Source of the DNA: Pseudomonas abietaniphila
Lineage (GTDB): Bacteria > Pseudomonadota > Gammaproteobacteria > Pseudomonadales > Pseudomonadaceae
DNA length: 64,000 bases
Reading direction: 5' to 3'
Assembly: GCF_039697315.1 (NCBI RefSeq)
Contig: NZ_CP155619.1
Span: 6,262,001-6,326,000 of the forward strand
A program made the translations under genes and the position numbers. This document shows, piece after piece, positions 1-64,000 of this stretch (positions within the stretch are counted from its first letter, which is position 1; the number at the start of each line of letters is the position of its first letter). Below the pieces are notes generated by a model. That model was not told the origin of the DNA. It ran no database searches and saw nothing but the letters and a program-made list of their open reading frames with translations.

Positions 1-1
1 T

Positions 2-451
2 CGCTTTGGCAGCGGGCTTTGGCCGGGTTACCACAGCGAGCCGCTTATTTCCGGGGACGTGACGGCGTGGTGCAGTCCGGCCTTTCTGGCGCGTCACGGC
101 AGTATTGATACGCCGCAGGCATTGATCGATCTGCCATTGCTGCATGACGAGGAACGCGGTACGTGGGGGCAATGGTTGCAAGCTGCCGGAATCAGGCACC
201 CGGCAGCGCTGCAAGGCCTGTTGTTCGAGGATGGCCAGCTCGCGCTGACCGCTGCACTTAATGGGCTGGGTTGCGCATTGCTGCGCGAGCCCTTGATCGC
301 GCCGCTGCGTGATCGGGGGGAGCTGCTCAAGCTGTTTGACCAGACCCTCGACGACGGTCGCGCCTATTACCTGTGCCGCCGCGCTGATGGCGAGTTGTCC
401 CGCGAAGGGTTGAATCTGTACAGCTGGCTCAAACGCGTGCTGCTGGCGTGA
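2..451 (+). CDS. LysR-family regulator, C-terminal part (cut by window edge)
   Basis: The open frame runs in from the left window edge and ends at 451, so the N-terminal helix-turn-helix lies outside. What is visible is the second half of a LysR effector-binding domain of the GcvA type: the phrases RFGSGLWPGY, CSPAFLARHG and LLREPLIAPL are characteristic of that subgroup. It would be a DNA-binding activator or repressor sensing a small ligand. It converges on the oxidoreductase gene at 535-2619, so that gene is not obviously its divergent target. The family call is firm; the target and ligand are unknown. Confidence 0.8.
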   Translation, partial: RFGSGLWPGYHSEPLISGDVTAWCSPAFLARHGSIDTPQALIDLPLLHDEERGTWGQWLQAAGIRHPAALQGLLFEDGQLALTAALNGLGCALLREPLIAPLRDRGELLKLFDQTLDDGRAYYLCRRADGELSREGLNLYSWLKRVLLA

Positions 452-534
452 GGCCGACAGCAACGCGCTATTTTCAAACCCTCGTGCTCATCAATGTGTT
501 TGGGCAGCAGGCGGTTTGTGTCATGGACCGTGCG

Positions 535-2619
535 TCATAGCTCCAGATGCAGCGGCTCAGTCCCGGCAGCAGGAAAGGCACAGCAAATCAGTGCTTCACC
601 GGCGGGAATCGGAAACTCCGGCGGCTGAGCGTAGGTCACCGCGCCCTGCAGAATGTTGGTGCGACAGGTGCCGCAAGAACCCCCACGGCAGCCGAAGGGT
701 GGCGCCAGGTCGCGTTGTTCGGCCAGCTCCAGCAGCGAGCCTCCGCCTGGGTTCCAGCGGGCCTCCTTGGTCGAGGCCATGAACATCACCGGCACTGACT
801 CGCTGGAGATCGGCGCAAGTTCCACCACGGGTGCGGCGTTGCTCGCAGAGCGTTGCAGACTGGACGGACCGAACGCTTCGGCATGGATGCGCGAGTCGTT
901 GATATCCAGTGCCCGCAGGCCGTCATACATCTGTTGCATGAAGCCTTGCGGGCCGCACAGATAAAAGTCGTAATCACCGAACGGCAAGAGCTCTTGCAGC
1001 AGGCTGACGTTCAAGCGGCCCTCTCGCTCGTAATCCACACCCTGTTCGGCACCGGTGACGTTACTCAAGGCCCGCACGTAGCGCAGCTTGCCTTCCGAGG
1101 CGGCGGCGAGCGCCGAGAATTCTGCCTGAAAGGCAAGCTGCGCCTTGTTGGACGCGGACTGAAACACCCACGTAGGTCGGAGATACCGGGTGCGCTGCCC
1201 CTCGTGAACCAGGTGCCGCGCCATGGCCAGTGCCGGCGTCACACCGACGCCCGCCGCGAGGAGCACCACTGAGCGGCGGACCGCAGCGTCGACGGTAAAG
1301 ATCCCCGCCGGGGCGCGAGCCTCGATCAGATCGCCGACCTGCAGGTTGTCGTGCAGGTGCGTGGAGACAACGCCTTCACGTTTCACGCTGATGCGCAGCA
1401 CATCGTCTGTCGGCGCGCTGGACAGCGTGTAGGTACGCACCAGTGGCTTGTCTTGTCCGGCAAGGGGGACACGAATCGGCAGATGCTGCCCGGCCAGGCG
1501 GGTCGGCACACCCACGCCGTCATCGGGCAGCAGGTGGAATGAACGGATGGTTTCGCTCTCCTGAACAATGTCGATGACCCGGTAGGGACGCCAGCTCTGT
1601 TGCAGGGCGGCTGCCTTCAGCCGCCTGTCCATGTCTTCCCAACTGCCCGTCATCAGCACGTTGGGCGATGTGCCGTTTTCCATGTCGACCCAACGCAACG
1701 GCAACCCGCCGGGACGGCGAATCACACGCTCGGGGAAAAAACGCCACATGCGTTCGGCGCCGATGAAAGCCAGGGTCTCAGCGGAATCGAGAATGACCTC
1801 GATGCGCCCGGTCATCTGCAGCAAGTCGCCAGTGCGCATGTCGACAAACACCAGGCCAGCGCGCGGGTTGATCAACAGGTTGCCGAGGGTGTTGAAGAAC
1901 AGATTGCCATTGAAGTCCGGCACGGTCAGCGCGCCGTTTTCGTCCACCTTTACGAAGCCAGGCTTGCCGCCGCGATGGGAGACATCGACCTGGCACTGTC
2001 CGTCACGCATGACGTAGGAGGCGACGTAGAAAGAATCCGCGGCGGTTATCGTGGCGATGTCGTGTTCGTTCAGAGCGTCGGACTGGCTGACCTCGCCCGG
2101 CGGCGTGTCGTCGAAGGCGTAGCGACGAAGGTGAATATACCGCGGGCAATTGCCGTAGGACTGCGTCGGGTCGATCTCGAAGGCGGCGTCACTGCGGCGG
2201 CGTACGAAGCCATTGAGCCGGTTACGACGCCGGGTGTGCAGTTCCATGCCGAGCATGCCGATACCGTCGCCGTCCTCCATGCCCGCATCCGCGGGGTCCG
2301 CCGGTTCCCGAGGCAGATCGAGGACCAGCCGCCGTGGATCGGGCGAATGCATGAAACCCGGTTGTCCGGCACGCAGCGTAGCCCAGGGGTTGCCCTGCGG
2401 GTCGACGCTGCCCAGCACCACGAAAGGCAACTGGGCGTAAAACTCCCGATGCTGATCAGGCAGCCAGTCTCGGGCCATCTGCAGCTGACCGGGTTTGACC
2501 ATTCGCTCGATTGCGCCGACGCTGTGCTGCAGACGCAACTCGCCCTCGTGCCAGGGCGACGTTTTGCTCTCTTCCGTGGGTGTGTGCATGGCGGCCATCT
2601 CGGCGAGGGAATGCGCCAT
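535..2619 (-). CDS. Fused PNPOx-like / FNR-type reductase / 2Fe-2S ferredoxin protein
   Basis: A 694-residue three-part redox protein. Residues about 40-320 resemble pyridoxamine-phosphate-oxidase-type FMN-binding folds. Residues about 340-590 form a ferredoxin-NADP reductase unit, with the FAD-binding phrase RTYTLSSAP and the nucleotide-binding stretch LLAAGVGVTPALAMARHL. The last 90 residues are a plant-type 2Fe-2S ferredoxin with the ligand pattern CRGGSCGTC followed by a distal Cys in LICCAF. Electrons would flow NAD(P)H to flavin to Fe-S. The FMN-like front domain may bind the acceptor or a second flavin. A strong AGGAGG abuts the first ATG at 2619, so the real start could be the internal ATG about 24 bases downstream. 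The physiological substrate is unknown. Confidence 0.85.
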   Translation of the reverse strand: MAHSLAEMAAMHTPTEESKTSPWHEGELRLQHSVGAIERMVKPGQLQMARDWLPDQHREFYAQLPFVVLGSVDPQGNPWATLRAGQPGFMHSPDPRRLVLDLPREPADPADAGMEDGDGIGMLGMELHTRRRNRLNGFVRRRSDAAFEIDPTQSYGNCPRYIHLRRYAFDDTPPGEVSQSDALNEHDIATITAADSFYVASYVMRDGQCQVDVSHRGGKPGFVKVDENGALTVPDFNGNLFFNTLGNLLINPRAGLVFVDMRTGDLLQMTGRIEVILDSAETLAFIGAERMWRFFPERVIRRPGGLPLRWVDMENGTSPNVLMTGSWEDMDRRLKAAALQQSWRPYRVIDIVQESETIRSFHLLPDDGVGVPTRLAGQHLPIRVPLAGQDKPLVRTYTLSSAPTDDVLRISVKREGVVSTHLHDNLQVGDLIEARAPAGIFTVDAAVRRSVVLLAAGVGVTPALAMARHLVHEGQRTRYLRPTWVFQSASNKAQLAFQAEFSALAAASEGKLRYVRALSNVTGAEQGVDYEREGRLNVSLLQELLPFGDYDFYLCGPQGFMQQMYDGLRALDINDSRIHAEAFGPSSLQRSASNAAPVVELAPISSESVPVMFMASTKEARWNPGGGSLLELAEQRDLAPPFGCRGGSCGTCRTNILQGAVTYAQPPEFPIPAGEALICCAFPAAGTEPLHLEL

Positions 2620-2951
2620 CCTCCTGCAAAGGTCTGCAATGCAGAATATCTCTCTGACTTAATTCTGCATTTCACGGTGCGAAATGATCATTCGGAGAGC
2701 GATGACAAGCGCCAACGTTCAACACAACCCGAATGATGTTCCGGTGAGGATCGACATGGCGCAGGCCATGTTGGAGGGGTTGCCAGCCAGGTCTCCCTAT
2801 TGCTGCGGATGAAATGCTGGATTGTAAACGCTGGTAATTCCGCAGTGAGTGCAGGGAGCCGACACTGGCGCCATCGACAGCAATCCCTTAAACCGCACGG
2901 TGTAGTCGCACCAAATCTGCCTTCGCCACGTGCTCTTATTCGGAGAACTTC
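2620..2951. promoter_or_regulatory. Divergent promoter region with a 7-bp perfect dyad
   Basis: The 332-bp gap separates the divergent oxidoreductase and TSUP permease genes. It contains the palindrome ACATGGC-GCAG-GCCATGT at 2754-2771, which could be an operator or a small hairpin. A segment near 2799-2862 resembles a segment at 26120-26200 (shared ATTGCTGCGGATGA and CAGTGAG-GCAGG-AGC words). No ORF here is convincing. Confidence 0.4.
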
Positions 2952-3734
2952 ATGGAATTCTTGCTCTATCTTGCCCTGGGCGCATGCGCCGGTGTGCTCG
3001 CCGGCCTGTTCGGCGTCGGCGGCGGCCTCATCATTGTCCCGGTGCTTGTTTTCAGTTTCACGGTGCAAGGTTTCGACAGTTCGGTATTGACCCATCTGGC
3101 GGTAGGCACCTCACTGGCAACCATCATCTTCACCACCATTCTGTCGGTACGCGCGCATCATCGTGCAGGCGCCGTGCAGTGGAACGTATTTGGCTGGATG
3201 ACCATTGGCATTCTGATTGGCGCGGTGCTGGGTTCTTTCACCGCCAGCCGCATTGCAGGCCCCAATCTTCAGAAAATCATTGGTGTGTTCGCCATTGTGA
3301 TGGCGATCAAAATGGCGCTGGATCTCAAGCCCAAAGTCGTCCGCGGAATTCCAGGTAAAAGCGCGTTGGCCGGTGCCGGCATCCTGATCGGTTGGGCGTC
3401 GGCCATCTTTGGAATTGGAGGGGGCTCTTTGACCGTGCCGTTTCTGACATGGCGCAGCCTCACAATGCAGCAGGCCGTGGCGACCTCGGCCGCCTGCGGG
3501 TTTCCGACGGCAATCGTGGGGACGATCAGTTTCATGTTGCTGGGCCGGCATGATCCATTATTGCCGGAGCACAGCCTGGGATTTGTGTACCTGCCTGCGC
3601 TGATCGGCATTGCGCTGACCAGCATGTTCTTCGCGCAATTCGGCGCGAAACTGGCACACCGTCTGTCACCCAAAATGCTAAAGCGATTGTTCGCCTTGAT
3701 GCTGGTCGTCGTGGGGATCAGTTTTCTTGCATGA
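2952..3734 (+). CDS. TSUP (TauE/SafE) family membrane permease
   Basis: A 260-residue polytopic inner-membrane protein with about eight hydrophobic helices. It carries the duplicated family signature: GLFGVGGGLIIVPVL near residue 20 and IFGIGGGSLTVPFL near residue 150. Members export sulfite or sulfoacetate or move other organic or sulfur anions. Length and glycine motifs are normal. The start at ATG 2952 is preceded by GGAGAACTTC. The neighbouring redox gene is divergent, so a shared sulfur role is possible but not shown. Confidence 0.88.
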   Translation: MEFLLYLALGACAGVLAGLFGVGGGLIIVPVLVFSFTVQGFDSSVLTHLAVGTSLATIIFTTILSVRAHHRAGAVQWNVFGWMTIGILIGAVLGSFTASRIAGPNLQKIIGVFAIVMAIKMALDLKPKVVRGIPGKSALAGAGILIGWASAIFGIGGGSLTVPFLTWRSLTMQQAVATSAACGFPTAIVGTISFMLLGRHDPLLPEHSLGFVYLPALIGIALTSMFFAQFGAKLAHRLSPKMLKRLFALMLVVVGISFLA

Positions 3735-3795
3735 ACTGACCTGTCCAATGCCTGCCTTGTCTGTTGCCCGACAGTCCAGGCGGCTTGCGCAGGTA

Positions 3796-4716
3796 TCAGT
3801 CTGCCCTGAACTTGTCTCTGATTGTCTGGTGGAAATGCTCCACTAAAAAGTCGACAAAAACGCGGGTCTTGGCAGGCAAGGCTTTGCGCGCAGGAAAATA
3901 GACGGACACCGGACCCAGGTCCACGTACCAATCCGGCAATAATCGCGTCAACTCTCCGTTTTGCAGCCATGGCCAGGCGCGATCCACTGGCACCAGCGCC
4001 ACGCCGTACCCCATTCGGGCGCAACTGCACAGCGCCTCTGGATCGTTCATGATCGCCGCCGGTTCGAGATTCAAATCGAACGTCTCCCCAGCGCGATTAC
4101 GCAGGGTCCAGGAGCGCAGCCTGCCGGTGTCCGTCGATCGCATGACAACACCAGGCTGCCCCTGTAAATCTGCAGGTGTCAAAGGCAGCGGCCGACCCTT
4201 CAGCCATTCCGGTGAAGCGACTGCCACAAGGTGGAGTTTGGCGATCTCCCGCGCGACAACCCCCGGGGACAGCTCCATGCCTCCGCCAATGGCGACGTCG
4301 AACCCATCACCGATCAAGTCAACCCGGCGGATTTCCAGTTGCCAATCCGGTATCACGGCGGGGTAGCGTTGCTTGAAGAGTTTAAGCATGGGAAGGAGAT
4401 GATCGTATGCCAGGGAAGGTGCCACGTTCACACGTAAGCGACCTGCAGGAACGTCGCGAGCGGCGCCCAGCTGAGCGATCGCGCCCTGAATAGTTTCCAG
4501 ACTGCCGGCGACCTGGGAATAGAACGCCTCACCTGCTTCCGTCAGGGTGAGGCTCCGCGTGTTCCGATGGAATAGACGGGTTTCCAGTCTGGTCTCCAGT
4601 CGGGCGACATTTTTGCTGACGGCTGCGGCGGAGACGCCCATCTGGCGCGCCGCTTCGGAAAAGCTGCCGACTTCTGCAGCGCGAACGAATGACTCGAGAC
4701 TCCCCAAGGTTTCCAT
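3796..4716 (-). CDS. LysR-family transcriptional regulator
   Basis: A complete LysR protein of about 306 residues: winged helix-turn-helix in residues 1-60 (SFSEAARQMGVSAAAVSKNV, RLFHRNTRSL), then a two-lobed effector domain. The sequence is of the CrgA/DmlR-like subgroup. I chose ATG 4716, which has GGAG seven bases upstream, over an upstream TTG. It is divergent from the NmrA-like SDR gene at 4826 across about 110 bp, the classic LysR arrangement, so that gene is the likely target. Confidence 0.88.
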   Translation of the reverse strand: METLGSLESFVRAAEVGSFSEAARQMGVSAAAVSKNVARLETRLETRLFHRNTRSLTLTEAGEAFYSQVAGSLETIQGAIAQLGAARDVPAGRLRVNVAPSLAYDHLLPMLKLFKQRYPAVIPDWQLEIRRVDLIGDGFDVAIGGGMELSPGVVAREIAKLHLVAVASPEWLKGRPLPLTPADLQGQPGVVMRSTDTGRLRSWTLRNRAGETFDLNLEPAAIMNDPEALCSCARMGYGVALVPVDRAWPWLQNGELTRLLPDWYVDLGPVSVYFPARKALPAKTRVFVDFLVEHFHQTIRDKFRAD

Positions 4717-4825
4717 GAGGTGCTCCAACGTTTGGTTGAAGCTGATTCTACCTGTTGAGGACTAATTCATCCCCGGGATTGCCTTCATAGTCCGCCTGTA
4801 TTTCCTAACCACACAGGCGAATGAG

Positions 4826-5695
4826 ATGAAAAAAATGCTGGTCACTGGCGCTACGGGTCGCCTTGGCAGTGCAATTCTAGAGTGTCTGCTGCAACGCTGC
4901 GCGCCAGCCAATATCGTGGCGCTTGCTCGAGACCACGATAAGGCACAGGTGTTGGTCTCGAAGGGCATCGAGGTCCGTTACGGCGACTACAGCGATTACG
5001 ACACCCTCGTGAGCGCTTTTGAAGGTGTAGACAGAATCTATATGGTGTCGGCAGTGGCGTTCACGGACCGGACGGCCCAGCACAAGAATGTCATTGACGC
5101 TGCGCGTTTCGCTGGCGTTCGTCACGTGATCTATACCAGCATCCAGCGCACCAGTGATCATCTCTGTCCTATTGACGGCGTCACCGACAGCGACATTGCG
5201 ACGGAAAGCATGCTGGAAAACTCAGGTATGTCGTTCACCATCGTCAGGCACCCTTTGTACGCCAACGATCTGCCCATGTTCATCGGCGCGCAGGCGGCAC
5301 ACGAAGGATTTTCTTGCCCTGCCGGTGACGGCCGGATCGCCCTGGCCTGTTACCAGGAACTTGCAGAAGCCGGTGCGATTCTGTTGAGCCAGGATTGCGA
5401 TGAAAATCGTCGGTATTTGCTCAACAGCGGACAGACCTGGTCATTCAGCGACATCGCTGACGCACTGTCAGGCCTGACGGGGAAGCCGATTGCATATGAG
5501 CCCATTTCCTCTCCCGCTTTCATACTTGCGCGTGAAAGTGAAGGCTGGCCTGCACACGTCGCTCTGTTTCTGAGTGGTTGGTACGCGGCGATCAAAGCAG
5601 GCGCATTTGAAGAGACCGGTACTGCACTTGAAGCACTCTTGGGGCGTAAACCAAAGCAACTTGAGTCGCTGCTCAAAGATGCCTTTGGCCTTTAG
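4826..5695 (+). CDS. NmrA/QorB-like NAD(P)H-binding SDR (atypical short-chain reductase)
   Basis: A 289-residue atypical SDR. The nucleotide-binding glycine motif is at the N-terminus (VTGATGRLGSAIL, residues 5-17). Further features are YGDYSDYDTL and the FEGVDRIYMVSA strand, as in quinone oxidoreductase 2 and NmrA-like proteins. The catalytic Tyr-x-x-x-Lys of classical SDRs is not evident, which fits this subgroup. It may reduce quinones or act as a redox sensor. It is divergent from the LysR gene at 3796-4716 and probably controlled by it. Confidence 0.83.
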   Translation: MKKMLVTGATGRLGSAILECLLQRCAPANIVALARDHDKAQVLVSKGIEVRYGDYSDYDTLVSAFEGVDRIYMVSAVAFTDRTAQHKNVIDAARFAGVRHVIYTSIQRTSDHLCPIDGVTDSDIATESMLENSGMSFTIVRHPLYANDLPMFIGAQAAHEGFSCPAGDGRIALACYQELAEAGAILLSQDCDENRRYLLNSGQTWSFSDIADALSGLTGKPIAYEPISSPAFILARESEGWPAHVALFLSGWYAAIKAGAFEETGTALEALLGRKPKQLESLLKDAFGL

Positions 5696-5811
5696 CGCCT
5701 GCCTATGCTGCCGGACCCGACACCTGATGGAGGAGGGGCACGAGCGTCCCGAGTGATGAAGCGAACGCCCGCTGCTGGCCTGTTGAGCAGGCGAAACGCC
5801 GAGTAGAGTCT

Positions 5812-7116
5812 TCAACCCCGTTCTTTCATGGGCAGACGCTTGATCGAATAGGCGCGTTTTTCATCTTCGGAGTTGTAATACACGTTCTGTGTCGTGCTGA
5901 GGCTGTTGTGTCGCAGGTCGACCTGCAGGTCCTTCATGTCCCGGTGGGGAGCGTCGAACGTGGCCGAGGTATGCCGTAGCCAATGCAGTGAGGCCGCGCG
6001 CAGGCGAGCGACGTCTTCATCGGACCAGCCTTCGGCCTGCATACGCTCCAGCGCGCGATCAAAGACCTCCTGGAGCAACAGCCGAATATGCCGGTCCGAC
6101 AAGCCTGCACGGCCGCGCCGTGTAGCAATCAGCGGCGTGGTTTCGCGAAAGCCGGGGAGTGGTGATAAGCCTTGGTGCACGCGCCAGCGCTTGAGGTAGT
6201 TTTCGATGTAGTCGTCGCGCACGCTGATTTTGCCGGCCTTGTTGCCTTTTCCGACCACGTGATACCACCAGTTTCCGGCGCCATCCTGACGCAGATCGCC
6301 CATGCAGGGTGTCCAGTTGTCTCGCCCGACCAGGTCTGAAACGCGCAGGTACATCGCAAAAATCGTCGCCACGATGAACAGCGTACGCTCGTATTTATCA
6401 TCCTGAGCCGCCATCTGCTCCGCCGTTTCCAGCACGAAATCCCACTGAAGTGAGGTCAGAATGCGGGTGTCTTGATCACCGGTCGTGCGCTGCTTGTATT
6501 TGCTCTTCTGCTTAACGGCCCGGAACGGGTTGTGCTCGCAGAAGCCTTCATCGATTGCATGCTGAAAAAAGCTGCCGCAGACCGCAAAAATCTGCGCAAT
6601 CGAGCCTTGTGCCGGCTTGTAATGCTCCTGGAGAAGAGGGCGATTTTCCTCCGTGGCGCGTTTGCGTTCTTCCTTGGAAGCCGACTGACTGAAGGGCTTC
6701 CAGCACTCGTTCAGAACAAAGGTATCGGTGGCGAGTTTCTTGCGCGCACCGAGTCTCACAAACCGGGATTTGACCACAGGCCCAATCCAGGTGGGGTCCG
6801 GCGCCAGACAGAACTCAAGAAACGCTTCGGCATGGGTACGGCGCATCTCCAGCAGCGGGACATTGGCTTTGGTAAGTGTCCAGAGCAACAGCCGTTCGAC
6901 GTGGGTGCGATAGGAATTGAAGGTAGATTCGTTGCCTGCGTAGGATTTCAAGAAGCTGCGAACCGCGCGATACCCCTCAATAGCCTGTACTTCGGCGGGA
7001 AACGCCATCAGATAGTCAGTGACGGCTGGCAACTCCTGCTTGAGCGAGCTGAAGTTGAGCTCACCAAAGCGCGCATAGGTTTCAAAAAGGGGATGAGGTG
7101 TGGAAGGCGCTGGCAT
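5812..7116 (-). CDS. Tyrosine recombinase (phage-integrase family)
   Basis: A 434-residue site-specific recombinase with a SAM-like N-terminal arm-binding domain and a C-terminal catalytic domain. Catalytic residues are visible: Arg in MYLRVSDL, His-x-x-Arg in LHWLRHTSAT, His in LRHNSLSTTQ, and the nucleophile Tyr in NVYYN. A longer form starting at ATG 7185 (457 residues) is possible. I preferred 7116 because the longer form's first codons lie inside the inverted-repeat site at 7177-7220. Neither start has a strong ribosome-binding site. It is the likely enzyme acting at that neighbouring site, which recurs at 25634-25677. It may be an island integrase or a solitary relic. Confidence 0.88.
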   Translation of the reverse strand: MPAPSTPHPLFETYARFGELNFSSLKQELPAVTDYLMAFPAEVQAIEGYRAVRSFLKSYAGNESTFNSYRTHVERLLLWTLTKANVPLLEMRRTHAEAFLEFCLAPDPTWIGPVVKSRFVRLGARKKLATDTFVLNECWKPFSQSASKEERKRATEENRPLLQEHYKPAQGSIAQIFAVCGSFFQHAIDEGFCEHNPFRAVKQKSKYKQRTTGDQDTRILTSLQWDFVLETAEQMAAQDDKYERTLFIVATIFAMYLRVSDLVGRDNWTPCMGDLRQDGAGNWWYHVVGKGNKAGKISVRDDYIENYLKRWRVHQGLSPLPGFRETTPLIATRRGRAGLSDRHIRLLLQEVFDRALERMQAEGWSDEDVARLRAASLHWLRHTSATFDAPHRDMKDLQVDLRHNSLSTTQNVYYNSEDEKRAYSIKRLPMKERG

Positions 7117-7176
7117 GGGGATCGCTTGGCGGGGCAATGGCGGAATGCCGAGTATGATCCGTTGCAAGGCATGGAG

Positions 7177-7220
7177 ATGCAACATCCGGGGTTGATTGTT
7201 ATCGGATATTGCATCTGTTG
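7177..7220. repeat. Putative recombination (att-like) site A
   Basis: An imperfect dyad, ATGCAACATCC then 16 bases then GGATATTGCAT, followed by CTGTTG. It lies just upstream of the tyrosine recombinase. The right part (TTATCGGATATTGCAT plus TGTTG) recurs at 25656-25677 with one mismatch in 22 bases. The left arm is also partly conserved there at exactly the same spacing. This is consistent with a recombinase core site. Function is inferred from position and repetition only. Confidence 0.5.
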
Positions 7221-7260
7221 AAGAATATGCCTGATCTGCCGTTTAAATCCCGGACCTGGC

Positions 7261-7512
7261 TCAAGCCAGCATCGACATCAACCCGCCTTGACGATCCAGT
7301 TTTGCCAGGTCGTCGAAGCCGCCGATGTAGGCGTTCTCGATGAAAATCTGCGGGACGGTCCGTCGTCCACTGCGTTTGATCATTTCTTCACGTTTGGCCG
7401 GTTGGGTCTGAACGTTGATCTCTTTCATCGAGATGCCTTTACTGGCCAGCAGCGACTTCGCACTGCGGCAGTAGGGACAGGTTTCGGTGGTATACAGCGT
7501 GACAGTCTTCAT
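7261..7512 (-). CDS. grxC: Glutaredoxin 3 type (GrxC)
   Basis: An 83-residue glutaredoxin. The CPYC active site is at residues 12-15, the TVPQIFI cis-proline loop is near residue 53 and the GGFDDL glutathione-binding segment follows. It reduces disulfides using glutathione. Housekeeping grxC usually sits next to secB; here it neighbours an AhpD-like gene on the same strand (25-bp gap). It is therefore probably a second, stress-associated copy, possibly giving electrons to that protein. Confidence 0.88.
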   Translation of the reverse strand: MKTVTLYTTETCPYCRSAKSLLASKGISMKEINVQTQPAKREEMIKRSGRRTVPQIFIENAYIGGFDDLAKLDRQGGLMSMLA

Positions 7513-7537
7513 GCTCGGTCCCCTGGGTGTAACGTGC

Positions 7538-8056
7538 TCAAGCGTCGATCGCCGGGAAGTCGATATCCGTCAGCGCGACGTTGTTCAGGTAGTTGGTCAG
7601 TGTCTGAGAGGCGACGTGGGCAATCACTTCGATGATTTTGGCGTCGTCGATGCCGGCCGCGCGGGCCACTGCGATCTGTTCGCTGCTCAGATGACCGCGG
7701 GTTTCAGTGATCTGCCGAGCGAGGAGGGCATAGTTGTCGAGTTTTCCTTCACGGGCGCTAAGGATTTCCTGCTGGCTGAACCCGCTTTTGCCTGCGAACA
7801 ATGTGTGGGCGGCCAGGCAGTAGTCGCAACCGTTAACCTGAGAGGTGGCGAGGGAGATCGATTCTTTTTCCTGGGCGCTCAGGGACGTTTTGCCCAGTGC
7901 GGCGGAGCTTTGTACGTAATGGCTTAGAACGACAGGAGCGTGAGCCAGAACACGGAACACGTTGGGCAGGAAACCGATTTTCTTTTGCACGCCTTCCAGC
8001 AGCGGACGAGTGACATCGGTGGCGTTTTCAAGGCTTACAGAGCTAATGCGGGTCAT
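7538..8056 (-). CDS. AhpD-like carboxymuconolactone decarboxylase family protein
   Basis: A 172-residue all-helical protein with the alkylhydroperoxidase D signature: CDYC at residues 77-80 followed by LAAH. These Cys residues act as a peroxidase or disulfide couple in AhpD. It probably forms an operon with the glutaredoxin directly downstream. A divergent AraC-type gene begins at 8188; the 131-bp gap should hold both promoters. The role is likely oxidative or electrophile stress; the substrate is unknown. Confidence 0.86.
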   Translation of the reverse strand: MTRISSVSLENATDVTRPLLEGVQKKIGFLPNVFRVLAHAPVVLSHYVQSSAALGKTSLSAQEKESISLATSQVNGCDYCLAAHTLFAGKSGFSQQEILSAREGKLDNYALLARQITETRGHLSSEQIAVARAAGIDDAKIIEVIAHVASQTLTNYLNNVALTDIDFPAIDA

Positions 8057-8187
8057 GATGTTTCTCCAGACATTCAGCGCGGCATGCGCTGGGTATGGAG
8101 TTCATGCTATAGGCCGTCGCTGGTTGTCTGGATGCAAATAAGCGGTAATATGCGACTGATCGTCCAAAGTCAGTGCGAGGGTTATTG

Positions 8188-9000
8188 ATGGATCGTCTGT
8201 CTACTTTGCTGGCCCGTTTCGGTGTCAATGCCGGAACCTTTTACAGCGGTGCGTTCTGCGGTATCTCGGCCTTCGACGGGGATCAGACCTGTGGCCATCT
8301 TCATCTGGTGCAGTCAGGCGAAGTCCTGTTGAAACTGGCCGATGAGCGCGAGATCGCTATTACTGAGCCGACGCTGATTTTCTTTCCTCGGCCGTACCGC
8401 CATCGCTTATTCGCCAAAGAGGGATCGGGGGCCCAGTTGGTGTGTGCATCGCTGGACTTCGCTGGCGGCTCGGGGAACGCGCTGGCAAGGGCGTTACCGG
8501 ATCATCTGATACTCAAGCTGAACGAAATTCCGACCATGGCAAGCACCCTGGACTGGCTGTTCGCCGAGGCGTTCGATGACGTTTGTGGTCGGGACGCGGT
8601 GATGGACCGTTTGTTCGAGCTGTTGGTCATTCTGTTGTTGCGACACATCCTGAGCAGTGGTGATCAGCAACCGGGGATGATGGCCGGCCTGGCCGATGCG
8701 CGTCTCTCTAAGCCCTTGAGCCTCATGCACGACGCGCCGGGCAAAGCCTGGACGGTGGCTGAACTGTCGGTGGCTGCCAATATGTCGCGCGCCAGCTTTG
8801 CCGAGCATTTTAAGCGCGTGGTGGGGCAGGCGCCAGCCGACTATCTCGTGAGCTGGCGCGTCAGCCTGGCGCAGAAGCTGCTGCGTGAGGGCAAGCCCAT
8901 CGCGCTCATAGCCGAGGAGGTGGGTTATGAAAGTCCTTCAGCGCTGGCCCGAGCATTTCGCCGCAAAACCGGTGTCAGCCCTCGGGAGTGGCGGGGATGA
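8188..9000 (+). CDS. AraC-family transcriptional regulator
   Basis: About 270 residues: an N-terminal cupin-like ligand domain (CGHLHLVQSGEVLLKL, FFPRPYRH) and a C-terminal double helix-turn-helix (WTVAELSVAANMSRASFAEHF, then IALIAEEVGYESPSALARAF and KKTG-like RRKTGVSPREW). This matches the cupin_6 AraC subgroup. ATG 8188 with GCGAGG upstream is preferred to GTG 8173. It is divergent from the AhpD/glutaredoxin pair, its probable target. Confidence 0.88.
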   Translation: MDRLSTLLARFGVNAGTFYSGAFCGISAFDGDQTCGHLHLVQSGEVLLKLADEREIAITEPTLIFFPRPYRHRLFAKEGSGAQLVCASLDFAGGSGNALARALPDHLILKLNEIPTMASTLDWLFAEAFDDVCGRDAVMDRLFELLVILLLRHILSSGDQQPGMMAGLADARLSKPLSLMHDAPGKAWTVAELSVAANMSRASFAEHFKRVVGQAPADYLVSWRVSLAQKLLREGKPIALIAEEVGYESPSALARAFRRKTGVSPREWRG

Positions 9001-9314
9001 AGCCTGATGCTCATTGACGCGCTCAGAGGAACGTATAGCTGTAGTTGAAAATCAGCCGTGTCTGGTCGGTGTCGACCAATCCGGATCCGTCCGTGCGACT
9101 GATTTCGAGAGGGCAGGTCAGTTGATCACTTTGCCGTTGCCGCCCATTTGATCAGGGGCGGATGCCGCTAAGAACCGACACAAAACACACCGCGGTATTT
9201 CAATTGATGAAAGAGTGGATTCCGTTTTCTGGTCGTTCTCCCCAGTGATTTTAAAGCGGAAGATGGCCTCACTTGATCAGCGAAATCCATTCAAAACTGC
9301 AGAGGCTCATGCCG
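9001..9314. other. Gene-poor spacer with porin debris
   Basis: A spacer of about 310 bp between the AraC and DJ-1/PfpI genes. The only coding trace is the minus-strand porin-like tail described at 9023-9121; the rest shows no clear signal. Confidence 0.4.
9023..9121 (-). pseudogene. C-terminal remnant of an outer-membrane porin (OprD-like)
   Basis: A minus-strand frame ends at the TGA at 9023-9025 and reads LEISRTDGSGLVDTDQTRL then IFNYSYTFL. This is the look of the last two beta-strands of an OprD-family porin, with the expected hydrophobic C-terminal residue. Nothing upstream continues the protein, so only about 33 codons survive. Recognition is by pattern alone and moderately uncertain. 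Confidence 0.4.
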
Positions 9315-9938
9315 ATGAAACGTGTACTCATGCTGCTCGCTAACGGCGTTGAACCCTTGGAAATGGCGGCCTTTACTGACGTACTGGGCTGGGCCAATTT
9401 GCTCGGCGATCAACCCATCGAGTTGGTCAACGCCGGCCTTCGCAGAAGCATCGTCACGACGTTTGGCCTGTCACTCAATCCCGCTTTTTTCTTACGGGAT
9501 CTGGATGTCAGTCGCTTCGACGCGCTGGCCTTACCTGGCGGTTTTGAGCCCGCAGGGTTTTATGAAGAGGCCCTGAGCGACCCCTTCTTATCCGCTATCC
9601 GACATTTCGTAGAGGCAGGTAAAACCGTTGCCAGCGTCTGCGTTTCATCCGTGTGCCTGGGGGCCGCCGGCGTGCTGCGCGGCCGGCATGCGACGACCTA
9701 TCACCAGGAGGGCGGGAAACGGAAACAGCAACTGGTCGAAACTGGCGCGCTGTTCGTGGATCGACCCGTTGTCGTTGACGGCAGGATCATCACCTCCACA
9801 GGGCCTGGCACAGCCACGGAAGTGGCGTTTCAGTTGTTGGAGCAGTTGACCAGCGCCGAAAACGCCGCTTTGGTCCGCAAGAAAATGCGTTTCGCAACGC
9901 CTGACCGCGGCTGGTATGAGACCCCGCAGGTGCCGTAA
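9315..9938 (+). CDS. DJ-1/PfpI family protein
   Basis: A glutamine-amidotransferase-like fold of 207 residues: ANGVEPLEMAAFTDVL near residue 10, the ALPGGFEPAG nucleophile-elbow strand near 72, and a candidate catalytic Cys109 in ASVCVSS followed by GAAGVLRGR and ATTYH. The family includes deglycases, chaperones and proteases. ATG 9315 is preferred because AGAGG lies nine bases upstream; an upstream start at 9273 has no such site. It is followed on the same strand by a glutathione transferase, fitting a detoxification theme. Confidence 0.85.
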   Translation: MKRVLMLLANGVEPLEMAAFTDVLGWANLLGDQPIELVNAGLRRSIVTTFGLSLNPAFFLRDLDVSRFDALALPGGFEPAGFYEEALSDPFLSAIRHFVEAGKTVASVCVSSVCLGAAGVLRGRHATTYHQEGGKRKQQLVETGALFVDRPVVVDGRIITSTGPGTATEVAFQLLEQLTSAENAALVRKKMRFATPDRGWYETPQVP

Positions 9939-10058
9939 AGCAAACCCCGGTTCTACCGTGTGCTGAAGGCTGAGCGACCCGTACTGGAGTGGCAGGATCT
10001 CAATACGGATGAGTACCTGACTGGGCTTTCTTGCTTATTTCATCCAGAGGGACAAACG

Positions 10059-10745
10059 ATGACCCATGAAAGTAATGCCGTAGATTATTACTATTGGCCA
10101 ACTGCAAATGGTCAAAAAGTCGCTATTTTTCTCGAAGAGTCGGGTCGTCCTTACACGGTTCACCCCGTCGACATTTCGAAAGGAGAGCAGTTCTCCGCCG
10201 AGTTCGTCCGCATTTCACCGAACCAGCGAATTCCAGCACTCGTAGACAGTGAGGCCGGCGTATCGGTTTTCGAGTCCAGCGCCATCTTGCTTTATCTGGC
10301 ACAGCGACGCCGCCAGTTTCTCCCGCTGGACGCCAAGGGTGCAGCAGACGTCCTTCAATGGTTGTTCTGGCAGGCCGCAAACCTGGGCCCGATCCTCGCA
10401 CAGACGATTTTTTTCCTGAATTATGCCGCGGACGATTCGCCGCTGGCGGTGACCCGATTCAAAAAGGAAACCGAGCGTCTTTACAGGGTGTTGGAGCAGC
10501 AGTTCTCGGGTCGTCCGTTCGTTGCTGGAGAATATTCCATCGCTGACATGGCGATTTATCCCTGGGTTGTCATGCATGGGAAACAGGGCATCTCCCTACA
10601 CGAATATCCTCACGTGGCGGCCTGGATGAAAAAGGTCGGAGAGCGGCCAGCCGTCGTTCGCGCCTACGCTAAAGGTGAAGCGATTCGTCCTGCGTCGCGG
10701 GTTGATGCGGAAAGAAGAATACTCAATGGGCTCCCCCCGATTTGA
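10059..10745 (+). CDS. Glutathione S-transferase (YfcG/YghU-like), copy 1
   Basis: A 228-residue GST of the Nu/YfcG-like class: DYYYWPTANGQKVAIFLEES at the N-terminus, ISPNQRIPALVD with the cis-proline, FESSAILLYLA, and the C-terminal helical core with QWLFWQAANLGP and YSIADMAIYPWV. ATG 10059 has CAGAGG nine bases before it. A close paralogue with the same upstream layout is at 22513-23193, evidence of duplication inside this window. It likely handles disulfides or peroxides with glutathione. Confidence 0.88.
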   Translation: MTHESNAVDYYYWPTANGQKVAIFLEESGRPYTVHPVDISKGEQFSAEFVRISPNQRIPALVDSEAGVSVFESSAILLYLAQRRRQFLPLDAKGAADVLQWLFWQAANLGPILAQTIFFLNYAADDSPLAVTRFKKETERLYRVLEQQFSGRPFVAGEYSIADMAIYPWVVMHGKQGISLHEYPHVAAWMKKVGERPAVVRAYAKGEAIRPASRVDAERRILNGLPPI

Positions 10746-10830
10746 AATCGGGATCTCATCCGTTGATTCATCAATATAACGGCGCCGGTTATAGCAACAC
10801 TTCAACAGCGCCCGAACAGGAGCGTTTGTG

Positions 10831-11370
10831 ATGACTTGGAAAATGCTGATGTTCACTGCGGCTGCCATCGCGACCGGCGGGGTGACGGGTCTCTCCGTGA
10901 TCGCACAGGCTGATTCACCTGCCGCCACAACTGAAGGCTCGCCCATCTTTGGCGTTACGCTGCCGCCTGGTTACCGCGATTGGCAGTTTGTCAGCATTGC
11001 CCACGAGGAGGGTGACAAGCCTGACATTCGGGTCATCCTCGGCAATGACATTGCCATGAAGGCGTTCAGAGAGGGAACACTTCCATTCCCCGATGGCGCC
11101 ATCATCGCGCGATTGGCTTATAAATATGAGTCCTCTGCACGAAATAACGCCATCTTCGGGCGGGATCAATCATTCGTGGCGGGTGAGCCTACCAACGTTC
11201 AGATTGAGGTGAAGGACTCGAAACGATATGCCAGCACTGGCGGATGGGGATACGGACAGTTCGAAGATGGAAAGCCCAATCCGAGCGAAAAGGTGATCAA
11301 CAGCTGCTTTGCTTGCCATACCAAACTGCCGCCAGCCACGGACCTGATTTTCACCACCTATTCCAAGTGA
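10831..11370 (+). CDS. Cytochrome P460-family protein (periplasmic, c-type haem)
   Basis: A 179-residue exported protein. A signal peptide (MTWKMLMFTAAAIATGG to AQA, about 27 residues) precedes a P460 domain (GYRDWQFVSIAHEEGD, ILGNDIAMKAFREG, FPDGAIIARLAYK). The haem-attachment motif CFACH lies near the C-terminus. Relatives oxidise hydroxylamine or are of unknown redox role. ATG 10831 is chosen because AGGAG lies eight bases upstream. It follows the GST gene by about 85 bp and may be co-transcribed. Confidence 0.87.
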   Translation: MTWKMLMFTAAAIATGGVTGLSVIAQADSPAATTEGSPIFGVTLPPGYRDWQFVSIAHEEGDKPDIRVILGNDIAMKAFREGTLPFPDGAIIARLAYKYESSARNNAIFGRDQSFVAGEPTNVQIEVKDSKRYASTGGWGYGQFEDGKPNPSEKVINSCFACHTKLPPATDLIFTTYSK

Positions 11371-11469
11371 ATGGACGCTGCGCGGGTTGGGGAATATTCC
11401 GATTACCGGGTCTCGATGCGAAGGGAGAACCGAGGAAATCGGAAGAGCCCACGAGGGGTCGCCCAGCGA

Positions 11470-12366
11470 TCAAATGCTGTTGTCCTGTAGGGTCATCTTT
11501 CCCAGCACCAGGTCCATGAAGGCGGTTGACGCAGCGCTGTGATAGTTATTCTTTCTTCTCAGCAGTGCAGCGCCGCGTTGAGGTGCCTTATCCTGCATCG
11601 CCAGTTTGCTTAACGCTCTGTCCTGCGTCGCTATCGGCTCTGGAAGAATGGTGGCGACCCCGGTATGTCGAATGATCTCCAACAACGTGTTTACCGAGTT
11701 CACCTCGACCACGATTTTGGGAGTAATGCGGGCCTTGCTGAAGTATTCGTCAATACAGGTTCGTGTGACGAAGTCAGGCGTCAGCAACGCAAAATCCAAT
11801 TGCGCGACCTCTTCAGTCGTCAAGGCCGTCGGGTGGTCGTACAGCGGGTGATCACGTCCGACCATTAATCCCAACGTTTCGACAAACGCGGGAATCGACT
11901 CGATGTCTGCGTTCCTTACTTCGTCAAACGCAATGGCGATGTCCAGCGAGTCATCGGCCAGCCCCATCTCAATATCACCCATCGACAGTTCGAAAATTTC
12001 CAGGTGGATATTGGGATACCGTCCGGCGTAATCGCGAACAATCGGTCCTACCAGGTAGGCCATGAAGGTCGGCGTCATGGCGAGTCTCAGCGTCCCCCGT
12101 GAAAGGTCTTTCACATCGTGTAATGCGCGCTTGCCCGCTGCCAGTTCCACGAGCACCCGGCGAGCGCACTCGATATACGCTTGCCCTGCATCAGTGGGGG
12201 TGACCGTGCGCGATGTCCGGTCGAACAAGACAACGCCGAGCATGTCTTCCAGCTGGCGAATCTGTTGCGAAAGGGTGGGCTGGGAAACGTGGAGCACCTC
12301 GGCCGCGCGGGTGAAACCGCCGTTATCAGCGACTGCCAACAGATAACGCAGGTGTCTTAGCAGCAT
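11470..12366 (-). CDS. cynR: LysR-family regulator of cyanate metabolism (CynR-like)
   Basis: A 298-residue LysR protein very like E. coli CynR along its length: MLLRHLRYLLAVADNGGFTR, LHVSQPTLSQQIRQLEDMLG, LRLAMTPTFMAYLVGP, EVNSVNTLLEIIRHTG and LLRRKN near the end. CynR activates cynTSX with cyanate. Here it is separated from the cynS-DUF2790-cynT cluster by about 11 kb of unrelated genes, so the link may have been broken by insertion, or it may control another set. ATG 12366 aligns with the E. coli start. Confidence 0.8.
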   Translation of the reverse strand: MLLRHLRYLLAVADNGGFTRAAEVLHVSQPTLSQQIRQLEDMLGVVLFDRTSRTVTPTDAGQAYIECARRVLVELAAGKRALHDVKDLSRGTLRLAMTPTFMAYLVGPIVRDYAGRYPNIHLEIFELSMGDIEMGLADDSLDIAIAFDEVRNADIESIPAFVETLGLMVGRDHPLYDHPTALTTEEVAQLDFALLTPDFVTRTCIDEYFSKARITPKIVVEVNSVNTLLEIIRHTGVATILPEPIATQDRALSKLAMQDKAPQRGAALLRRKNNYHSAASTAFMDLVLGKMTLQDNSI

Positions 12367-12726
12367 CACATTCACCGTTCAGGGAGGGGCATTTGCGTAA
12401 CAGTGTATATCGCAGCGCCAGCCGGTACTGAGTGACGTCGCAGCCTGAGTCGTGAGATCAAATCCGTCACTTGACCTCATCTTCAGCTGAGCATCCTGAC
12501 CACGGGGCTGTGGCTGGCCAGGAGTGCAAGCATTTCTGATCTCATGCGTGATGGACGGGTGTACTCAAGGTCACGAAATCTCGGCTAAGGTCGGGTGTAC
12601 ACCGATGGTTTCGTCGAAGAGCCGCTTTGTCGCACCGGCTCTAAGGGCAATCGCCAAACCCTGGATGGATCCCCCCAGTGCTTCGACCATACTCACCCTC
12701 AACCCCCGCACTAGACAGGATGTGTC

Positions 12727-12902
12727 TTATAGGGAAGAGCAGCGGGCGTCGGCCACACAATCGGCTACCGGCGTGGTCTTCACAACATGAGCGATGTCCA
12801 GATGCATGCCATATTGATAGTGAACAGGAGCGGCTGTTTGACTTACTTCAACCGCGTAAGCGGATACAGAAGTCGTCAGGGTCAGGGGAATAAAGCGACC
12901 AT
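12727..12902 (-). pseudogene. Degraded DUF2790 protein gene
   Basis: The minus strand encodes VHYQYGMHLDIAHVV, almost the same as VHYTYGMHLDIAHVV in the intact DUF2790 gene at 24013-24261, preceded by a signal-peptide-like stretch (LTLTTSVSAYA). The start ATG at 12902 is out of frame with this by one base, at a CCCC run near 12884. The C-terminal half stops early after TPVADCVADARCSSL. It is therefore a frameshifted relic. The rest of the gap 12367-12907 shows no gene. Confidence 0.65.
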
Positions 12903-12907
12903 TTAGT

Positions 12908-13855
12908 TCATGCCGCGCGTTTCGCTGTCACCAGTGAACTTATCAGCTTGCCGCTCTCTGATAGATGGTGGGCAACCCGGTTGCGAAGCCAGCGTTCGCC
13001 AGGATCGTTATCCAGTGTCGCGTTCCAGGACATTGACAGTTCAAGTTCCGGCACCACTATCGGCATCGGATCCATGCGCAGTCCGCCTTGTCCGATCATG
13101 GTGCAGGCCACATATTCTGGTACAACGGCGACCATGTCTGTCCCTTCAATCAGTGTTTTGAGTGCACTGTATTGCGGGACGGCAAGTACAACATGACGTC
13201 GACGTCCGAGCGAATTGAGTGACCGATCAATGGAGTCCGTTACTTCGCCATTCAGCGAGACCGAGACATGTGGACGTTTGCAATATTCGTCCAGGTCAAG
13301 ATCGTGAGTGATCGAATTGGCGCTTAATACCATCGGACGGATTCCACGCAGACACTTTCTCTTGGCGTTGGCGGGCAGGTCGCGGCTGTGGCAAACGCCG
13401 AGCGATACCTCACCCGTCACCAGTTGATTGGGCATGGTCAAATGATCGGTGCGGCGCACGACAAAACTGACACTGGGCGCTTCCATTCTCAACTGGCGCA
13501 ACAGGCTTGGCAGTAAGGAATATTCCACATCATCGGAAAGCCCGATACGGAAGACAGCATTGCTGGTTAATGGGTCGAATTCATTCACATGGCTCAGCGC
13601 TGCGGCCATAGTGTCCAGAGCGGGCGTCAAGTTCTGCTGGATTTCGAACGCACGACTGGTGGGTTCCATGGTGCGGCCGATCCGGATAAAGAGGGGATCA
13701 TCAAAGTACTGGCGCAGACGGTTCAATGAAGCACTGATCGACGGTTGGCAAAGAAACAGCTTTTCACCGGCACGGGTCAGGTTGCGTTCGTGCATCAGCG
13801 TTTCGAAAACAATCAAAAGGCTGAAGTCGATTTTGCGGAGATCATTTCTGTTCAT
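12908..13855 (-). CDS. LysR-family transcriptional regulator (NodD/NahR-like)
   Basis: A 315-residue LysR protein of the NodD/NahR branch: NDLRKIDFSLLIVFETLMHE at the N-terminus, the helix-turn-helix NLTRAGEKLFLCQPSISASL, and FDDPLFIRIGRTMEPTSRA. ATG 13855 has GAAGG about nine bases upstream; alternative starts TTG 13864 and ATG 13861 exist. There is no divergent neighbour, only a 400-bp empty stretch on its upstream side. The target is unknown. Confidence 0.85.
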   Translation of the reverse strand: MNRNDLRKIDFSLLIVFETLMHERNLTRAGEKLFLCQPSISASLNRLRQYFDDPLFIRIGRTMEPTSRAFEIQQNLTPALDTMAAALSHVNEFDPLTSNAVFRIGLSDDVEYSLLPSLLRQLRMEAPSVSFVVRRTDHLTMPNQLVTGEVSLGVCHSRDLPANAKRKCLRGIRPMVLSANSITHDLDLDEYCKRPHVSVSLNGEVTDSIDRSLNSLGRRRHVVLAVPQYSALKTLIEGTDMVAVVPEYVACTMIGQGGLRMDPMPIVVPELELSMSWNATLDNDPGERWLRNRVAHHLSESGKLISSLVTAKRAA

Positions 13856-14257
13856 TGTCATCAACCTTCGGGCAGTCTTATTGTTGGATCACTTAGCCGG
13901 GGCTCAGCATTGACTATCAACTTCATCAAGGCGAGTGGAACTACTTTCTTTCGCCTGGGGGTCATTGCTTGTTGGCTTGGATCTAGAATAAGGGCCTAGG
14001 TATTAATAAACACTTCTACGTACGTTCATACGCTTTAGCGCATAAGTGGTAGCACCTCATACAGTTGTATACGTTTGTTTAGAAGGAGGGCGAATCGGAC
14101 GGGATATGCAGATTAATACAACGTCGCGGCGTTATCGTCGTAACCGGAGAGAATACAGCGCGAAAGGGGAAGGCATGCGGGCGAGGGGAGACTGATGAGG
14201 GTATAAACACTGCCTCTTGGAGCGTCGACAGAGGGGTACAGCGCTGGACCTGAGCGT
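13856..14257. other. Gene-free spacer
   Basis: About 400 bp between the LysR gene start and the 3' end of the receiver gene. It is A/T-richer near 13990-14080 and probably holds the LysR promoter. No coding, RNA or repeat signal that I can defend. Confidence 0.4.
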
Positions 14258-14629
14258 TCAGGCTCTTGCGAAAATGGCTTCGATGCAATCAATCATCACT
14301 TGACCATCGAACGGCTTGCTGAGGAAACCCACAGCGCCGGCATCCTCTGCACGCCTGCGCACAGTCTCCTCGGGGTAAGCCGTGATCAAGATCATGGGGA
14401 TGTCCTGCCCGTTATTAATGAGTTCATCCAGCAGTTCCAGGCCTGTCATTCCAGGCATCTGCACATCTGAGATCAGGCAGTCGGTGTCGTCGCGATGCGT
14501 GGACGCCAAAAAGTCTTCAGCGGAGGCAAAAAGACAGGGTTTGTAGCCCAACGAACGCACAAGGCTGCTCAACGCGATGCGACCGGACGCGTCGTCATCA
14601 ACAATGGAAATCACAGGTACTTTGCTCAT
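14258..14629 (-). CDS. Single-domain response regulator (CheY-like receiver)
   Basis: A 123-residue stand-alone receiver. Acidic pocket VDDD is near residue 10, the phospho-acceptor Asp55 is in LISDVQMPGM, the Thr position is in ILITAY, and the conserved Lys is in FLSKPFDG. ATG 14629 with AAGGA eight bases upstream is preferred to the upstream ATG 14638. It has no output domain. It lies just downstream of a LuxR-type regulator and a sensor kinase on the same strand, so it is likely a third member of that phosphorelay, perhaps a phosphate sink or partner switch. Confidence 0.85.
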   Translation of the reverse strand: MSKVPVISIVDDDASGRIALSSLVRSLGYKPCLFASAEDFLASTHRDDTDCLISDVQMPGMTGLELLDELINNGQDIPMILITAYPEETVRRRAEDAGAVGFLSKPFDGQVMIDCIEAIFARA

Positions 14630-14733
14630 GGTGTGCATCCTTATGCAGAGGCGGCGTCGATATTTGCCTCTTCGATTAATCCCACTGTAAGCGGCCATTC
14701 CTTTGAAAGAAATAATACACACGTATGTGCTTC

Positions 14734-15384
14734 TCAGCGTTTCTCTCCAATACCTAACGACTCGGCCATTCGAACCAAATCGGCAAACGACTTTGCCTGC
14801 ATTTTTTTCATGGCATGACCGCGGTGGATCTTTACCGTGATTTCACTCAGGTTCATCTCGCTGGCTATTTGTTTGTTCATCAAACCCCGGGCGGCATAAG
14901 CCATGACTTCACGTTCCCGAGCCGTCAGCAATTGATAGCAGGCGTGCAACCCGGAGTCCTGTTTGCGGAGTTCTCGACGGGAGGCATCCGTGCGGTGCGC
15001 CGCGGATACCGCATCCAGCAAGTCCTGATCGCGGAAAGGTTTGACAAGAAAATCCAGAGCCCCCGCTTTCATTGCTTTCACTGACATTGCGATGTCGCCA
15101 TGCCCCGTCATGAAGATGATGGGCAAATTGATGTTCGCCTCGATCAACTGACGCTGAAAATCCAGGCCACTTGATCCTTGCAGACGCACATCCAGCACCA
15201 GGCAGCTAGGTGCGTCCGGATCCGGTCGCTCGAGAAACTCTGCCGCAGAGGAGAATGTTTCGACGCGGACGCCCACTGAGCGGAACAGGCTGGCCAAGGC
15301 TTCGCGCATGGAGGCTTCATCGTCGACGACAAAGACGATTGGCGAAGTGTCGGTAGAACGATGGGGTGAAGTATCTCGGTTCAA
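14734..15384 (-). CDS. FixJ/TodT-type LuxR response regulator
   Basis: A 216-residue regulator. The receiver domain has VVDDEAS, phospho-acceptor Asp65 in LVLDVRLQG, MTGHGDI and Lys in LVKPFRD. The C-terminal LuxR helix-turn-helix has LTAREREVMAYAARG, then MNKQIASEMNLSEITVKIH. I chose the TTG at 15384: it overlaps the kinase stop codon (TTGA) and has GGGAG six bases before it, a layout suggesting translational coupling. An in-frame longer reading inside the kinase gene is less likely. It receives phosphate from the adjacent kinase and controls transcription. Confidence 0.85.
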   Translation of the reverse strand: MNRDTSPHRSTDTSPIVFVVDDEASMREALASLFRSVGVRVETFSSAAEFLERPDPDAPSCLVLDVRLQGSSGLDFQRQLIEANINLPIIFMTGHGDIAMSVKAMKAGALDFLVKPFRDQDLLDAVSAAHRTDASRRELRKQDSGLHACYQLLTAREREVMAYAARGLMNKQIASEMNLSEITVKIHRGHAMKKMQAKSFADLVRMAESLGIGEKR

Positions 15385-17225
15385 GGTTGCTCCCACGGAC
15401 TTATCGGTAATGACAAATGAAAAACGGCGCCATCTCCCGGTTCTGAGGTTGCCCAGATCCGGCCACCATGAGCCTCGATAATCGATCTGCAAATGGACAG
15501 CCCCATGCCCATTCCTTCCGGTTTTGTCGTATAGAAGGCCATAAACAACAGGGGCATACGATCGGCGGCAATGCCCGGGCCGCTGTCTTTGATCTCAAAA
15601 GAGATCGAGCCGGCGTCGGAATTCAGCAGGCGAAGGCGCAGGGCGCGACGCTTGATCTTTGCGTTGACCATTGCCTGCATGCCGTTCATGAGCAAATTGA
15701 TGATGACCTGCTGCAGCTGGACTCGGTCGCCGGTCACCGAGACGGACTCAAGTTCAAAACCACGCTCCAGCTCCACCTTGTTGCGCTTGAGTTCCCTGTC
15801 GACGAGGGCCAGAGACTCATCGATGATTTCGACCAGGTTCAACGCGGCTTTCTGCGGTTCTGCTTTGCGAGCCATGGCCCGGATTCGCCGAATCACTTCA
15901 CTCGCCCGGTGCGTTTCACTGACCATCCGTTCGATTGCGCTGCGTACTTCCCCTATATTAGGCGTGTCGCGGTTCAACCAACGCAGGCCGGCGGTGCCAT
16001 TGGTGGCGACCGCCGCCAATGGCTGGTTGACTTCATGAGCGATGGATGCGGCGAGTTCGCCAAGCGTCGCAACCCGGCTGAAGTGAGCAAGCTGGGCTTC
16101 TGATCGGTGCAGTGCTTCCTCAGCCATCCTTGTGTCCGTAACGTCCATCAGTGCACCCACATATTCGCTGCCTTCGTCTCCATCCTTCACGCGCTGAGCC
16201 AACATCTGCAGGTGCTTGATCCGACCGTCAGCCATTGAAAGCCGATATTCCGTCTTGATGTAGGGATCTTTCTGCCAGGCCTTTTTGATGGCTGATTTGA
16301 CGATCTCAATGTCGTCCGGGTGGGTTTTTTCCAGAATGCTGGTCAGTATGGGGAGTTCATCGGCATCGAATTCGAATATCCGCCGTGCTTCTTTTGACCA
16401 GTACATTTCACCGCTGGGGATTTTGAGACCAATGCTTCCCGTCTGGCTCAACCACTGTGCACCCGCGAGGAACGCCTCGCTGCGCTGGAGGGCTTCGATC
16501 GCTCGCTTGCGGTCGGAAATATCGTTGTGAGTGGCGAGAATGGCTTTCGGTTGATTGTCGGCTCCCCGCGACAACGAGCACCGGCTCACCACCGTCACGC
16601 AGGCTCCGTCGCGACAATGCTCGATCACTTCACCCTCCCAATGACCCGTCTCAAGAAGGCAAGTCATCATTTGGTCCCAGGTGGTCATCAGTTGGGGATT
16701 CAAGAGTGCGCGAAAGTCTTGACCCACTGCTTGAGATGTTGTCCAGCCATACAGCGCCTCGGCCCCTGCGCTCCATTTGGTGATGATGTGGTTCATGTCT
16801 CTCACGATGATTGCGTCATGGGTCTGTGCCAGCAGCCTTACCTGCTCCTGCAATTCATCGGTGGCGGATTTATTCTTGAGCGCCAGCACAGTCGTGATGC
16901 CGATCGCAGAGAGGCTGACGAGAAAACGCGCGAAACTGCCATCGTATAACTCAAAGCCGTGGCCTATCAGAAAAGCAGTCAGCGTCAGGCCGATGCAAAC
17001 AAACGACACGCCTATGACGCCCCGTCTGGAGAACAGGTTGACAGAAATGAGTATGACGGCGACGTAGAGCACCGCAATCGCAACGTGGATGGAACTCGCG
17101 ATGTCGATAACGAAGATGGCGCTTGAGAGAGCAACTGCCCCAAGCCGCTTTAGCTGGACGGAATTGACAAAAGAGCGGGACAACAATCTAACAGCCAGCG
17201 TCGGTTCAGTTATGATTTTCATCAA
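15381..17225 (-). CDS. Membrane PAS-domain sensor histidine kinase
   Basis: A 614-residue kinase. About four hydrophobic segments lie in residues 25-115, followed by two PAS domains (about 130-245, with SAGAEALYGWT, and 255-370, with MYWSKEARRIFEFD). The dimerisation/phosphotransfer domain has His397 in SIAHEVNQPLAAVA. The HATPase has QVIINLLMNGMQAM, DSGPGIA and GMGMGLSICRSIIEAHGG. The HEVNQPL box is typical of FixL/TodS/DctB-type kinases. It is translationally coupled to the LuxR regulator downstream. The signal is unknown; PAS domains suggest redox or an aromatic ligand. Confidence 0.9.
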   Translation of the reverse strand: MMKIITEPTLAVRLLSRSFVNSVQLKRLGAVALSSAIFVIDIASSIHVAIAVLYVAVILISVNLFSRRGVIGVSFVCIGLTLTAFLIGHGFELYDGSFARFLVSLSAIGITTVLALKNKSATDELQEQVRLLAQTHDAIIVRDMNHIITKWSAGAEALYGWTTSQAVGQDFRALLNPQLMTTWDQMMTCLLETGHWEGEVIEHCRDGACVTVVSRCSLSRGADNQPKAILATHNDISDRKRAIEALQRSEAFLAGAQWLSQTGSIGLKIPSGEMYWSKEARRIFEFDADELPILTSILEKTHPDDIEIVKSAIKKAWQKDPYIKTEYRLSMADGRIKHLQMLAQRVKDGDEGSEYVGALMDVTDTRMAEEALHRSEAQLAHFSRVATLGELAASIAHEVNQPLAAVATNGTAGLRWLNRDTPNIGEVRSAIERMVSETHRASEVIRRIRAMARKAEPQKAALNLVEIIDESLALVDRELKRNKVELERGFELESVSVTGDRVQLQQVIINLLMNGMQAMVNAKIKRRALRLRLLNSDAGSISFEIKDSGPGIAADRMPLLFMAFYTTKPEGMGMGLSICRSIIEAHGGRIWATSEPGDGAVFHLSLPISPWEQP

Positions 17226-17410
17226 TGCTCAGGCCTGCGGTGTCCGCAATTCACTACCGATAACCGTTTAAATCTTAGTCGGTAAAATCAGGACTCGCTA
17301 AACCGTTCGCCGGCGTCTGGATCGGTATCTCTAACTTGAGCAGTTGTCGTGTTGATAAAACATTCCACGGGACAAAATGCTGAAATCGTAAAAGTGCCGA
17401 TTATTGTGAG

Positions 17411-18004
17411 TTAAGCGATGAGACCCGCTTTTTGGCAAAAAATCTGGCGCAGCACGCGCAACGGGCAGTGAATGTATTCGATCACCTGAGCGCTGTAGCT
17501 GGTGCCATTAATGCACCAGTTGCAAAAATGTTCGCAGTTGTTCGAGAGTATTTTGTACTGTGCCTCACCAATTCTTGAACAGGCGCGAACGACGATCTCA
17601 TCGTTCGAAAAAGCAGGCTGGTCTTGATAAATCCAGATTGAACTCCCGTGGGCAAATTGATGGAGATCGGTGACTTCAATAGGGCCGGCCCGCAGGGATC
17701 CGCTTAATCCCGAGTAATGCGCCACCTTTCCGTTACCCAGGTAGATGCCGTGATGGACGTAGAATTTGCGTGGACTTATCAAATGGGATCCAGCGGGGAT
17801 CAGGTCACGCCCCACTTCAACCCGTGTCAGCTTGGTAGGGGTGCTGTGATGCGTCGATGAAAGACCGCTCCCGGGCACACAGACATGCATTTCATTTTCA
17901 GAGGACTCGTTGCTCACGCAGGACGCAGGATTCACGTCGACCAAAGCAGACGTGAAGAACAGTGAAGACAATTTGCGGGTGATATCTGCGAGCCGCATGT
18001 TCAT
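17411..18004 (-). CDS. LRAT-domain (NlpC/P60-like) protein
   Basis: A 197-residue protein with a central LRAT/NlpC-P60 fold: LIPAGSHLISPR, YVHHGIYLGNGKVAHYSG with the catalytic His, and NNCEHFCNWC with the candidate nucleophile Cys, about 85 residues apart as in the family. Relatives are acyltransferases or phospholipases. ATG 18004 is selected because GGAGGG lies seven bases upstream; the longer frame to 18037 lacks a site. There are no membrane segments. It stands alone between the kinase cluster and a LysR gene. Function in bacteria is unclear. Confidence 0.75.
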   Translation of the reverse strand: MNMRLADITRKLSSLFFTSALVDVNPASCVSNESSENEMHVCVPGSGLSSTHHSTPTKLTRVEVGRDLIPAGSHLISPRKFYVHHGIYLGNGKVAHYSGLSGSLRAGPIEVTDLHQFAHGSSIWIYQDQPAFSNDEIVVRACSRIGEAQYKILSNNCEHFCNWCINGTSYSAQVIEYIHCPLRVLRQIFCQKAGLIA

Positions 18005-18209
18005 GACGAAACCCTCCATAACCTTAGAGAAAATCATATCTTTCAGGGGCTGGAGAAGCAGTCGTGCGCAGGTTTAGTCAGTTAGTCAGTCCATATGCGG
18101 CGCTCATACCTCTGTATGTATGGCCAGAGAATGGATGACAGCAGGCGGGGATTTCAGCAACCGTGCCCGGGTGCTAGAACTGATATACCGGAACAACGTG
18201 GCCGTTGTC

Positions 18210-19148
18210 TCATGTTGCGGTCAACTGCCAGGACGGGTTGGACAGTTTCCGGATAAGGAAATCAAACAGAACGTCTATCTTTGCCGGGCGGGTACGTGCC
18301 GAGGGCGTCACCAAGTACACGCCGCCCAGCTGCATTGACCAATCCGGTAGCACTCTTTGCAACCGACCGTCCCTCAAGTACTCGCTGGCGACGAATTCGG
18401 GCAGTTCAGCAATCGCAATACCTGAGAGTAACGCCGGGACGAGGGCATCCACATTGGTGACACGCAGAGAGCCCGTCGGCGTGACACTCACTTCGGTTCC
18501 CGCTTTGTCGTGCAACCGCCATACATCATTCTGGGCCCGATACGCGTAGCCAAGACAGTTTCGGCTCTCCAGATCCTGGGGGCGCTCAGGATGGCCGAAA
18601 CGTTCCAGATAGGCTGGAGACGCAACAAGGTATCGGGAAACCGGAGCGAGTCGTCGAGCGACCAATGAGGAGTCAGGCAGCACGGCAATTCTGATTGCGG
18701 CATCAAAACCATCGCCAATCAGGTCGACAGAGGCGTCAGCGAGATGCAGGTCGATTGAGACTTCAGGATAGGCTTGGAGAAATTCCGGGAGGATAGGGGC
18801 GACCCATTTGAGTCCGAATGTCATCGGGATCGCCAGGCGCACCAGACCTTTCGGTTGTGACGACAGCTCCCGCGCCATGCCTTCGGTCTCTTCTGCGTCC
18901 CGATACAGCTGGCTGGCGCTCTCCGCGATGCTGCGACCGAACTCAGTCAATGCCAGTTGACGTGAGGTACGGTTCAGCAGTCGAGCCCCCAATCTGTCTT
19001 CAAGTCGGCTGACGCCGCGGGATACCGTTGCGACGGAAACGCCCATCACCCGCGCTGCGGCTGCGAAGGAGCGCTCTTCTGCGACCTTCGCAAACATCGC
19101 CAAGCCTTCAAAATCGGGCATCTTCGACATCGACATTTCTGCAATCAT
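18210..19148 (-). CDS. LysR-family transcriptional regulator
   Basis: A LysR protein of about 312 residues with helix-turn-helix RSFAAAARVMGVSVATVSRGV and RLLNRTSRQLALTEFGR, then the effector domain (GLVRLAIPMTFGLKWVAPIL, DGFDAAIRIAVLPDSSLVAR). The start is ambiguous: several in-frame Met codons follow within 30 bases. It is divergent from the SDR gene at 19229 across about 80 bp, which is its likely target. Confidence 0.87.
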   Translation of the reverse strand: MIAEMSMSKMPDFEGLAMFAKVAEERSFAAAARVMGVSVATVSRGVSRLEDRLGARLLNRTSRQLALTEFGRSIAESASQLYRDAEETEGMARELSSQPKGLVRLAIPMTFGLKWVAPILPEFLQAYPEVSIDLHLADASVDLIGDGFDAAIRIAVLPDSSLVARRLAPVSRYLVASPAYLERFGHPERPQDLESRNCLGYAYRAQNDVWRLHDKAGTEVSVTPTGSLRVTNVDALVPALLSGIAIAELPEFVASEYLRDGRLQRVLPDWSMQLGGVYLVTPSARTRPAKIDVLFDFLIRKLSNPSWQLTAT

Positions 19149-19228
19149 GGTTTGCAATCAATTCTATTTCGAAGGTGGTGCCATGTCGATAATCTTCAGG
19201 CACGCGCTTCCTGCGCTCAATTGAGGAA

Positions 19229-19987
19229 ATGAAGATGTCACGTAAACTTGAAGGCAAAGTCGCCATTGTGACCGGTGGATCCACCGGGATTGGTTTGGCG
19301 ACGGCTATTCAGTTTGCCAAGGAAGGCGCCTATGTCTACATCACCGGCCGACGTCAGGCTGAGCTGGACAGGGCGGTGCTGGAAATTGGCAACGCGAAAG
19401 GCGTTCGTGTCGACTCGTCCAAGCTCTCGGAACTGGATGCGCTCTATGCCCAGGTCAAGGCTGAAAAAGGCCAGATCGACGTGCTGTTTGTCAATGCGGG
19501 CGGCGGATCGTTGCTGTCCCTGGAGAAGGTGACTGAGGAACACTTCGACGACACCTTCGGACGTAACGTCAAAGGTGTGCTGTTCACTGTTCAGAAGGCA
19601 TTGCCACTGCTCGCAAAAGGCGCCTCCGTGATTCTCACCGGTTCTACGGCCGCAAGCGGCGGTACTCCGGACTTTAGCGTGTACGCAGCTTCGAAAGCTG
19701 CGGTTCGGTCTTTTGCCCGTAACTGGATTCTAGATCTGAAAGGTCGCGATATTCGAATCAACACCCTTAGCCCCGGTCCGATCGAAACACCAGGTCTTGT
19801 AGAGTTGGCGGGGCCAGACAAGGCTCACCAGCAGGGCTTGCTTGATCACTTCGCGTCGCTGATCCCTCTGGGCCGAGTAGGGCGTCCGGAAGAAGTGGCC
19901 AAAGCCGCTGTGTTCCTGGCTTCCGACGACTCGAGCTTCATCAACGGCAGCGAAATGTTCGTCGACGGCGGTATTGCCCAGATCTGA
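19229..19987 (+). CDS. Classical short-chain dehydrogenase/reductase
   Basis: A 252-residue classical SDR: cofactor motif TGGSTGIG near residue 17, VNAGGG, the catalytic Ser of [11 protein letters not shown], Tyr-x-x-x-Lys in [13 protein letters not shown], and [10 protein letters not shown]. It ends in the usual [14 protein letters not shown] preference is likely from TGRR after strand two. Its substrate is unknown. It is divergent from a LysR gene and paralogous to the SDR at 57744-58496, which also sits opposite a LysR gene. Confidence 0.88.
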
Positions 19988-20042
19988 TCGGCTGACGTTG
20001 GCCATCCGAGATCTGTCGGTCTCGTGGATATTTGTAATACAA

Positions 20043-20074
20043 CGCTTGATGAGGCGTTACCGCTTCATCAAGCG
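20043..20074. terminator. Bidirectional terminator-like hairpin
   Basis: Perfect 10-bp arms CGCTTGATGA and TCATCAAGCG enclose a 12-base loop between the convergent SDR and TehA-like genes. There is no long T-run, so termination efficiency is uncertain. Confidence 0.55.
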
Positions 20075-20111
20075 CCATTTACATGCCGTCATGGGTCGAT
20101 GAAGGCGCACA

Positions 20112-21191
20112 CTATCCGGCCAGGCGCTTCAAATTGCCCCGCGCAAGGTTTGTGAGGGTTTTCAAGGTCATGGCGAACAATAGCAATGTCACGCCTATCA
20201 GGAGCACGATTGCGACTGAGTCGGTGAATACGTTGGAAGTGTGTTGAGCGTATCTCAGCGCGCAGATCGCTGCTCCCGCTGAGGGAAAGCTTACCGCCGA
20301 CCAAGAAATGCGAAATGGGCAGCAGATCGCCAGATACCGTATTCGGCCGATCACCACGGACAGCATGAAAATGGTGAGCACATAAAGGGCGCTCGCGAAG
20401 CGATCGACAGTGCCAGTGATGTTGACGTACGCCGAAAATCCAAGGGCGAATGGTGCCACGAGAATCATCAGTGACGGTTGAAGTGAATCCGGCAGAGGCT
20501 CTTCGAACAACAGCCGTGACATGACCAACGTGAACAATGGGACTGCGAAGAACAGGCCCAGGCCAAGGGAGAAGGTCAGCAACTCTTCCTGTCCATGTAT
20601 CTGCAGGGTCGGGACCGACAGCGGTATGTCAATCAGGCCGACCATCGGGACAATCCAGGCCGGCGTTGCGTGCCCAGGCTGCTGACGGCTGCCGAGCCAT
20701 CGCGAGATGATGACCCACGCGAATACAATCATTCCGAGCGTGCCGGCCACCCAAATCCATCTGGCCAGCCGAAGGCTGTATTCGGCGATCGGCATCGGGA
20801 TTAATAACAAACTAATGAAGAAGGTGCCGAACAGATTTCCAGCGATAGGATGCTGAAATTCGGCTTTGACCGCGTCAAACCCCGTCGCCGCCTTGATCGC
20901 ATACCCCGTTCCCATAAGGATGAATATAACGATCGCAAGCCCTCCAATGAGCTGGCCTATCCATAGGGGCGTGCCATACAGGCCATGAGCGAGGTTCCAC
21001 GCTGACGCAAGACCGGTTATCCCCATGACTGATCCGAAAAGCGCAACAGGCAGATAGCTGAGGGTTCCCTCATGGGTGGATGCGAGCGGGGTGCCGTAAG
21101 CAACGATGGATTCATCGGAACGGAGTGGGCGGGGCGTATTGCTGCTCAATTTGGCGCACCCTCCATTGGGGTATTCACCATGGGTTCTCAA
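20112..21191 (-). CDS. SLAC1/TehA-family anion channel or exporter
   Basis: A 359-residue inner-membrane protein with about ten hydrophobic helices: LSYLPVALFGSVMGITGLASAW starts helix 1, and GTFFISLLLIPMPIAEYS and APFALGFSAYVNITG match the TehA/TDT family. Such proteins pass small anions (nitrate, chloride, tellurite resistance). The N-terminal 40 residues before the first helix are longer than usual, so the true start may be internal. Converges with the SDR gene. Confidence 0.82.
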   Translation of the reverse strand: MRTHGEYPNGGCAKLSSNTPRPLRSDESIVAYGTPLASTHEGTLSYLPVALFGSVMGITGLASAWNLAHGLYGTPLWIGQLIGGLAIVIFILMGTGYAIKAATGFDAVKAEFQHPIAGNLFGTFFISLLLIPMPIAEYSLRLARWIWVAGTLGMIVFAWVIISRWLGSRQQPGHATPAWIVPMVGLIDIPLSVPTLQIHGQEELLTFSLGLGLFFAVPLFTLVMSRLLFEEPLPDSLQPSLMILVAPFALGFSAYVNITGTVDRFASALYVLTIFMLSVVIGRIRYLAICCPFRISWSAVSFPSAGAAICALRYAQHTSNVFTDSVAIVLLIGVTLLLFAMTLKTLTNLARGNLKRLAG

Positions 21192-21248
21192 TACGGTACC
21201 GGGGCTGACGTGACGGCCCCGGTGATCTCAACCTTTACGCCCCGACTA

Positions 21249-21872
21249 TTATTGTGGAGGCGTTGTCTTGAAGCTCGGCAAATCTTGAATCGTTGCCCAC
21301 CAATCGTGGAACCCGTCCACTGCGAATACCGTTTCTGCGTCCGGTGTCATTGCCAGATAGGCGCACGCTGGAGCGAGGTATAAGTCGCCAATCGACAAGG
21401 ATTTTCCGGCAATGAAAGGGTCGCTGCCTTTAAGTTTCATCACTTCTGTCAGGACGAGTTTTGAGCCCTCAATGCTTTTTCGTAACGATTCGTCATTCTG
21501 GCCCCCGATGAAATCGGGGAACAGATAGTAACCGAACACCGAGGCCATGGAGCCATAGCCGTAGGAGTCATAGATCGCCTGTGCCATTTGGCTTCGAGCG
21601 CGATCGCGTGGGGTGTCCGGCGTGAGTGATGGGCCGGGCAAGACCGCATCGAGATAGCTCATGATTGCGCTGGTTTCAATCACCCTGAACCCGTCATGCT
21701 CGACAACAGGGACTTTCCCGAAGGCATGCCGTTTGAGGTGTTCGGGATGATGCGGTTCGCCTTTCATAACGTTGACCTGCAACTGGTCGAAATTCGCGCC
21801 TTTCTCCCTGAGCAGCATTTTCACGGTACGTACATAGGGACTGGCGTCAAAACCGTAAAGAGTGAGGCCCAT
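21249..21872 (-). CDS. Glutathione S-transferase
   Basis: A 207-residue GST: thioredoxin-like N-domain (LYGFDASPYVRTVKMLLREKG, FGKVPVVEHDGFRVIETSAI) and an all-helical C-domain (SLSIGDLYLAPACAYL). It belongs to a different class from the two YfcG-like copies in this window. It is on the same strand as the TehA-like gene, 57 bp upstream of it, and may be co-transcribed. Confidence 0.87.
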   Translation of the reverse strand: MGLTLYGFDASPYVRTVKMLLREKGANFDQLQVNVMKGEPHHPEHLKRHAFGKVPVVEHDGFRVIETSAIMSYLDAVLPGPSLTPDTPRDRARSQMAQAIYDSYGYGSMASVFGYYLFPDFIGGQNDESLRKSIEGSKLVLTEVMKLKGSDPFIAGKSLSIGDLYLAPACAYLAMTPDAETVFAVDGFHDWWATIQDLPSFKTTPPQ

Positions 21873-22512
21873 GACGATTGCTCCAATTGAGTAAGTTGAT
21901 TACCGGGTGCTGGCATCGAAATGCTGTCCTGCCAAGCTGGCCAGTTTATCGGGTGATGATGTAACGCTTACGATGGCCGCAACGCTTACCGCCACGACAG
22001 GTCGACACGTCAAGGAATTTCCTGATTGCGTGACCTTGGAAGGCAAGCCCATTTACTGTAGCGCAAGCCATTTTATAAACATCCCGACAGAGCAAAATAA
22101 AGTGTCATGTGCAATGAGCCAGAGGCGTTATTGCCGCGTCATAACCGGATGGCTTTAATGACGCAGCTTTTAAGCCTGTCGAGATTATTCCGTCGCGCAA
22201 AACAAACTAAGCTCATATTGAGTTATTCATCAGCTAACCCGATTGAAGTGCGCACGCCTGTTGGATCAATGAACGCGCAATGCCAGAGGCGTTCATCCGT
22301 ATCATGAGGTGAGTTTCCGTTGGTCTGAACCGATTCAATCTCTCTAACGCGCGATCATGCCATTGTTTCTGATGATCTAGAATTTTGGACGAGCGCTTTA
22401 GTGAGTCCTATGCTAACGACGCTTTAAGTGCTTACGTTTCTCGGTTTTGCCAGCATACGCAGCGCAGGTAAACCCGACTTGGTACCCACCGTATCACCCA
22501 GAGGGTTACGCC
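21873..22512. other. Gene-free stretch upstream of GST copy 2
   Basis: About 640 bp without a convincing gene. Short frames here lack family resemblance or a ribosome-binding site. It must contain the promoters of the divergent GST genes; otherwise nothing recognisable. Confidence 0.4.
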
Positions 22513-23193
22513 GTGACCACGCCTTCCAGTGCTCTCGATTATTTCTATTGGCCCACGCCTAATGGTCAGAAGGTTGCGATCTTCCTTGAAGAGTCGGGAT
22601 TACCGTTTACCGCTCATCCAGTCAATATCAGCAAAGGGGAGCAGTTCGCCGCTGAATTCACGCGCATTTCGCCCAATCAGCGCATTCCGGCGTTAGTGGA
22701 CTCTGAGGCTGGTGTGTCGATCTTTGAATCGGGCGCTATCCTTTTGTACCTTGCCCAGCGAAGCGGCCAATTCTTGCCGACCGACGTCCACGGTTCGACG
22801 GAGGTCCTTCAGTGGCTGTTCTGGCAGGCAGCAAACCTGGGCCCCATCCTTGGGCAGACGGTCTATTTTCTGAACTATGCGCCCGAGCACTTGCCTGCAC
22901 CTGTCGCTCGGTTCCGCAAGGAAACGGTGCGGCTTTATACCGTGCTGGAGCACCAGTTGGCTGAGCGTGACTTTGTAGCGGGGACGTATTCGATTGCCGA
23001 CATGGCGATTTATCCGTGGGTCCTTCAGTACGACAAGCAGGGGATGACCCTGGATGATTTCCCCAACGTGGCTGCATGGTTGATGAAAATAGGGGAGCGT
23101 TCCGCTGTGATTCGTGCCTACGAGAAAGGCGAGCAAATACGCCCATCCGGGCAGACAGACGCTGACAGAACCAACCTTTACAAACTTGAATGA
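22513..23193 (+). CDS. Glutathione S-transferase (YfcG/YghU-like), copy 2
   Basis: A 226-residue paralogue of the GST at 10059-10745, sharing long identical blocks (NGQKVAIFLEES, ISPNQRIPALVDSEAGVS, LQWLFWQAANLGPIL, YSIADMAIYPWV). The GTG at 22513 is the likely start: CAGAGG lies at the same distance as for copy 1. The frame upstream of it (22447-22512) is probably leader. Same predicted role in disulfide or peroxide chemistry with glutathione. Confidence 0.86.
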   Translation: MTTPSSALDYFYWPTPNGQKVAIFLEESGLPFTAHPVNISKGEQFAAEFTRISPNQRIPALVDSEAGVSIFESGAILLYLAQRSGQFLPTDVHGSTEVLQWLFWQAANLGPILGQTVYFLNYAPEHLPAPVARFRKETVRLYTVLEHQLAERDFVAGTYSIADMAIYPWVLQYDKQGMTLDDFPNVAAWLMKIGERSAVIRAYEKGEQIRPSGQTDADRTNLYKLE

Positions 23194-23312
23194 GGCACGT
23201 TGGTCGATAGGAAGAAATGCCCATACATGACAGCGATGCAGTATGGGCAGTTTTTCGTGATGTACATGTCTGGTCTAGGCCTTATGCTCGATGCACATGC
23301 AGCGCGCACTCG

Positions 23313-23975
23313 TCAGGCTGCAGCTTTACCGGGGCGCGCCTGCACCGCGCAGGTTGCGGGGTGCTCAACCAACGACTTGAAGCTGCGGCCGTCTGCATCC
23401 AGGGCATCGATCGATCCCGTCTCGATGTCGTACACCCAGCCATGCAGATTCACGGCGCCTTTTTCCTGAGCCAGGCGGACGCTTGGGTGAGTTTGAATAT
23501 TCGCAAGCTGTGCGATGACATTCTCCCGCACCATCGAACTTACCTTCGCCGCTTCACTGATGTGCGACCTGGATTCGTTAATGACCTTGGCAGACTCAGC
23601 ATGCTCCAACCAGCCAGCGACCGCCGGTAAATGGTCCATGCACTTGCACTTTGCAACCGCCGTCATCGCACCACAATCAGAGTGTCCACAGATGACGATA
23701 TCGGTCACGCCCAGCACTGCGACTGCATATTCGACGGTGGCGGACACACCACCCGGGTGAGGGCTGTAGGAGGGCACGATGTTGCCCGCATTACGGATCA
23801 CGAAAAGTTCGCCGGGTTCCTGCTGTGTCAGGAGTTCGGGTACAACCCGGCTATCAGAACACGTAATGAACAGAGTCCCTGGGTGCTGGGTGGTAGCCAG
23901 ATGTTTGAACAGGTCTGTGCGTTGTGGAAATGCTTCTTTCTGAAACTTCAAAAAACCGTCAATAAGTGCTTTCAT
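23313..23975 (-). CDS. cynT: Beta-class carbonic anhydrase, cyn-linked
   Basis: A 220-residue beta-carbonic anhydrase with zinc ligands Cys39, Asp41/Arg43 pair (CSDSRV), His98 and Cys101 (GHSDCGAM). In cyn operons it supplies bicarbonate consumed by cyanase and recaptures CO2. It is the last of three co-directional genes, cynS, DUF2790 gene, cynT. The gene name is supported by this context as well as by sequence. Confidence 0.88.
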
Positions 23976-24012
23976 TTTTTAACGCCTGCGAATGGGACAA
24001 TGAATTGAGAGA

Positions 24013-24261
24013 TTAATTAGTGCAGCCTTCGCCCATCACGTCGTATTCCAGGACGTGAATACCGCCTTGCGAGTCTTTGTAAGTCATCTGTACAGGCGTT
24101 GGAGCGCAAACGCTGGCGGCAGGCGTTACGTTTACGACATGAGCGATATCCAGATGCATACCGTAAGTGTAGTGGACGACGTCCGGAGTGGCGGGCGCTT
24201 CTTGGGCGAACGCGGCTGCTGAAGAAGTAAGGGACAACGCCAAAAGCAGAAATTTTTTCAT
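24013..24261 (-). CDS. Small secreted DUF2790 protein
   Basis: An 82-residue protein with a clear signal peptide (KKFLLLALSLTSSAAAFA) and the DUF2790 core VHYTYGMHLDIAHVV. Two Cys residues (SVCAP, GEGCTN) could form a disulfide in the periplasm. ATG 24261 has GGAGG eight bases before it. DUF2790 proteins are common in Pseudomonas and lack a known function. Its place between cynS and cynT is notable. A degraded relative lies near cynR at 12727-12902. Confidence 0.8.
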   Translation of the reverse strand: MKKFLLLALSLTSSAAAFAQEAPATPDVVHYTYGMHLDIAHVVNVTPAASVCAPTPVQMTYKDSQGGIHVLEYDVMGEGCTN

Positions 24262-24319
24262 GGGGATTCCTCCATTCAAATTTGGTGTTTGGTCAGCAAT
24301 GAATTAAGTGTGAAAAGCA

Positions 24320-24339
24320 GGCCTGCGTTGGCGCAGGCC
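24320..24339 (-). terminator. Hairpin between cynS and the DUF2790 gene
   Basis: Perfect 8-bp arms GGCCTGCG and CGCAGGCC with a 4-base loop, followed on the minus strand by TGCTTTTC. It may partly terminate cynS transcripts or stabilise their 3' end, lowering expression of the downstream genes. Confidence 0.6.
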
Positions 24340-24362
24340 GAATTAACTTTCCGGATGCATCC

Positions 24363-24830
24363 TTAGAAAGGACGCAGTGGCAGGAACTTGCCGTCTAGTG
24401 TAATAACTGCACGGTGGCCACCTTCTGGATCTTCAACTTTCTTCATGTCCAGTTTGAAGTTAATCGCGCTGATGATCCCGTCGCCGAATTGCTCGTGTAC
24501 CAGCGCTTTCAGGGTGGTGCCGTAGATCTGAATCATCTCGTAGAAGCGGTAGATGGTCGGATCAGTGGGCACACCGGACAAGCTGCCGCGCAGCGGGATG
24601 ATTTGAAGGCGGGCCACCGAATCAGCGTCCAGTTCAAGTTTGTCGCCAATCACTTTTGCTGCGCTGGCGGGCAGAGGATGCTGGCCGAGCAGGGCTGCGG
24701 TGACGTAGGCGAGGCCCAGGCCGGTGCCGTCAGTTAGATCCTGCCATGACAGGTTTTTACGAGCCTTGGCATCCAGAACTTTGGTGGTCAATTCAAGGCT
24801 AGTATCGTTGTAGGCGTGAGACTGTTGCAT
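24363..24830 (-). CDS. cynS: Cyanase (cyanate hydratase)
   Basis: A 155-residue cyanase that turns cyanate and bicarbonate into ammonia and CO2 in the cytoplasm. The catalytic triad aligns as Arg95 and Glu98 in [11 protein letters not shown] and Ser121 in [12 protein letters not shown]. The N-terminal helical domain ([22 protein letters not shown]) is typical. ATG 24830, with AGAGG nine bases upstream, gives the family's usual length; the frame extends further upstream without support. First gene of the cynS-DUF2790-cynT set. Confidence 0.93.
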
Positions 24831-24921
24831 GGTGTTACCTCTATCAGTTTGGTTGGTTCGGTCGGTGTTGCTTCGTGTGAGGCAATCATCTTCCGATCCG
24901 TTGATAGCGTCCAAGACCGAT

Positions 24922-24937
24922 ATGCAATGCACTGCAT
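24922..24937. promoter_or_regulatory. Dyad in the cynS/cupin divergent promoter
   Basis: ATGCA-ATGCAC-TGCAT, 5-bp arms with a 6-base centre, lies between the divergent cynS and cupin genes. It could be an operator for CynR or another regulator. No binding data; assigned by symmetry and position. Confidence 0.4.
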
Positions 24938-24969
24938 AAGTACTACCAATAGATGCCAAGGGAGCGTTT

Positions 24970-25539
24970 ATGGACGCGCGCAATCCAGACTGTCTGATGT
25001 TGATACCCAATGGTTACCCGGTGTGGATTGACGTTCCGCAGGCGAGCGTTGGCGGCACGGCTACAGCGATGCGTTTCGTCTTGCCCGTGCGCGCTCATAA
25101 CCTCCCACTTTTGCATCGCAAGGAAACCAAGCTGGTAGTCGCACTCAGTGGCGAGCTGGAAATACGTACCGGGGACGGGCAAATAGCGTTCCTTGGACAC
25201 GGCGATGCATTAAGGCTGGAGGCGGGGACAGCTCATCGAATCCACCAATATGGTGAGGCATCCAGCACGGTAGGGGTGGTGCTTTGGCCGGGGGGTGTCG
25301 AGCAAGCGTTTCGAGAAATCGCTGACGCAGCGCGGCAAGTGCCTTTCCTGCGCAGCGATATGGTTGAGATTCTCGATCGCTATGACGTGGTTTGGACCGT
25401 ATCCTTCAAGCCGCCACAGGCCGAGAGTGAAAGGCTTTTTGGAACGGCCTTTCCAGGGTGGCTTCGCGAGTTACCGAGGGAAGCGGCGGCGCTGCTGCAA
25501 TCGAGATGGGGAGAGGCATACGCCCTTGGTAGTGCATGA
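24970..25539 (+). CDS. Cupin-domain protein
   Basis: A 189-residue protein with one cupin barrel: [21 protein letters not shown] and [20 protein letters not shown] give the two His-containing motifs. The C-terminal 60 residues form a helical tail. Metal-dependent sensing or small-molecule chemistry is possible. It is divergent from cynS, so it may be part of the cyanate response. The start at ATG 24970 has GGGAG upstream. Confidence 0.75.
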
Positions 25540-25633
25540 AGAGGAAGAAGTCCCTTTGCGCGCAAAGCAGGGTTCAGTCACATGATCCACGCATTCAACG
25601 GCTGCGGCCCAGCCAAGGCGCTGATCTCACAAC

Positions 25634-25677
25634 GTGAAATATCCGGGTCTAGCAATTATCGGATATTGCATTTGTTG
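25634..25677. repeat. Putative recombination (att-like) site B
   Basis: GTGAAATATCC, 16 bases, GGATATTGCAT, then TTGTTG. Compared with site A at 7177-7220 it has the same arm spacing, 16 of 17 bases in the right arm and about 33 of 44 overall, in the same orientation. It is a direct repeat bounding 18.5 kb. It may be an integrase core site or the scar of an integration. Confidence 0.45.
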
Positions 25678-26361
25678 GAACGCACACCTCATTTGCCAGG
25701 CTTGCGTATTTCTGAGGCTAACCAGGCGTTCAAGGCCGGCTGCAGTATTGCCTTTCTAAGGGTAGATCACGCGCTTTTGAGGGTTTCCAGTCCTCCCAAA
25801 CCCCTTGAAAGGCCTGTTGATATAGCCTGAAGCCCTTATATAACGTGGCTTCCAGGGCTTTTGGCGGGTTTATGCGAACACTGATACGCCGTGATCCGTC
25901 ATTCCAGTCGGGGAAATCCGGCGGCATGGGCGCTTGAATTTGATGGCGTTAGCTCGCAGAACCTCAGCGGCATGTCCCGCACGATTTCGTCGCTGCGAAC
26001 AGGCATGCCTGTAAATCAAGTCTGACCCAGACGCCGTGGACGTCACGCAGCGCGTTGGTGATTGAGCTGATTGGGTTTGCAGTGGTCGATGGGTCTGAGG
26101 GTGGGTATTCAGCGTTTCGTATTGCTGCGGATGAGATGGTGCTGATTGGTGTTGTGCACGATAGCGTGAATTATCCGACAGTGAGCGCAGGAAGCGGACG
26201 GGGATCACGGGATCGAGGCATGGATAGATCAATGATTGATGATGAGGCTGATAATAGTCCTCGGAACTAAAACGCGGGACGGCCGAACGTGGAAGAAAAA
26301 TGTCGGTTTTTCATAGAGATATATCAATAATCTGCAAATGATTTTTAGTCGACGTTCAATG

Positions 26362-26388
26362 AATTACTTCCTTGAACTGGAAGTAATT
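26362..26388. repeat. Perfect 10-bp inverted repeat (hairpin)
   Basis: AATTACTTCC, 7-base loop, GGAAGTAATT. It is not next to a gene. It may be a terminator, an operator or part of a transposon end. Confidence 0.45.
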
Positions 26389-27259
26389 TGTTGGACGGGG
26401 AGGAGAAGGAACTAATTTTTGGTCCTTAGACGCCGGTATCGTTAGGAAAAGGTTTCGCCGACCGAGCCCGCAATCTACCGGTCCCATTAGAAATCAGACG
26501 GTATTGATGGCAGGGGCAGCACTCGAGAAATTTGCTTGGCCCCGCGATTTCTCAGCAAATGGGCGTTCTCCCGCGAGCTCCCACAACTCAGTATTCATTC
26601 GGAACGTTGGATCTGCTAGGTGACTGCTTTTGGCTGTGCCGTCACTCAGCGGAGCGCCTCAAACGATTACTCGATTGAGCGTTTACACGTCGCTGCATAA
26701 GGGTATGTTGAAGAAACTCACCAGAGCGAGAGAATTGGCGCCATGGATAAAGGACATGAGCTACTTCAAGGGAATGCTTCGTCTCAGATTTCAGACGCCA
26801 GATTGGTCTGCCGTGGCTGGTCGGCAGGACAGAGTTTGATGGATGCGGAGTAGGCGTTTCTACACAGAGAGGACTGCCAACACTGTCATCCGGAATCCGA
26901 GTTCCGTGAAAAGCGCTCCACGAAATGCTGGACAGCATTAGAGGGTAGGGCTTCTCCTCGCACTTGGCCTCTCAAGAGCAGCGGCTGCTTCTGTTGCGAG
27001 CACTACATCGAGACTCCGATAAAAAAGGTTGATATGTCGCGACCAAGGAATTTGCAACGCGACCTGGTTGCAGAAATTTCACTGTAATAACCAGAGCGCC
27101 ACGTTGCTAACTGCGACTGTCCTCATACCGATTCGCTGCGCGACAGCAGACAGCATAAAATTGCGGTATCTCACCCATCCAAACTATAATTTTGCGTGAC
27201 GTGAAGAAGAGGGGAGTAAATTTTTAGGATAGGACATCGTCAGTTTCTGGCCACGCTCT

Positions 27260-28228
27260 TCATATGGGAGCTCTTATAAGCGCGTTCTGGAGCGCTGCGT
27301 TCTGCTGACGAAGATTAGAGTTGTCGTCCCTAAGAATATCCATAGCCTCACCTATACTCTGAAGTCTCCCTTTGAGCTCTGCTATATCCTGAGCTGCTTT
27401 ACTCTTGAGAACTCTCAGCTGTTCTAGAATCTGATTCGCTTGGCGGAGCTCTTTTTGAAGATGTTCGGCTTTACGCCGCTCTTCATCGCGGATTCGGGCA
27501 GTTTCCATCATCAGATGGTTTTCCGTGTGCTCAAGATGCCTTGCGGCATCTTCATGTGCGCTGGAAGCTATTGCTGAAGCCTGAATCAATTGTTGATGCA
27601 AGCGCTGTACCTCACCTAAATGGAGCTCCTGTATAAACTCAACTTGGGCGCGATGAAGACAGTCAAGTCGATCAGTGTCATCGTGATGAGTCTGCGCTGC
27701 AATGCTGTGTTCTTTCAGCAAGATATCGTATTTTTCCTTCCAGTCGCGAACGCCTGAACTTAAGTGTTCAACATGCTCACCTAGTCGAGCATTTATAACG
27801 CGCAACTCCACGATTTCCTCGTCCCGTGTGAGAAGGGCCGCAACAAGATTGCTGTTTCTGAGCTGGACAGCTAGTTGTGCATTTTCTGTCATTTGGAGGT
27901 CAGAGTCGGACTTCTGTAATTTGCCCTGCAAGGCAACAGAGGCGGACTCAAGTGCTATTTGCCAGAGTTGGTCTATCTGGAGGCACAGCGTCTCGGGGAT
28001 AGAGGGTCTATGTAACCGGGCGCTTATAGCAGGACCCGCAAATGACCAGAACCTTTTTATTTCATCCTGCACCAGATTGGGCGAGGCCTTTATTCCGTGG
28101 CGCTCGAAAATCAAATCACGCAGCGCGGACTGCCGGATCTCAAGGCCTTGCTCCAATAATTCTTGGGCATACGTGTGTATGAGTACTCGAGTTTTAGCCC
28201 GCCCCCCCTTTGCATCTGCGCTATTCAT
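27260..28228 (-). CDS. KfrA-like DNA-binding coiled-coil protein
   Basis: A 322-residue protein: an N-terminal KfrA-type DNA-binding domain (QGLEIRQSALRDLIFERHGI, KASPNLVQDEIKRFW, residues 20-60) followed by about 200 residues of alpha-helical coiled coil rich in Glu, Gln, Arg and Leu (HLEHTENHLMMETARIRDEE, LRQANQILEQLRVLKSKA). This is the architecture of plasmid KfrA and of TnpT, the cointegrate-resolution helper of Tn4651-type transposons. It follows a tyrosine recombinase on the same strand, 141 bp away, which suggests a recombinase/accessory pair. Direct family assignment is by architecture. Confidence 0.7.
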   Translation of the reverse strand: MNSADAKGGRAKTRVLIHTYAQELLEQGLEIRQSALRDLIFERHGIKASPNLVQDEIKRFWSFAGPAISARLHRPSIPETLCLQIDQLWQIALESASVALQGKLQKSDSDLQMTENAQLAVQLRNSNLVAALLTRDEEIVELRVINARLGEHVEHLSSGVRDWKEKYDILLKEHSIAAQTHHDDTDRLDCLHRAQVEFIQELHLGEVQRLHQQLIQASAIASSAHEDAARHLEHTENHLMMETARIRDEERRKAEHLQKELRQANQILEQLRVLKSKAAQDIAELKGRLQSIGEAMDILRDDNSNLRQQNAALQNALIRAPI

Positions 28229-28369
28229 GATCTACTGCATTGTCAAAATTTATCACATTGATTGTGGAACATGGATTGAAGCTAAAATATCGCCTCGAAA
28301 AATCACAATTTAAAGACTGCGTTGAAATTTCCATCATGGTAGCAAAACCACTTAAATTGGGGGAAGCAA

Positions 28370-29443
28370 TCATGGCGCGATGGGCAGTCTCAGAGTGACG
28401 CTCCCACGCAACAGCATTTGATCTTCGATCGGAATGTATTTTGCGACACTTTCTACCGAGCTGTTGCCAGCGAGGGTATTTACCAGTACCAAATTTCCAG
28501 TCTCAGCCGCGAGGTGGCTGAAACATGAGTGGCGTAACCAATGAGTGGACGCGGATTCAAGACTCAGCGCCAATTCGGGTAGGTCGCGGTCCCGCGCCAG
28601 CGACGCAGCCTTCTTCATGACCCGCTTCATGGCGGTAAGCACAGTAGCATTATGGGCTCGCTTTAAGCTGCTGTTGGCGGCCAAAAGCAACGGAGTTTCG
28701 TCATTTTCCGCTACAGTAGGCGACAATCCAAATTCAATTCGGTATCGAATTAAAGCGGAGTAAAGCTGCGAATTAATGGGCACCCGACGCAGCTTGCTTC
28801 GCCTGCCAATGATCTGAAGCCAGCACTCGTTAGCACCAGTTTCCTGAATGCTGTTCATATTCGCATTTGTTGCTTCAAATGTGCGGATACCTGTCAGATA
28901 GAACAGCGATACCATGAACAGATCCCGCGCCACCAACCTTTTATTCGTCGAATCCCTAGCGGCCTCGAGCATCAGTTGAATCCCGGAGATGGGAAGTTGG
29001 CGAAGTATGACTGGGAGGTGGATGAGCTCAGGTTTTTTGATCAGACGAAATGGATTTTCGATGCAGCATCCCCGTTCAATCATCCAAGTATACAACCCTC
29101 CAAGCTGGATGAGTGCGAGTCGTCGGGAGCTTGCGCTCAAGGGGCCGGCGAAGGGGCGCCATTCTGGATGAGAACGGGGGCGTTTGGTTGTGGATATCCA
29201 AAAATCTCTTGGCTGAGGATCCGACAGGAAAGTTGTATAGGCCTGAGCGTCTTCAACCGAGATTTCACGAAGATGCTTTCCGAGCATGTACCTAGCCCAC
29301 AGTGCAAAGCGATCGGCTTCCTTACGCATTACCCTCAACGACTTTGCACAGGATGCTCTAGCCGCCCCCCACCTGAGGATCAATTGCTCATCACTGAGGT
29401 GTTCAGCATCACGCTTTTGTTGATCTTCGATATTCTTTTTCAT
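28370..29443 (-). CDS. Tyrosine recombinase next to the Tn7-like genes
   Basis: A 357-residue recombinase. Core-binding domain about residues 40-130; catalytic domain with Arg in LTGIRTFEATN, Lys in GRRSKLRRVP, His-x-x-Arg in THWLRHSCFSH and the likely nucleophile Tyr in VAKYIP. The usual LxxH box before the Tyr reads LAGN, so the second His is Asn here, a substitution tolerated in some members. It is transcribed divergently from the TnsA-like operon and upstream of a KfrA-like coiled-coil gene. Likely role: resolving cointegrates or excising the element. ATG 29443 is preferred to TTG 29446. Confidence 0.82.
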   Translation of the reverse strand: MKKNIEDQQKRDAEHLSDEQLILRWGAARASCAKSLRVMRKEADRFALWARYMLGKHLREISVEDAQAYTTFLSDPQPRDFWISTTKRPRSHPEWRPFAGPLSASSRRLALIQLGGLYTWMIERGCCIENPFRLIKKPELIHLPVILRQLPISGIQLMLEAARDSTNKRLVARDLFMVSLFYLTGIRTFEATNANMNSIQETGANECWLQIIGRRSKLRRVPINSQLYSALIRYRIEFGLSPTVAENDETPLLLAANSSLKRAHNATVLTAMKRVMKKAASLARDRDLPELALSLESASTHWLRHSCFSHLAAETGNLVLVNTLAGNSSVESVAKYIPIEDQMLLRGSVTLRLPIAP

Positions 29444-29667
29444 CAACTGCGTCTCGGTATAGTCAACAGCTAAATGTCATAGGTTTATAAGGCGTAGGAG
29501 CGGATCGCAAATTTACATATTAGATCATTCGGCATCCCACGCAAGAGTGTGCTGGCCCTGTCGATGAACGGCGCATACTTCAATAAAGTTGACGCGCGCA
29601 ACATCAATGATTGTTTTATTTTTAACTCTTATTGCTACGTGTGACGAATCGAAGTCGCAAGCGCTGC

Positions 29668-29679
29668 CGTATTAATACG
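29668..29679. promoter_or_regulatory. 12-bp perfect palindrome upstream of the Tn7-like operon
   Basis: CGTATTAATACG lies about 70 bp before the GTG start of the TnsA-like gene, with a further CGTATT half-site at 29685-29690. It may be an operator controlling the transposition operon or the divergent recombinase. The remainder of 29444-29745 is A/T-rich and gene-free. Confidence 0.45.
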
Positions 29680-29745
29680 TGTTTCGTATTTCTGTCAGCG
29701 CATTGAGCTAGGAAATAATTTATTCGTGTTCCGGAGGTTTTTGCT

Positions 29746-30456
29746 GTGTCTAATAAGCAAAAAATCTATCGACGAATGATGGATCCGTTATTGTTGAGTG
29801 CAGGCAGACAAAATCTGCGGGTGACGATAATGAAATCGAATGTAACGCCAAAAAACGCCATGCGTCGGCGCATTCTCGAGGCAGCCCGAACTCGAGGCGG
29901 GGCGACCGGTAATTTGTGGTGTGCGTGGAGCGAAAAGAGCCGTGCAAGTCTAGTGTTGCCATCGGATATTGCCCTTATCTACTGGCTAGCGCACTTAGAA
30001 ATAGACCCCGATGTAGAATCGTTTCGTCTTGGGACCGCAGTCGACAATTTTGACTTTTCAATAAATAGGCGGTCAACAGGACCTTCCAAAGTGATAATCA
30101 GTGATCGAAGAACTCGTGAGGCTGTTACACAGGGTGTTATCTGCGTTCCGCATAGCGAAGTCCTGGCTAAGTCAGCTTTAGCTGTAAAGCTTATGAAGCC
30201 GATTGCGTTTGCTGCAGCTATTGCTCACAAGGAGTGCCTTGCTGCTGCAAACGCAGTACGTGCCCTCACCTCGGCCCAAAAAAAAGGTGTGCTAAACGAT
30301 GTTTTGGATGGCTTACCAAACTTTGATCCTTCGGAGGTTTGCGGGGTATTCATGCGGCAGACAATTAAGGGCTTCTTAGAGGTGGATCTAGCAGATGGAC
30401 CGTTTGGCCATCGGACGCCGTGGATGTGCCGGTCACTGCCGGAATCCGCTTACTGA
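29746..30456 (+). CDS. TnsA-like protein with degenerate nuclease centre
   Basis: A 236-residue protein in the tnsA position, directly before tnsB. The block from WSEKSRASLVL to LEIDPDVESF (residues about 60-92) matches the TnsA phrase that contains the first catalytic Glu and the LExDPxV motif, but the Glu position is Asp (PSDIALIYW, Asp74). The later PDF and VEVK motifs are not recognisable. The GTG start has GGAGG nine bases upstream. If this is TnsA it probably cannot cut the non-transferred strand and may be a structural link to TnsC. It could alternatively be an unrelated co-operonic protein. Confidence 0.5.
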   Translation: MSNKQKIYRRMMDPLLLSAGRQNLRVTIMKSNVTPKNAMRRRILEAARTRGGATGNLWCAWSEKSRASLVLPSDIALIYWLAHLEIDPDVESFRLGTAVDNFDFSINRRSTGPSKVIISDRRTREAVTQGVICVPHSEVLAKSALAVKLMKPIAFAAAIAHKECLAAANAVRALTSAQKKGVLNDVLDGLPNFDPSEVCGVFMRQTIKGFLEVDLADGPFGHRTPWMCRSLPESAY

Positions 30457-30466
30457 GACGCTGGTT

Positions 30467-32425
30467 ATGTCACTCAAGGGATCAGCGTTTGGAACATTCG
30501 ATGACTGGCATAAGCCCGATTTAACCGGATTGTCAGATTATGAGTTGGACCAGTATCAGCGAAAGTATGAAGCGATGCGGCTTTACTGTTCAAACGCTAC
30601 CATCAAGGAAATTAAGGATTGCACGGGCATAAGTAAGACCACTGTTTACTACTACTTACGCCGCTGTATGGAATGCGCGCCGGATGGTAGCTTGTGGGGA
30701 TGCCGCGCACTGATTCCCCATCTCTTTATACATGGTTATAAACGTACCCTTCCCGCAAGGCGTAAGCTTTCGGAAGCAAAAGGCGGATTTTCCGGGATGC
30801 TGAGGCAGACCTTTGAGAAATTCCCGGGGTTGGAGGCGGATTTCATTAAACTCATCAAAGCATCGGTAACACCGAACAGTGTTAAGGAGTTCAGAAAGAG
30901 ATCGTTTTCGTATCATAGAGATTTTCTCAAGTTGCTCGAGAAGTACGGTGCAAATGGTCATGAATGGCCATTCAATACTAAACATTTGGGTCTGCGTACG
31001 ATATCTAAGTTTGTACAGGAGACGAAAAATAACCTGCATAACCTCTTTATAAAATTTGAGGGTGAAAGCGCAGCAAAAGCACATCTCGCTGTCGGGAGGT
31101 CAGCTAGACCTGCGTTGAAATTTACCGAGCCTTTCGATGCGGTGGAAATCGATGGGTATCACTGGGACTGCCACTCGGCGGTCCGATTTAAAACGCCTGA
31201 TGGCTTGTATGTGAATGTCGGGATTAGCCGGCTATGGGTGGTCCTGATGGTCGATGTAGCATCATTTGCAGTACTCGCTTACAAGTGCGTATTTACCAGC
31301 GAGCCTTCCGCGCAGGATGTGGTTGATGTAATGCGTTACTCCATTTGTGGGCAACCTCGTCCCGATCCGGTGATTGATGGCTTGGTTTATCCAGAAAACG
31401 GCGGGTTGCCAAATGCCGTAATAAATGAATGCAAAGGAGCTTTGTTTTCGGTAGCTAAGTTCGATGGGGCGTTGGCCCACTTGTCTGAAAAAGTAAGCAA
31501 TTTTGCTCGGAAAGAGCTCGGTTTTTTTTGGACGCTTGGTCCCCCTGGACACTTTGAGCGACGCGCGCATGTTGAGCACTTGTTTGCGCTCTTTTCTCAG
31601 AATGTGTTTTGTCGCTTACCCAGCACCACCGGCCACGGTCCTGGGAATGGAAAAGCTCCCAACGCAGAGCAGATTGCCAAACGAATTCCTATTCTGGCGG
31701 AAGAAATATTACATTTGTTGGACGTTGAGATCGCTCAGTACAATGCCAGAATGAGCGAAGGGCTGTGTTTTTTATCTCCTCTCGACTATTTGAGGGAAAA
31801 GATGGCTAAGGACAATAATCACTTTTTGCCTAGAACGCTGGGACGTCGGTGTCAGTCCACCGAGGTTCTTCAAACTAAGAAACTTGTTACCGTTCGAGGC
31901 AATACGAAAGGCGGGCGACGCCCATACATTCAATTCATGCGGGTTCGTTATAGCAGTCCGCTTTTGGCTGATGGGTGGGGGTTGATTGGCAAAAAATTGA
32001 CTATTTTTATTGATGAAGCTGATTTGCGGGCGATTACCGCTTATACCCCAGACGGGTTTCTCTTAGGAAGGCTCGTGGCACAGGGGAAGTGGGCGGATAC
32101 AAAGCATGATCTCAAGACTCGTATGGCCATTAATACCAAAATGGCCGACCGTGCATTGCAGGTCGCGTCGGAACAGAATCCTGTCCAAGTGTACCTTGCT
32201 GCGCTCAGCGCCAGCAGCAAATCCGGTGGTGACATTAATGCGCGGGATGCGACTGAGGCTGCACGCGTGGCTAACGAAGCAGGTATTGAACTGCAAATGA
32301 CGGAAGCACCAGCTTATATCGTCAAAGATTCTGGAAAAATGCTTGAGTACTCCGACTCACTCATAATAGGGAAGCCTATCCCTGACTTGAACGACGTTAT
32401 CAATAAAAAAAGGCGTGGGTCATGA
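30467..32425 (+). CDS. TnsB/TniA-like DDE transposase
   Basis: A 652-residue Mu/TnsB-type transposase: N-terminal helix-turn-helix (ATIKEIKDCTGISKTTVYYY), rve catalytic core with Asp229 in VEIDGYHWD and Glu370 in AHVEHLF, and a C-terminal Mu-C-like beta-barrel (MRVRYSSPLLADGW). The middle catalytic Asp is not obvious: the expected place reads VINECKGALFS (Asn320/Glu321). It catalyses strand transfer at element ends. The ATG 30467 lies 10 bp after the TnsA-like stop; an overlapping upstream start is less likely. It ends in an ATGA overlap with tnsC. Base composition is more A/T-rich than the flanks. Confidence 0.85.
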   Translation: MSLKGSAFGTFDDWHKPDLTGLSDYELDQYQRKYEAMRLYCSNATIKEIKDCTGISKTTVYYYLRRCMECAPDGSLWGCRALIPHLFIHGYKRTLPARRKLSEAKGGFSGMLRQTFEKFPGLEADFIKLIKASVTPNSVKEFRKRSFSYHRDFLKLLEKYGANGHEWPFNTKHLGLRTISKFVQETKNNLHNLFIKFEGESAAKAHLAVGRSARPALKFTEPFDAVEIDGYHWDCHSAVRFKTPDGLYVNVGISRLWVVLMVDVASFAVLAYKCVFTSEPSAQDVVDVMRYSICGQPRPDPVIDGLVYPENGGLPNAVINECKGALFSVAKFDGALAHLSEKVSNFARKELGFFWTLGPPGHFERRAHVEHLFALFSQNVFCRLPSTTGHGPGNGKAPNAEQIAKRIPILAEEILHLLDVEIAQYNARMSEGLCFLSPLDYLREKMAKDNNHFLPRTLGRRCQSTEVLQTKKLVTVRGNTKGGRRPYIQFMRVRYSSPLLADGWGLIGKKLTIFIDEADLRAITAYTPDGFLLGRLVAQGKWADTKHDLKTRMAINTKMADRALQVASEQNPVQVYLAALSASSKSGGDINARDATEAARVANEAGIELQMTEAPAYIVKDSGKMLEYSDSLIIGKPIPDLNDVINKKRRGS

Positions 32426-33399
32426 AAGAAGATCTAAAGGTGCCGGAAGTGGACCGTGAGCGCTTACTCGAAGATCATCCGGTGGTGACTACCCGTTATA
32501 CGTTGATTACGCCAATGATCGCCAAGGCTTACTCAATTATACGTGAGCGTGTCTTTGCCAGGCACACAGGCACGTTCATGTATGCAAGGCCAAGAATGGG
32601 GAAGACCAGATGTGCGACCATCATTCGAGATCTGCTCGCCGCCGAGTTTCCCCGGAAATATATTTTATATCATACCTGCGATGGCGATAAGGCCGGCAGA
32701 CTGGTCGGTGACTTAGTCACGGCTCTTAAACTCCCGACAAAGTCTAAGGAGCCTTATAACCAATTGAAGGAGAAATTCCTTCTCCATGTGATCGTTGAGC
32801 TTGAAGAGCGCAATGGCAATCATTTTGTTTTGATTCTAGATGAAAATCAAATGCTCACGATCGAAGCTTACACTGAGCTATCGGTTATTCATAACAAACT
32901 TGAAAGCCGTGGAATCAATATGACTACCTTAGGCTTTGGACAATCCGAAATCTTGGGAAAGCAAAACCTGTTGTTCTCGCTGGGCGCGACCAACCTGGTC
33001 GCGCGATTTTTGTGCGAGCCCATCAAATTTGTGGGATGCCTCACGGTGGAGGACTTCACTTCTATTTTGAATGAGTACGATTCCAACAAGGAGTATCCGT
33101 TGGATTCGGGATGCACTTACACGCAATTCTTCCTCCCGCTTGCCTATGCCGCTGGCTTCAGGTTGGCCGGAGCAGCCGGTTTGATTTGGGCTGCGCTTAC
33201 CAATACGGCAGGCGATGCAGGTGCCGCTGCACTGCCGTTGGAGCATACTCTCCGAATGGTTGAAGACATTTTGATGCGTAGCCGACACGCCGATAATTCC
33301 GACTTTTCCATCTCGAATGAGACGGTCGCTGTCGCCATCAACAAGAGCCTGATTCTTGATTTTGTCATGATCATGCAACAAGCCCCTAAGCAGGTTTGA
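32422..33399 (+). CDS. TnsC/TniB-like AAA+ ATPase
   Basis: A 325-residue ATPase that would couple target choice to the transposase. Walker A is ARPRMGKT (residues 55-62, Lys61) and Walker B is VLILDEN (Asp140, Glu141). Sensor-type residues follow in TTLGFGQSE. The start overlaps the tnsB stop (ATGA), showing tight operon coupling. The length suits TniB/TnsC of compact Tn7-like elements. Confidence 0.87.
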   Translation: MKEDLKVPEVDRERLLEDHPVVTTRYTLITPMIAKAYSIIRERVFARHTGTFMYARPRMGKTRCATIIRDLLAAEFPRKYILYHTCDGDKAGRLVGDLVTALKLPTKSKEPYNQLKEKFLLHVIVELEERNGNHFVLILDENQMLTIEAYTELSVIHNKLESRGINMTTLGFGQSEILGKQNLLFSLGATNLVARFLCEPIKFVGCLTVEDFTSILNEYDSNKEYPLDSGCTYTQFFLPLAYAAGFRLAGAAGLIWAALTNTAGDAGAAALPLEHTLRMVEDILMRSRHADNSDFSISNETVAVAINKSLILDFVMIMQQAPKQV

Positions 33400-33404
33400 T
33401 CCAG

Positions 33405-34847
33405 ATGAAAATCATTTACGGTCAATTTAATTACCTACCATTTGAGTCATCTTGGGCAGTATTCATCAAGGCTGGCGGATTGAATCTCATCCCCCCCCAC
33501 AGCCTGATTAAGACGTTTTCAGATCGTGCTGGCGCGCGCTACTGGGCTGCCACGGATATGAACAGCGCGAGACTAGCCAGCGGGTTGGGGCTTTCAAAGG
33601 CGGCAATCAGCCGTTGTTTCATTGATCACGTGACAAGCGGGACGCAGCGAGAGTCGGCCGCGTTCATTCGCCATTGTCCACAGTGCATAGCCGCAGGCTA
33701 CCATTCGGTCTTTTTTTTGCTACACATTTTTAAGAGGTGCCCTTGGCATGATGAACTGCTGACGCACTGTAGAAGTTGTTCGCGTGCCTGCTCGCCAGGC
33801 GGGATGTCGATCCGGGCGCAAAACGAGGCATTCAACGCCAGCATCCGTTGCGGACATTTTGCCTTTTGCTCAACGGGCTCGGTGCGACTGAGCGTGATCA
33901 CAGCTGATCAGTGGCACGCTTACGCCAGTTTGGGACTGGCATTGCAGAAGTGGTTCAATGCGGCCCGAAAAATAAATAGCCCGCTCATTGACTATGCCAG
34001 CTCGCTTTATGACGCAGCTTACCTGGGTGGGTCAGTCCCCACCAGGCAGGAGCAGATGATCAATTGCGGCTTGCAGCTGGCACTTTCCGCTGTCGGACCT
34101 ATTCCAGCTTCTCAAGCCATCTCATCTACTCCGTTGCCGCCCCTTGAAGTAAATACGACCCCCTATAGGGCCGATGATGCAGTCTTTCAACCTGATCATG
34201 AAACTCTGTTTGCAATGTACCGCAGTGTTCGGCACTACCTCTACAAGCGATATGTCAGAGCGCATGCGGCCTGCTATCGATACTTGACAACGCTCACGAC
34301 CCAAGGCTTGCACGCACTCGACAGCACATGTGCTTGTACGGCATCTGCAGCATTTCTGGCTTGGCGGCTCGCGTTGCGGTATGACTACGGGGAAGGGGGA
34401 CCAATCAACCTGACGGCGCCCTCACATGCGATCTTGCCGACCACCCAACGGCAAATCATGGCGCTGTGGATTACGCATTTTTACGCCATCTGGTCCGGCA
34501 TTGAGCGGACTAACGCGAGCTGCTCGATGGAGCGGGATCGTTTTTCAGTTGCGCTTTCTTCCAATGTCCCGCCACTGACCTTGGGCAATGAGGTCGTCTG
34601 TATCTGTGGTTACGCCCATTCCAGGCTTCTGCAACTCACTACTGTCCATGTCGACCCGCAATGGTTGGTCAGCCAGAGCGCTGAGCGTTGCCAAAAGCGC
34701 CGCAGTACTGCTGATCAGTCAAATGTCCGTGCGCGTGAAACGGTACAATTTTGGTCGTACCAACCGCACCCGGCGACCCTTTTACGCTTTTGGTACAACC
34801 CCTATGTCAAGATGTGTCGCAACTCGCCGGTTGTTGCGGCGGGATGA
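33405..34847 (+). CDS. TniQ/TnsD-family target-selection protein
   Basis: A 480-residue TniQ protein. The zinc-binding set is visible: Cys91, Cys94 (RHCPQC), Cys112, His115 (RCPWH), Cys122, Cys125 (HCRSC). TniQ/TnsD proteins recognise target DNA or recruit TnsC. It is the last gene of the operon. The C-terminal half carries further Cys pairs (EVVCICGYAHSR) and is longer than plain TniQ, so it may bind a specific attachment site as TnsD does. ATG 33405 is used; a TTG overlapping the tnsC stop is an alternative. Confidence 0.82.
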   Translation: MKIIYGQFNYLPFESSWAVFIKAGGLNLIPPHSLIKTFSDRAGARYWAATDMNSARLASGLGLSKAAISRCFIDHVTSGTQRESAAFIRHCPQCIAAGYHSVFFLLHIFKRCPWHDELLTHCRSCSRACSPGGMSIRAQNEAFNASIRCGHFAFCSTGSVRLSVITADQWHAYASLGLALQKWFNAARKINSPLIDYASSLYDAAYLGGSVPTRQEQMINCGLQLALSAVGPIPASQAISSTPLPPLEVNTTPYRADDAVFQPDHETLFAMYRSVRHYLYKRYVRAHAACYRYLTTLTTQGLHALDSTCACTASAAFLAWRLALRYDYGEGGPINLTAPSHAILPTTQRQIMALWITHFYAIWSGIERTNASCSMERDRFSVALSSNVPPLTLGNEVVCICGYAHSRLLQLTTVHVDPQWLVSQSAERCQKRRSTADQSNVRARETVQFWSYQPHPATLLRFWYNPYVKMCRNSPVVAAG

Positions 34848-34855
34848 CAGACCAG

Positions 34856-35272
34856 TCAGGCCGCGCGGTAGAGCGTTTGTTGATCGCGAAGCGGCGTCGC
34901 GCTATTCGCTGACTCTTCGTAGTGGCTACCGTTGGATAGATCGATCATAAATACCGGCCCTCCGCTACTCTCACGCCATTCGATTGCCTGTACCGGAACA
35001 ATTGACCAGGTGCCCGAGCTGTCGTGACTGGGCATTACACTCATGACGCGAGTCACGGTCGCATCAGTTGGCAGAGTTTGTAAAAGCTGCCGAAAATGGT
35101 CCACGCAGGAAACCAACATCATCCGCTGAAAATCGAAGCTGTTATCCCATTGTGTTATGCACACATACAGCCAAGGTACGGCCAGCTCCTGTTCGATGAT
35201 CGCCCAATGCCTGCTGCCATCAGGGAAATGCAGGCTACTGCGAAGTTCAGCGCCTGGATGAGTTACGAACAT
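34856..35272 (-). CDS. Hypothetical protein divergent from XRE regulator
   Basis: A 138-residue soluble protein with no family I recognise (RHWAIIEQELAVPWLYVCIT, WDNSFDFQRMMLVSCVDHF). It converges on tniQ and is divergent from the XRE regulator at 35363 across a 90-bp gap with a perfect dyad. That arrangement suggests a real, regulated gene. It may be a cargo or regulatory gene of the element. A toxin-like role opposite the regulator is only a guess. Confidence 0.5.
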   Translation of the reverse strand: MFVTHPGAELRSSLHFPDGSRHWAIIEQELAVPWLYVCITQWDNSFDFQRMMLVSCVDHFRQLLQTLPTDATVTRVMSVMPSHDSSGTWSIVPVQAIEWRESSGGPVFMIDLSNGSHYEESANSATPLRDQQTLYRAA

Positions 35273-35294
35273 ACAGGCTACCCCGCATCCAAAA

Positions 35295-35327
35295 TGAACA
35301 CTATAGATTGTAGTCCTTTAGTGTTCA
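35295..35327. promoter_or_regulatory. Perfect 9-bp dyad, probable XRE operator
   Basis: TGAACACTA, 15 bases, TAGTGTTCA, in the divergent gap between the hypothetical gene and the XRE gene. An inner ACTA/TAGT pair adds further symmetry. This resembles autoregulatory operators of small XRE or controller proteins. Confidence 0.6.
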
Positions 35328-35362
35328 ATGCCGCTTCATCGTTCCTTTTGCAGGAGTCGCAA

Positions 35363-35638
35363 ATGGAACTGAACGATGCTGTTGGCCAAGCTTTGCGCAA
35401 TGCACGTCTTCGTACGGGCTACACTCAGGAGGATTTTGGCAACATCAGCAGTCGAACCTACATCAGTTCACTGGAGCGGGGGACGAAAGCGGTAACTGTT
35501 AACAAGCTGACCGCGATTGCCGATATGATGGGCGTGCACCCACTTAGCATCTTGGCTGAGGGTTTTGTGCTGCAATCGGGTCATGATTTGGACGAACTGC
35601 TGGCACGCGTAAAAGCCGAACTGTCTGGGGGGAAGTGA
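35363..35638 (+). CDS. XRE-family helix-turn-helix regulator
   Basis: A 91-residue regulator: one Cro/C1-type helix-turn-helix in residues 8-62 (LRNARLRTGYTQEDFGN, SSRTYISSLERGTKAVT, KLTAIADMMGVHPLSILAE) and a short C-terminal helix. ATG 35363 has CAGGAG seven bases upstream; the longer frame upstream overlaps the dyad and the divergent gene. It probably binds the dyad at 35295-35327 and controls both itself and the 34856-35272 gene. Confidence 0.85.
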   Translation: MELNDAVGQALRNARLRTGYTQEDFGNISSRTYISSLERGTKAVTVNKLTAIADMMGVHPLSILAEGFVLQSGHDLDELLARVKAELSGGK

Positions 35639-35694
35639 CACTACCCGCATATGCCTCATGTCGCGGCTGGCGCAGTCGCAGCCAGCTGTCGCTT

Positions 35695-36816
35695 CTAGTC
35701 ATGACCTAAGTCAGGTTCGGCACTGTCATGGTTCGGCTGCGCTTCCCGAGATAGTAGCTGGCTTGCAGGGCTTCCCAGGAGTGATCCTGCTTGGAAGTAG
35801 CTCATAACGGTGCTGATGCTCCTGTGCTCGGTCATCGCCATAACGTCACCAATAGGCACGGATTGCCGTCCAGCCTCGGTCACAAAACCTGAGCGAAGGC
35901 TATGTGCCGCCCAGTCACCCTCAAGGCAGGCCAATTTCGCTCGACGCTGGACGATCCTGGCCACTTGGTCAGCCGACAGCCCGCTTTTGCTGACCTTGCC
36001 ACCTTTATATAACCGTCTGAACAACGGTCCAGACTTGGCCGGGGCGACCTCTAGCCATGCAGCCAATGCTTGTGCGGCTGGACCACGCAAAGGCTTTTCA
36101 CGACGCACGCCGCCGGTATCAGTCTTGGTTGCTCCCAGTGTGTAGATCCAGGTGTCAGCGTCCAGTTGCCGCACATCGTTGATCGTCAAACCGACCACTT
36201 CTGAACGCCTCCGACCGCCACCGCTCCAGGCCAAGAGAAGCAGGGCGCGATCGCGGATGCCACGGACACCATCCGTGCACGACGCCAACATGGCCTGCAG
36301 CGGCTCAAGCACTACGGCCGTCTTTTTCCTGACCTCAAGACCCTGGCGGACTTGTGCCTTGCGTGCCTCGCGCAGCAAGGTTTTGACCGCGACTGACGCG
36401 GTGGGGCTGGGCCATTTATTTACGTCGTGCCATTTACTGAGCACCGATAGGCGATGGCTCACCGTATTAAAGGCTAGCGCGCCGGATTTGCTTTTAACCT
36501 TGGCCGTGACTAGAGCGGCGTCTATCGCCGGCGGCAATAGGTGTGCCCAACCGCCATCTTCGAGCGGTCGGGCAAGGTGATCGAGGATGAACTGCAGTGC
36601 CACCGTTTCCGGCAACGGGCCGTCACCTAACACGCTCTCATAACGCAGACGCAGCCAGGCTGCCCAGTAGGCAAGGGCGCTCCGGTAACTGCGCACGGTA
36701 TTGGCTGCAGTCCCCGCTGCGATGAAGGCCTGGGCAGCCTGCCGAGCATTTTCTGCGAGCGTATCCAGTGACAATGGGCCGTCGATCGCAGCTTTTAGTT
36801 GATTCGTTTTATTCAT
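35695..36816 (-). CDS. TnpS-like tyrosine recombinase (cointegrate resolvase)
   Basis: A 373-residue recombinase of the type found as TnpS in Tn4651-family (Tn3 superfamily) transposons. Catalytic residues: Arg in GGGRRRSEVVGL, Lys in GATKTDTGG, His-x-x-Arg in AHSLRSGFVTEA, His in TEHRSI and Tyr in MSYFQAG. It is divergent from a TnpT-like gene, with a dyad-rich gap between them, exactly the tnpS-res-tnpT layout. ATG 36816 is preferred; a TTG three codons upstream is an alternative. No Tn3-type transposase is present nearby, so this is a resolution module without its transposase. Confidence 0.85.
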   Translation of the reverse strand: MNKTNQLKAAIDGPLSLDTLAENARQAAQAFIAAGTAANTVRSYRSALAYWAAWLRLRYESVLGDGPLPETVALQFILDHLARPLEDGGWAHLLPPAIDAALVTAKVKSKSGALAFNTVSHRLSVLSKWHDVNKWPSPTASVAVKTLLREARKAQVRQGLEVRKKTAVVLEPLQAMLASCTDGVRGIRDRALLLLAWSGGGRRRSEVVGLTINDVRQLDADTWIYTLGATKTDTGGVRREKPLRGPAAQALAAWLEVAPAKSGPLFRRLYKGGKVSKSGLSADQVARIVQRRAKLACLEGDWAAHSLRSGFVTEAGRQSVPIGDVMAMTEHRSISTVMSYFQAGSLLGSPASQLLSREAQPNHDSAEPDLGHD

Positions 36817-36877
36817 TACGTTCAACGTAGTAAAATACTATTTATCGAAAAATAGAGTCGGATAAACTTAATTTATC
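36817..36877. other. Putative resolution (res/rst) site between tnpS and tnpT
   Basis: Three short dyads lie in tandem: TACGT-TCA-ACGTA (36817-36829), CTATTT-ATCGAA-AAATAG (36838-36855) and GATAAA-CTTAA-TTTATC (36861-36877). The centre sizes (5-6 bases for two of them) suit tyrosine-recombinase core sites. The same DNA must carry both promoters. Confidence 0.55.
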
Positions 36878-36903
36878 AGACCTAATATAGCTGGAGGCAG
36901 GTC

Positions 36904-37878
36904 ATGGCGGTAGGAGTTCCCGAAGAAGAAGTATTTGCAGCAGCTGATGCGGTACTGGCGCGTGGCGAGCGGCCCACGGTCGAGCGCGTTCGCTTGGAAC
37001 TCGGGCGCGGTAGTCCTGCTCGCGTTGGTAGCCTCTTGGATCAATGGTGGGACCGCCTGGCTCAACGTCTCAGAAGTGAAACTCGCCTTCCATCTTTGCC
37101 TTCCGAAGTGTCACAGGCGTTTGTCGCGGTCTGGCAGCAGGCCGTGCGCCTTGCCGAAGATGTGGCGGAACAGTCTCTAGACCAACAGCGTCAGGTCCTC
37201 ATGGCCGAAAGAGCAGAAATCTTGGCAATCGAGGATGCGGCCCGGCAGGAGGCGGCTCAGTATCGTCAGCAGTCCGCAGCCGCGATCGCGCAACAGCAGG
37301 TTGCTGAGCGCCGGCTCGCTGATCTGGAGCGGCTGCTGGATCAAGGCCAGCGACAAATCGAAGACCTCACAGAGCAACGCGACGGGTTGAAAAAAGAAAG
37401 TGAAACTGAACGTGAGCGGATTCAGTCGCTTGAACGACAATTGCTGTCGGACCGGTATGACGCAGACCAGGCTCATAAAGCACAGGAGACCTATGTGAGA
37501 GGCGTGGAGGAGCGTGCCCACCGGGAGGTCGACCGTGCCCGCGAAGAGACAAAGGCGACTGGTTTACAGCTCAAGGAATCAGCGAAGCAATTGGTTCAAC
37601 TGCAGCAACGGCTCGAGACGACGCTGCAAGCCTTGGACCTTCTTAAGCCAGAGCTGGCAGCCGAGAAGGCACTCGCAGCCCAAACCGCTAGGCAGCTGGC
37701 TGAGTGGGAAGCCAAATTCGCCGCACATTCCGTCCTTCTGGAAACCGCGAAGCATGCGGCAACGACGCAGCAAGCGAGGGCAGAAACCTTGGAGCAGATG
37801 GTGACCCATTTACGCTCACAGCCGCAGCCGACCCGCAACAGACGGGTCACCAAACCGGCGGCGCCAGAAGACTCTTAG
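36904..37878 (+). CDS. TnpT-like resolution accessory protein (KfrA-like coiled coil)
   Basis: A 324-residue protein with an N-terminal DNA-binding domain (EEEVFAAADAVLARGERPTV, VRLELGRGSPARVGSLLDQW) and about 220 residues of heptad-rich coiled coil (Gln, Glu, Arg, Leu; LERLLDQGQRQIEDLTEQRD). This matches TnpT of Tn4651-like transposons, which binds the res site and helps TnpS. The ATG 36904 follows GGAGG by seven bases. It parallels the KfrA-like gene at 27260-28228, which is shorter in similarity but the same architecture. Confidence 0.82.
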   Translation: MAVGVPEEEVFAAADAVLARGERPTVERVRLELGRGSPARVGSLLDQWWDRLAQRLRSETRLPSLPSEVSQAFVAVWQQAVRLAEDVAEQSLDQQRQVLMAERAEILAIEDAARQEAAQYRQQSAAAIAQQQVAERRLADLERLLDQGQRQIEDLTEQRDGLKKESETERERIQSLERQLLSDRYDADQAHKAQETYVRGVEERAHREVDRAREETKATGLQLKESAKQLVQLQQRLETTLQALDLLKPELAAEKALAAQTARQLAEWEAKFAAHSVLLETAKHAATTQQARAETLEQMVTHLRSQPQPTRNRRVTKPAAPEDS

Positions 37879-37960
37879 ACCTTAGAGCCAGATGTGTTCT
37901 GATCAGATATGTGAAACCGCTCTCGTCTGCGTGCCCGCGAGATAAATAATTCGAGTGACG

Positions 37961-37977
37961 GCTTCTGGCCGAAAGCT
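37961..37977 (+). repeat. Interspersed repeat copy 1 (GCTTCTGGCCGAAAGC)
   Basis: First of three near-identical copies in this window, at 37962-37977, 53187-53202 and 61266-61281. Each lies in intergenic DNA. This copy has AA in place of the AT found in the other two. Confidence 0.5.
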
Positions 37978-38017
37978 GACTCTGTTAGAGCTTCCTGAGC
38001 TGCACGATGTGTGTCGC

Positions 38018-38314
38018 TTAAGCGTCTTTGGTTCGTGTGAAGCCGCAGCGCAGGTAAAAAGTGCTTGCCTCGGCGGTGTCGCTGTAAAGACGCACACTTT
38101 CAAAGTGCAAAGCAGCATGGGCAAGCAAGGCGCTAACCAGTCGCCTGCCAATCTGTTGCCCTCGTGGCGCAGGAACCACGTAAACACGCCACAGCCTCCC
38201 TGTACTGGCATGCGTGAACGGATCAACAGACAGACCTCCAATGCCCACCAGTTGCTGGTCCAGATATGCTGCCATTAGGCATTCGTCTGGCGCAATGTCG
38301 AGAATCCAGACGTC
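38018..38314 (-). pseudogene. GNAT acetyltransferase, N-terminus missing
   Basis: The minus-strand frame reads from DVWILDIAPDECL through VGIGGLSVDPF and RLWRVYVVPAPRGQQIGRRL to LRLY-like RLYSDTAEASTFYLRCGF. This is the acetyl-CoA-binding half of a GNAT N-acetyltransferase. The preceding codon is a stop, and the next bases belong to a LacI-type frame on the opposite strand. The first 50-60 residues are therefore lost at about 38315, a rearrangement junction. Confidence 0.7.
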
Positions 38315-38317
38315 TCA

Positions 38318-38857
38318 ACGGTAAGTGTCGATGACAGAGGAGGGGTCGAGAAGCTGTTCAGGTTCTTGATCACCCTGGGTCATCGCCATATCGCGCATAT
38401 CCGCGGCGGCACGAAAGCCGCTGCTGCTGAGTGCCTGGAAAGCTACCTGCAAGTGATGCTCGAAAATGATCTGCCACCGCTGGTTTTTGAGGGCGGAAGC
38501 GACGCAGATGCAGGTCGCCGAGGGGTGGATGCGCTGGTCGCGCACTCACCCGTCCCTACAGCGATTTTTGCTTACAACGATTTGCTCTCCTGTGGTGCTG
38601 TCAATCGCCTTCACGGCTTGGGCAAGCGCGTCCCCGAGGACATCTCTGTGGTGGGGTTCGACGATATACCCGCTGCGGCAAGCGAAACACTCTCGATTAC
38701 GACGTTGAGGCAGGATCGAGAGGATCAAGCCAGAAAAGCAGTTAGCGCACTTCTAGTTCTCATGCGCGAGGGGGATTCTCAGGCGCAGATAATTGTTGTG
38801 CCTGTGGAGTTGATGGTCAGGCGACCAGTCTCCGCCCCGCGTAAGCCCTTTAGATAA
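38318..38857 (+). pseudogene. LacI-family regulator, N-terminal half missing
   Basis: About 180 codons of the C-terminal ligand domain of a LacI/GalR regulator: VSVDDRGGVEKL, LGHRHIAHIRG, PTAIFAYNDL, GLGKRVPEDISVVGFDDIP, and the C-terminal TTLRQDRE segment. The helix-turn-helix and first lobe are absent; the reading starts at the junction near 38315. It lies beside the sugar-isomerase operon, so it was probably its regulator or that of a lost gene. An internal start could yield only a non-DNA-binding fragment. Confidence 0.75.
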
Positions 38858-38860
38858 GGA

Positions 38861-38886
38861 GAGGCGGCCGAAGCGGCCTCTTCACG
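38861..38886. terminator. Short G/C hairpin between convergent genes
   Basis: GGCCG-AAG-CGGCC at 38866-38878, flanked by GAG and CTC, followed by TCTTCACGTT. It is a plausible weak terminator for the LacI fragment and the convergent isomerase gene. Confidence 0.4.
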
Positions 38887-39789
38887 TTATTTGAAGTATT
38901 TGTCGACGTAAGACTGAATCTCACGGTGCATGAAACGGCCCGAGTCATCAGCGCGCTCTTCCCATCCGAATACGCATGCCGTGACGATGCCGTCGAAGCC
39001 GGTTTTTGCCAGTGAGCTGAAGAACAGATCCCAGTCGATTTCGCCCTGATGCATGTCCATGTGCTGGTGCACGGTAACCTTCGCTCCGGGTGGGTTGACG
39101 ATGTAGCGCAACCCCGATGACGCCTTGTGATTGTAGGTGTCGGCGATGTGCACGTGAGCGATCATCGAACCTGCGTCGGCGATCATTTTCGCCATGTCAT
39201 CACCGAAGTAGAAGGTGTGCGGCGTGCAGTAGAGAAACTTGACGTTCTGGGATCCGATGCTTTTCAGCATGTCCAGGGCCGGGTGCAGCGTTTCGCACCA
39301 GTCTTCAGGATGGGGCTCGACGTTCAGCGTCACGCCTTCCTTTTCCAGCACCGGCACCAACTCTTCCATGGAGCGCCACCAGGCGGCTTCGCTGGATTCG
39401 TGACTGTGTGAACCGCCGCAGCAACTGACCTTATGGCCGCGGTCAGGGGAGGGGCCTCGACCGAATTCGGAGTTCATGGTCGTGCAACCCATCTCCACAG
39501 CAATCTGGATTGCCTCCTTCCAGTAATTGACGGCCGTCCGGCGCTCATCCTCGTGAGGGCTGGCCCAGCGGTACATTGGCAGCAACGAAGCGAGCTGCAG
39601 GTTGTGGTCACGCAGCGCCTTTTTAAACTCGTTGATGCGTTCCTTGTGCGCGCGAGGGCGAACCCACCATGGCAAGAAGTCGTCGCGGGGAGACAGCTCC
39701 AGGTATTCATAGCCCAGCTCAGCGGTATTGCGGCACAGCCCGGGCAGGCTGAGGTGACGATGCATGTAGGGATCGAGTGCGATTTTCAT
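38887..39789 (-). CDS. Sugar phosphate isomerase/epimerase (TIM barrel)
   Basis: A 300-residue xylose-isomerase-like TIM barrel. Metal ligand candidates are Glu in VTLNVEPHPEDW, Asp and His in AHVHIADTYNHK and Glu near GWEERAD. The HQGEIDWDLFFSSLAKTGFDG block near the C-terminus is typical of hydroxypyruvate isomerase/epimerase relatives. ATG 39789 has GGAG six bases upstream. It is the last gene of a three-gene operon with a Gfo/Idh dehydrogenase and a second isomerase. Probably acts on an inositol- or keto-sugar-like intermediate; the exact substrate is unknown. Confidence 0.83.
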   Translation of the reverse strand: MKIALDPYMHRHLSLPGLCRNTAELGYEYLELSPRDDFLPWWVRPRAHKERINEFKKALRDHNLQLASLLPMYRWASPHEDERRTAVNYWKEAIQIAVEMGCTTMNSEFGRGPSPDRGHKVSCCGGSHSHESSEAAWWRSMEELVPVLEKEGVTLNVEPHPEDWCETLHPALDMLKSIGSQNVKFLYCTPHTFYFGDDMAKMIADAGSMIAHVHIADTYNHKASSGLRYIVNPPGAKVTVHQHMDMHQGEIDWDLFFSSLAKTGFDGIVTACVFGWEERADDSGRFMHREIQSYVDKYFK

Positions 39790-39870
39790 TGTTGTTCTCC
39801 ATAGTAATTGCACACTGCGCGCTGGGGCGCATATTTAGGTCGGTCATGCGGTAGGCAGAGCCGCCAGGCG

Positions 39871-41040
39871 TCAGTAGGTGACCCAAACGGAGTCTTTGTC
39901 GGCGGATTCCACGCAGCGCTCGACCCAGCGGACCCCCTCGACTCCTGCGTCGATATCGGGGTAGCGGATGGCGGCCAGAGCCTCGACATCGCCTCGGTCG
40001 GCGGCATCCATTGCCAAGGCGAAGCGGTAGTAGAGGTTGGACCAGGCTTCGAAGAGGCCTTCTGGATGCCCGGCACCGATTCGGTCGTCGAGCAACGCAT
40101 TGGCATGCAGATAACCCATGCCGCGCTCAAGAATCTGGGCGGGCTGTCCCTGCACTTCGAAACTCAGTTGGTTGGGGCGCTCGTCCCACCATTCCAGGCT
40201 GGCTCGTGAGCCAATGACACGGATCTTCTGCCCGTGCATGGAGCCTGCGTTGATTGCGCTGGACCAAACCATGCCCATCGCGCCGCCTTCGTACTCCATC
40301 AGGGTGTAAGCGTTGTCCTCCAGCGGCGCGCGACTGGCCACGAAGCTTTGACGGCTGCACATCAGGCGCTTGATTTTCAGGTCAGGCAGCATCACCTCTG
40401 ACAGGTAGAGCGGGTGTGTTCCTACATCTCCAAGCACATAACTTGGGCCTGCCTGGCGGGGATCTACACGCCATTGGGTTGCCTGGCTCTGCGCTTCGAC
40501 AGGCGCGCTGTGAAACCCGTGAGCGAACTGCATGTGCACCATGCGGATTTCGCCCAGCTCGCCTGCAGCAATCATCGCCCGAGCCTGCTCGATCAGCTGA
40601 TGGCCTGCGTAACCATAGGTCACGCCGACCACTCGATTATTAGCTTTGGCCACGTTGCGCAGGGTCTCGGCCTGCTCGACGGTGAAACACAGAGGCTTCT
40701 CGCAAACCACATGCAGCCCGGCCTCAAGGGCCGCTTTCGTAATCGCGTAATGGGTGCCATTGGGCGTAGCAATTGATACTGCCTGAATGCCATCGGGGCG
40801 CTGGGCCTCCTGCTCAAACAGGCTCAAATAGTCTGCATAGCAGCGCTCGGGATCGACGCCCAATTGCTCACCAAACGCGCGACCTCTGGCCGGGTCGATG
40901 TCGAAGGCGCCCGCCGCGAGTTCAAAGCTTCGATCGCGCAGGGCTGCGCTGCGATGGATATAGCCAATCTGGCTCTGGCTGCCGCCGCCCACCATGGCCC
41001 AGCGGATTGGCCGGGAAATTCGTTTGCTGCCATTGATCAT
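39871..41040 (-). CDS. Gfo/Idh/MocA-family dehydrogenase
   Basis: A 389-residue NAD(P)-dependent sugar dehydrogenase: Rossmann motif VGGGSQSQIGYIHR near residue 18, SIATPNGTHY, the EKPLCF motif with the catalytic Lys near residue 115, and the C-terminal alpha/beta domain (GDVGTHPLYLSEVML, with Asp and His active-site residues). The family oxidises cyclitols or pyranoses. Middle gene of the operon; 80 bp after it begins the isomerase at 39789. Confidence 0.87.
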   Translation of the reverse strand: MINGSKRISRPIRWAMVGGGSQSQIGYIHRSAALRDRSFELAAGAFDIDPARGRAFGEQLGVDPERCYADYLSLFEQEAQRPDGIQAVSIATPNGTHYAITKAALEAGLHVVCEKPLCFTVEQAETLRNVAKANNRVVGVTYGYAGHQLIEQARAMIAAGELGEIRMVHMQFAHGFHSAPVEAQSQATQWRVDPRQAGPSYVLGDVGTHPLYLSEVMLPDLKIKRLMCSRQSFVASRAPLEDNAYTLMEYEGGAMGMVWSSAINAGSMHGQKIRVIGSRASLEWWDERPNQLSFEVQGQPAQILERGMGYLHANALLDDRIGAGHPEGLFEAWSNLYYRFALAMDAADRGDVEALAAIRYPDIDAGVEGVRWVERCVESADKDSVWVTY

Positions 41041-41070
41041 GTTGTTGTCCTTTTTATTCAGCGTCGTGGA

Positions 41071-41994
41071 TCAGAAACCGGTGCGGGCGAGGAAGGCCCG
41101 GCTGGCGGCGACATCGTCAAGGCTGCCATTAGCGTTACGCGGATCGCGTTCTTGCTCGACGGTGATGTAGCCCTCATAGCCCAGCTCGTGAATCAGCCGA
41201 TACAGCGCCGGATAATCGATAACGCCTCGGCCAATCGGGCACATGACACCCCTGCCGCAGGCGTCGAAAAATCTGATGCGTTCATTCATCACCTGATCGA
41301 ACACGCTTTGGTTGATGTCTTTGAAATGGATGTAATCAAGGCGATGGGCGTAGGTGCGCAGCGATGCAATAGGGTCCATGCCGGCGTAGTAGAGATGCCC
41401 TGTGTCCAAGCACAAGCCGGCGACCTCATCCGGAATGTCGTCGACCAGTCGCCCCAGTTCATCGGCAAACTCGATATAGCCGCCTGCGTGAGGGTGGATC
41501 ACCGGCCTGATGCCGTATTCCTTCCACGCGATGTCACAGATGGCGCGGATGTTATCCATCATGTCGTTCCAAGCCGCATCACTCAGTCGCGGAGCTCGAT
41601 CGGAGTGCCCGGCGGCGTAGTCGCGCTCATCGTGTCCCCAGTCCATGATCACCAGATAGGGGCCCGCATACCGCTGCTTGGCTTCCTGTTCGATGGGCGG
41701 CAATGTCTTGAGCAGTGTGCAGATGTCGTGGGTCTGGCGAAGCAGAGCAGGCCGGTTTGTGGGGGTAGCCAAGTCATCAAAAATCGTCCCGGCAACGACA
41801 TGCAGCTGATTTTCTGCTAGCGCAGAACTCACGACTGCAGCATCCAGCGGTAGGTAACCGTATGGCCCCAGTTCGATTCCCCGATAGCCAGCTTCGGCAG
41901 CCTCACTCAAGACACGGCGCCATGGCGGCAGAAATGGGTTTTTGACGTCGTCGACGCCCCAGCAGCATGGCGCGGTGGAAATGTGGATGGTCAT
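41071..41994 (-). CDS. IolE-like sugar isomerase/dehydratase (TIM barrel)
   Basis: A 307-residue TIM-barrel protein most like inosose dehydratase or isomerase (IolE/IolI): APCCWGVDDVKNPFLPPW at the start, RPVIHPHAGGYIEF, LCLDTGHLYYAGMDP, YIHFKDI and YEGYITVEQERDP with the metal-binding Glu. It is first in the operon, with GGAG upstream of ATG 41994, and is divergent from the LacI regulator at 42131. This supports inositol-like or ketose catabolism. Confidence 0.83.
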   Translation of the reverse strand: MTIHISTAPCCWGVDDVKNPFLPPWRRVLSEAAEAGYRGIELGPYGYLPLDAAVVSSALAENQLHVVAGTIFDDLATPTNRPALLRQTHDICTLLKTLPPIEQEAKQRYAGPYLVIMDWGHDERDYAAGHSDRAPRLSDAAWNDMMDNIRAICDIAWKEYGIRPVIHPHAGGYIEFADELGRLVDDIPDEVAGLCLDTGHLYYAGMDPIASLRTYAHRLDYIHFKDINQSVFDQVMNERIRFFDACGRGVMCPIGRGVIDYPALYRLIHELGYEGYITVEQERDPRNANGSLDDVAASRAFLARTGF

Positions 41995-42090
41995 GAAGCA
42001 CTCCGCAATTGTTGTTTTTAGCGAGCGTTTAGCGTGTGAAAAGATGCTAGTGAGATGCGTCAGGGGGCGCTACGGGAGAGTGGCATAACC

Positions 42091-42140
42091 TGTCAAAACC
42101 CTTCATGATCTGAAAAAGAGATGTCAAAACATGTCAAAGA
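42091..42140. promoter_or_regulatory. Three TGTCAAA direct repeats over the LacI-gene start
   Basis: TGTCAAAAC at 42091-42099 and 42122-42130, and TGTCAAAGA at 42132-42140. The last two straddle the regulator's ATG at 42131. They look like operator half-sites for autoregulation. Confidence 0.4.
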
Positions 42141-43186
42141 CTGTCCGTCAAAAAATGCGTCCCACGATGGAAGATGTCGCTCGCGAAGCGGGCGTCAGCC
42201 TCTCTACTGTGGACCGGGTCCTGAACATGCGCGCCGATGTCCGTGCCGATACCGCTCAGCGCATCGCTGCGGCGGCAGCGCGATTGGGCTTTCATGCCAA
42301 GGGCGTCATCGAGCAGCGAGTGTTGAATGACCGACCCACTGTACGGCTTGGATTTCTGCTTCAAAAAAGCGGGGTGGCGTTCTATCAGGGGCTGGCGCAA
42401 GCGTTGTCAAACGCAGCTGCGACGTTCGCGCGGGCGCGTATTCGAGTCGTGATCGGCTACTTGGATGACCTTGATCCAGCCACTGTCGCCCAACGGATTC
42501 TGGCTTTGCGCAAACAAGTCGATGGTTTGGGTGTTGTGGCCGTGGACCACCCTGTGGTGCGTGAGGCCGTTGCCAAGCTTCGTGATGGCGGGGTTCCTGT
42601 GGTGGCGCTGATCTCTGAGCTATCGACTGCTGTCGGAGCAGGTTATGTGGGCGTAGACAACCGACTAATGGGGCGCACTGCGGGCTGGTTCATTTCTCAG
42701 CTGGCGGCGACGCCTGGTTCGGCCGCCGTGATGGTCAGCAGTCAGCGTTTTCAGTGCCAGGAGTTATGCGAATTCAGCTTTCGCAGCTTCCTGGCCGATC
42801 ACTCCAGCGACTGGGATCTGCTCGCCTCGCGCCTGACGCTGGAAGACGATGAGTTCGCCTACGGCAACACACTGGATTTACTGGCCGGCGAGCCTGATCT
42901 TGTGGGGCTGTACATTGCTGGCGGCGGTATTGCCGGGGTGGTGCGTGCGTTGCGTGAACACAAGGTCCAAGGAGAACGTCTGCCGGTGGTGATCTGTCAC
43001 GACCTGACCCCTTTGACCCGAGAGGCGCTGAAAAATGCCTTGGTGCAGGCTGTCCTGTCGCATCCAGTTGCAGCTGTTGCAGAACAGGCGGTGGGTGCTC
43101 TCGCTGAAGCAGTAACGAGTGCGTCAGAGTACGCAGTTGCGAGGGTGATGTTACCGATTCAGATCGATGTCCCGGAGAGTATCTGA
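42131..43186 (+). CDS. LacI-family transcriptional regulator
   Basis: A 351-residue LacI/GalR protein: helix-turn-helix TMEDVAREAGVSLSTVDRVLN, with hinge helix RVLNDRP region, and a periplasmic-binding-protein-like effector domain (GYVGVDNRLMGRTAGWFI, GLYIAGGGIAGVVRAL). The STVDRVLN helix is typical of regulators of inositol- or sugar-acid-type genes. It is divergent from the isomerase/dehydrogenase operon across 136 bp and is the likely repressor or activator of it. Confidence 0.9.
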   Translation: MSKTVRQKMRPTMEDVAREAGVSLSTVDRVLNMRADVRADTAQRIAAAAARLGFHAKGVIEQRVLNDRPTVRLGFLLQKSGVAFYQGLAQALSNAAATFARARIRVVIGYLDDLDPATVAQRILALRKQVDGLGVVAVDHPVVREAVAKLRDGGVPVVALISELSTAVGAGYVGVDNRLMGRTAGWFISQLAATPGSAAVMVSSQRFQCQELCEFSFRSFLADHSSDWDLLASRLTLEDDEFAYGNTLDLLAGEPDLVGLYIAGGGIAGVVRALREHKVQGERLPVVICHDLTPLTREALKNALVQAVLSHPVAAVAEQAVGALAEAVTSASEYAVARVMLPIQIDVPESI

Positions 43187-43446
43187 GCGTTCAGCTGCGG
43201 TGCTTTAGCCTGATGTGTCAGCAAGGTTGCACGCCAGCGGGTACCAGAAAAAATAGCTTCCATACATCGTGAATATAAGTTCCATATTTCGTTTCGGTTG
43301 AAAAATAATCCGAATTTTCTTACACCCATACCAATCGGTACGGCGAGACAGCAAAATATTAGGAATCTGCTCATGCCTCGTATGTTGCTTTGCTTGAGTG
43401 TGCTTGTGTTCTCTCTGTGCCCATGCCGATCTCAAGATTGGGGTTA

Positions 43447-43980
43447 CCGTAGGAAGTCCCTTCATGTTGCGGTCGTTCAGCGCGGTGAGTACGTAGAGCT
43501 TGGGAAACGACTGTTCCGAGTTTTGTCGTAGCGAGCCGTTGAGCAGGTCGATCATTTCTTTTTCACGTCCTTGCTTGCCCAGGTCGATCAGTTGACGGAT
43601 ACCCGGCTCGGTCGCTTGCAGAATCGGCTTGATGGTTTCAAACAGTGCGCGCTCGTCTGGATGATCGATGCTGGCTGAGTAGGCCGCCTGCGCTTCGCTG
43701 AATTTCTTGAGCTGGAGTGCCAGGCGACGGTTGCTGTCTTCGCGCATTTCCGGAGATGGATAGAGCGCCAGCTTCAGTGAGTTGACCCGCAGGCCCAAAA
43801 TGGCTTCGCGCATGGCGCCCAATGCAGCCGAAGACGGAATGCCGCTCTGCTGAATAGTGCGATTGGTGTTGTCGATCACGGCCATCTTTAACAAGCCGTA
43901 GAGCCGACAATGACCACGATGGAAGCGATCAATGTGAAGCTGATCGCGGATCGTGCCGCGATGGAGATGTTGCGGATCAT
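43447..43980 (-). pseudogene. Methyl-accepting chemotaxis protein remnant
   Basis: The minus strand starts with MIRNISIAARSAISFTLIAS, a typical first transmembrane helix. After a one-base frameshift near 43905 it continues into a four-helix-bundle sensory domain (MAVIDNTNRTIQQSGIPSS, LRVNSLKLALYPSPEM, LIDLGKQGREKEMIDLL). It stops making sense after LTALNDRN. The second membrane helix, HAMP and signalling domains are missing. It is a double-hit pseudogene. The flanking DNA 43187-43446 holds no clear gene. Confidence 0.75.
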
Positions 43981-44250
43981 GGTGCAGACCTCTGCGCGAG
44001 ATAAAGGATGTACCTTCCACGAATGTGGGAAATATACTTATGTAGGCATGGAGTCGAGACTCTTAAGTGTTTAATGAAACGATGTTTCGAAATATTGCTA
44101 TTTTGGGTGTGTGCCGCTCAGAGCCTGTAGGCGTCGCAGAGCGCGTGATGGCGTGTCTTCCCCCGTCCGGTAGCTATCCACCTTCAGCTATCGGATAATG
44201 CCGGCCTGTTTCGCTTTCGACGTTCAGTTAGTCGCCAAGGAGAGTCAACG

Positions 44251-44991
44251 ATGGTCAAAACGCGTCCGCGCCCAGCGGTCAACGGCGTGGCATCTGCCGA
44301 TCGGGTGCTCACCGTTCTGTCCGCATTCAGCGTCGGGGATACTGCTTTGAGTCTTGTCGAGCTGGTTGAACGCACCGGCCTGATCAAGAGCACCATCATG
44401 CGGTTGATGGTTTCACTGGAGACGTATGGCTTCGTCAACCGGATGGCGGATGGTCGGTACATGCTTGCTAGCGAAGTGATGCGCCTGAACGCGGTTTATC
44501 AGGAGGCGCTGGATCTGGAACGGCACGTGGTGCCAAGGCTGCACCAGCTGACCGACGAAACGGGCGAGACGGCCTCTTTCTATGTGCGTCACGGCGCTTA
44601 TCGTCTCTGTCAGTATCGGGTCAATTCACCGCATCGCCTGCGTTTGCACCTGCAGCCAGGGGACATGCGCCCAATGGATGGCGCGGCGGGCGCCGAGGCG
44701 TTGCGCACGCCGTTCAGTCGTGCAAAGGACGGGCTGGAGCCGCTCTATTCCAGTGGCGCCACTGATCCACATGCAGCGTCAGTGGCGTTGCCCATCTACG
44801 GCCCGTTACAGGAGATCGTGGGGGCGCTGGTCATTTCCGGGCCGGCGGCCCGGTTGACCGCCGACTACGCAAAATCCATCCGGGATGTATTTGTCGCAGT
44901 TGCGGAGGACCTGACTCGCAGTCTGGGCGGCAAATCCACCCGCGAGGAAAAAGGCGCGCTTAACGCCCCTGTCCCGAAAGCTATCAACTGA
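44251..44991 (+). CDS. IclR-family transcriptional regulator
   Basis: A 246-residue IclR protein: winged helix in residues 15-75 (SADRVLTVLSAFSVGDTALS, LIKSTIMRLMVSLETYGFV) and the effector-binding domain (LHQLTDETGETASFYVRHG, LHLQPGDMRPMDGAAGAE). It converges on, and overlaps by eight bases, the amidohydrolase gene. It is the best candidate for binding the shared 17-bp element upstream of the RraA and SMP-30 genes, although that element is several kb away. Confidence 0.88.
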   Translation: MVKTRPRPAVNGVASADRVLTVLSAFSVGDTALSLVELVERTGLIKSTIMRLMVSLETYGFVNRMADGRYMLASEVMRLNAVYQEALDLERHVVPRLHQLTDETGETASFYVRHGAYRLCQYRVNSPHRLRLHLQPGDMRPMDGAAGAEALRTPFSRAKDGLEPLYSSGATDPHAASVALPIYGPLQEIVGALVISGPAARLTADYAKSIRDVFVAVAEDLTRSLGGKSTREEKGALNAPVPKAIN

Positions 44992-45904
44992 AGCCGTACA
45001 GGCTGACCGGGTTGTCGCGCAGGATACGTGTCAGGTCCTGCTCCGCCGGTGCCCACTGGTAGAGCAGATCGAGAATCTCTGCATCGTTGGGCTTGTTTTC
45101 GGTCGCAGTGGGGTGGGGCCAGTCGCTGCCCCACAGCATTCTTTCCGGGTTTATCTTCACCAGCGCCAGCGCTACCTGGCCAACGTCGCTATAGCTGGGC
45201 GCGCCAACCCTGGATCGGATGTATGGGCCTGACAGCTTGACCCACGTGCGCTGGTTGTTCAGCAATCGAGTGATTGCAGCGAACGCGGCCGACTTCACAC
45301 CCTCTGGCTGAGGTACATGGCCCATGTGATCGATGACCAGCCGGGAGGGCAGTTTCGCTAGACGGCTTTCCAAATCGGTCAGTTGCGTGCCCGGCGCCAC
45401 GACCTGCACGTTCCAGCCCAGTTCATTGACCCGCGCCGCGAGTTTTTCCAGATCGTCGAGGTTGGCTCCGCCGTAGCTCAGGTTGAAGCGTATGCCGCGA
45501 ACGCCTGCCGCGTGGAGCTCTTGCAGCTCCTTGTCTGTAATTGTGCCCGCGACCACCGCAACGCCGCGTGCGTCGCCTTTCGCGTTGACCAGTCCATTGA
45601 GCATGACCCGGTTATCGGTGCCGTAGGTGGACGGAGTCACAATGACCATGCGCCTTACATGAAGGCGCTCCTGAACGTGACGGTAATCTTCCAATGAAGC
45701 ATTGGGGGGCAGCAACGTCGCCCCCGGTGCTGCCGGATAACGATCATCGTACAGGTGCATGTGGCAATCCACGCTGCCTGCGGGAGGCACCAGCATCGAA
45801 GTGTTTTCGCCGCTGGAATAGCGGAATCCTGCGAATGCATTGAGCGACATGAAAGCCCCGAGTGAAACGCCACCCTGAACGAACTGACGACGGGTAATGG
45901 TCAT
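44984..45904 (-). CDS. Tat-exported amidohydrolase-2 family lactonase/isomerase
   Basis: A 306-residue TIM-barrel amidohydrolase: VDCHMHLYDDRYP (His-x-His), RLVIDHMGHVPQ, and LWGSDWPHPT with the catalytic Asp. Its relatives include 2-pyrone-4,6-dicarboxylate lactonase (LigI) and D-galactarolactone isomerase. An N-terminal TRRQFVQGG motif followed by a hydrophobic stretch is a Tat signal, so it probably acts in the periplasm. It is last in a minus-strand set after a dehydrogenase and an MFS carrier. Likely hydrolyses or isomerises a sugar-acid lactone. Confidence 0.83.
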   Translation of the reverse strand: MTITRRQFVQGGVSLGAFMSLNAFAGFRYSSGENTSMLVPPAGSVDCHMHLYDDRYPAAPGATLLPPNASLEDYRHVQERLHVRRMVIVTPSTYGTDNRVMLNGLVNAKGDARGVAVVAGTITDKELQELHAAGVRGIRFNLSYGGANLDDLEKLAARVNELGWNVQVVAPGTQLTDLESRLAKLPSRLVIDHMGHVPQPEGVKSAAFAAITRLLNNQRTWVKLSGPYIRSRVGAPSYSDVGQVALALVKINPERMLWGSDWPHPTATENKPNDAEILDLLYQWAPAEQDLTRILRDNPVSLYGFS

Positions 45905-45935
45905 GCTGAACTCTCATTATTGTTGTGAATTTCGA

Positions 45936-45973
45936 GGAAAAAAAAGGTGCTCAAGTCTGGCCCGAGCACCTTT
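45936..45973 (-). terminator. Rho-independent terminator after the MFS gene
   Basis: AAAGGTGCTC, 11-base loop, GAGCACCTTT, followed on the minus strand by a run of T residues. It ends the MFS transcript or attenuates reading into the amidohydrolase gene. Confidence 0.8.
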
Positions 45974-45991
45974 CATCGCCAGTTCGCAGGT

Positions 45992-47326
45992 TCAGCTCGC
46001 TTTGATCGAACCGTGCTCCCCAACGGGCTGCCGTTTGTGCTTGCGGCCCATCAACAGAACCGCAATCCCCCCGGCAGCACACAGGGCGGCCAGCGGCAGC
46101 ATTGCCAGGGCGTAGCTTCCGGTGGCGTCATGGATGGAGCCATAGACGTTGACCATCACACCCCCACCGATCAGGTTGGCCAAAGCGCCGATAGCAGCCA
46201 GACCTGCCGCCGCCGTGCTGCTCGATAGCCACGTCGACACCAGCGCCCAGAACGGTCCTTTCATCGAGTAGGCACCGACCAGAACCATCGTCAGCAGCAC
46301 CACGGTGGCTGGCAGCGAGGAGGTCACCAGCGCCAACAGCAGGCCGGCAGCGATCAGCAATAGCGTGAGCGAGGTGTGCCAGCGACGTTCGTTGCTACGG
46401 TCAGAGCTGCGTCCCCATATGATCATGGCCACCGAAGCGATGCCGTAAGGAATAGCGTTGGTGAACCCGATCTCCAGGTTGGACAGGCCGAAGGTCTTGA
46501 GCAACTGGGGTGCCCAAACGCTCATCGTGCTGCCAGCCGCCGATGCGCCGGAGTAGATTAGCGCCAACACCCAGATGTCTTTGTGCTTGAGCAGCTTCCA
46601 CAACGACATGTGACCGATGTTGGTTTTGCGCTGTTTCTCTTCATCGAGTCGGTTGACCAGCCAGGTGCGCTGCTCATCAGTCAGCCACTTTGCCTGCTCT
46701 GGGCGGTCGGTCAGCACGAACAGGCACGCGATACCCAGCAACACGGCCGGAATGCTCTCCAGAATGAACAGCCAGTGCCAGCCGCGCATACCCATCCAGC
46801 CATCCAGCGTCAGCAGGAAGCCCGACAGAGGCGAGCCCAGGAAGTTGGCCCCCGGGATGGCCACCATGAAGATCGCGACCATGCGAGCCCGGTACGCCGA
46901 CGGCAGCCAATAAGTCATGTACAGCAACACGCCCGGAAAGAAACCCGCTTCTGCAGCGCCCAACAAGAAGCGCATGACATACAGCGAGTTGGCACCCTGA
47001 ACGAAAGCGGTACCTGCGGAAATGATGCCCCAGGTGACCATGATGCGAGCGATCCAGATTCGTGCGCCGAATTTCTGCAGCGCAAGGTTGCTGGGCACTT
47101 CGATCAGAAAGTAGGAAACGAAAAACAGGCTGCTGGCAAAACCGAAGATGGCTGGCGTGAGGCCCAGGTCGTGGTTCATTTGCAGCGAGGCCATCCCGAT
47201 GTTGCCCCGATCAATGATTGCGATCAGGTAACAGACGATCAGAAAGGGCAGCAGACGCCAGGCCACTCGATGCATCGTGGCGCGTTCGAGTTCGCTGACG
47301 GGGGCGGCGGAAGGCTTTACGGCCAT
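45992..47326 (-). CDS. MFS transporter, anion:cation symporter (ACS) family
   Basis: A 444-residue 12-helix carrier with ACS features: LPFLIVCYLIAIIDRGNIGMA in helix 1, FGARIWIARIMVTWGIIS, and GAAEAGFFPGVLLYMTYWLP. ACS members import hexuronates, aldarates, tartrate or phthalate with a cation. AGGAG precedes ATG 47326. It lies in operon order between the hydroxyacid dehydrogenase and amidohydrolase genes, so it probably imports their substrate. Confidence 0.9.
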   Translation of the reverse strand: MAVKPSAAPVSELERATMHRVAWRLLPFLIVCYLIAIIDRGNIGMASLQMNHDLGLTPAIFGFASSLFFVSYFLIEVPSNLALQKFGARIWIARIMVTWGIISAGTAFVQGANSLYVMRFLLGAAEAGFFPGVLLYMTYWLPSAYRARMVAIFMVAIPGANFLGSPLSGFLLTLDGWMGMRGWHWLFILESIPAVLLGIACLFVLTDRPEQAKWLTDEQRTWLVNRLDEEKQRKTNIGHMSLWKLLKHKDIWVLALIYSGASAAGSTMSVWAPQLLKTFGLSNLEIGFTNAIPYGIASVAMIIWGRSSDRSNERRWHTSLTLLLIAAGLLLALVTSSLPATVVLLTMVLVGAYSMKGPFWALVSTWLSSSTAAAGLAAIGALANLIGGGVMVNVYGSIHDATGSYALAMLPLAALCAAGGIAVLLMGRKHKRQPVGEHGSIKAS

Positions 47327-47411
47327 TGTGCTCTCCTGTGTTTATTTTTTTGGAGAAACGGTTCGAAACGCACGCGTGCCACTGCGCAGCGGCACTTGTT
47401 CGATCAAGAGG

Positions 47412-48389
47412 TCAGTCATTCATTAGGTGACGGTTTACGACGCACCTTGGGTCCATGGCTTCGCCTTCCCAGATCTTGATGACCTGTTGCACGGCCAGCA
47501 GACCAACACGGTCGCGGGCCTCGCTGGTATTGGCACCCACATGCGGGGTCGCTACCAGGTTGGGCAGGGTCCACAGGTCGCTGTCGGCAGGTGGCGGCTC
47601 AGGGTGGAACGTGTCCAGGCCCGCACCTGCGATCTGCCCGCTGCGCAATGCCTCGACCAGCGCCGGAGTGTCGATCAGCTCGCCGCGCGCTGTGTTGATC
47701 AGAATGCTGCTCGGGCGCATGCGCTTGAACTGGGCGGTGCTGAACAGGTTGCGGTTCTGGTCGGTGAGCGGGCAGTGCAAGCTGATGATGTCGCTGCTCT
47801 CGATCAGCCTGTCGAAATCGTCTTCGCGCTCGACGTGCGCGCGATCAGGTAGGACTTTGAGGAAGGGGTCGTACACCTTGACCTTTATCTGCAGTGGAGC
47901 GACCAAGTCCATGAGAATCCCGCCAATCGAGCCGAGACCGATCAGCCCAAGGGTCTTGCCAAACAGCTCGGTGCCGTTGGCCGTCGCTTTGTCCCAGTGA
48001 CCGGCACGCAGCCGCGCGTCTTGGTGGGCTGTCTGCCGTGCAACGCTGAACAACAGCGCAAATGCGTGCTCTGCCACCGACTGTGCGTTGGCGCCCAACG
48101 CGATGGTGACCGGCACGCCACGCTTTGCTGCGGCCTGAATGTCGATGGAGTCGTAGCCCACGCCGTGCTTGGCAATCACTTTGAGATTGGCTGACGCCTT
48201 GATCATTTCTGCCGTCAGCTTGCCCTGGCGAACGATGATCGCATCCGGCTGCTCGTCACGGATGATAGCGGTCAGCTCATCCGCGGGCAGGTAGGGCGTG
48301 GTGGGAATGATCCGGATGCCCAGGCTGTCCGCGTGGTGCATGGCATCGGCTGTCAGGGCAGGGCCTGTCAGCAAGATTTTGCGAGTCAT
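47412..48389 (-). CDS. D-2-hydroxyacid dehydrogenase (NAD-dependent)
   Basis: A 325-residue enzyme with the family layout: cofactor motif LGLIGLGSIGG near residue 150, Arg in LINTARGELIDTPAL, Glu in FHPEPPP, and His in VATPHVGANTSEARDRVG. It interconverts 2-hydroxy and 2-keto acids. AAGGTAG precedes ATG 48389. It heads the minus-strand operon. The divergent gap to the RraA gene carries a perfect TGAAATG/CATTTCA dyad and the 17-bp element. Confidence 0.88.
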   Translation of the reverse strand: MTRKILLTGPALTADAMHHADSLGIRIIPTTPYLPADELTAIIRDEQPDAIIVRQGKLTAEMIKASANLKVIAKHGVGYDSIDIQAAAKRGVPVTIALGANAQSVAEHAFALLFSVARQTAHQDARLRAGHWDKATANGTELFGKTLGLIGLGSIGGILMDLVAPLQIKVKVYDPFLKVLPDRAHVEREDDFDRLIESSDIISLHCPLTDQNRNLFSTAQFKRMRPSSILINTARGELIDTPALVEALRSGQIAGAGLDTFHPEPPPADSDLWTLPNLVATPHVGANTSEARDRVGLLAVQQVIKIWEGEAMDPRCVVNRHLMND

Positions 48390-48462
48390 GGATATCTACC
48401 TTGTTTTTATCGTGAATATCGACCCACGAGGTTGTCGTGTGCTGAGTTCAACCCTATCACAA

Positions 48463-48477
48463 TGAAATGCCATTTCA
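48463..48477. promoter_or_regulatory. Perfect operator-like dyad TGAAATG-C-CATTTCA
   Basis: A 15-bp palindrome 74 bp upstream of the dehydrogenase start, related in sequence to the 17-bp element at 48545-48561. Its symmetry suits an IclR- or GntR-type regulator. Confidence 0.6.
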
Positions 48478-48544
48478 ATAACGAAAAGAAATCAGCGATG
48501 AAGGGTAGTGCGGGCTAGGTTAAAAAATCTTGAATGCTGATAAA

Positions 48545-48561
48545 TGAAATGCAATTCTATT
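48545..48561 (+). promoter_or_regulatory. Shared 17-bp operator-like element, copy 1
   Basis: TGAAATGCAATTCTATT lies 54 bp upstream of the RraA gene. The identical sequence occurs in reverse orientation at 52975-52991 before the SMP-30 gene. It probably marks one regulon. Confidence 0.65.
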
Positions 48562-48614
48562 ATTTCAGCCGGGTATTGCCCGTCGGCACCCCACAATTTT
48601 AAGAGAGAGATGCC

Positions 48615-49292
48615 ATGTCCATCGGATTCCGAGTCCTGAATGCCACCCGTAAAGTCAGCGCGGAATGGATTTCACGCTACCGCGAAGTACCCGTCGCGAA
48701 CGTCAGCGATTCCATGAACCGTATGACGGCCGGTGGTGCCCGTCTTCGGCCGATGCATCGTGAAGGTGTGCTGGCGGGCGCGGCGCTGACGGTCAAGGCG
48801 CGGCCGGGCGACAATCTGATGCTGCATTACGCAATCGACATCGCTCAGCCTGGCGATGTGATCGTGGTCGATGCAGGCGGCGATCTGAGCAACGCTCTGA
48901 TCGGCGAGATGATGGTGGCCTATGCCGTCAAGCGTGGCGTGGCGGGCATCGTGATCAACGGCGCCATTCGTGATGCCTGCAGTATCGGTGCCGGTGATTT
49001 CCCGCTGTTCGCGGCGGGCATTTCCCATCGCGGTCCGTACAAAGACGGTCCGGGTGAAATCAACGTCCCTATCGCCATTGACGGCATGGTGATCGAGCCA
49101 GGCGATTTGATCATCGGTGATGATGATGGTCTGCTATGCATACCCTATGATCACGTGGCTGAGGTGTACGAACGCGCCACCTTCAAGCATCATGCCGAGC
49201 TCAAGCAGATGGATCAGATTGCCAAGGGCGAAAACGACCGCAGCTGGGTGATCGAAACGTTGAAGAAGAAAGGCTGTCAGCTGCCAGAGTAA
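48615..49292 (+). CDS. RraA-family aldolase/decarboxylase (HMG/CHA aldolase type)
   Basis: A 225-residue RraA-fold protein. The aldolase signature Gly-x20-Arg-Asp is present (IGEMMVAYAVKRGVAGIVIN then GAIRD), and the metal-binding Asp follows. True RNase-E inhibitor RraA lacks this catalytic role and is shorter, about 160 residues. Likely activity is cleavage of 4-hydroxy-2-ketoacids or decarboxylation of oxaloacetate. AGAGAG precedes ATG 48615. It is followed by an MFS exporter-like gene. Confidence 0.87.
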   Translation: MSIGFRVLNATRKVSAEWISRYREVPVANVSDSMNRMTAGGARLRPMHREGVLAGAALTVKARPGDNLMLHYAIDIAQPGDVIVVDAGGDLSNALIGEMMVAYAVKRGVAGIVINGAIRDACSIGAGDFPLFAAGISHRGPYKDGPGEINVPIAIDGMVIEPGDLIIGDDDGLLCIPYDHVAEVYERATFKHHAELKQMDQIAKGENDRSWVIETLKKKGCQLPE

Positions 49293-49339
49293 TCTGGCGC
49301 ACTGCACGACCATGTGCGAGCCGCCTGCTGTCTATCCAG

Positions 49340-49361
49340 AGCGGGCGGCCTGTGGCCCGCT
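49340..49361. terminator. Hairpin between RraA and MFS genes
   Basis: AGCGGGC, 8-base loop, GCCCGCT, lying in the 81-bp gap. No T-run follows, so it may be an attenuator or a mere repeat. Confidence 0.35.
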
Positions 49362-49373
49362 ACAGAGGCCTGA

Positions 49374-50621
49374 ATGACGCCCCAGACTCCTTCTCGTAAA
49401 CAGTGGCCGACTCCCGTCCGGGCACTGGCTCACCGTGATTTCCAGGTTTATTTTTTCGGCCAGGCAATTTCCACGCTAGGCAAATGGGTGCAGCAGGTTG
49501 CGTTGACCTGGCTGGCCTATCACCTCACCGGTTCCGCCTCATTGCTGGGGCTGCTGACCTTTCTGTCGTTGGCTCCGCAGCTGTGCATCGGCCCGCTCGC
49601 TGGCGCCTGGACTGATAAGCACGACAAGCGTCGGCTCCTGTTGATCGCCCAGGCTTTGCTGGCTGCTCAGTCGCTGTTTCTGTCGGTGATGACCTGGCTT
49701 GGGGACATGAACAGCTACTGGCTCATCGCGATGGCGCTTGTGCTGGGGGTGCTCAATGCGTTCGAAACGCCTCTTCGTCAGGCATTGATCGGCAGCTTTG
49801 TTGCCGACCCGGCGGACTTGCCCAATGCTCTGGCGCTCAATGCCATGCTGATCAATGCGGCACGTTTCATTGGCCCCCCGCTGGCGGGAGCGCTCATTGC
49901 GTACAGCGGCGAGGCGTTGTGTTTTCTGATCACCGCCTGTGCATTTTCTCTGTTGCTGTTTGCCTTGATGAAGGTCAAAGGGGTGCCCTCGGCCCGGGTG
50001 GCTGGCAAGACGGGGCAGATCTTCCGTGAGGGCCTCATTTATATGTGGGGCACATTCGAAGTGCGCAGGCTGTTGCTAAGCGTGGTTGTGGTCAATTTGC
50101 TGTCGTCTATTTATGCCGTGTTGCTGCCCGTGATCACGCGCGTTTCCTATCAAGGCGATGCCACCACGCTGGGCTGGTTGTGGGGCGCGGCGGGAGCCGG
50201 GGCGTTCGTCGCCTCACTGTGTCTGGCGCTGGGTGGTTCGTTGCCACGCCTTGCCCGCTTCATCGTGATTGCCGCCGCGTGCTGCGCGTGCGGACTCACA
50301 GGTCTGGCGCTGAACATGCCGCTGGGATGGGCCATGCTGTCTCTGGCGATTCTGGGGTTTGGCATCACCGCCAGCAACGTCAGCAGCAACATGCTCCTGC
50401 AGAGCCAGGCACCTGCCGAGTTGAGAGGGCGTGTGGTCGCGTTCTACCTTTCCATGCGCTTTGGTTTCGAGGCGTTCGGCGGTCTGTTTGCGGGATTGGT
50501 GTCGGTCGTCTGGGGAGCCCCGGCGACGATGGGGGTCGCCGGGGTGTTGCTGCTGGGCTACATGCTGTTCGATCACTTCTACTGGCGAACTCGCTCACCG
50601 TCGCCGACTAGCACTCAGTAG
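49374..50621 (+). CDS. MFS transporter (EntS/MFS_3-like)
   Basis: A 415-residue carrier with about 11-12 helices: LAHRDFQVYFFGQAISTLGKW at helix 1, GPLAGAWTDKHDKRRLLLIAQ with the MFS loop motif, and ETPLRQALIGSF. The MFS_3 group contains exporters of siderophores and other organic solutes. It overlaps the convergent MFS gene by 14 bp. Co-directional with the RraA gene. Substrate not predictable. Confidence 0.87.
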   Translation: MTPQTPSRKQWPTPVRALAHRDFQVYFFGQAISTLGKWVQQVALTWLAYHLTGSASLLGLLTFLSLAPQLCIGPLAGAWTDKHDKRRLLLIAQALLAAQSLFLSVMTWLGDMNSYWLIAMALVLGVLNAFETPLRQALIGSFVADPADLPNALALNAMLINAARFIGPPLAGALIAYSGEALCFLITACAFSLLLFALMKVKGVPSARVAGKTGQIFREGLIYMWGTFEVRRLLLSVVVVNLLSSIYAVLLPVITRVSYQGDATTLGWLWGAAGAGAFVASLCLALGGSLPRLARFIVIAAACCACGLTGLALNMPLGWAMLSLAILGFGITASNVSSNMLLQSQAPAELRGRVVAFYLSMRFGFEAFGGLFAGLVSVVWGAPATMGVAGVLLLGYMLFDHFYWRTRSPSPTSTQ

Positions 50622-51951
50622 CGGGTTCAGCGACGGTGTCAGGCTTTGCCTGCTGCCTGGCTGGATCGCCCAGCCACAGCATCAGGCAGGTGCCCAGCAT
50701 CAGAATCGATGCCACGGCGTAGAACGGTCCGGAGTAGGACTGCGTAGCGTCCTTGATCAGGCCGATCATGAAGGGGCCGACGAACCCGCCGAGGTTACCG
50801 ATCGAGACAATCAACGCCAAGCCGCCCGCCGCCGCACGCCCGGTCAGGAACGACGAAGGAATCGCCCAAAATGTGGCCTGGAACGACAGAATGCTGGCAA
50901 CCGCCAAAGCCAGGCTGGCGATCTTCAAGCCCGGTTGATCGATTAACGCAGCTGCGACCAGTGAAACCGCTGCGAACGCGAGTGCGCCCACCACATAAGG
51001 CAGGCGGTGCTTGCTGCCGTTAGCCAGTCGCGCCCAGATCGTCATGGACACTGCGCCCAACACATAAGGCAGTGCAGCGACTAGGCCAACGGTGCTGTTC
51101 TCCATGCCCAGACTCTTGATGATCTGGGGCATCCAGATGCCGATACCGATCGAGCCGACGATGCAGCAGAAGTTGATGGCTGCCAGCACGAAAACCTTTG
51201 GATTGGTCAGCGCGCCGCGCAAGGTGTTGCCATGGGAGGCGCTGATCGAAGCCTGCTCGCTGCTCAGCTTGTTTTGCAGCCAGGTCTTTTCCCGCTCACT
51301 CAACCAGCGTGCCTTGGCCGGGGTGTCCACCATGACGAACAGGCAGGCAATACCCAGCAATACGGCGGGGATGGCTTCGGCGATCAGCAAAAACTGCCAG
51401 TTTTTCAGGCCCAGGATCCCGTGCATGTCCAGCAGCCATCCCGAAAGTGGGGAGCCGAAAATATTGGCTGTTGGGATGCCCAGCAGGAACGTTGCCGTGG
51501 CTTTTGCCCGCCATTTGCCCGGAAACCAGTACGTGAAGTACAGATACACGCCCGGCGTGAAGCCTGCCTCGGCAAGCCCCAGCAGGAAGCGCATGATGCT
51601 GAAGCTGACAGGGCCGGTGGCGAACGCTGTTCCCACCGAGATCAGCCCCCAGGTGATCATGATCCGTGCGATCCAGATGCGTGCGCCGAAGCGCTGCATC
51701 AGCAGGTTGCTCGGGATTTCGAAAATGAAGTATCCAAAGAAGAACAGGCCCGCCGCCCAACCGAACATGGTCGCGGTCAGGCCGAGGTCTTTGTTCATGC
51801 TGATGGCGGCAAAGCCGACGTTGGTTCGGTCGAGGTAGCTGATCACGTAACAGACAAAGATGAACGGTACGATACGCAGCAGAACGCGGCGCAGCAGCTT
51901 TTCACCTTCTGCATCGGAGAGTGTGGCGGTGGTCGTTGTGTGCGGAGTCAT
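50608..51951 (-). CDS. MFS transporter, ACS family, second copy
   Basis: A 447-residue ACS-type symporter similar to the one at 45992-47326: PFIFVCYVISYLDRTNVGFAA, FGARIWIARIMITWGLIS, LGLAEAGFTPGVYLYFTYWF. It lies 55 bp downstream of the SMP-30 gene on the same strand. The pair probably forms a unit for uptake of an acidic sugar lactone or its acid, driven from the promoter with the 17-bp element. Confidence 0.9.
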   Translation of the reverse strand: MTPHTTTTATLSDAEGEKLLRRVLLRIVPFIFVCYVISYLDRTNVGFAAISMNKDLGLTATMFGWAAGLFFFGYFIFEIPSNLLMQRFGARIWIARIMITWGLISVGTAFATGPVSFSIMRFLLGLAEAGFTPGVYLYFTYWFPGKWRAKATATFLLGIPTANIFGSPLSGWLLDMHGILGLKNWQFLLIAEAIPAVLLGIACLFVMVDTPAKARWLSEREKTWLQNKLSSEQASISASHGNTLRGALTNPKVFVLAAINFCCIVGSIGIGIWMPQIIKSLGMENSTVGLVAALPYVLGAVSMTIWARLANGSKHRLPYVVGALAFAAVSLVAAALIDQPGLKIASLALAVASILSFQATFWAIPSSFLTGRAAAGGLALIVSIGNLGGFVGPFMIGLIKDATQSYSGPFYAVASILMLGTCLMLWLGDPARQQAKPDTVAEPATEC

Positions 51952-52006
51952 GGCGTCACTTCTTTTATCGTTGTTGTTAGAAGGCTTGTGGGCCTATGGC
52001 AGCCAC

Positions 52007-52927
52007 TCAGCTATGTGAATACATCTGCAGGCCTTTCACCGGTGTTCGAACCTGCAGGATGGAGCCCGTCTCCGACTCGGTGATGAATAGCGTACGACCG
52101 TCATCGCCCCCGAACGCGAGGTTGGTATTGCTAATGCCTTCGCAGGACACATAGCGCTGAGTCGGTTCTCCGACCCTGGAGAGTCGCCAGACCGATCCAA
52201 AACCCGTATGAGCGATGTACAGATTGCTTTCGTCATCCAGCGCCAGACCGTCAGGGCCGCCGAGTCCGCCATGCAACTGCGCGAAGACGCCGACCTTGCT
52301 GATAATCGACCCGTTACCCAGCGGGATGCGCCAGATCTGTTGCGCGCGGGTCACCGCAATCAGCAAATGGTTGTGTTTGGGGTCGAACACGATCCCGTTC
52401 GGGCTGGGGACGGTATTGATGAGGCACGTGAGGTTACCGGCTGCATCCAGTTTGTAGACACGCCCGGTAGGATCCTGCAGGCCTGTCTGGCCCTGATCGG
52501 TGAAGTACATGTCGCCTGCCGGCGAGAACACCAGATCGTTCACCCCTTTGAAGCCTTCCGAGCCTGCCGATTCCAGAAACGCTTCGATCTTCCCGTTTTG
52601 CGGGTCAAGCAACATGATGCCGCGCTTGTAATCGGTGATGAAAATCCGACCGTCCTGATGAATTTTCAGGCCGTTGGGCCAACCGTCGTACTCACAGACC
52701 AGCGTCCACTCGCCCACTGGAGAAATCTTGAAGATCCGGCCATAGGGAATATCGGTGACGTAGAGGTTGCCATCTCTGTCAAAAGACGGGCCCTCCAGAA
52801 ATGAATCGATGACTTTCCCCTGGCGATTGGCGTCAGCCCAGGTTGTGCGCCGCGGGTCGCGAAATCGCTCAGGCAGGCGGGTAAAAACAGTGGTTTCAGT
52901 GATAGTTGGGGCGGGGAAGAAGCTCAT
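52007..52927 (-). CDS. SMP-30/gluconolactonase-type beta-propeller lactonase
   Basis: A 306-residue six-bladed propeller protein: LEGPSFDRDGNLYVTDIPYG with a metal-binding Glu, GVNDLVFSPAGDMYFTDQG, PNGIVFDPKHNHLLIA and GGPDGLALDDESNLYIAH. These supply the Asn and Asp metal ligands. It hydrolyses sugar lactones. ATG 52927 has AGGAG five bases upstream; the longer frame to 52987 runs through the 17-bp element and is rejected. First gene before an ACS carrier. Confidence 0.88.
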   Translation of the reverse strand: MSFFPAPTITETTVFTRLPERFRDPRRTTWADANRQGKVIDSFLEGPSFDRDGNLYVTDIPYGRIFKISPVGEWTLVCEYDGWPNGLKIHQDGRIFITDYKRGIMLLDPQNGKIEAFLESAGSEGFKGVNDLVFSPAGDMYFTDQGQTGLQDPTGRVYKLDAAGNLTCLINTVPSPNGIVFDPKHNHLLIAVTRAQQIWRIPLGNGSIISKVGVFAQLHGGLGGPDGLALDDESNLYIAHTGFGSVWRLSRVGEPTQRYVSCEGISNTNLAFGGDDGRTLFITESETGSILQVRTPVKGLQMYSHS

Positions 52928-52974
52928 GAGTGCTCCTGAAGCGATCCGGCGGTGCGGACGCGAAATTTTATTAA

Positions 52975-52991
52975 AATAGAATTGCATTTCA
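52975..52991 (-). promoter_or_regulatory. Shared 17-bp operator-like element, copy 2
   Basis: Reverse complement reads TGAAATGCAATTCTATT, identical to 48545-48561, 48 bp upstream of the SMP-30 start. It probably places the SMP-30/MFS unit in the same regulon as the RraA and dehydrogenase units. Confidence 0.65.
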
Positions 52992-53186
52992 AAAATAAAT
53001 CATTTTTAGGTTGAGTGCGAGTGCTTTTGCAAGCGCGTCGTCGCTTGCCTGGATAGAGGTCTGGCGACGCAAAGGACGGCATGAAACCAATTTTTTGGAA
53101 TATGATTTCGTTAGAGCGTTATGACTGCGAAGGCAGTCCCCACACCTAAAACAATATGCCGGATGATGGTAGGCCGACCTAGGGCT

Positions 53187-53202
53187 GCTTCTGGCCGATA
53201 GC
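53187..53202 (+). repeat. Interspersed repeat copy 2 (GCTTCTGGCCGATAGC)
   Basis: Second copy; identical over 16 bases to the one at 61266-61281. The following bases (TGTCACCGG versus GGCCACTCGG) are only loosely alike. Confidence 0.5.
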
Positions 53203-53262
53203 TGTCACCGGCCAGCCTCAATTTTTTCATTTTCCGTGACCGTCCGGTACGCAGCCCTTTGG

Positions 53263-53781
53263 CTATAGATCTATACAAATATTGTCAGCGAAAGATACAT
53301 CTGGCAGGCAATAAAGGTCGCCAACACTCAACAGGGTTCCGGGTGGTAGGGTCGTAAATGTTGAAATTTGTTGGACCAAGTATTCAGCTTCGGCCAGCGG
53401 CTTCGTCATCGGGACGTGATGGGCCGCGAAATTCACCCAGATGACGAACTCAATCAAATCGTCGCCCTTGAGCAGCTGAGATACTGGAATCCATCCCGCC
53501 TGAAGCTCGATGTTTTGAACGCTGGTCTTATGGTGGAGGTCAGTGCCGGAGTGCTTACACGTCAGCCAACATCTAAACGCTAGACCTGTGATAGAAGTTT
53601 TGAGGCATCCAGATTCGTGAGGCGAAGTGTGTGTGCCGACAACTGCCATGACTTCTAGTAGAAGGTCGGCTTTGATCAGCCAACCGCCCGAATGGCTGCT
53701 CATAGGATGGTGTGCGAAGCCATAGACCAGCTTTCCCCGCGAAAGACAGTCATGGCAGTGTGTAGTTGAAAGTAGGTTCAA
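53263..53781 (-). CDS. Fumarylacetoacetate-hydrolase-like protein, degenerate
   Basis: A 172-residue frame. Its C-terminal half resembles the FAA hydrolase fold: LLKGDDLIEFVIWVN, YLVQQISTFTTLPPGTLLSVG, and a terminal beta-strand. The N-terminal half is unlike the family, and the metal-binding Glu-Glu-Asp set is not seen. It overlaps the esterase gene by 32 bp at the end of an MFS-esterase operon. It could be a decayed gene or a divergent family member. Confidence 0.4.
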   Translation of the reverse strand: MNLLSTTHCHDCLSRGKLVYGFAHHPMSSHSGGWLIKADLLLEVMAVVGTHTSPHESGCLKTSITGLAFRCWLTCKHSGTDLHHKTSVQNIELQAGWIPVSQLLKGDDLIEFVIWVNFAAHHVPMTKPLAEAEYLVQQISTFTTLPPGTLLSVGDLYCLPDVSFADNICIDL

Positions 53782-54565
53782 GCCAGCTGGGCGGGGCTAA
53801 ATCAGGCTGGTTAGTCCTACGCCCAGCCGCAAGGTCCAGCAGCTTTTGAACCAGCAGATCTGGTGCACTCATCATCACATTGTGGCCGGTGGCGATCTCA
53901 GTCCACGCCCAGTCTGGACGTGCCTGGACACGAGCCCGGCTACGTGCAAGTGGTTCATACGATGGAGTGGAGCAATACACGTATATCTTGGGTACGCTCA
54001 TCCTGGAAGCGTTTGGCGCTACCAGCGAGTCTTCATAGGTCTTCAGCGGATGCGGTGTGCACCGTGCTTCGATTAACTCCTTGTGATCTTGAGACACAAC
54101 GCCGAATGATTCAGCAGCGGGTACCGGTATCGAATGACCCTGTCCGAATCTGAGGGCATTGGTCAGATGGGCGCTCACCCGCGAAGGCGGCAGGTGGCAA
54201 AAAACGTTCTCGCCATGATCCAACACCAATGCATCGAGCATGACGAGACATCGAAGGGCTTTGGAGCATCGACTTGCAGCACCGATAGCAGGCACTCCGC
54301 CGTAGCTGTGCCCGACCAGCACAACGTCCGTCAAACCTTCATATTCGATGACGTTCATCACGTCCTGTATGTGGGTTTCTAGTCCCACCTTCACGTCCAG
54401 CAGATGCGAGCGCTCACCCAGTCCGGTCAACGTCGGAGCATAAGCCTTATGACCCAGCGCGCGCAGTTGATGAACCACGCTGTCCCAGCACCATCCACCG
54501 TGCCAAGCGCCATGAACAAGCACAAATGTCAGGGGAGCCGGGTGATCGCTCTTTGTATGAGTCAT
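53750..54565 (-). CDS. Alpha/beta-hydrolase (esterase family)
   Basis: A 271-residue hydrolase: oxyanion segment LVHGAWHGGWCWD, nucleophile Ser in VLVGHSYGGVPA and catalytic His in ATGHNVMMSAP. The HGAWHG start is typical of plant-like MES/HNL and bacterial pyrethroid-type esterases. The ATG begins one base from the stop of the MFS gene, so translation is coupled. Possibly cleaves the ester imported by that MFS protein. Confidence 0.85.
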   Translation of the reverse strand: MTHTKSDHPAPLTFVLVHGAWHGGWCWDSVVHQLRALGHKAYAPTLTGLGERSHLLDVKVGLETHIQDVMNVIEYEGLTDVVLVGHSYGGVPAIGAASRCSKALRCLVMLDALVLDHGENVFCHLPPSRVSAHLTNALRFGQGHSIPVPAAESFGVVSQDHKELIEARCTPHPLKTYEDSLVAPNASRMSVPKIYVYCSTPSYEPLARSRARVQARPDWAWTEIATGHNVMMSAPDLLVQKLLDLAAGRRTNQPDLAPPSWLEPTFNYTLP

Positions 54566-54566
54566 C

Positions 54567-55775
54567 TCAGGCTTCCTGACGCGCCCAGAAGCGCAGTGCG
54601 ATCACGGCACTAATGGCCATTACGAAGAGAATGAGGATGACGCATGCGGGCCAGCCGCCCATGGCGTAGGCGAAACCCGGTACATAAGCGCCCACGCTGC
54701 CACCCGCGTAGTAGGCGCACACGTAAAGCCCTGCCGCAGAAGACTTGGCTTTCGCAGCGACTTTGCCAAGGTTGGTACCCGCAGCGGAGTTGCCTACGAA
54801 CACGCCCATTGAAATGAGCGCCAAGCCTACAAAGGTCAACAGCAGGTAGGGTGTCAGTGTCAGCAGGAGACCGACCGCACTGGTCGTCAAAGCGATGATC
54901 AGGACTGTCCTGGAACCGATCTTGTCGATCCAACGGCCAGCGAAAGGCGTCGCGACCGCACCAAACAGGTTCAGTAAGAACATTGATCCGAGCTGCACAG
55001 TCGTGAGGTTGAATGGTGCACTGGCGAGGTGGAAGGTGATGAAGGTAAACACGGCAACGAAGACGAACAGCGTGTTAAAGCCAATGGCCCATACAGCGAT
55101 GAGTGGAAGATTTTTAAAGTGACCCAGCATCGCCCTGATGCCTTGGCCAAAATGACGTTGCGCCACAAAATTTTGCGACGCAGGCAGGAGTGCCCAAACC
55201 GCAAATCCACCTAAAACCAATAGCACTGACTGGGCTACGAAGGCGTAGTGCCAATCAGTCCACGTCGCTACGAAACCTGCGACTACTCGTCCGGACACGC
55301 TTCCGAGAACGTTCCCTGCGATGTATGCAGATGTGGCTAGCCCGGAGTTCGGTCCCTTCCACTCCTCTCCAAGGTAGGCAAGTGCCACGGAAAAAATCCC
55401 GGGAATGAACAAGCCCTGGAGAAATCGCCACACTATGAGCTGATTCAATGTGCTGGATGTCGCTGCGAGCGCCATAGGAATGGCCAGGCCGAAGATGGCC
55501 ATCACAATGACCCGTTTGCGACCGAGGGCATCGGCAATGAGCCCGATGATTGGCGCTGTCAGTGCCACAGCCAGGGTGGTGGCGGTGACAGTGATACTCA
55601 CCGCACCAACGGATGCCGAAAAGGCCTTTGCCAATAAGGGTAAAAGGGGTTGCGTGACATACACCGCCAGAAAAGGGCAAAAACCACAGAGAGCGATTGC
55701 AAAAAGCTTGAGTGCGAGTTGCGTGGGCTGGGCGTTTGAAGGTGTCAGAGGATCTACAGATGCGCGAGTGTTCAT
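54567..55775 (-). CDS. MFS transporter (YnfM/AraJ-like, DHA1)
   Basis: A 402-residue, 12-helix carrier: FCPFLAVYVTQPLLPLLAKAF in helix 1, GLIADALGRKRVIVMAIFGL loop motif and GNSAAGTNLGKVAAKAKSSA in the second half. DHA1 members are drug or sugar exporters. It heads a minus-strand operon with the esterase and FAA-like genes, and is divergent from an AraC regulator. Confidence 0.88.
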   Translation of the reverse strand: MNTRASVDPLTPSNAQPTQLALKLFAIALCGFCPFLAVYVTQPLLPLLAKAFSASVGAVSITVTATTLAVALTAPIIGLIADALGRKRVIVMAIFGLAIPMALAATSSTLNQLIVWRFLQGLFIPGIFSVALAYLGEEWKGPNSGLATSAYIAGNVLGSVSGRVVAGFVATWTDWHYAFVAQSVLLVLGGFAVWALLPASQNFVAQRHFGQGIRAMLGHFKNLPLIAVWAIGFNTLFVFVAVFTFITFHLASAPFNLTTVQLGSMFLLNLFGAVATPFAGRWIDKIGSRTVLIIALTTSAVGLLLTLTPYLLLTFVGLALISMGVFVGNSAAGTNLGKVAAKAKSSAAGLYVCAYYAGGSVGAYVPGFAYAMGGWPACVILILFVMAISAVIALRFWARQEA

Positions 55776-55857
55776 GGCAGGAAACTTTCATCAGAAACAG
55801 ATAGCTGCTAGCGTAATCTGACCTTTTATCGATGTGCGGCCAAGGACTATCGCGGAA

Positions 55858-56646
55858 ATGCCAAGTGCGTCTTACCCTGATACACCTCTATCGGTTGAAA
55901 CGGAGGTATCGCTTCTATCGCGCAGCTATCGACGTGGCACACAGCTGGGCTATCACGTGCATCGGCAAGGTCAGCTGCTTTACGCCTACCGAGGTCTGAT
56001 GCAGGTCACGACCCTTTCCGGGCGATGGCTGGTTCCTCCGCAGCGCGCTGTATGGTTGCCGGCGTTTCGGGAGCATGCGATCGATGTCCTCGCTGACATC
56101 GAGATGAGAACCTTCTTCGTCGAGTCTTCCCGAATCATTAAACAATGTGGTGAAACAGCCTTGCAGGATGAGTTTGTGATTGAGGTCAACCCGCTTTTGC
56201 GCGAGTCAATCCTGGCAATGTTCCAGCCCAATCTCACGACACAGCGACTCGACTTGCTCTCACATATCGCCTTGTTGGAATTGCCGGAGGCAGGCGATGC
56301 AACGACGTTCATTCCAATGCCGAGCGATCCAAGGGCGCGCCGCGTTGCTGAGCTTGCGCTTGACGACATCCAGGGCATTAGGGATATCGACGAGCTGGCT
56401 ACTGCGGCAGGTTCCTCGGCTCGAACCATCGCCAGGCTGTTCATGGCCGAGACAAACATTACTTTCAAAAAATGGCGACAGCGTGCGCGCATCCTGGCAG
56501 CACTTGAGATGCTTAATGCGGACAAGATGATGATCAAACAGATCGCTCATCGCGCAGGGTATGCGAGTGTTGCGGCATTCAGCGCGGCTTTCATGAAGGT
56601 GATAGGAATGACTCCTTCAGAGTTTCAAGCCCGTACCGGGAGTTGA
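55858..56646 (+). CDS. AraC-family transcriptional regulator
   Basis: About 262 residues: a cupin-type N-domain (LGYHVHRQGQLLYAYRGLM, PPQRAVWLPAFREHAI) and AraC helix-turn-helix pair (RDIDELATAAGSSARTIARL, IKQIAHRAGYASVAAFSAAF, MTPSEFQAR). ATG 55858 is used with AAGGA ten bases upstream; an upstream GTG at 55834 is possible. Divergent from the MFS operon across about 80 bp and its likely regulator. Confidence 0.88.
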   Translation: MPSASYPDTPLSVETEVSLLSRSYRRGTQLGYHVHRQGQLLYAYRGLMQVTTLSGRWLVPPQRAVWLPAFREHAIDVLADIEMRTFFVESSRIIKQCGETALQDEFVIEVNPLLRESILAMFQPNLTTQRLDLLSHIALLELPEAGDATTFIPMPSDPRARRVAELALDDIQGIRDIDELATAAGSSARTIARLFMAETNITFKKWRQRARILAALEMLNADKMMIKQIAHRAGYASVAAFSAAFMKVIGMTPSEFQARTGS

Positions 56647-56701
56647 GCGCCATGCCTGGCCAGCCATGTGAGTTCGATGTGTTAGCCCAAGTACGCAGGG
56701 A

Positions 56702-57619
56702 CTACTCACTTTCAATAGGCATGTGTGCAGCATTTAGCGCAGGAATTTGTGCGAAGGTTTCAGCAATGAAGTCCATAAAGACGCTAGCACGTGTTGGGAG
56801 CAGTCGATTAGCCACATACAGAATCTGAACCGGGACAGGCGGCGCGCCGTATGGGGCCAGGATGACCTGAAGATCGCCGCTGGCCAGTCCCTTTTCAAAC
56901 AACCAGCGTGGTCCATGACCAATTCCTAAACCAGCTCCTACCGCAGTTTGGACTGCCTCCGGCGAATTCACCCTGAAGCGTCCGTTCACCTCGACAACTT
57001 CGTCTCTGAAACGCCATGTCGTCCCTGAAGACAAAAGGGTATAGATCACACACGCATGATCTTTCAGGTCAAACGGTACTTTGGGAATACCGTGGCGTGC
57101 GATGTAACTTTTGTTAGCCACACACACGCGTTCGAACACGCCGATGCGCCGCACTCGCAGGGCACTGTCTTCAAGATGACCAATGCGGATGGCCAGCTCG
57201 GCACCTTCGTCCATCAAGTTGACGTAGCTGTCACTGATCTGCAAATCCAAGGAGAGGTCGGGGTATTGGTTTAGAAAGGCGGGAAGGTGAGGTAACAGAA
57301 AAGCATGAGCCAAGGCTGTTGGGCAGGCAACACGCAACAGCCCTGATGGAGCGACCTTGTCGCGCAGGGTCGATTCTGATTCTGCAACAGCATCAAGAAT
57401 GCGACGTACCTCGGCGTAATACCGTTGTCCCTCTGGCGTTAGCACAAGTTTGCGCGTGGATCTGTGCAGCAATCTAGTTTGCAGGTGTTCTTCAAGCGCT
57501 GCAACGTACCGGCTTACATTGGGCTGACCTAGCCCGAGCTGGCGTCCCGCTGCGGAAAAGCTCCCTGTTTCCACCGCTCTTGCAAAGCACGACATCAACA
57601 AAAACCGATCCACTCTCAC
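56702..57619 (-). CDS. LysR-family transcriptional regulator
   Basis: A 305-residue LysR protein: helix-turn-helix GSFSAAGRQLGLGQPNVSRYV, RLLHRSTRKLVLTPEGQR, and effector domain SGLLRVACPTALAHAFLLPH. The start is GTG 57619 or GTG 57613, the latter with GAGG five bases upstream. Divergent from the SDR gene at 57744 and probably its regulator. Confidence 0.87.
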   Translation of the reverse strand: MRVDRFLLMSCFARAVETGSFSAAGRQLGLGQPNVSRYVAALEEHLQTRLLHRSTRKLVLTPEGQRYYAEVRRILDAVAESESTLRDKVAPSGLLRVACPTALAHAFLLPHLPAFLNQYPDLSLDLQISDSYVNLMDEGAELAIRIGHLEDSALRVRRIGVFERVCVANKSYIARHGIPKVPFDLKDHACVIYTLLSSGTTWRFRDEVVEVNGRFRVNSPEAVQTAVGAGLGIGHGPRWLFEKGLASGDLQVILAPYGAPPVPVQILYVANRLLPTRASVFMDFIAETFAQIPALNAAHMPIESE

Positions 57620-57743
57620 CTCGCATTCATGCTGTCACTGCATGAAGTATATACAGACTGGACGTCTTATCAGTTAGACCGCATGAATGCACTCTGTCGC
57701 TGACTTCACATCAGCAACGCATCACACAGCGACAGGAGCATTT

Positions 57744-58496
57744 ATGTCTCGTTTGAATGGCAAACGTACGCTTATTACCGGTGGTACCAGTGGTATCGGC
57801 CTTGAGACGGCCAAGCAGTTTCTCGCAGAAGGGGCCCGCGTCATTGTCACGGGAGTCAATCCCGAGTCCATGGCCAGAGCCAAAGCTGAGCTGGGTAGCG
57901 ATGTCGCCGTATTCGGCGCGGATTCGGGCAACGTAGAAGCGCAACGCAAATTGGCGCGCTATGTTCAGGATCAATACGGCGAGCTGGACGTTGCATTTCT
58001 TAACGCCGGAGTGTCGGTGTGGGTACCGATTGAGCAGTGGACCGAAGAGCAGTTCGACCGGTCTTTTGCGATCAATGTCAAAGGCCCTTATTTCCTGATT
58101 CAAGCGCTATTGCCGGTGTTCGCTAACCCAGCTTCCGTGGTGCTAAACACCTCGATCAACGCGCATGTGGGTGCGGCCAGTTCCTCCGTCTACGCCGCTA
58201 CAAAGGCAGCCTTGCTTAACATGTCCAAAACGCTTTCTGGTGAGCTTTTGTCTGCGGGGGTTCGCATCAATGCGGTCAGTCCCGGGCCGGTGGATACGCC
58301 GCTGTACGACAAACTCGGCATCCCTGACGCGTACCGGGAGCAAGTGAACCAGCAAATCCTCTCTACCGTGCCATTTGGCCGCTTCGGCACGCCAGAAGAA
58401 GTTTCCAAAGCCGTGGTGTACCTAGCGTCGGATGAATCCAAGTGGACCGTAGGCACCGAGATCATCGTGGACGGCGGTCGCACGCTGAACGGCTGA
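57744..58496 (+). CDS. Classical short-chain dehydrogenase/reductase
   Basis: A 250-residue SDR: TGGTSGIGLETAKQF near residue 13, LNAGVSVW, catalytic Ser in VVLNTSINAHVG, Tyr-x-x-x-Lys in YAATKAALLNM, and VSPGPVDTPLYD. ATG 57744 has AGGAG six bases upstream; the longer frame is leader. It is similar to the SDR at 19229-19987, each opposite a LysR gene. Followed 29 bp later by an exported isochorismatase-like gene. Confidence 0.88.
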   Translation: MSRLNGKRTLITGGTSGIGLETAKQFLAEGARVIVTGVNPESMARAKAELGSDVAVFGADSGNVEAQRKLARYVQDQYGELDVAFLNAGVSVWVPIEQWTEEQFDRSFAINVKGPYFLIQALLPVFANPASVVLNTSINAHVGAASSSVYAATKAALLNMSKTLSGELLSAGVRINAVSPGPVDTPLYDKLGIPDAYREQVNQQILSTVPFGRFGTPEEVSKAVVYLASDESKWTVGTEIIVDGGRTLNG

Positions 58497-58525
58497 CTTT
58501 CACTTTTTTCTACAGGAAACCCAAA

Positions 58526-59197
58526 ATGAAAAAGCTTATAGGCGGCCTGCTGGCAGCCGTCGTGATCGCGGCGTCTCTTGCGGTGCAGGCTCAGACGTTG
58601 GTCAATGACACTCACAAAAGCGCACTGATATTGATCGAGTACCAGAATGACTGGATGGCCACAACAGGCGGCATTAACTCCCAGTTTAAGGACCGCAAAC
58701 AGTTTGATGACTCGGTGAAGAACTCAAAGCTTGTCCTGGCTGAAGCGCGCCGCCGTCACATGGAAATTATCTATGTGACCATGACCCTGGAACCTTCATT
58801 CAAGGTGCTGGGGCAGGCCAAATACGGACTGCGCGCCATGATGCCTCAATACAAATCGTTCCTTGGAAAACAGGCGGAATTCTTCCCAGGCTTCGAGCCG
58901 GCAGCCGGTGAGTACGTGATCCGTGAGCGAACCGGAAGCAGTGCCTTTGCCGGAACGTCGCTGGACAGCTACCTGCGCAACAATCACATCGAAGACATCT
59001 ATCTGATGGGCTACTCCCTGCGTCAGTGCGTGGAATCGACGCTGCGAAATGCTCACGATCTTGGCTACAACACGAACGTGATCTATGACGCGTCAGCAGG
59101 CTTTTCCGAAGAGCAGCAGTCATCGTTTCTCACCGACATTTTGCCGTTCTACGGTAACGGGCTAACTGCCATGGATTTCATCAAGTCGGGAAGCTGA
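58526..59197 (+). CDS. Exported isochorismatase-family protein with altered triad
   Basis: A 223-residue protein with a signal peptide (KKLIGGLLAAVVIAASLAV then QA). The isochorismatase/cysteine-hydrolase fold follows: LILIEYQNDW, RERTGSSAF, YLMGYSLRQCVESTLRNAH. The Cys is present, but the usual Asp (IDxQ) is Glu and the usual Lys before xxSAF is Arg, so catalysis may differ. ATG 58526 has AGGAAA upstream. It is probably co-transcribed with the SDR and ends at the terminator 59221-59247. Confidence 0.8.
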   Translation: MKKLIGGLLAAVVIAASLAVQAQTLVNDTHKSALILIEYQNDWMATTGGINSQFKDRKQFDDSVKNSKLVLAEARRRHMEIIYVTMTLEPSFKVLGQAKYGLRAMMPQYKSFLGKQAEFFPGFEPAAGEYVIRERTGSSAFAGTSLDSYLRNNHIEDIYLMGYSLRQCVESTLRNAHDLGYNTNVIYDASAGFSEEQQSSFLTDILPFYGNGLTAMDFIKSGS

Positions 59198-59220
59198 CTG
59201 CGATTGGCAACCATGAATAA

Positions 59221-59247
59221 CCCATGCCCACTGCGCATGGGTTTTCC
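59221..59247 (+). terminator. Rho-independent terminator after the isochorismatase gene
   Basis: AACCCATGC, 7-9-base loop, GCATGGGTTTT: a strong hairpin with a T-run ending the SDR/isochorismatase transcript. Confidence 0.8.
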
Positions 59248-59270
59248 ATCACGCAATTGGGAATCCTCAG

Positions 59271-59937
59271 ATGCTCACACTGATAAGTCATCCACTTTGT
59301 CCCTTTGTTCAAAGGGTCGCTATTGTGTTGCGCGAGAAGCGCATAGCGTTTGAAAGGCTGGACGTGGATCTTGAGGACAAGCCGGAGTGGTTTCTCGCGA
59401 TATCCCCAATGGGCAAGGTCCCGGTTCTACGCGTCACTCCAGAAACCGGCGGACCTGTGGCACTCTTCGAGAGCACTGTCATCTGTGAATACGCCGAGGA
59501 CATCCAGCCGCTGCCAGCCATGTATACAGGGACTGCATTGAAGAAAGCACTACAGCGTTCCTGGTGCAGCTTGGCGTCTGCGATGCTGGCTGACGCATGG
59601 GGCTTTTTGATTGCCACAGATCTGGATACGGCAGAACGATATGCTGGTTTATTCCGGCAAGACTTGGAAAGGTTCGAATCAGTGCTGACTTACGGTCCCT
59701 ATTTTGCGGGGCCAGAGTTTTGGAATGGTGGATGCACTGGTCGCGCCGGTATTTCGGTATTTCGACATCGTGTCTTCGACGGCGTCTAAAGAACTGTTTG
59801 CTGATTTGCCTAAGATCTCAAGATGGCGTGCAGGCTTGTCTTCACGACCCAGCGTGCGGGCAGCAGTGAGTGAAGAATATGCCGAACGCTTTAAACACTA
59901 CCTGACAAAGCGCCAGGCACTTGTGTTGTCGGAATGA
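59271..59937 (+). pseudogene. Glutathione S-transferase with a single frameshift
   Basis: The N-terminal GST domain reads normally (LISHPLCPFVQRVAIVLREK, SPMGKVPVL, ALFESTVICEYAED). At a TTTT run, 59718-59721, the frame shifts by one base: GPYFAGPEF continues as GMVDALVAPVFRYFDIV in another frame to 59937. Removing one T restores an intact GST of about 221 residues. It may be a recent mutation or a sequencing error. ATG 59271 opens the frame. Confidence 0.8.
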
Positions 59938-59945
59938 GCGGATAG

Positions 59946-60059
59946 ATCATTTTCCGTGAACAATTCTTGGCCAGCCATGGCAAACCACACGAGGCTTGGG
60001 CGGTGGCGATTGTGAAGGCCGCTATCGACCCGAATCTGCCCTTCAAGGAAGGGCAGTAG
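59946..60059 (+). pseudogene. Short C-terminal protein remnant, family unknown
   Basis: A frame opening after a stop reads FREQFLASHGKPHEAW then AVAIVKAAIDPNLPFKEGQ and stops at 60059. The codon usage and protein-like texture suggest the tail of a lost gene. I do not recognise the family. Confidence 0.3.
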
Positions 60060-60092
60060 CCGCCTTTGATCTGAGCACCTCTAACATTTCGG

Positions 60093-61169
60093 TCAATACT
60101 GCACGGGACCGAAGTGTCCTCTATACCCGACCTGAGTGAGTACCAAACGATTAATGCATTGGATGCTTATCAGATCGTTCTCCAGCGGACGTCCAAACAG
60201 GGCAAAATTTTTGATTGTGTATGCCTCAGCGTATTTTTCCCGATCAGGATGACAGCGCCGCAGTGACATACCATAGGCGGTTTCAAAAGGATGGCCGCCA
60301 GTGCGAATCAAACTAAAGAACGACGGATAAATTATGCCGTCGAAGCCTGCTTCTTTGGCTGCTAATGCGATTGCTCTGGAAATTTCATAGGAGTGGGAAC
60401 GTGCCAGGAAGAGCATATGGATAGCCATATCCAAGCTTTCGAATTCCGTCACGTCTTCTTCGAGTAGATGAGTAAGATCCAAAAGCCGTAAGTTCCGCTT
60501 AGGCTCCAGGGTAGCAACGTAGATGTCGTCATCTGTCGATGCTCGACATTCATGGATGCAAACGTCGATGTCCTGCGATCCGTACATGATAGGAAAGCCT
60601 GGCGAGTCGAGTCGCCCCTTTCCTGCGAGTGCGGTAGGCGGGCTGTCGTACTCTGCTGGATCACTTGGACGCTGTGGGCTGATTCGTAGGCGATAAAATT
60701 TCTGCCCCATTTCAAGTGTCTTTTCTGGGTATTCCTTCATTACGCGCTTGATGATTTTCGACCGCTTCAATTCGTCCTGAAGATCCTTAAGTGGCTCGAC
60801 TTCGCCAACCATCCAAAGGCGTGGGCCGTAGTGGAAGAAGCCAATCTGAACAGCCTCCTCAAGAAGCCTGATGTCATCTTTGAGCCAGATCGAGGGCGAT
60901 ATATCGCTCCTCCCAAAGTGATGCTCGTTGCACTGAATTACAGGCGCTGCACCGTAGTCGCAACGGACGGTAGTACCACCCACAAAAAAACGCCATGCAA
61001 GAGCTTCAATAAGCTCCTTCGTAAGCTTTCGGCCTTCTCGGCTGTGGCAGTTCGGACATTTCACATGCTCCTCGGTGCCGAGCTTGAATGCATCTATCCG
61101 CAGTCCTTCATCCGTGAAGCATTGAGAGCAAAGGAGGGTTTGAGTCGTCTTCGCAGTTTCTTCTGGCAT
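60093..61169 (-). CDS. RES-domain protein with N-terminal zinc finger
   Basis: A 358-residue protein. Residues 14-45 hold two Cys pairs (LLCSQC, KCPNCHS) like a zinc ribbon. The middle resembles the HEPN/RES N-terminal domain. The C-terminal RES domain has FYRLRISPQ, GKGRLDSPGFPIMYGS, CIHECRAST and FDGIIYPSF. RES domains degrade NAD+ in Xre-RES toxin pairs. No Xre antitoxin gene is adjacent, so it may be a solitary, zinc-ribbon-controlled NAD-consuming enzyme, possibly defence-related. It has no recognisable operon partner. Confidence 0.75.
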   Translation of the reverse strand: MPEETAKTTQTLLCSQCFTDEGLRIDAFKLGTEEHVKCPNCHSREGRKLTKELIEALAWRFFVGGTTVRCDYGAAPVIQCNEHHFGRSDISPSIWLKDDIRLLEEAVQIGFFHYGPRLWMVGEVEPLKDLQDELKRSKIIKRVMKEYPEKTLEMGQKFYRLRISPQRPSDPAEYDSPPTALAGKGRLDSPGFPIMYGSQDIDVCIHECRASTDDDIYVATLEPKRNLRLLDLTHLLEEDVTEFESLDMAIHMLFLARSHSYEISRAIALAAKEAGFDGIIYPSFFSLIRTGGHPFETAYGMSLRRCHPDREKYAEAYTIKNFALFGRPLENDLISIQCINRLVLTQVGYRGHFGPVQY

Positions 61170-61463
61170 AGTCCTACCGTGGATACTCTTATGGGATGGA
61201 CCTCAAACTTTAGACCAAGCGGATCGGTTCGGTTTTGGGCTCAGTTGAGCCGGTTGCTACCGTCCGCTTCTGGCCGATAGCGGCCACTCGGATGGCTGAG
61301 AAGCCCGTAATCGAGATGGACTACAACTACGCACGTGAAGTAGCCCAGTGCCGGTTGTGTCGAGCCTTCCGAAGTCATCATCTGCGTTCACTAATGATCT
61401 GAGTTGTCCGAAGCGCCGCACTCGCTCTGTGCATGGCCATCAGAAGAGGGATTTTCGAACGGG
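61170..61463. other. Intergenic stretch with interspersed repeat copy 3
   Basis: About 290 bp between the RES and TetR genes. It holds the interspersed repeat at 61266-61281 and no gene I recognise. Confidence 0.4.
61266..61281 (+). repeat. Interspersed repeat copy 3 (GCTTCTGGCCGATAGC)
   Basis: Third copy, identical over 16 bases to copy 2 at 53187-53202 and one or two bases different from copy 1. It is followed by GGCCACTCGG. Confidence 0.5.
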
Positions 61464-62093
61464 TTAGCTGTTCAGGTTCAAACTCTCGACTGCTGAAACC
61501 TCCGAATTGAGAAAAGTGCGCGCGGATTTCAGGATCTCGTCCGACAGAGCCGTTTTGCCGGTGGCGCGAGCGAGGGTCATGGCGCCTACCATCAATGAGT
61601 ATTCGACCAGCGCGGCCTGGCGCCTGGCGGTTTCATCTTGCGGTGAGGCGCCGGGTTCAACGGTGGAGAGATAAGCGTCCATCAACGCCCGTAGCCCTTT
61701 GATGTAAGTCTGATGAAGCACGGACTGGTTGTCTTCGTGGGACATGTCACCAGAGAACGCCACAACAGGGCAGGTGTCGGCGGCATTGTCGCGCTTGGAT
61801 GGCGCGAGGTAGTGATCGACGATCGCCTTTCGGGCTTTCCGTTTTTTACGGTGGCTGGCGATCTTTTCTTTCCAGGCGTTCGCTGACTGCTCGAATGCGT
61901 GAGTGCAGGCTTCCGTCGCCAGTGCCTCTTTGGATTCGAAGTGTCCATAAAAACCGCCATGGGTGAGGCCTGCTTCGTTCATGACTTCTGCGACGCTCAC
62001 TCCATTCAGTCCACGCTCACGGTAGAGCCGGACGGCTGTTTCGGTGATGGCGACACGGTTCAATTCAGTTTGCTGTCGGGAAACTCTGGGCAT
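61464..62093 (-). CDS. TetR-family regulator
   Basis: A 209-residue TetR regulator: N-terminal helix-turn-helix (AVRLYRERGLNGVSVAEVMN, EAGLTHGGFYGHFESKEAL), then a helical ligand domain. The start ATG 62093 has GAGGAG nine bases upstream. Divergent from the DHA2 efflux gene at 62354, with AATAGAT repeats between them, so it likely represses that pump until a drug-like ligand binds. Confidence 0.88.
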   Translation of the reverse strand: MPRVSRQQTELNRVAITETAVRLYRERGLNGVSVAEVMNEAGLTHGGFYGHFESKEALATEACTHAFEQSANAWKEKIASHRKKRKARKAIVDHYLAPSKRDNAADTCPVVAFSGDMSHEDNQSVLHQTYIKGLRALMDAYLSTVEPGASPQDETARRQAALVEYSLMVGAMTLARATGKTALSDEILKSARTFLNSEVSAVESLNLNS

Positions 62094-62114
62094 GGGAACC
62101 TCTCCTCACGCGTA

Positions 62115-62292
62115 AATAGATTTTAGGTATCATATATAAGAGTTCGCTCACTGTCATGGTGAACAAAAGACCGGCGTTGCATTGAGCCCGGCCGAATCAT
62201 TCCGATGCATCCGAGGTGCATCATAGTCGTTCTCATTCTCTTCAATAGATGATCGTTAAAATTTATTGAATAGATTTTCATGCTCATCTATT
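62115..62292. promoter_or_regulatory. AATAGAT repeats in the tetR/efflux promoter
   Basis: AATAGAT occurs at 62115-62121, 62244-62250 and 62269-62275. The third forms a perfect dyad with ATCTATT at 62286-62292 (10-base centre). The first and third share the longer AATAGATTTT. These are plausible TetR operators covering both promoters. Confidence 0.5.
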
Positions 62293-62353
62293 TTGGTTGC
62301 GAGAGATCTCGCAACCGTTGCGCGGTCATCACGGGCACAGCGTGGGGTTGCAC

Positions 62354-63883
62354 ATGAATGCACAAAACCAAGGCGTCAGTCGCTGGACAATGGCAGACTG
62401 GCGACTGCTCTTGATCGCTACCACGCTGTGTGTGTTGGTGGTCATGGACGCCAACATGGTCGCATTGGTGTTGCCGTCGATTTCCGACAGTTTCACCGCA
62501 TCTTTCCAGTCACTGGAGTGGGTGATCAGTGCCTATATGATCACGTTCGCCTCGTGTCTGTTGCCTGCCGGCGGCTTTGCAGACCGGTTTGGCAGGCGGC
62601 GCATTTTGCTCACCGGATTGGCGATTTTTTGTGTCTCATCGGTGGCGTGTGGGCTTGCCGGAACGATCACCGCGTTGAACGTCGCGCGAGCGTTTCAAGG
62701 GGTGGGCGCGGCTCTTCAGCTCACGTCGGCGCTGGCCATCATCGGCAATGCTTTCGCGCACCGTCCGGTGGCTGCACGCGCATGGGGAATCTGGGGCACA
62801 TGCATGGGGTTGACAATCTGCCTCTCGCCTCTGCTCGGAGGGTTCATCACTCAATTGATCGGGTGGAAGGCGATATTCCTGATCAACGTGCCGCTCGGGA
62901 TGCTCATTGCGTATAGCGTGATTCGCTGGATACCCGAATCGAAAGCTGCGCTTCGTCGGCCGATCGATGTGATGGGCAGCGTGACATTTCCTCTCGCCCT
63001 GGCGCTACTGATCTGGGGGCTTATCTCTGTGAATGGAGATGGCTTGTTTAGCCTTCTCACGCTCGCCAAATTCAGTGTGAGCCTCGCGCTGTTCACGCTG
63101 TTCATTCTGATCGAAACGGCCCGGCAGCAACCAATGGTGGATTTTCGGTTGTTCAAGAATCCGCGTTTCTCGGCGGGTGTGATTGGCATGTTTGGGTATT
63201 CCGCTTCTGCACAGGTGTTGTTGAGTTTTTTTCCGCTGTATTTGCAGACCTGGTTCGATCTAACCCCGTTGATGGCAGGTGTTTCGATGCTGCCGTTCGC
63301 AGTTGCGATGGTCATTGGCCCCCACGCGGGCAACTTCATTGGGCGTGACAGGTCGGCGCATTGGCTTCTAACGGTTGGATTGGCGACTGTTTGCACTGGC
63401 AATACCCTCACTGCCTGTCTGGTGACGTCTTCCCATTACCTGTGGGTGGCGCTTGGAATGTCTCTGATCGGGTTCGGGGCGGGAATGCTTAACGGCACCA
63501 CTCAGCGAGCCATCATGGGAGAAGCCCCACCCGAAAATACCGGGATGGTCTCCGGCATTGCCCAGTCCACTCGGTTTGCCAGTATCGTCCTGGCGGTAGG
63601 TATTCTGGGCGCTGCGCTGGCTCAACATGCCCATGCCGTTTTTGAAAGAGGGCCAGCGCGGTCGTTGGGGCTGCATTCGGCGGAAGCTCACCGGTTTCTG
63701 GATCAGGTGCTCACAGGAAATGGACGCAGTGCAGGGCTTTCCATCGACCCGTCGGTGCACGCGTCCGCACTGCTGGCTGCTCGACTGAGCAGCGCATCGG
63801 GGTTTTCTCTGGCGTTGATGATTGCTGCACTGATTGCGGGGACGTCAGCGGTGTTGATCTGGCGCCTGAGCCGGCGCCCATGA
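62354..63883 (+). CDS. DHA2-family MFS drug exporter (EmrB/QacA-like)
   Basis: A 509-residue carrier with 14 predicted helices: LLLIATTLCVLVVMDANMVAL helix 1, GGFADRFGRRRILLTG loop motif, RAFQGVGAALQLTSALAIIG motif C region, and a final helix before the end at 63883. DHA2 pumps expel dyes and drugs by proton antiport. ATG 62354 is preferred; the frame opens earlier without a ribosome-binding site. Divergent from a TetR gene, a standard efflux arrangement. Confidence 0.9.
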   Translation: MNAQNQGVSRWTMADWRLLLIATTLCVLVVMDANMVALVLPSISDSFTASFQSLEWVISAYMITFASCLLPAGGFADRFGRRRILLTGLAIFCVSSVACGLAGTITALNVARAFQGVGAALQLTSALAIIGNAFAHRPVAARAWGIWGTCMGLTICLSPLLGGFITQLIGWKAIFLINVPLGMLIAYSVIRWIPESKAALRRPIDVMGSVTFPLALALLIWGLISVNGDGLFSLLTLAKFSVSLALFTLFILIETARQQPMVDFRLFKNPRFSAGVIGMFGYSASAQVLLSFFPLYLQTWFDLTPLMAGVSMLPFAVAMVIGPHAGNFIGRDRSAHWLLTVGLATVCTGNTLTACLVTSSHYLWVALGMSLIGFGAGMLNGTTQRAIMGEAPPENTGMVSGIAQSTRFASIVLAVGILGAALAQHAHAVFERGPARSLGLHSAEAHRFLDQVLTGNGRSAGLSIDPSVHASALLAARLSSASGFSLALMIAALIAGTSAVLIWRLSRRP

Positions 63884-64000
63884 TGCGATCTTCTTGAGCG
63901 CACGGGGCTGAGGAGTGAGCGGTGTCGATTCGAGGGTCTAAAGGCTGACCCCCTGGCGCTCGCTAGCCGTCTCGACGCGGCAAGTGCCAAAGGGTGCAGG

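Follow-up and report, generated by a model that had tools for sequence, protein, structure and literature searches.

Elements of the Tn5053/Tn402 kind (TniABQR) encode kin of TnsB, TnsC and TniQ and move via cointegrates. The resolvase of Tn5053 is the serine resolvase TniR, and we know of no TnsA-like gene in Tn5053. In Tn7, the catalytic residues of TnsA are Glu, Asp and (E/Q)xK. Tn4651 encodes the tyrosine recombinase TnpS and the KfrA-type helper TnpT from divergent genes, with an inverted-repeat core site, rst, between them. Tyrosine resolvases (tnsR) have been described in Tn7-like elements predicted to move replicatively (Benler et al. 2021, PMC8649781); passages of that paper describe TnsA, searched for with PF08721 and PF08722, as lost, relate the loss of TnsA in general to the gain of a resolvase, and state that Tn7 deprived of its TnsA nuclease can no longer cut and paste but still transposes replicatively. 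The name tniR appears in an excerpt of PMC8373256.

We analysed 64,000 nucleotides of Pseudomonas abietaniphila DNA (NZ_CP155619.1, positions 6,262,001 to 6,326,000; hereafter the window), which hold a Tn7-like gene set in one operon: a TnsB DDE transposase, a TnsC AAA ATPase and, through a weak profile link, TniQ. A reading of the sequence alone had described six open reading frames, a four-gene operon divergent from a recombinase and a KfrA-like gene, and all six are present. It had overlooked a second recombinase/KfrA pair, this one divergent, at 35695-37878, which starts 0.85 kb past tniQ. The features of the locus are:

26256-26279, + strand: probable left (tnsA-side) terminal repeat, beginning AGTCCTCGGAACTAAAA
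27260-28228, - strand: KfrA1, KfrA_N domain (6.8e-7) and coiled coil
28370-29446, - strand: Rec1, tyrosine recombinase (Phage_integrase 1.8e-12), divergent from tnsA
29830-30456, + strand: TnsA-like protein, catalytic motif lost; the start at 29830 is a chosen reading, the longest frame running from 29746
30395-32425, + strand: TnsB, DDE transposase; match to the Pfam model Mu-transpos_C at 4.3e-4, barely under that model's cut-off; D253, D357 and E394 invariant among TnsB relatives
32422-33399, + strand: TnsC, AAA ATPase (AAA_22 8e-8)
33396-34847, + strand: TniQ-like protein, assigned by position, a cysteine-rich N-terminus (by eye) and a weak profile link to PF06527 proteins
34856-35272, - strand: P138, small conserved protein, 52-53% identical in L006 and L007, found also in L049 and L148
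35363-35638, + strand: HTH regulator (HTH_3 8.6e-7), conserved in L006, L007 and L049; the start at 35363 is a chosen reading
35695-36825, - strand: Rec2, TnpS-like tyrosine recombinase (Phage_integrase 1.2e-17), catalytic residues present
36817-36829, no strand: inverted repeat TACGTTCAACGTA, at the same position in most Rec2-type loci compared
36857-36882, no strand: rst-like core GTCGGATAA-N7-TTATCAGACC, the presumed resolution site, between Rec2 and KfrA2
36904-37878, + strand: KfrA2, TnpT-like partner, KfrA_N domain (4.2e-23) and coiled coil, divergent from Rec2

The best segments of TnsB are 57-64% identical to those of the nearest three relatives (L006, L007 and L049). A Pfam search gave no match for the TnsA-like or the TniQ-like protein itself, and the sole tie between the latter and PF06527 proteins consists of weak matches of a custom profile. 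The longest frame of the HTH regulator starts at 35096, antisense to P138. A DNA-level search for plasmid relatives of the locus found none.

The link from the TnsA-like protein to canonical TnsA runs through relatives whose motif is intact and through L048, which matches PF08722 at 2.6e-6. The motif, E47/D85/E99xK101 in the numbering of L058 with positions inferred by alignment to the intact relatives and L048, is kept in L051-L055 and L058. It is missing from the window protein, where the aligned ExK stretch is deleted, leaving a protein that lacks the catalytic Glu, Asp and (E/Q)xK of a TnsA endonuclease. Identity to its homologues in the nearest three relatives is 41-43%. Despite such decay, purifying selection acts on the degenerate tnsA genes of relatives, with dN/dS values of 0.08-0.37 in eight overlapping pairs, as against 0.08-0.18 for tnsB. 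The dead protein presumably persists as a structural or regulatory subunit. Sequence searches of the PDB with TnsA gave no match, and an AlphaFold model built from three sequences (pLDDT 40.8) was unusable and set aside.

Rec2 is a putative conserved resolvase. Behind tniQ it is 73-79% identical across very different tns operons, the exceptions being a broken copy in L065 (42-46%) and a remnant in L062 (44%), and in the TnsB clade of the window the cassette follows tniQ at a distance of no more than about 7 kb. The rst-like core was detected in 14 of 17 Rec2-type chains and in 14 of the 18 single loci scanned. None of these chains or loci held a second copy, and on that finding in the chains we rejected the idea that the cargo carries an integron-like array of such cores. 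The inverted repeat TACGTTCAACGTA is perhaps the binding site of the KfrA-like partner. We infer, with a probability of about 0.7, that the locus encodes a Tn7-like element which transposes replicatively, with a TnsA that is no nuclease, and whose cointegrates are resolved by an exchangeable cassette of the TnpS/TnpT type. TnsB would join the 3' ends of the element to the target, while the TnsA-like protein, encoded in the same operon, would be unable to cut the 5' ends; replication would then give a cointegrate, and Rec2 with KfrA2 would recombine the two rst-like sites of the cointegrate, one per element copy, separating donor and target.

Two related elements could be delimited, G399 (57.7 kb, target duplication GCTCG) and G280 (49.6 kb, CCGAT), both with terminal inverted repeats and 5-bp duplications. 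An automatic search for repeats plus duplications in 18 chains recovered recognisable ends in these two only; chance pairs with scores as high or higher turned up in other chains and, in one instance, in G399 too, score alone being no proof, and the G399 and G280 calls rest on likeness to ends obtained by pairwise comparison. Both elements enclose the recombinase/KfrA-like pair, kilobases from either end, and L067 and L068, which lie at different sites, have 15.5 kb in common, the pair included, starting from one shared end. These arrangements bear on a reading in which the tns element, like the Tn5053 elements that target res sites according to an excerpt of PMC11406308, hunted such a site and landed beside a tnpS/tnpT pair that was merely its target. 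As the cause of this neighbourhood res-site hunting is rejected on account of the pair's place inside G399 and G280, and the reading as a whole is highly improbable.

The window itself shows a left end only. Its repeat agrees with the right end of G399 at 13 of the first 15 bases, under a search pattern that was relaxed, once the candidate was known, at exactly the two mismatched positions, and of the nine GAA[CG]TAA[AT] motifs that the 144-kb chain contains, four fall at 26264-26416. No partner for this repeat was found in the chain: a candidate at 96855 had neither a matching duplication nor a motif cluster, and another at 134167 and a short one at 37946 were unconvincing. Because the right end was not found, the window copy may be decayed. 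Among 38 genomes, the source genome included, 12 matched part of 23100-43000 and 16 matched the stretch after 96855; no empty site was readable in either comparison.

The probable left end at about 26256 also bears on where the upstream pair (27260-29446) belongs. The sequence-only reading had named this pair as the partner of the tns genes and had allowed that an end between 29444 and 29745 would leave it outside. Since the left end apparently lies near 26256 instead, Rec1 and KfrA1 are probably inside this copy of the element. Rec1 keeps HxxR and the Tyr, with N at the His/Trp position, and thus retains most catalytic residues, and KfrA1 is 37% identical to a KfrA-like gene at the same place in L148, divergent from tnsB. 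The pair could on these grounds be a functional partner, either as resolvase or as target selector after the manner of TnsF, an inactivated tyrosine recombinase with that role in an excerpt of PMC10293859. We consider this quite improbable: neither gene was found upstream of tnsA in the nearest three relatives, all of which carry a Rec2/KfrA2-type pair; Rec1 and KfrA1 are co-directional with no site identified between them; and a conserved resolvase pair is already in place downstream. Rec1/KfrA1 appears to be an idiosyncratic addition, inserted close to the left end in this copy and not belonging to the conserved machine. The core of the earlier proposal is well supported by comparison: a Tn7-like element with a degenerate TnsA that resolves its own cointegrates through a tyrosine recombinase and a KfrA-like helper in place of a serine resolvase. 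By its own refuting condition it named the wrong pair, Rec1/KfrA1 not being conserved beside the tns genes; the TnpS/TnpT-type pair is that at 35695-37878.

Of the 28 same-genus loci of the window's TnsB clade that could be evaluated, 24 have the cassette as a pair, a single gene or a remnant, compared with none of 40 canonical-TnsA loci, 33 of which had TnsB by custom profile (Fisher 1.4e-14, shared descent ignored). The suggested co-occurrence of recombinase/KfrA genes with a degenerate TnsA is therefore borne out between lineages but breaks down within the clade. In all five evaluable relatives whose TnsA motif is intact (L051, L052, L054, L055 and L058), the cassette, or else its recombinase, is present. 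No cassette lies within about 10 kb in 4 of the 23 evaluable loci that have a degenerate TnsA (L056, L057, L060 and L061). In L148 and L159 the same cassette stands beside TniA/TniB/TniQ-like genes and there is no TnsA-like gene; in L156 KfrA2 alone is so placed. Eight relatives of the window element carry pairs 68-71% (TnpS) and 60-71% (TnpT) identical to those of pWW0, the Tn4651 plasmid. Orientation is opposed in the two types: the recombinase adjoins tniQ in the Rec2 type, and the KfrA-like gene does so in the Tn4651 type (8/8). On the TnsB tree the two are interleaved, with 6 and 4 label changes.

The cassette also lives outside these tns elements, because 11 of the 15 fetched KfrA2 loci that lack a window-type TnsB show no TnsB within about 10 kb. 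Such loci would suit a module for cargo capture or stability that rides along in Tn7-like elements without resolving cointegrates, as would five elements in which Rec2 adjoins tniQ with KfrA2 33-67 kb away and the differing DNA at the start of Rec2 among otherwise similar elements. In one of these five, G357, the distant KfrA2 is accompanied by its own complete Rec2; G279 yielded no KfrA2. Hitchhiking alone is nevertheless unlikely given the cassette's place at most about 7 kb behind tniQ in the clade, its single core in the chains searched, its absence from the 40 canonical-TnsA loci and the match of eight loci to the resolution pair of Tn4651.

Resolution by the cassette thus remains the preferred reading. 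Slightly less firmly, we favour a wider one: across an entire radiation of Tn7-like elements in Pseudomonas, TnsA would have become a conserved subunit without nuclease function, and two-component tyrosine-resolvase cassettes that can be exchanged would complete transposition. Two or more such cassette types, distantly related to each other and including the Tn4651 one, would sit in opposite orientation behind tniQ and have repeatedly replaced each other, and one would also have moved into a TnsA-less TniABQ lineage. A natural TnsA that is kept but dead would let its non-cutting roles be asked about, a live question for Tn7 and for CRISPR-associated transposons, and native resolvase cassettes might tidy the cointegrates produced by TnsA-less systems. 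The resolution system of Tn4651 would also be tied to a second transposon superfamily.

Among known systems, Tn5053/Tn402 resembles the window in its TnsB, TnsC and TniQ kin, and L148 and L159 are TniABQ-like loci with the window's own cassette type; the window differs in having a TnsA-like gene and in that both its recombinases match tyrosine models. The elements of Benler et al. share tyrosine resolvases, but TnsA is lost there, whereas here a degenerate TnsA is kept, and passages of that paper mention no helper protein, Tn4651 kinship or rst-like site. TnpS/TnpT in Tn7-like elements found no description in the titles and abstract openings of open-licence literature; the only paper found with tnpS, tnpT and TnsB together has them as separate rows of a table in the part seen (PMC3056050). 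The likeness to Tn4651 extends to the divergent tyrosine recombinase and KfrA-type gene and to the inverted-repeat core between them, but TnpS/TnpT there serve a Tn3-family transposase rather than TnsB, TnsC and TniQ, and the window pair is of a second type with a different core sequence, Rec2 being about 25% identical to TnpS and KfrA2 similar to TnpT in the N-terminus only. The catalytic mutants of Tn7 TnsA are laboratory point mutants, whereas the decay here is natural and heavy, in a protein on which selection still acts. A dead TnsA that is retained and a two-component cassette beside it look new.

The six genes of the sequence-only reading lie in the window (host genome 6.55 Mb, one contig) at the positions it gave, with the expected domains wherever Pfam detects any. 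It overlooked a second recombinase pair, or cassette, which starts 0.85 kb past tniQ and has a candidate resolution site between its genes:

35695-36825, minus strand: Rec2, tyrosine recombinase
36817-36829: inverted repeat TACGTTCAACGTA, between Rec2 and KfrA2
36857-36882: core GTCGGATAA-N7-TTATCAGACC, between Rec2 and KfrA2
36904-37878, plus strand: KfrA2, KfrA-like gene, divergent from Rec2

The P138 and HTH ORFs (34856-35638), small reading frames between tniQ and Rec2, overlap on opposite strands and accompany the cassette even in L148, a TnsA-less locus. Directly past the cassette, a LacI-type ORF (38366-38857) without its N-terminus suggests, judged by eye, a deletion or insertion scar on the cargo side. 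A further tyrosine recombinase at 5812-7185, 22–25% identical to Rec1, is possibly a member of a neighbouring island.

The upstream pair, Rec1/KfrA1 (28370-29446 and 27260-28228, divergent from tnsA), had been taken as the partner of the tns operon. This assignment does not survive comparison with the three nearest relatives (L006, L007 and L049; best TnsB segments 57–64% identical to the window), in which Rec1/KfrA1 had no match and Rec2/KfrA2 is present instead, in the order tnsA-tnsB-tnsC-tniQ, P138, HTH, divergent Rec2/KfrA2. Two named loci, Pseudomonas sp. GM41 and PD9R, have a related TnsB. At L007 (9944-11967 and 17538-18701), tnsB is broken into two ORFs, and the cargo adjoining KfrA2, by eye a reverse transcriptase, is perhaps a defence gene.

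A TnsB search of 398 genus genomes at a cut-off of 1e-10 matched 30, the window's own included, and about 20 kb at each locus (less at contig ends) were scanned by profile and tblastn. Cassette genes adjoin each other in 15 of the 30 loci; of three others, L065 has a broken recombinase, L066 has KfrA2 but no recombinase, and L062 keeps remnants, that of KfrA being doubtful; and six have Rec2 downstream of tniQ, truncated in L040, with no KfrA2 within the stretch. Neither gene was found in the ~20-kb stretches of L056, L057, L060 and L061, and L050 and L053 were not evaluable because their contigs end before the cassette region. As pair, single gene or remnant, the cassette is present in 24 of 28 evaluable loci. 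For five of the six Rec2-only loci, KfrA2 lies on the same contig, 33–67 kb from Rec2. Such split cases are G057 (L052/L137), G138 (L046/L142), G226 (L054/L134), G229 (L055/L145) and G357 (L040/L140), the distant KfrA2 of the last having its own full Rec2 (L140). DNA adjoining the Rec2 start varies between similar elements, so this site may be an insertion hot spot. On the P. aeruginosa megaplasmid p12939-PER (L110, 7623-15958), an element is 99.9% identical over ~15 kb to that of G057; its tnsA contains an insertion annotated as an IS5-like element.

Of the 398 genomes, 91 have canonical TnsA (PF08722), at more than 100 places, 40 of which, picked across the list, served as controls. Coverage downstream of tnsA was ~15 kb, four stretches being just 9–13 kb, and TnsB was detected by profile in 33. 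No Rec2/TnpS-like or KfrA2/TnpT-like protein was found in these 40 stretches (24/28 versus 0/40; Fisher's test, 1.4e-14, related loci not being independent). Per genome, KfrA2 occurs in 15 of 30 with window-type TnsB versus 33 of 368 without.

The window TnsA was aligned to relatives keeping the Glu, Asp, ExK motif (L051-L055, L058) and, via these, to the canonical L048 protein (PF08722, 2.6e-6). In this alignment Ala replaces Glu and the ExK stretch is missing. Across 30 loci, 24 TnsA proteins were judged degenerate and 6 intact, those of L039-L047, L067 and L068 by eye. Degenerate tnsA gave dN/dS values of 0.08–0.37 in eight pairs of relatives, some with a common member (tnsB, 0.08–0.18), which argues that the gene is kept; the window tnsA was left out, its nearest relatives being too diverged. 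The proposed coupling of recombinase pair and degenerate TnsA holds for the clade against canonical loci but not within the clade, where, at evaluable loci, the cassette or part of it accompanies all 5 intact TnsA genes and 19 of the 23 degenerate ones. It is therefore likelier that the cassette was gained first and the nuclease decayed later.

Eight loci (L039, L042, L045, L047, L058, L059, L067, L068) have a Tn4651-type pair, with recombinases 68–71% and partners 60–71% identical to TnpS and TnpT of pWW0, the plasmid's pair having been identified by position and annotation. The window pair is a second type, Rec2 being ~25% identical to TnpS. The gene adjoining tniQ is KfrA-like in all eight Tn4651-type loci; it is the recombinase in the clade's Rec2-type loci with both genes. 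On a quick TnsB tree (70 rows; the program warns of long branches), type labels cluster by descent, no shuffle being as low, and require 6 and 4 changes, indicating repeated gain or loss of both types.

Three loci found through KfrA2, and hence selected for carrying it (L148, L156, L159), have TniA/TniB/TniQ-like genes with no TnsA-like gene beside tnsB; the pair is full in L148, which keeps the P138-HTH-Rec2-KfrA2 order, and L159, and KfrA2 stands alone in L156. L153 has the pair on the tnsA side and, by our reading, PHF for the usual PDF in its TnsA-like gene. No TnsB lay within ~10 kb in 11 other KfrA2 loci of 15 fetched. Outside the genus, 273 further genomes of the class were searched, and three of them have Rec2 relatives (1e-40; 46–48% identical); at their four loci a KfrA-like gene adjoins in three, divergently in two, and no tns genes lie within 1.5 kb.

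Of 17 Rec2-type chains, 14 contain the strict core pattern, as do 14 of 18 single loci; it adjoins KfrA2 everywhere except in L062, where it lies by the Rec2 remnant. It missed chains G057, G229 and G373 and loci L053, L063, L110 and L156, some with a visible variant, and did not match two Tn4651-type chains, which have another core. No second copy was found in any chain or locus scanned with this pattern; a single site per element is a requirement of resolution, the predicted role of the core.

When similar elements from different sites were compared in pairs, the tnsA-side end could be placed in seven groups. The G399 element (57,661 bp, GCTCG duplication) begins with AGTTCTCGGAACTG and ends in its inverted copy, and that of G280 spans 49,624 bp (CCGAT duplication), both enclosing the cassette pair. 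At window position 26256, AGTCCTCGGAACTAA matches the G399 right end in 13 of 15 bases, and four of the nine GAA[CG]TAA[AT] motifs in a 144-kb chain fall within 160 bases after it. Given this left-end candidate, Rec1 and KfrA1 are probably inside the element, as the sequence-only reading had supposed, but as an addition to it. The right end was not found, so this copy may be decayed.

In Tn3-family modules, rst lies between divergent tnpS and tnpT (PMC7157771, where one figure legend swaps the two names). Further recombinase-profile matches without catalytic residues in alignment adjoin tniQ or are divergent from tnsA:

L042 9702-10853, L045 9260-10414, L047 9283-10437: recombinase-like proteins
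L043 9401-10648, L044 9338-10627, L046 9354-10583: recombinase-like proteins
L051-L055, upstream of tnsA: recombinase-like proteins

Eight were scanned for Phage_integrase; three upstream proteins match, all below cut-off, and five on the tniQ side do not. They are reminiscent of TnsF, an inactive tyrosine recombinase described as target selector in Tn6022 (PMC10293859). In the literature searched we found no account of a retained dead TnsA, the helper gene, kinship with Tn4651 or cassette exchange. The resolvase link itself is already known: Benler et al. 2021 (PMC8649781) connect the loss of tnsA in Tn7-like elements with resolvases of the tyrosine or serine class, and a 2024 review restates this (PMC11406308). 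The TnsA search described in the former used PF08721/PF08722; the window protein has no Pfam match, so elements of this kind would there count as TnsA-less.
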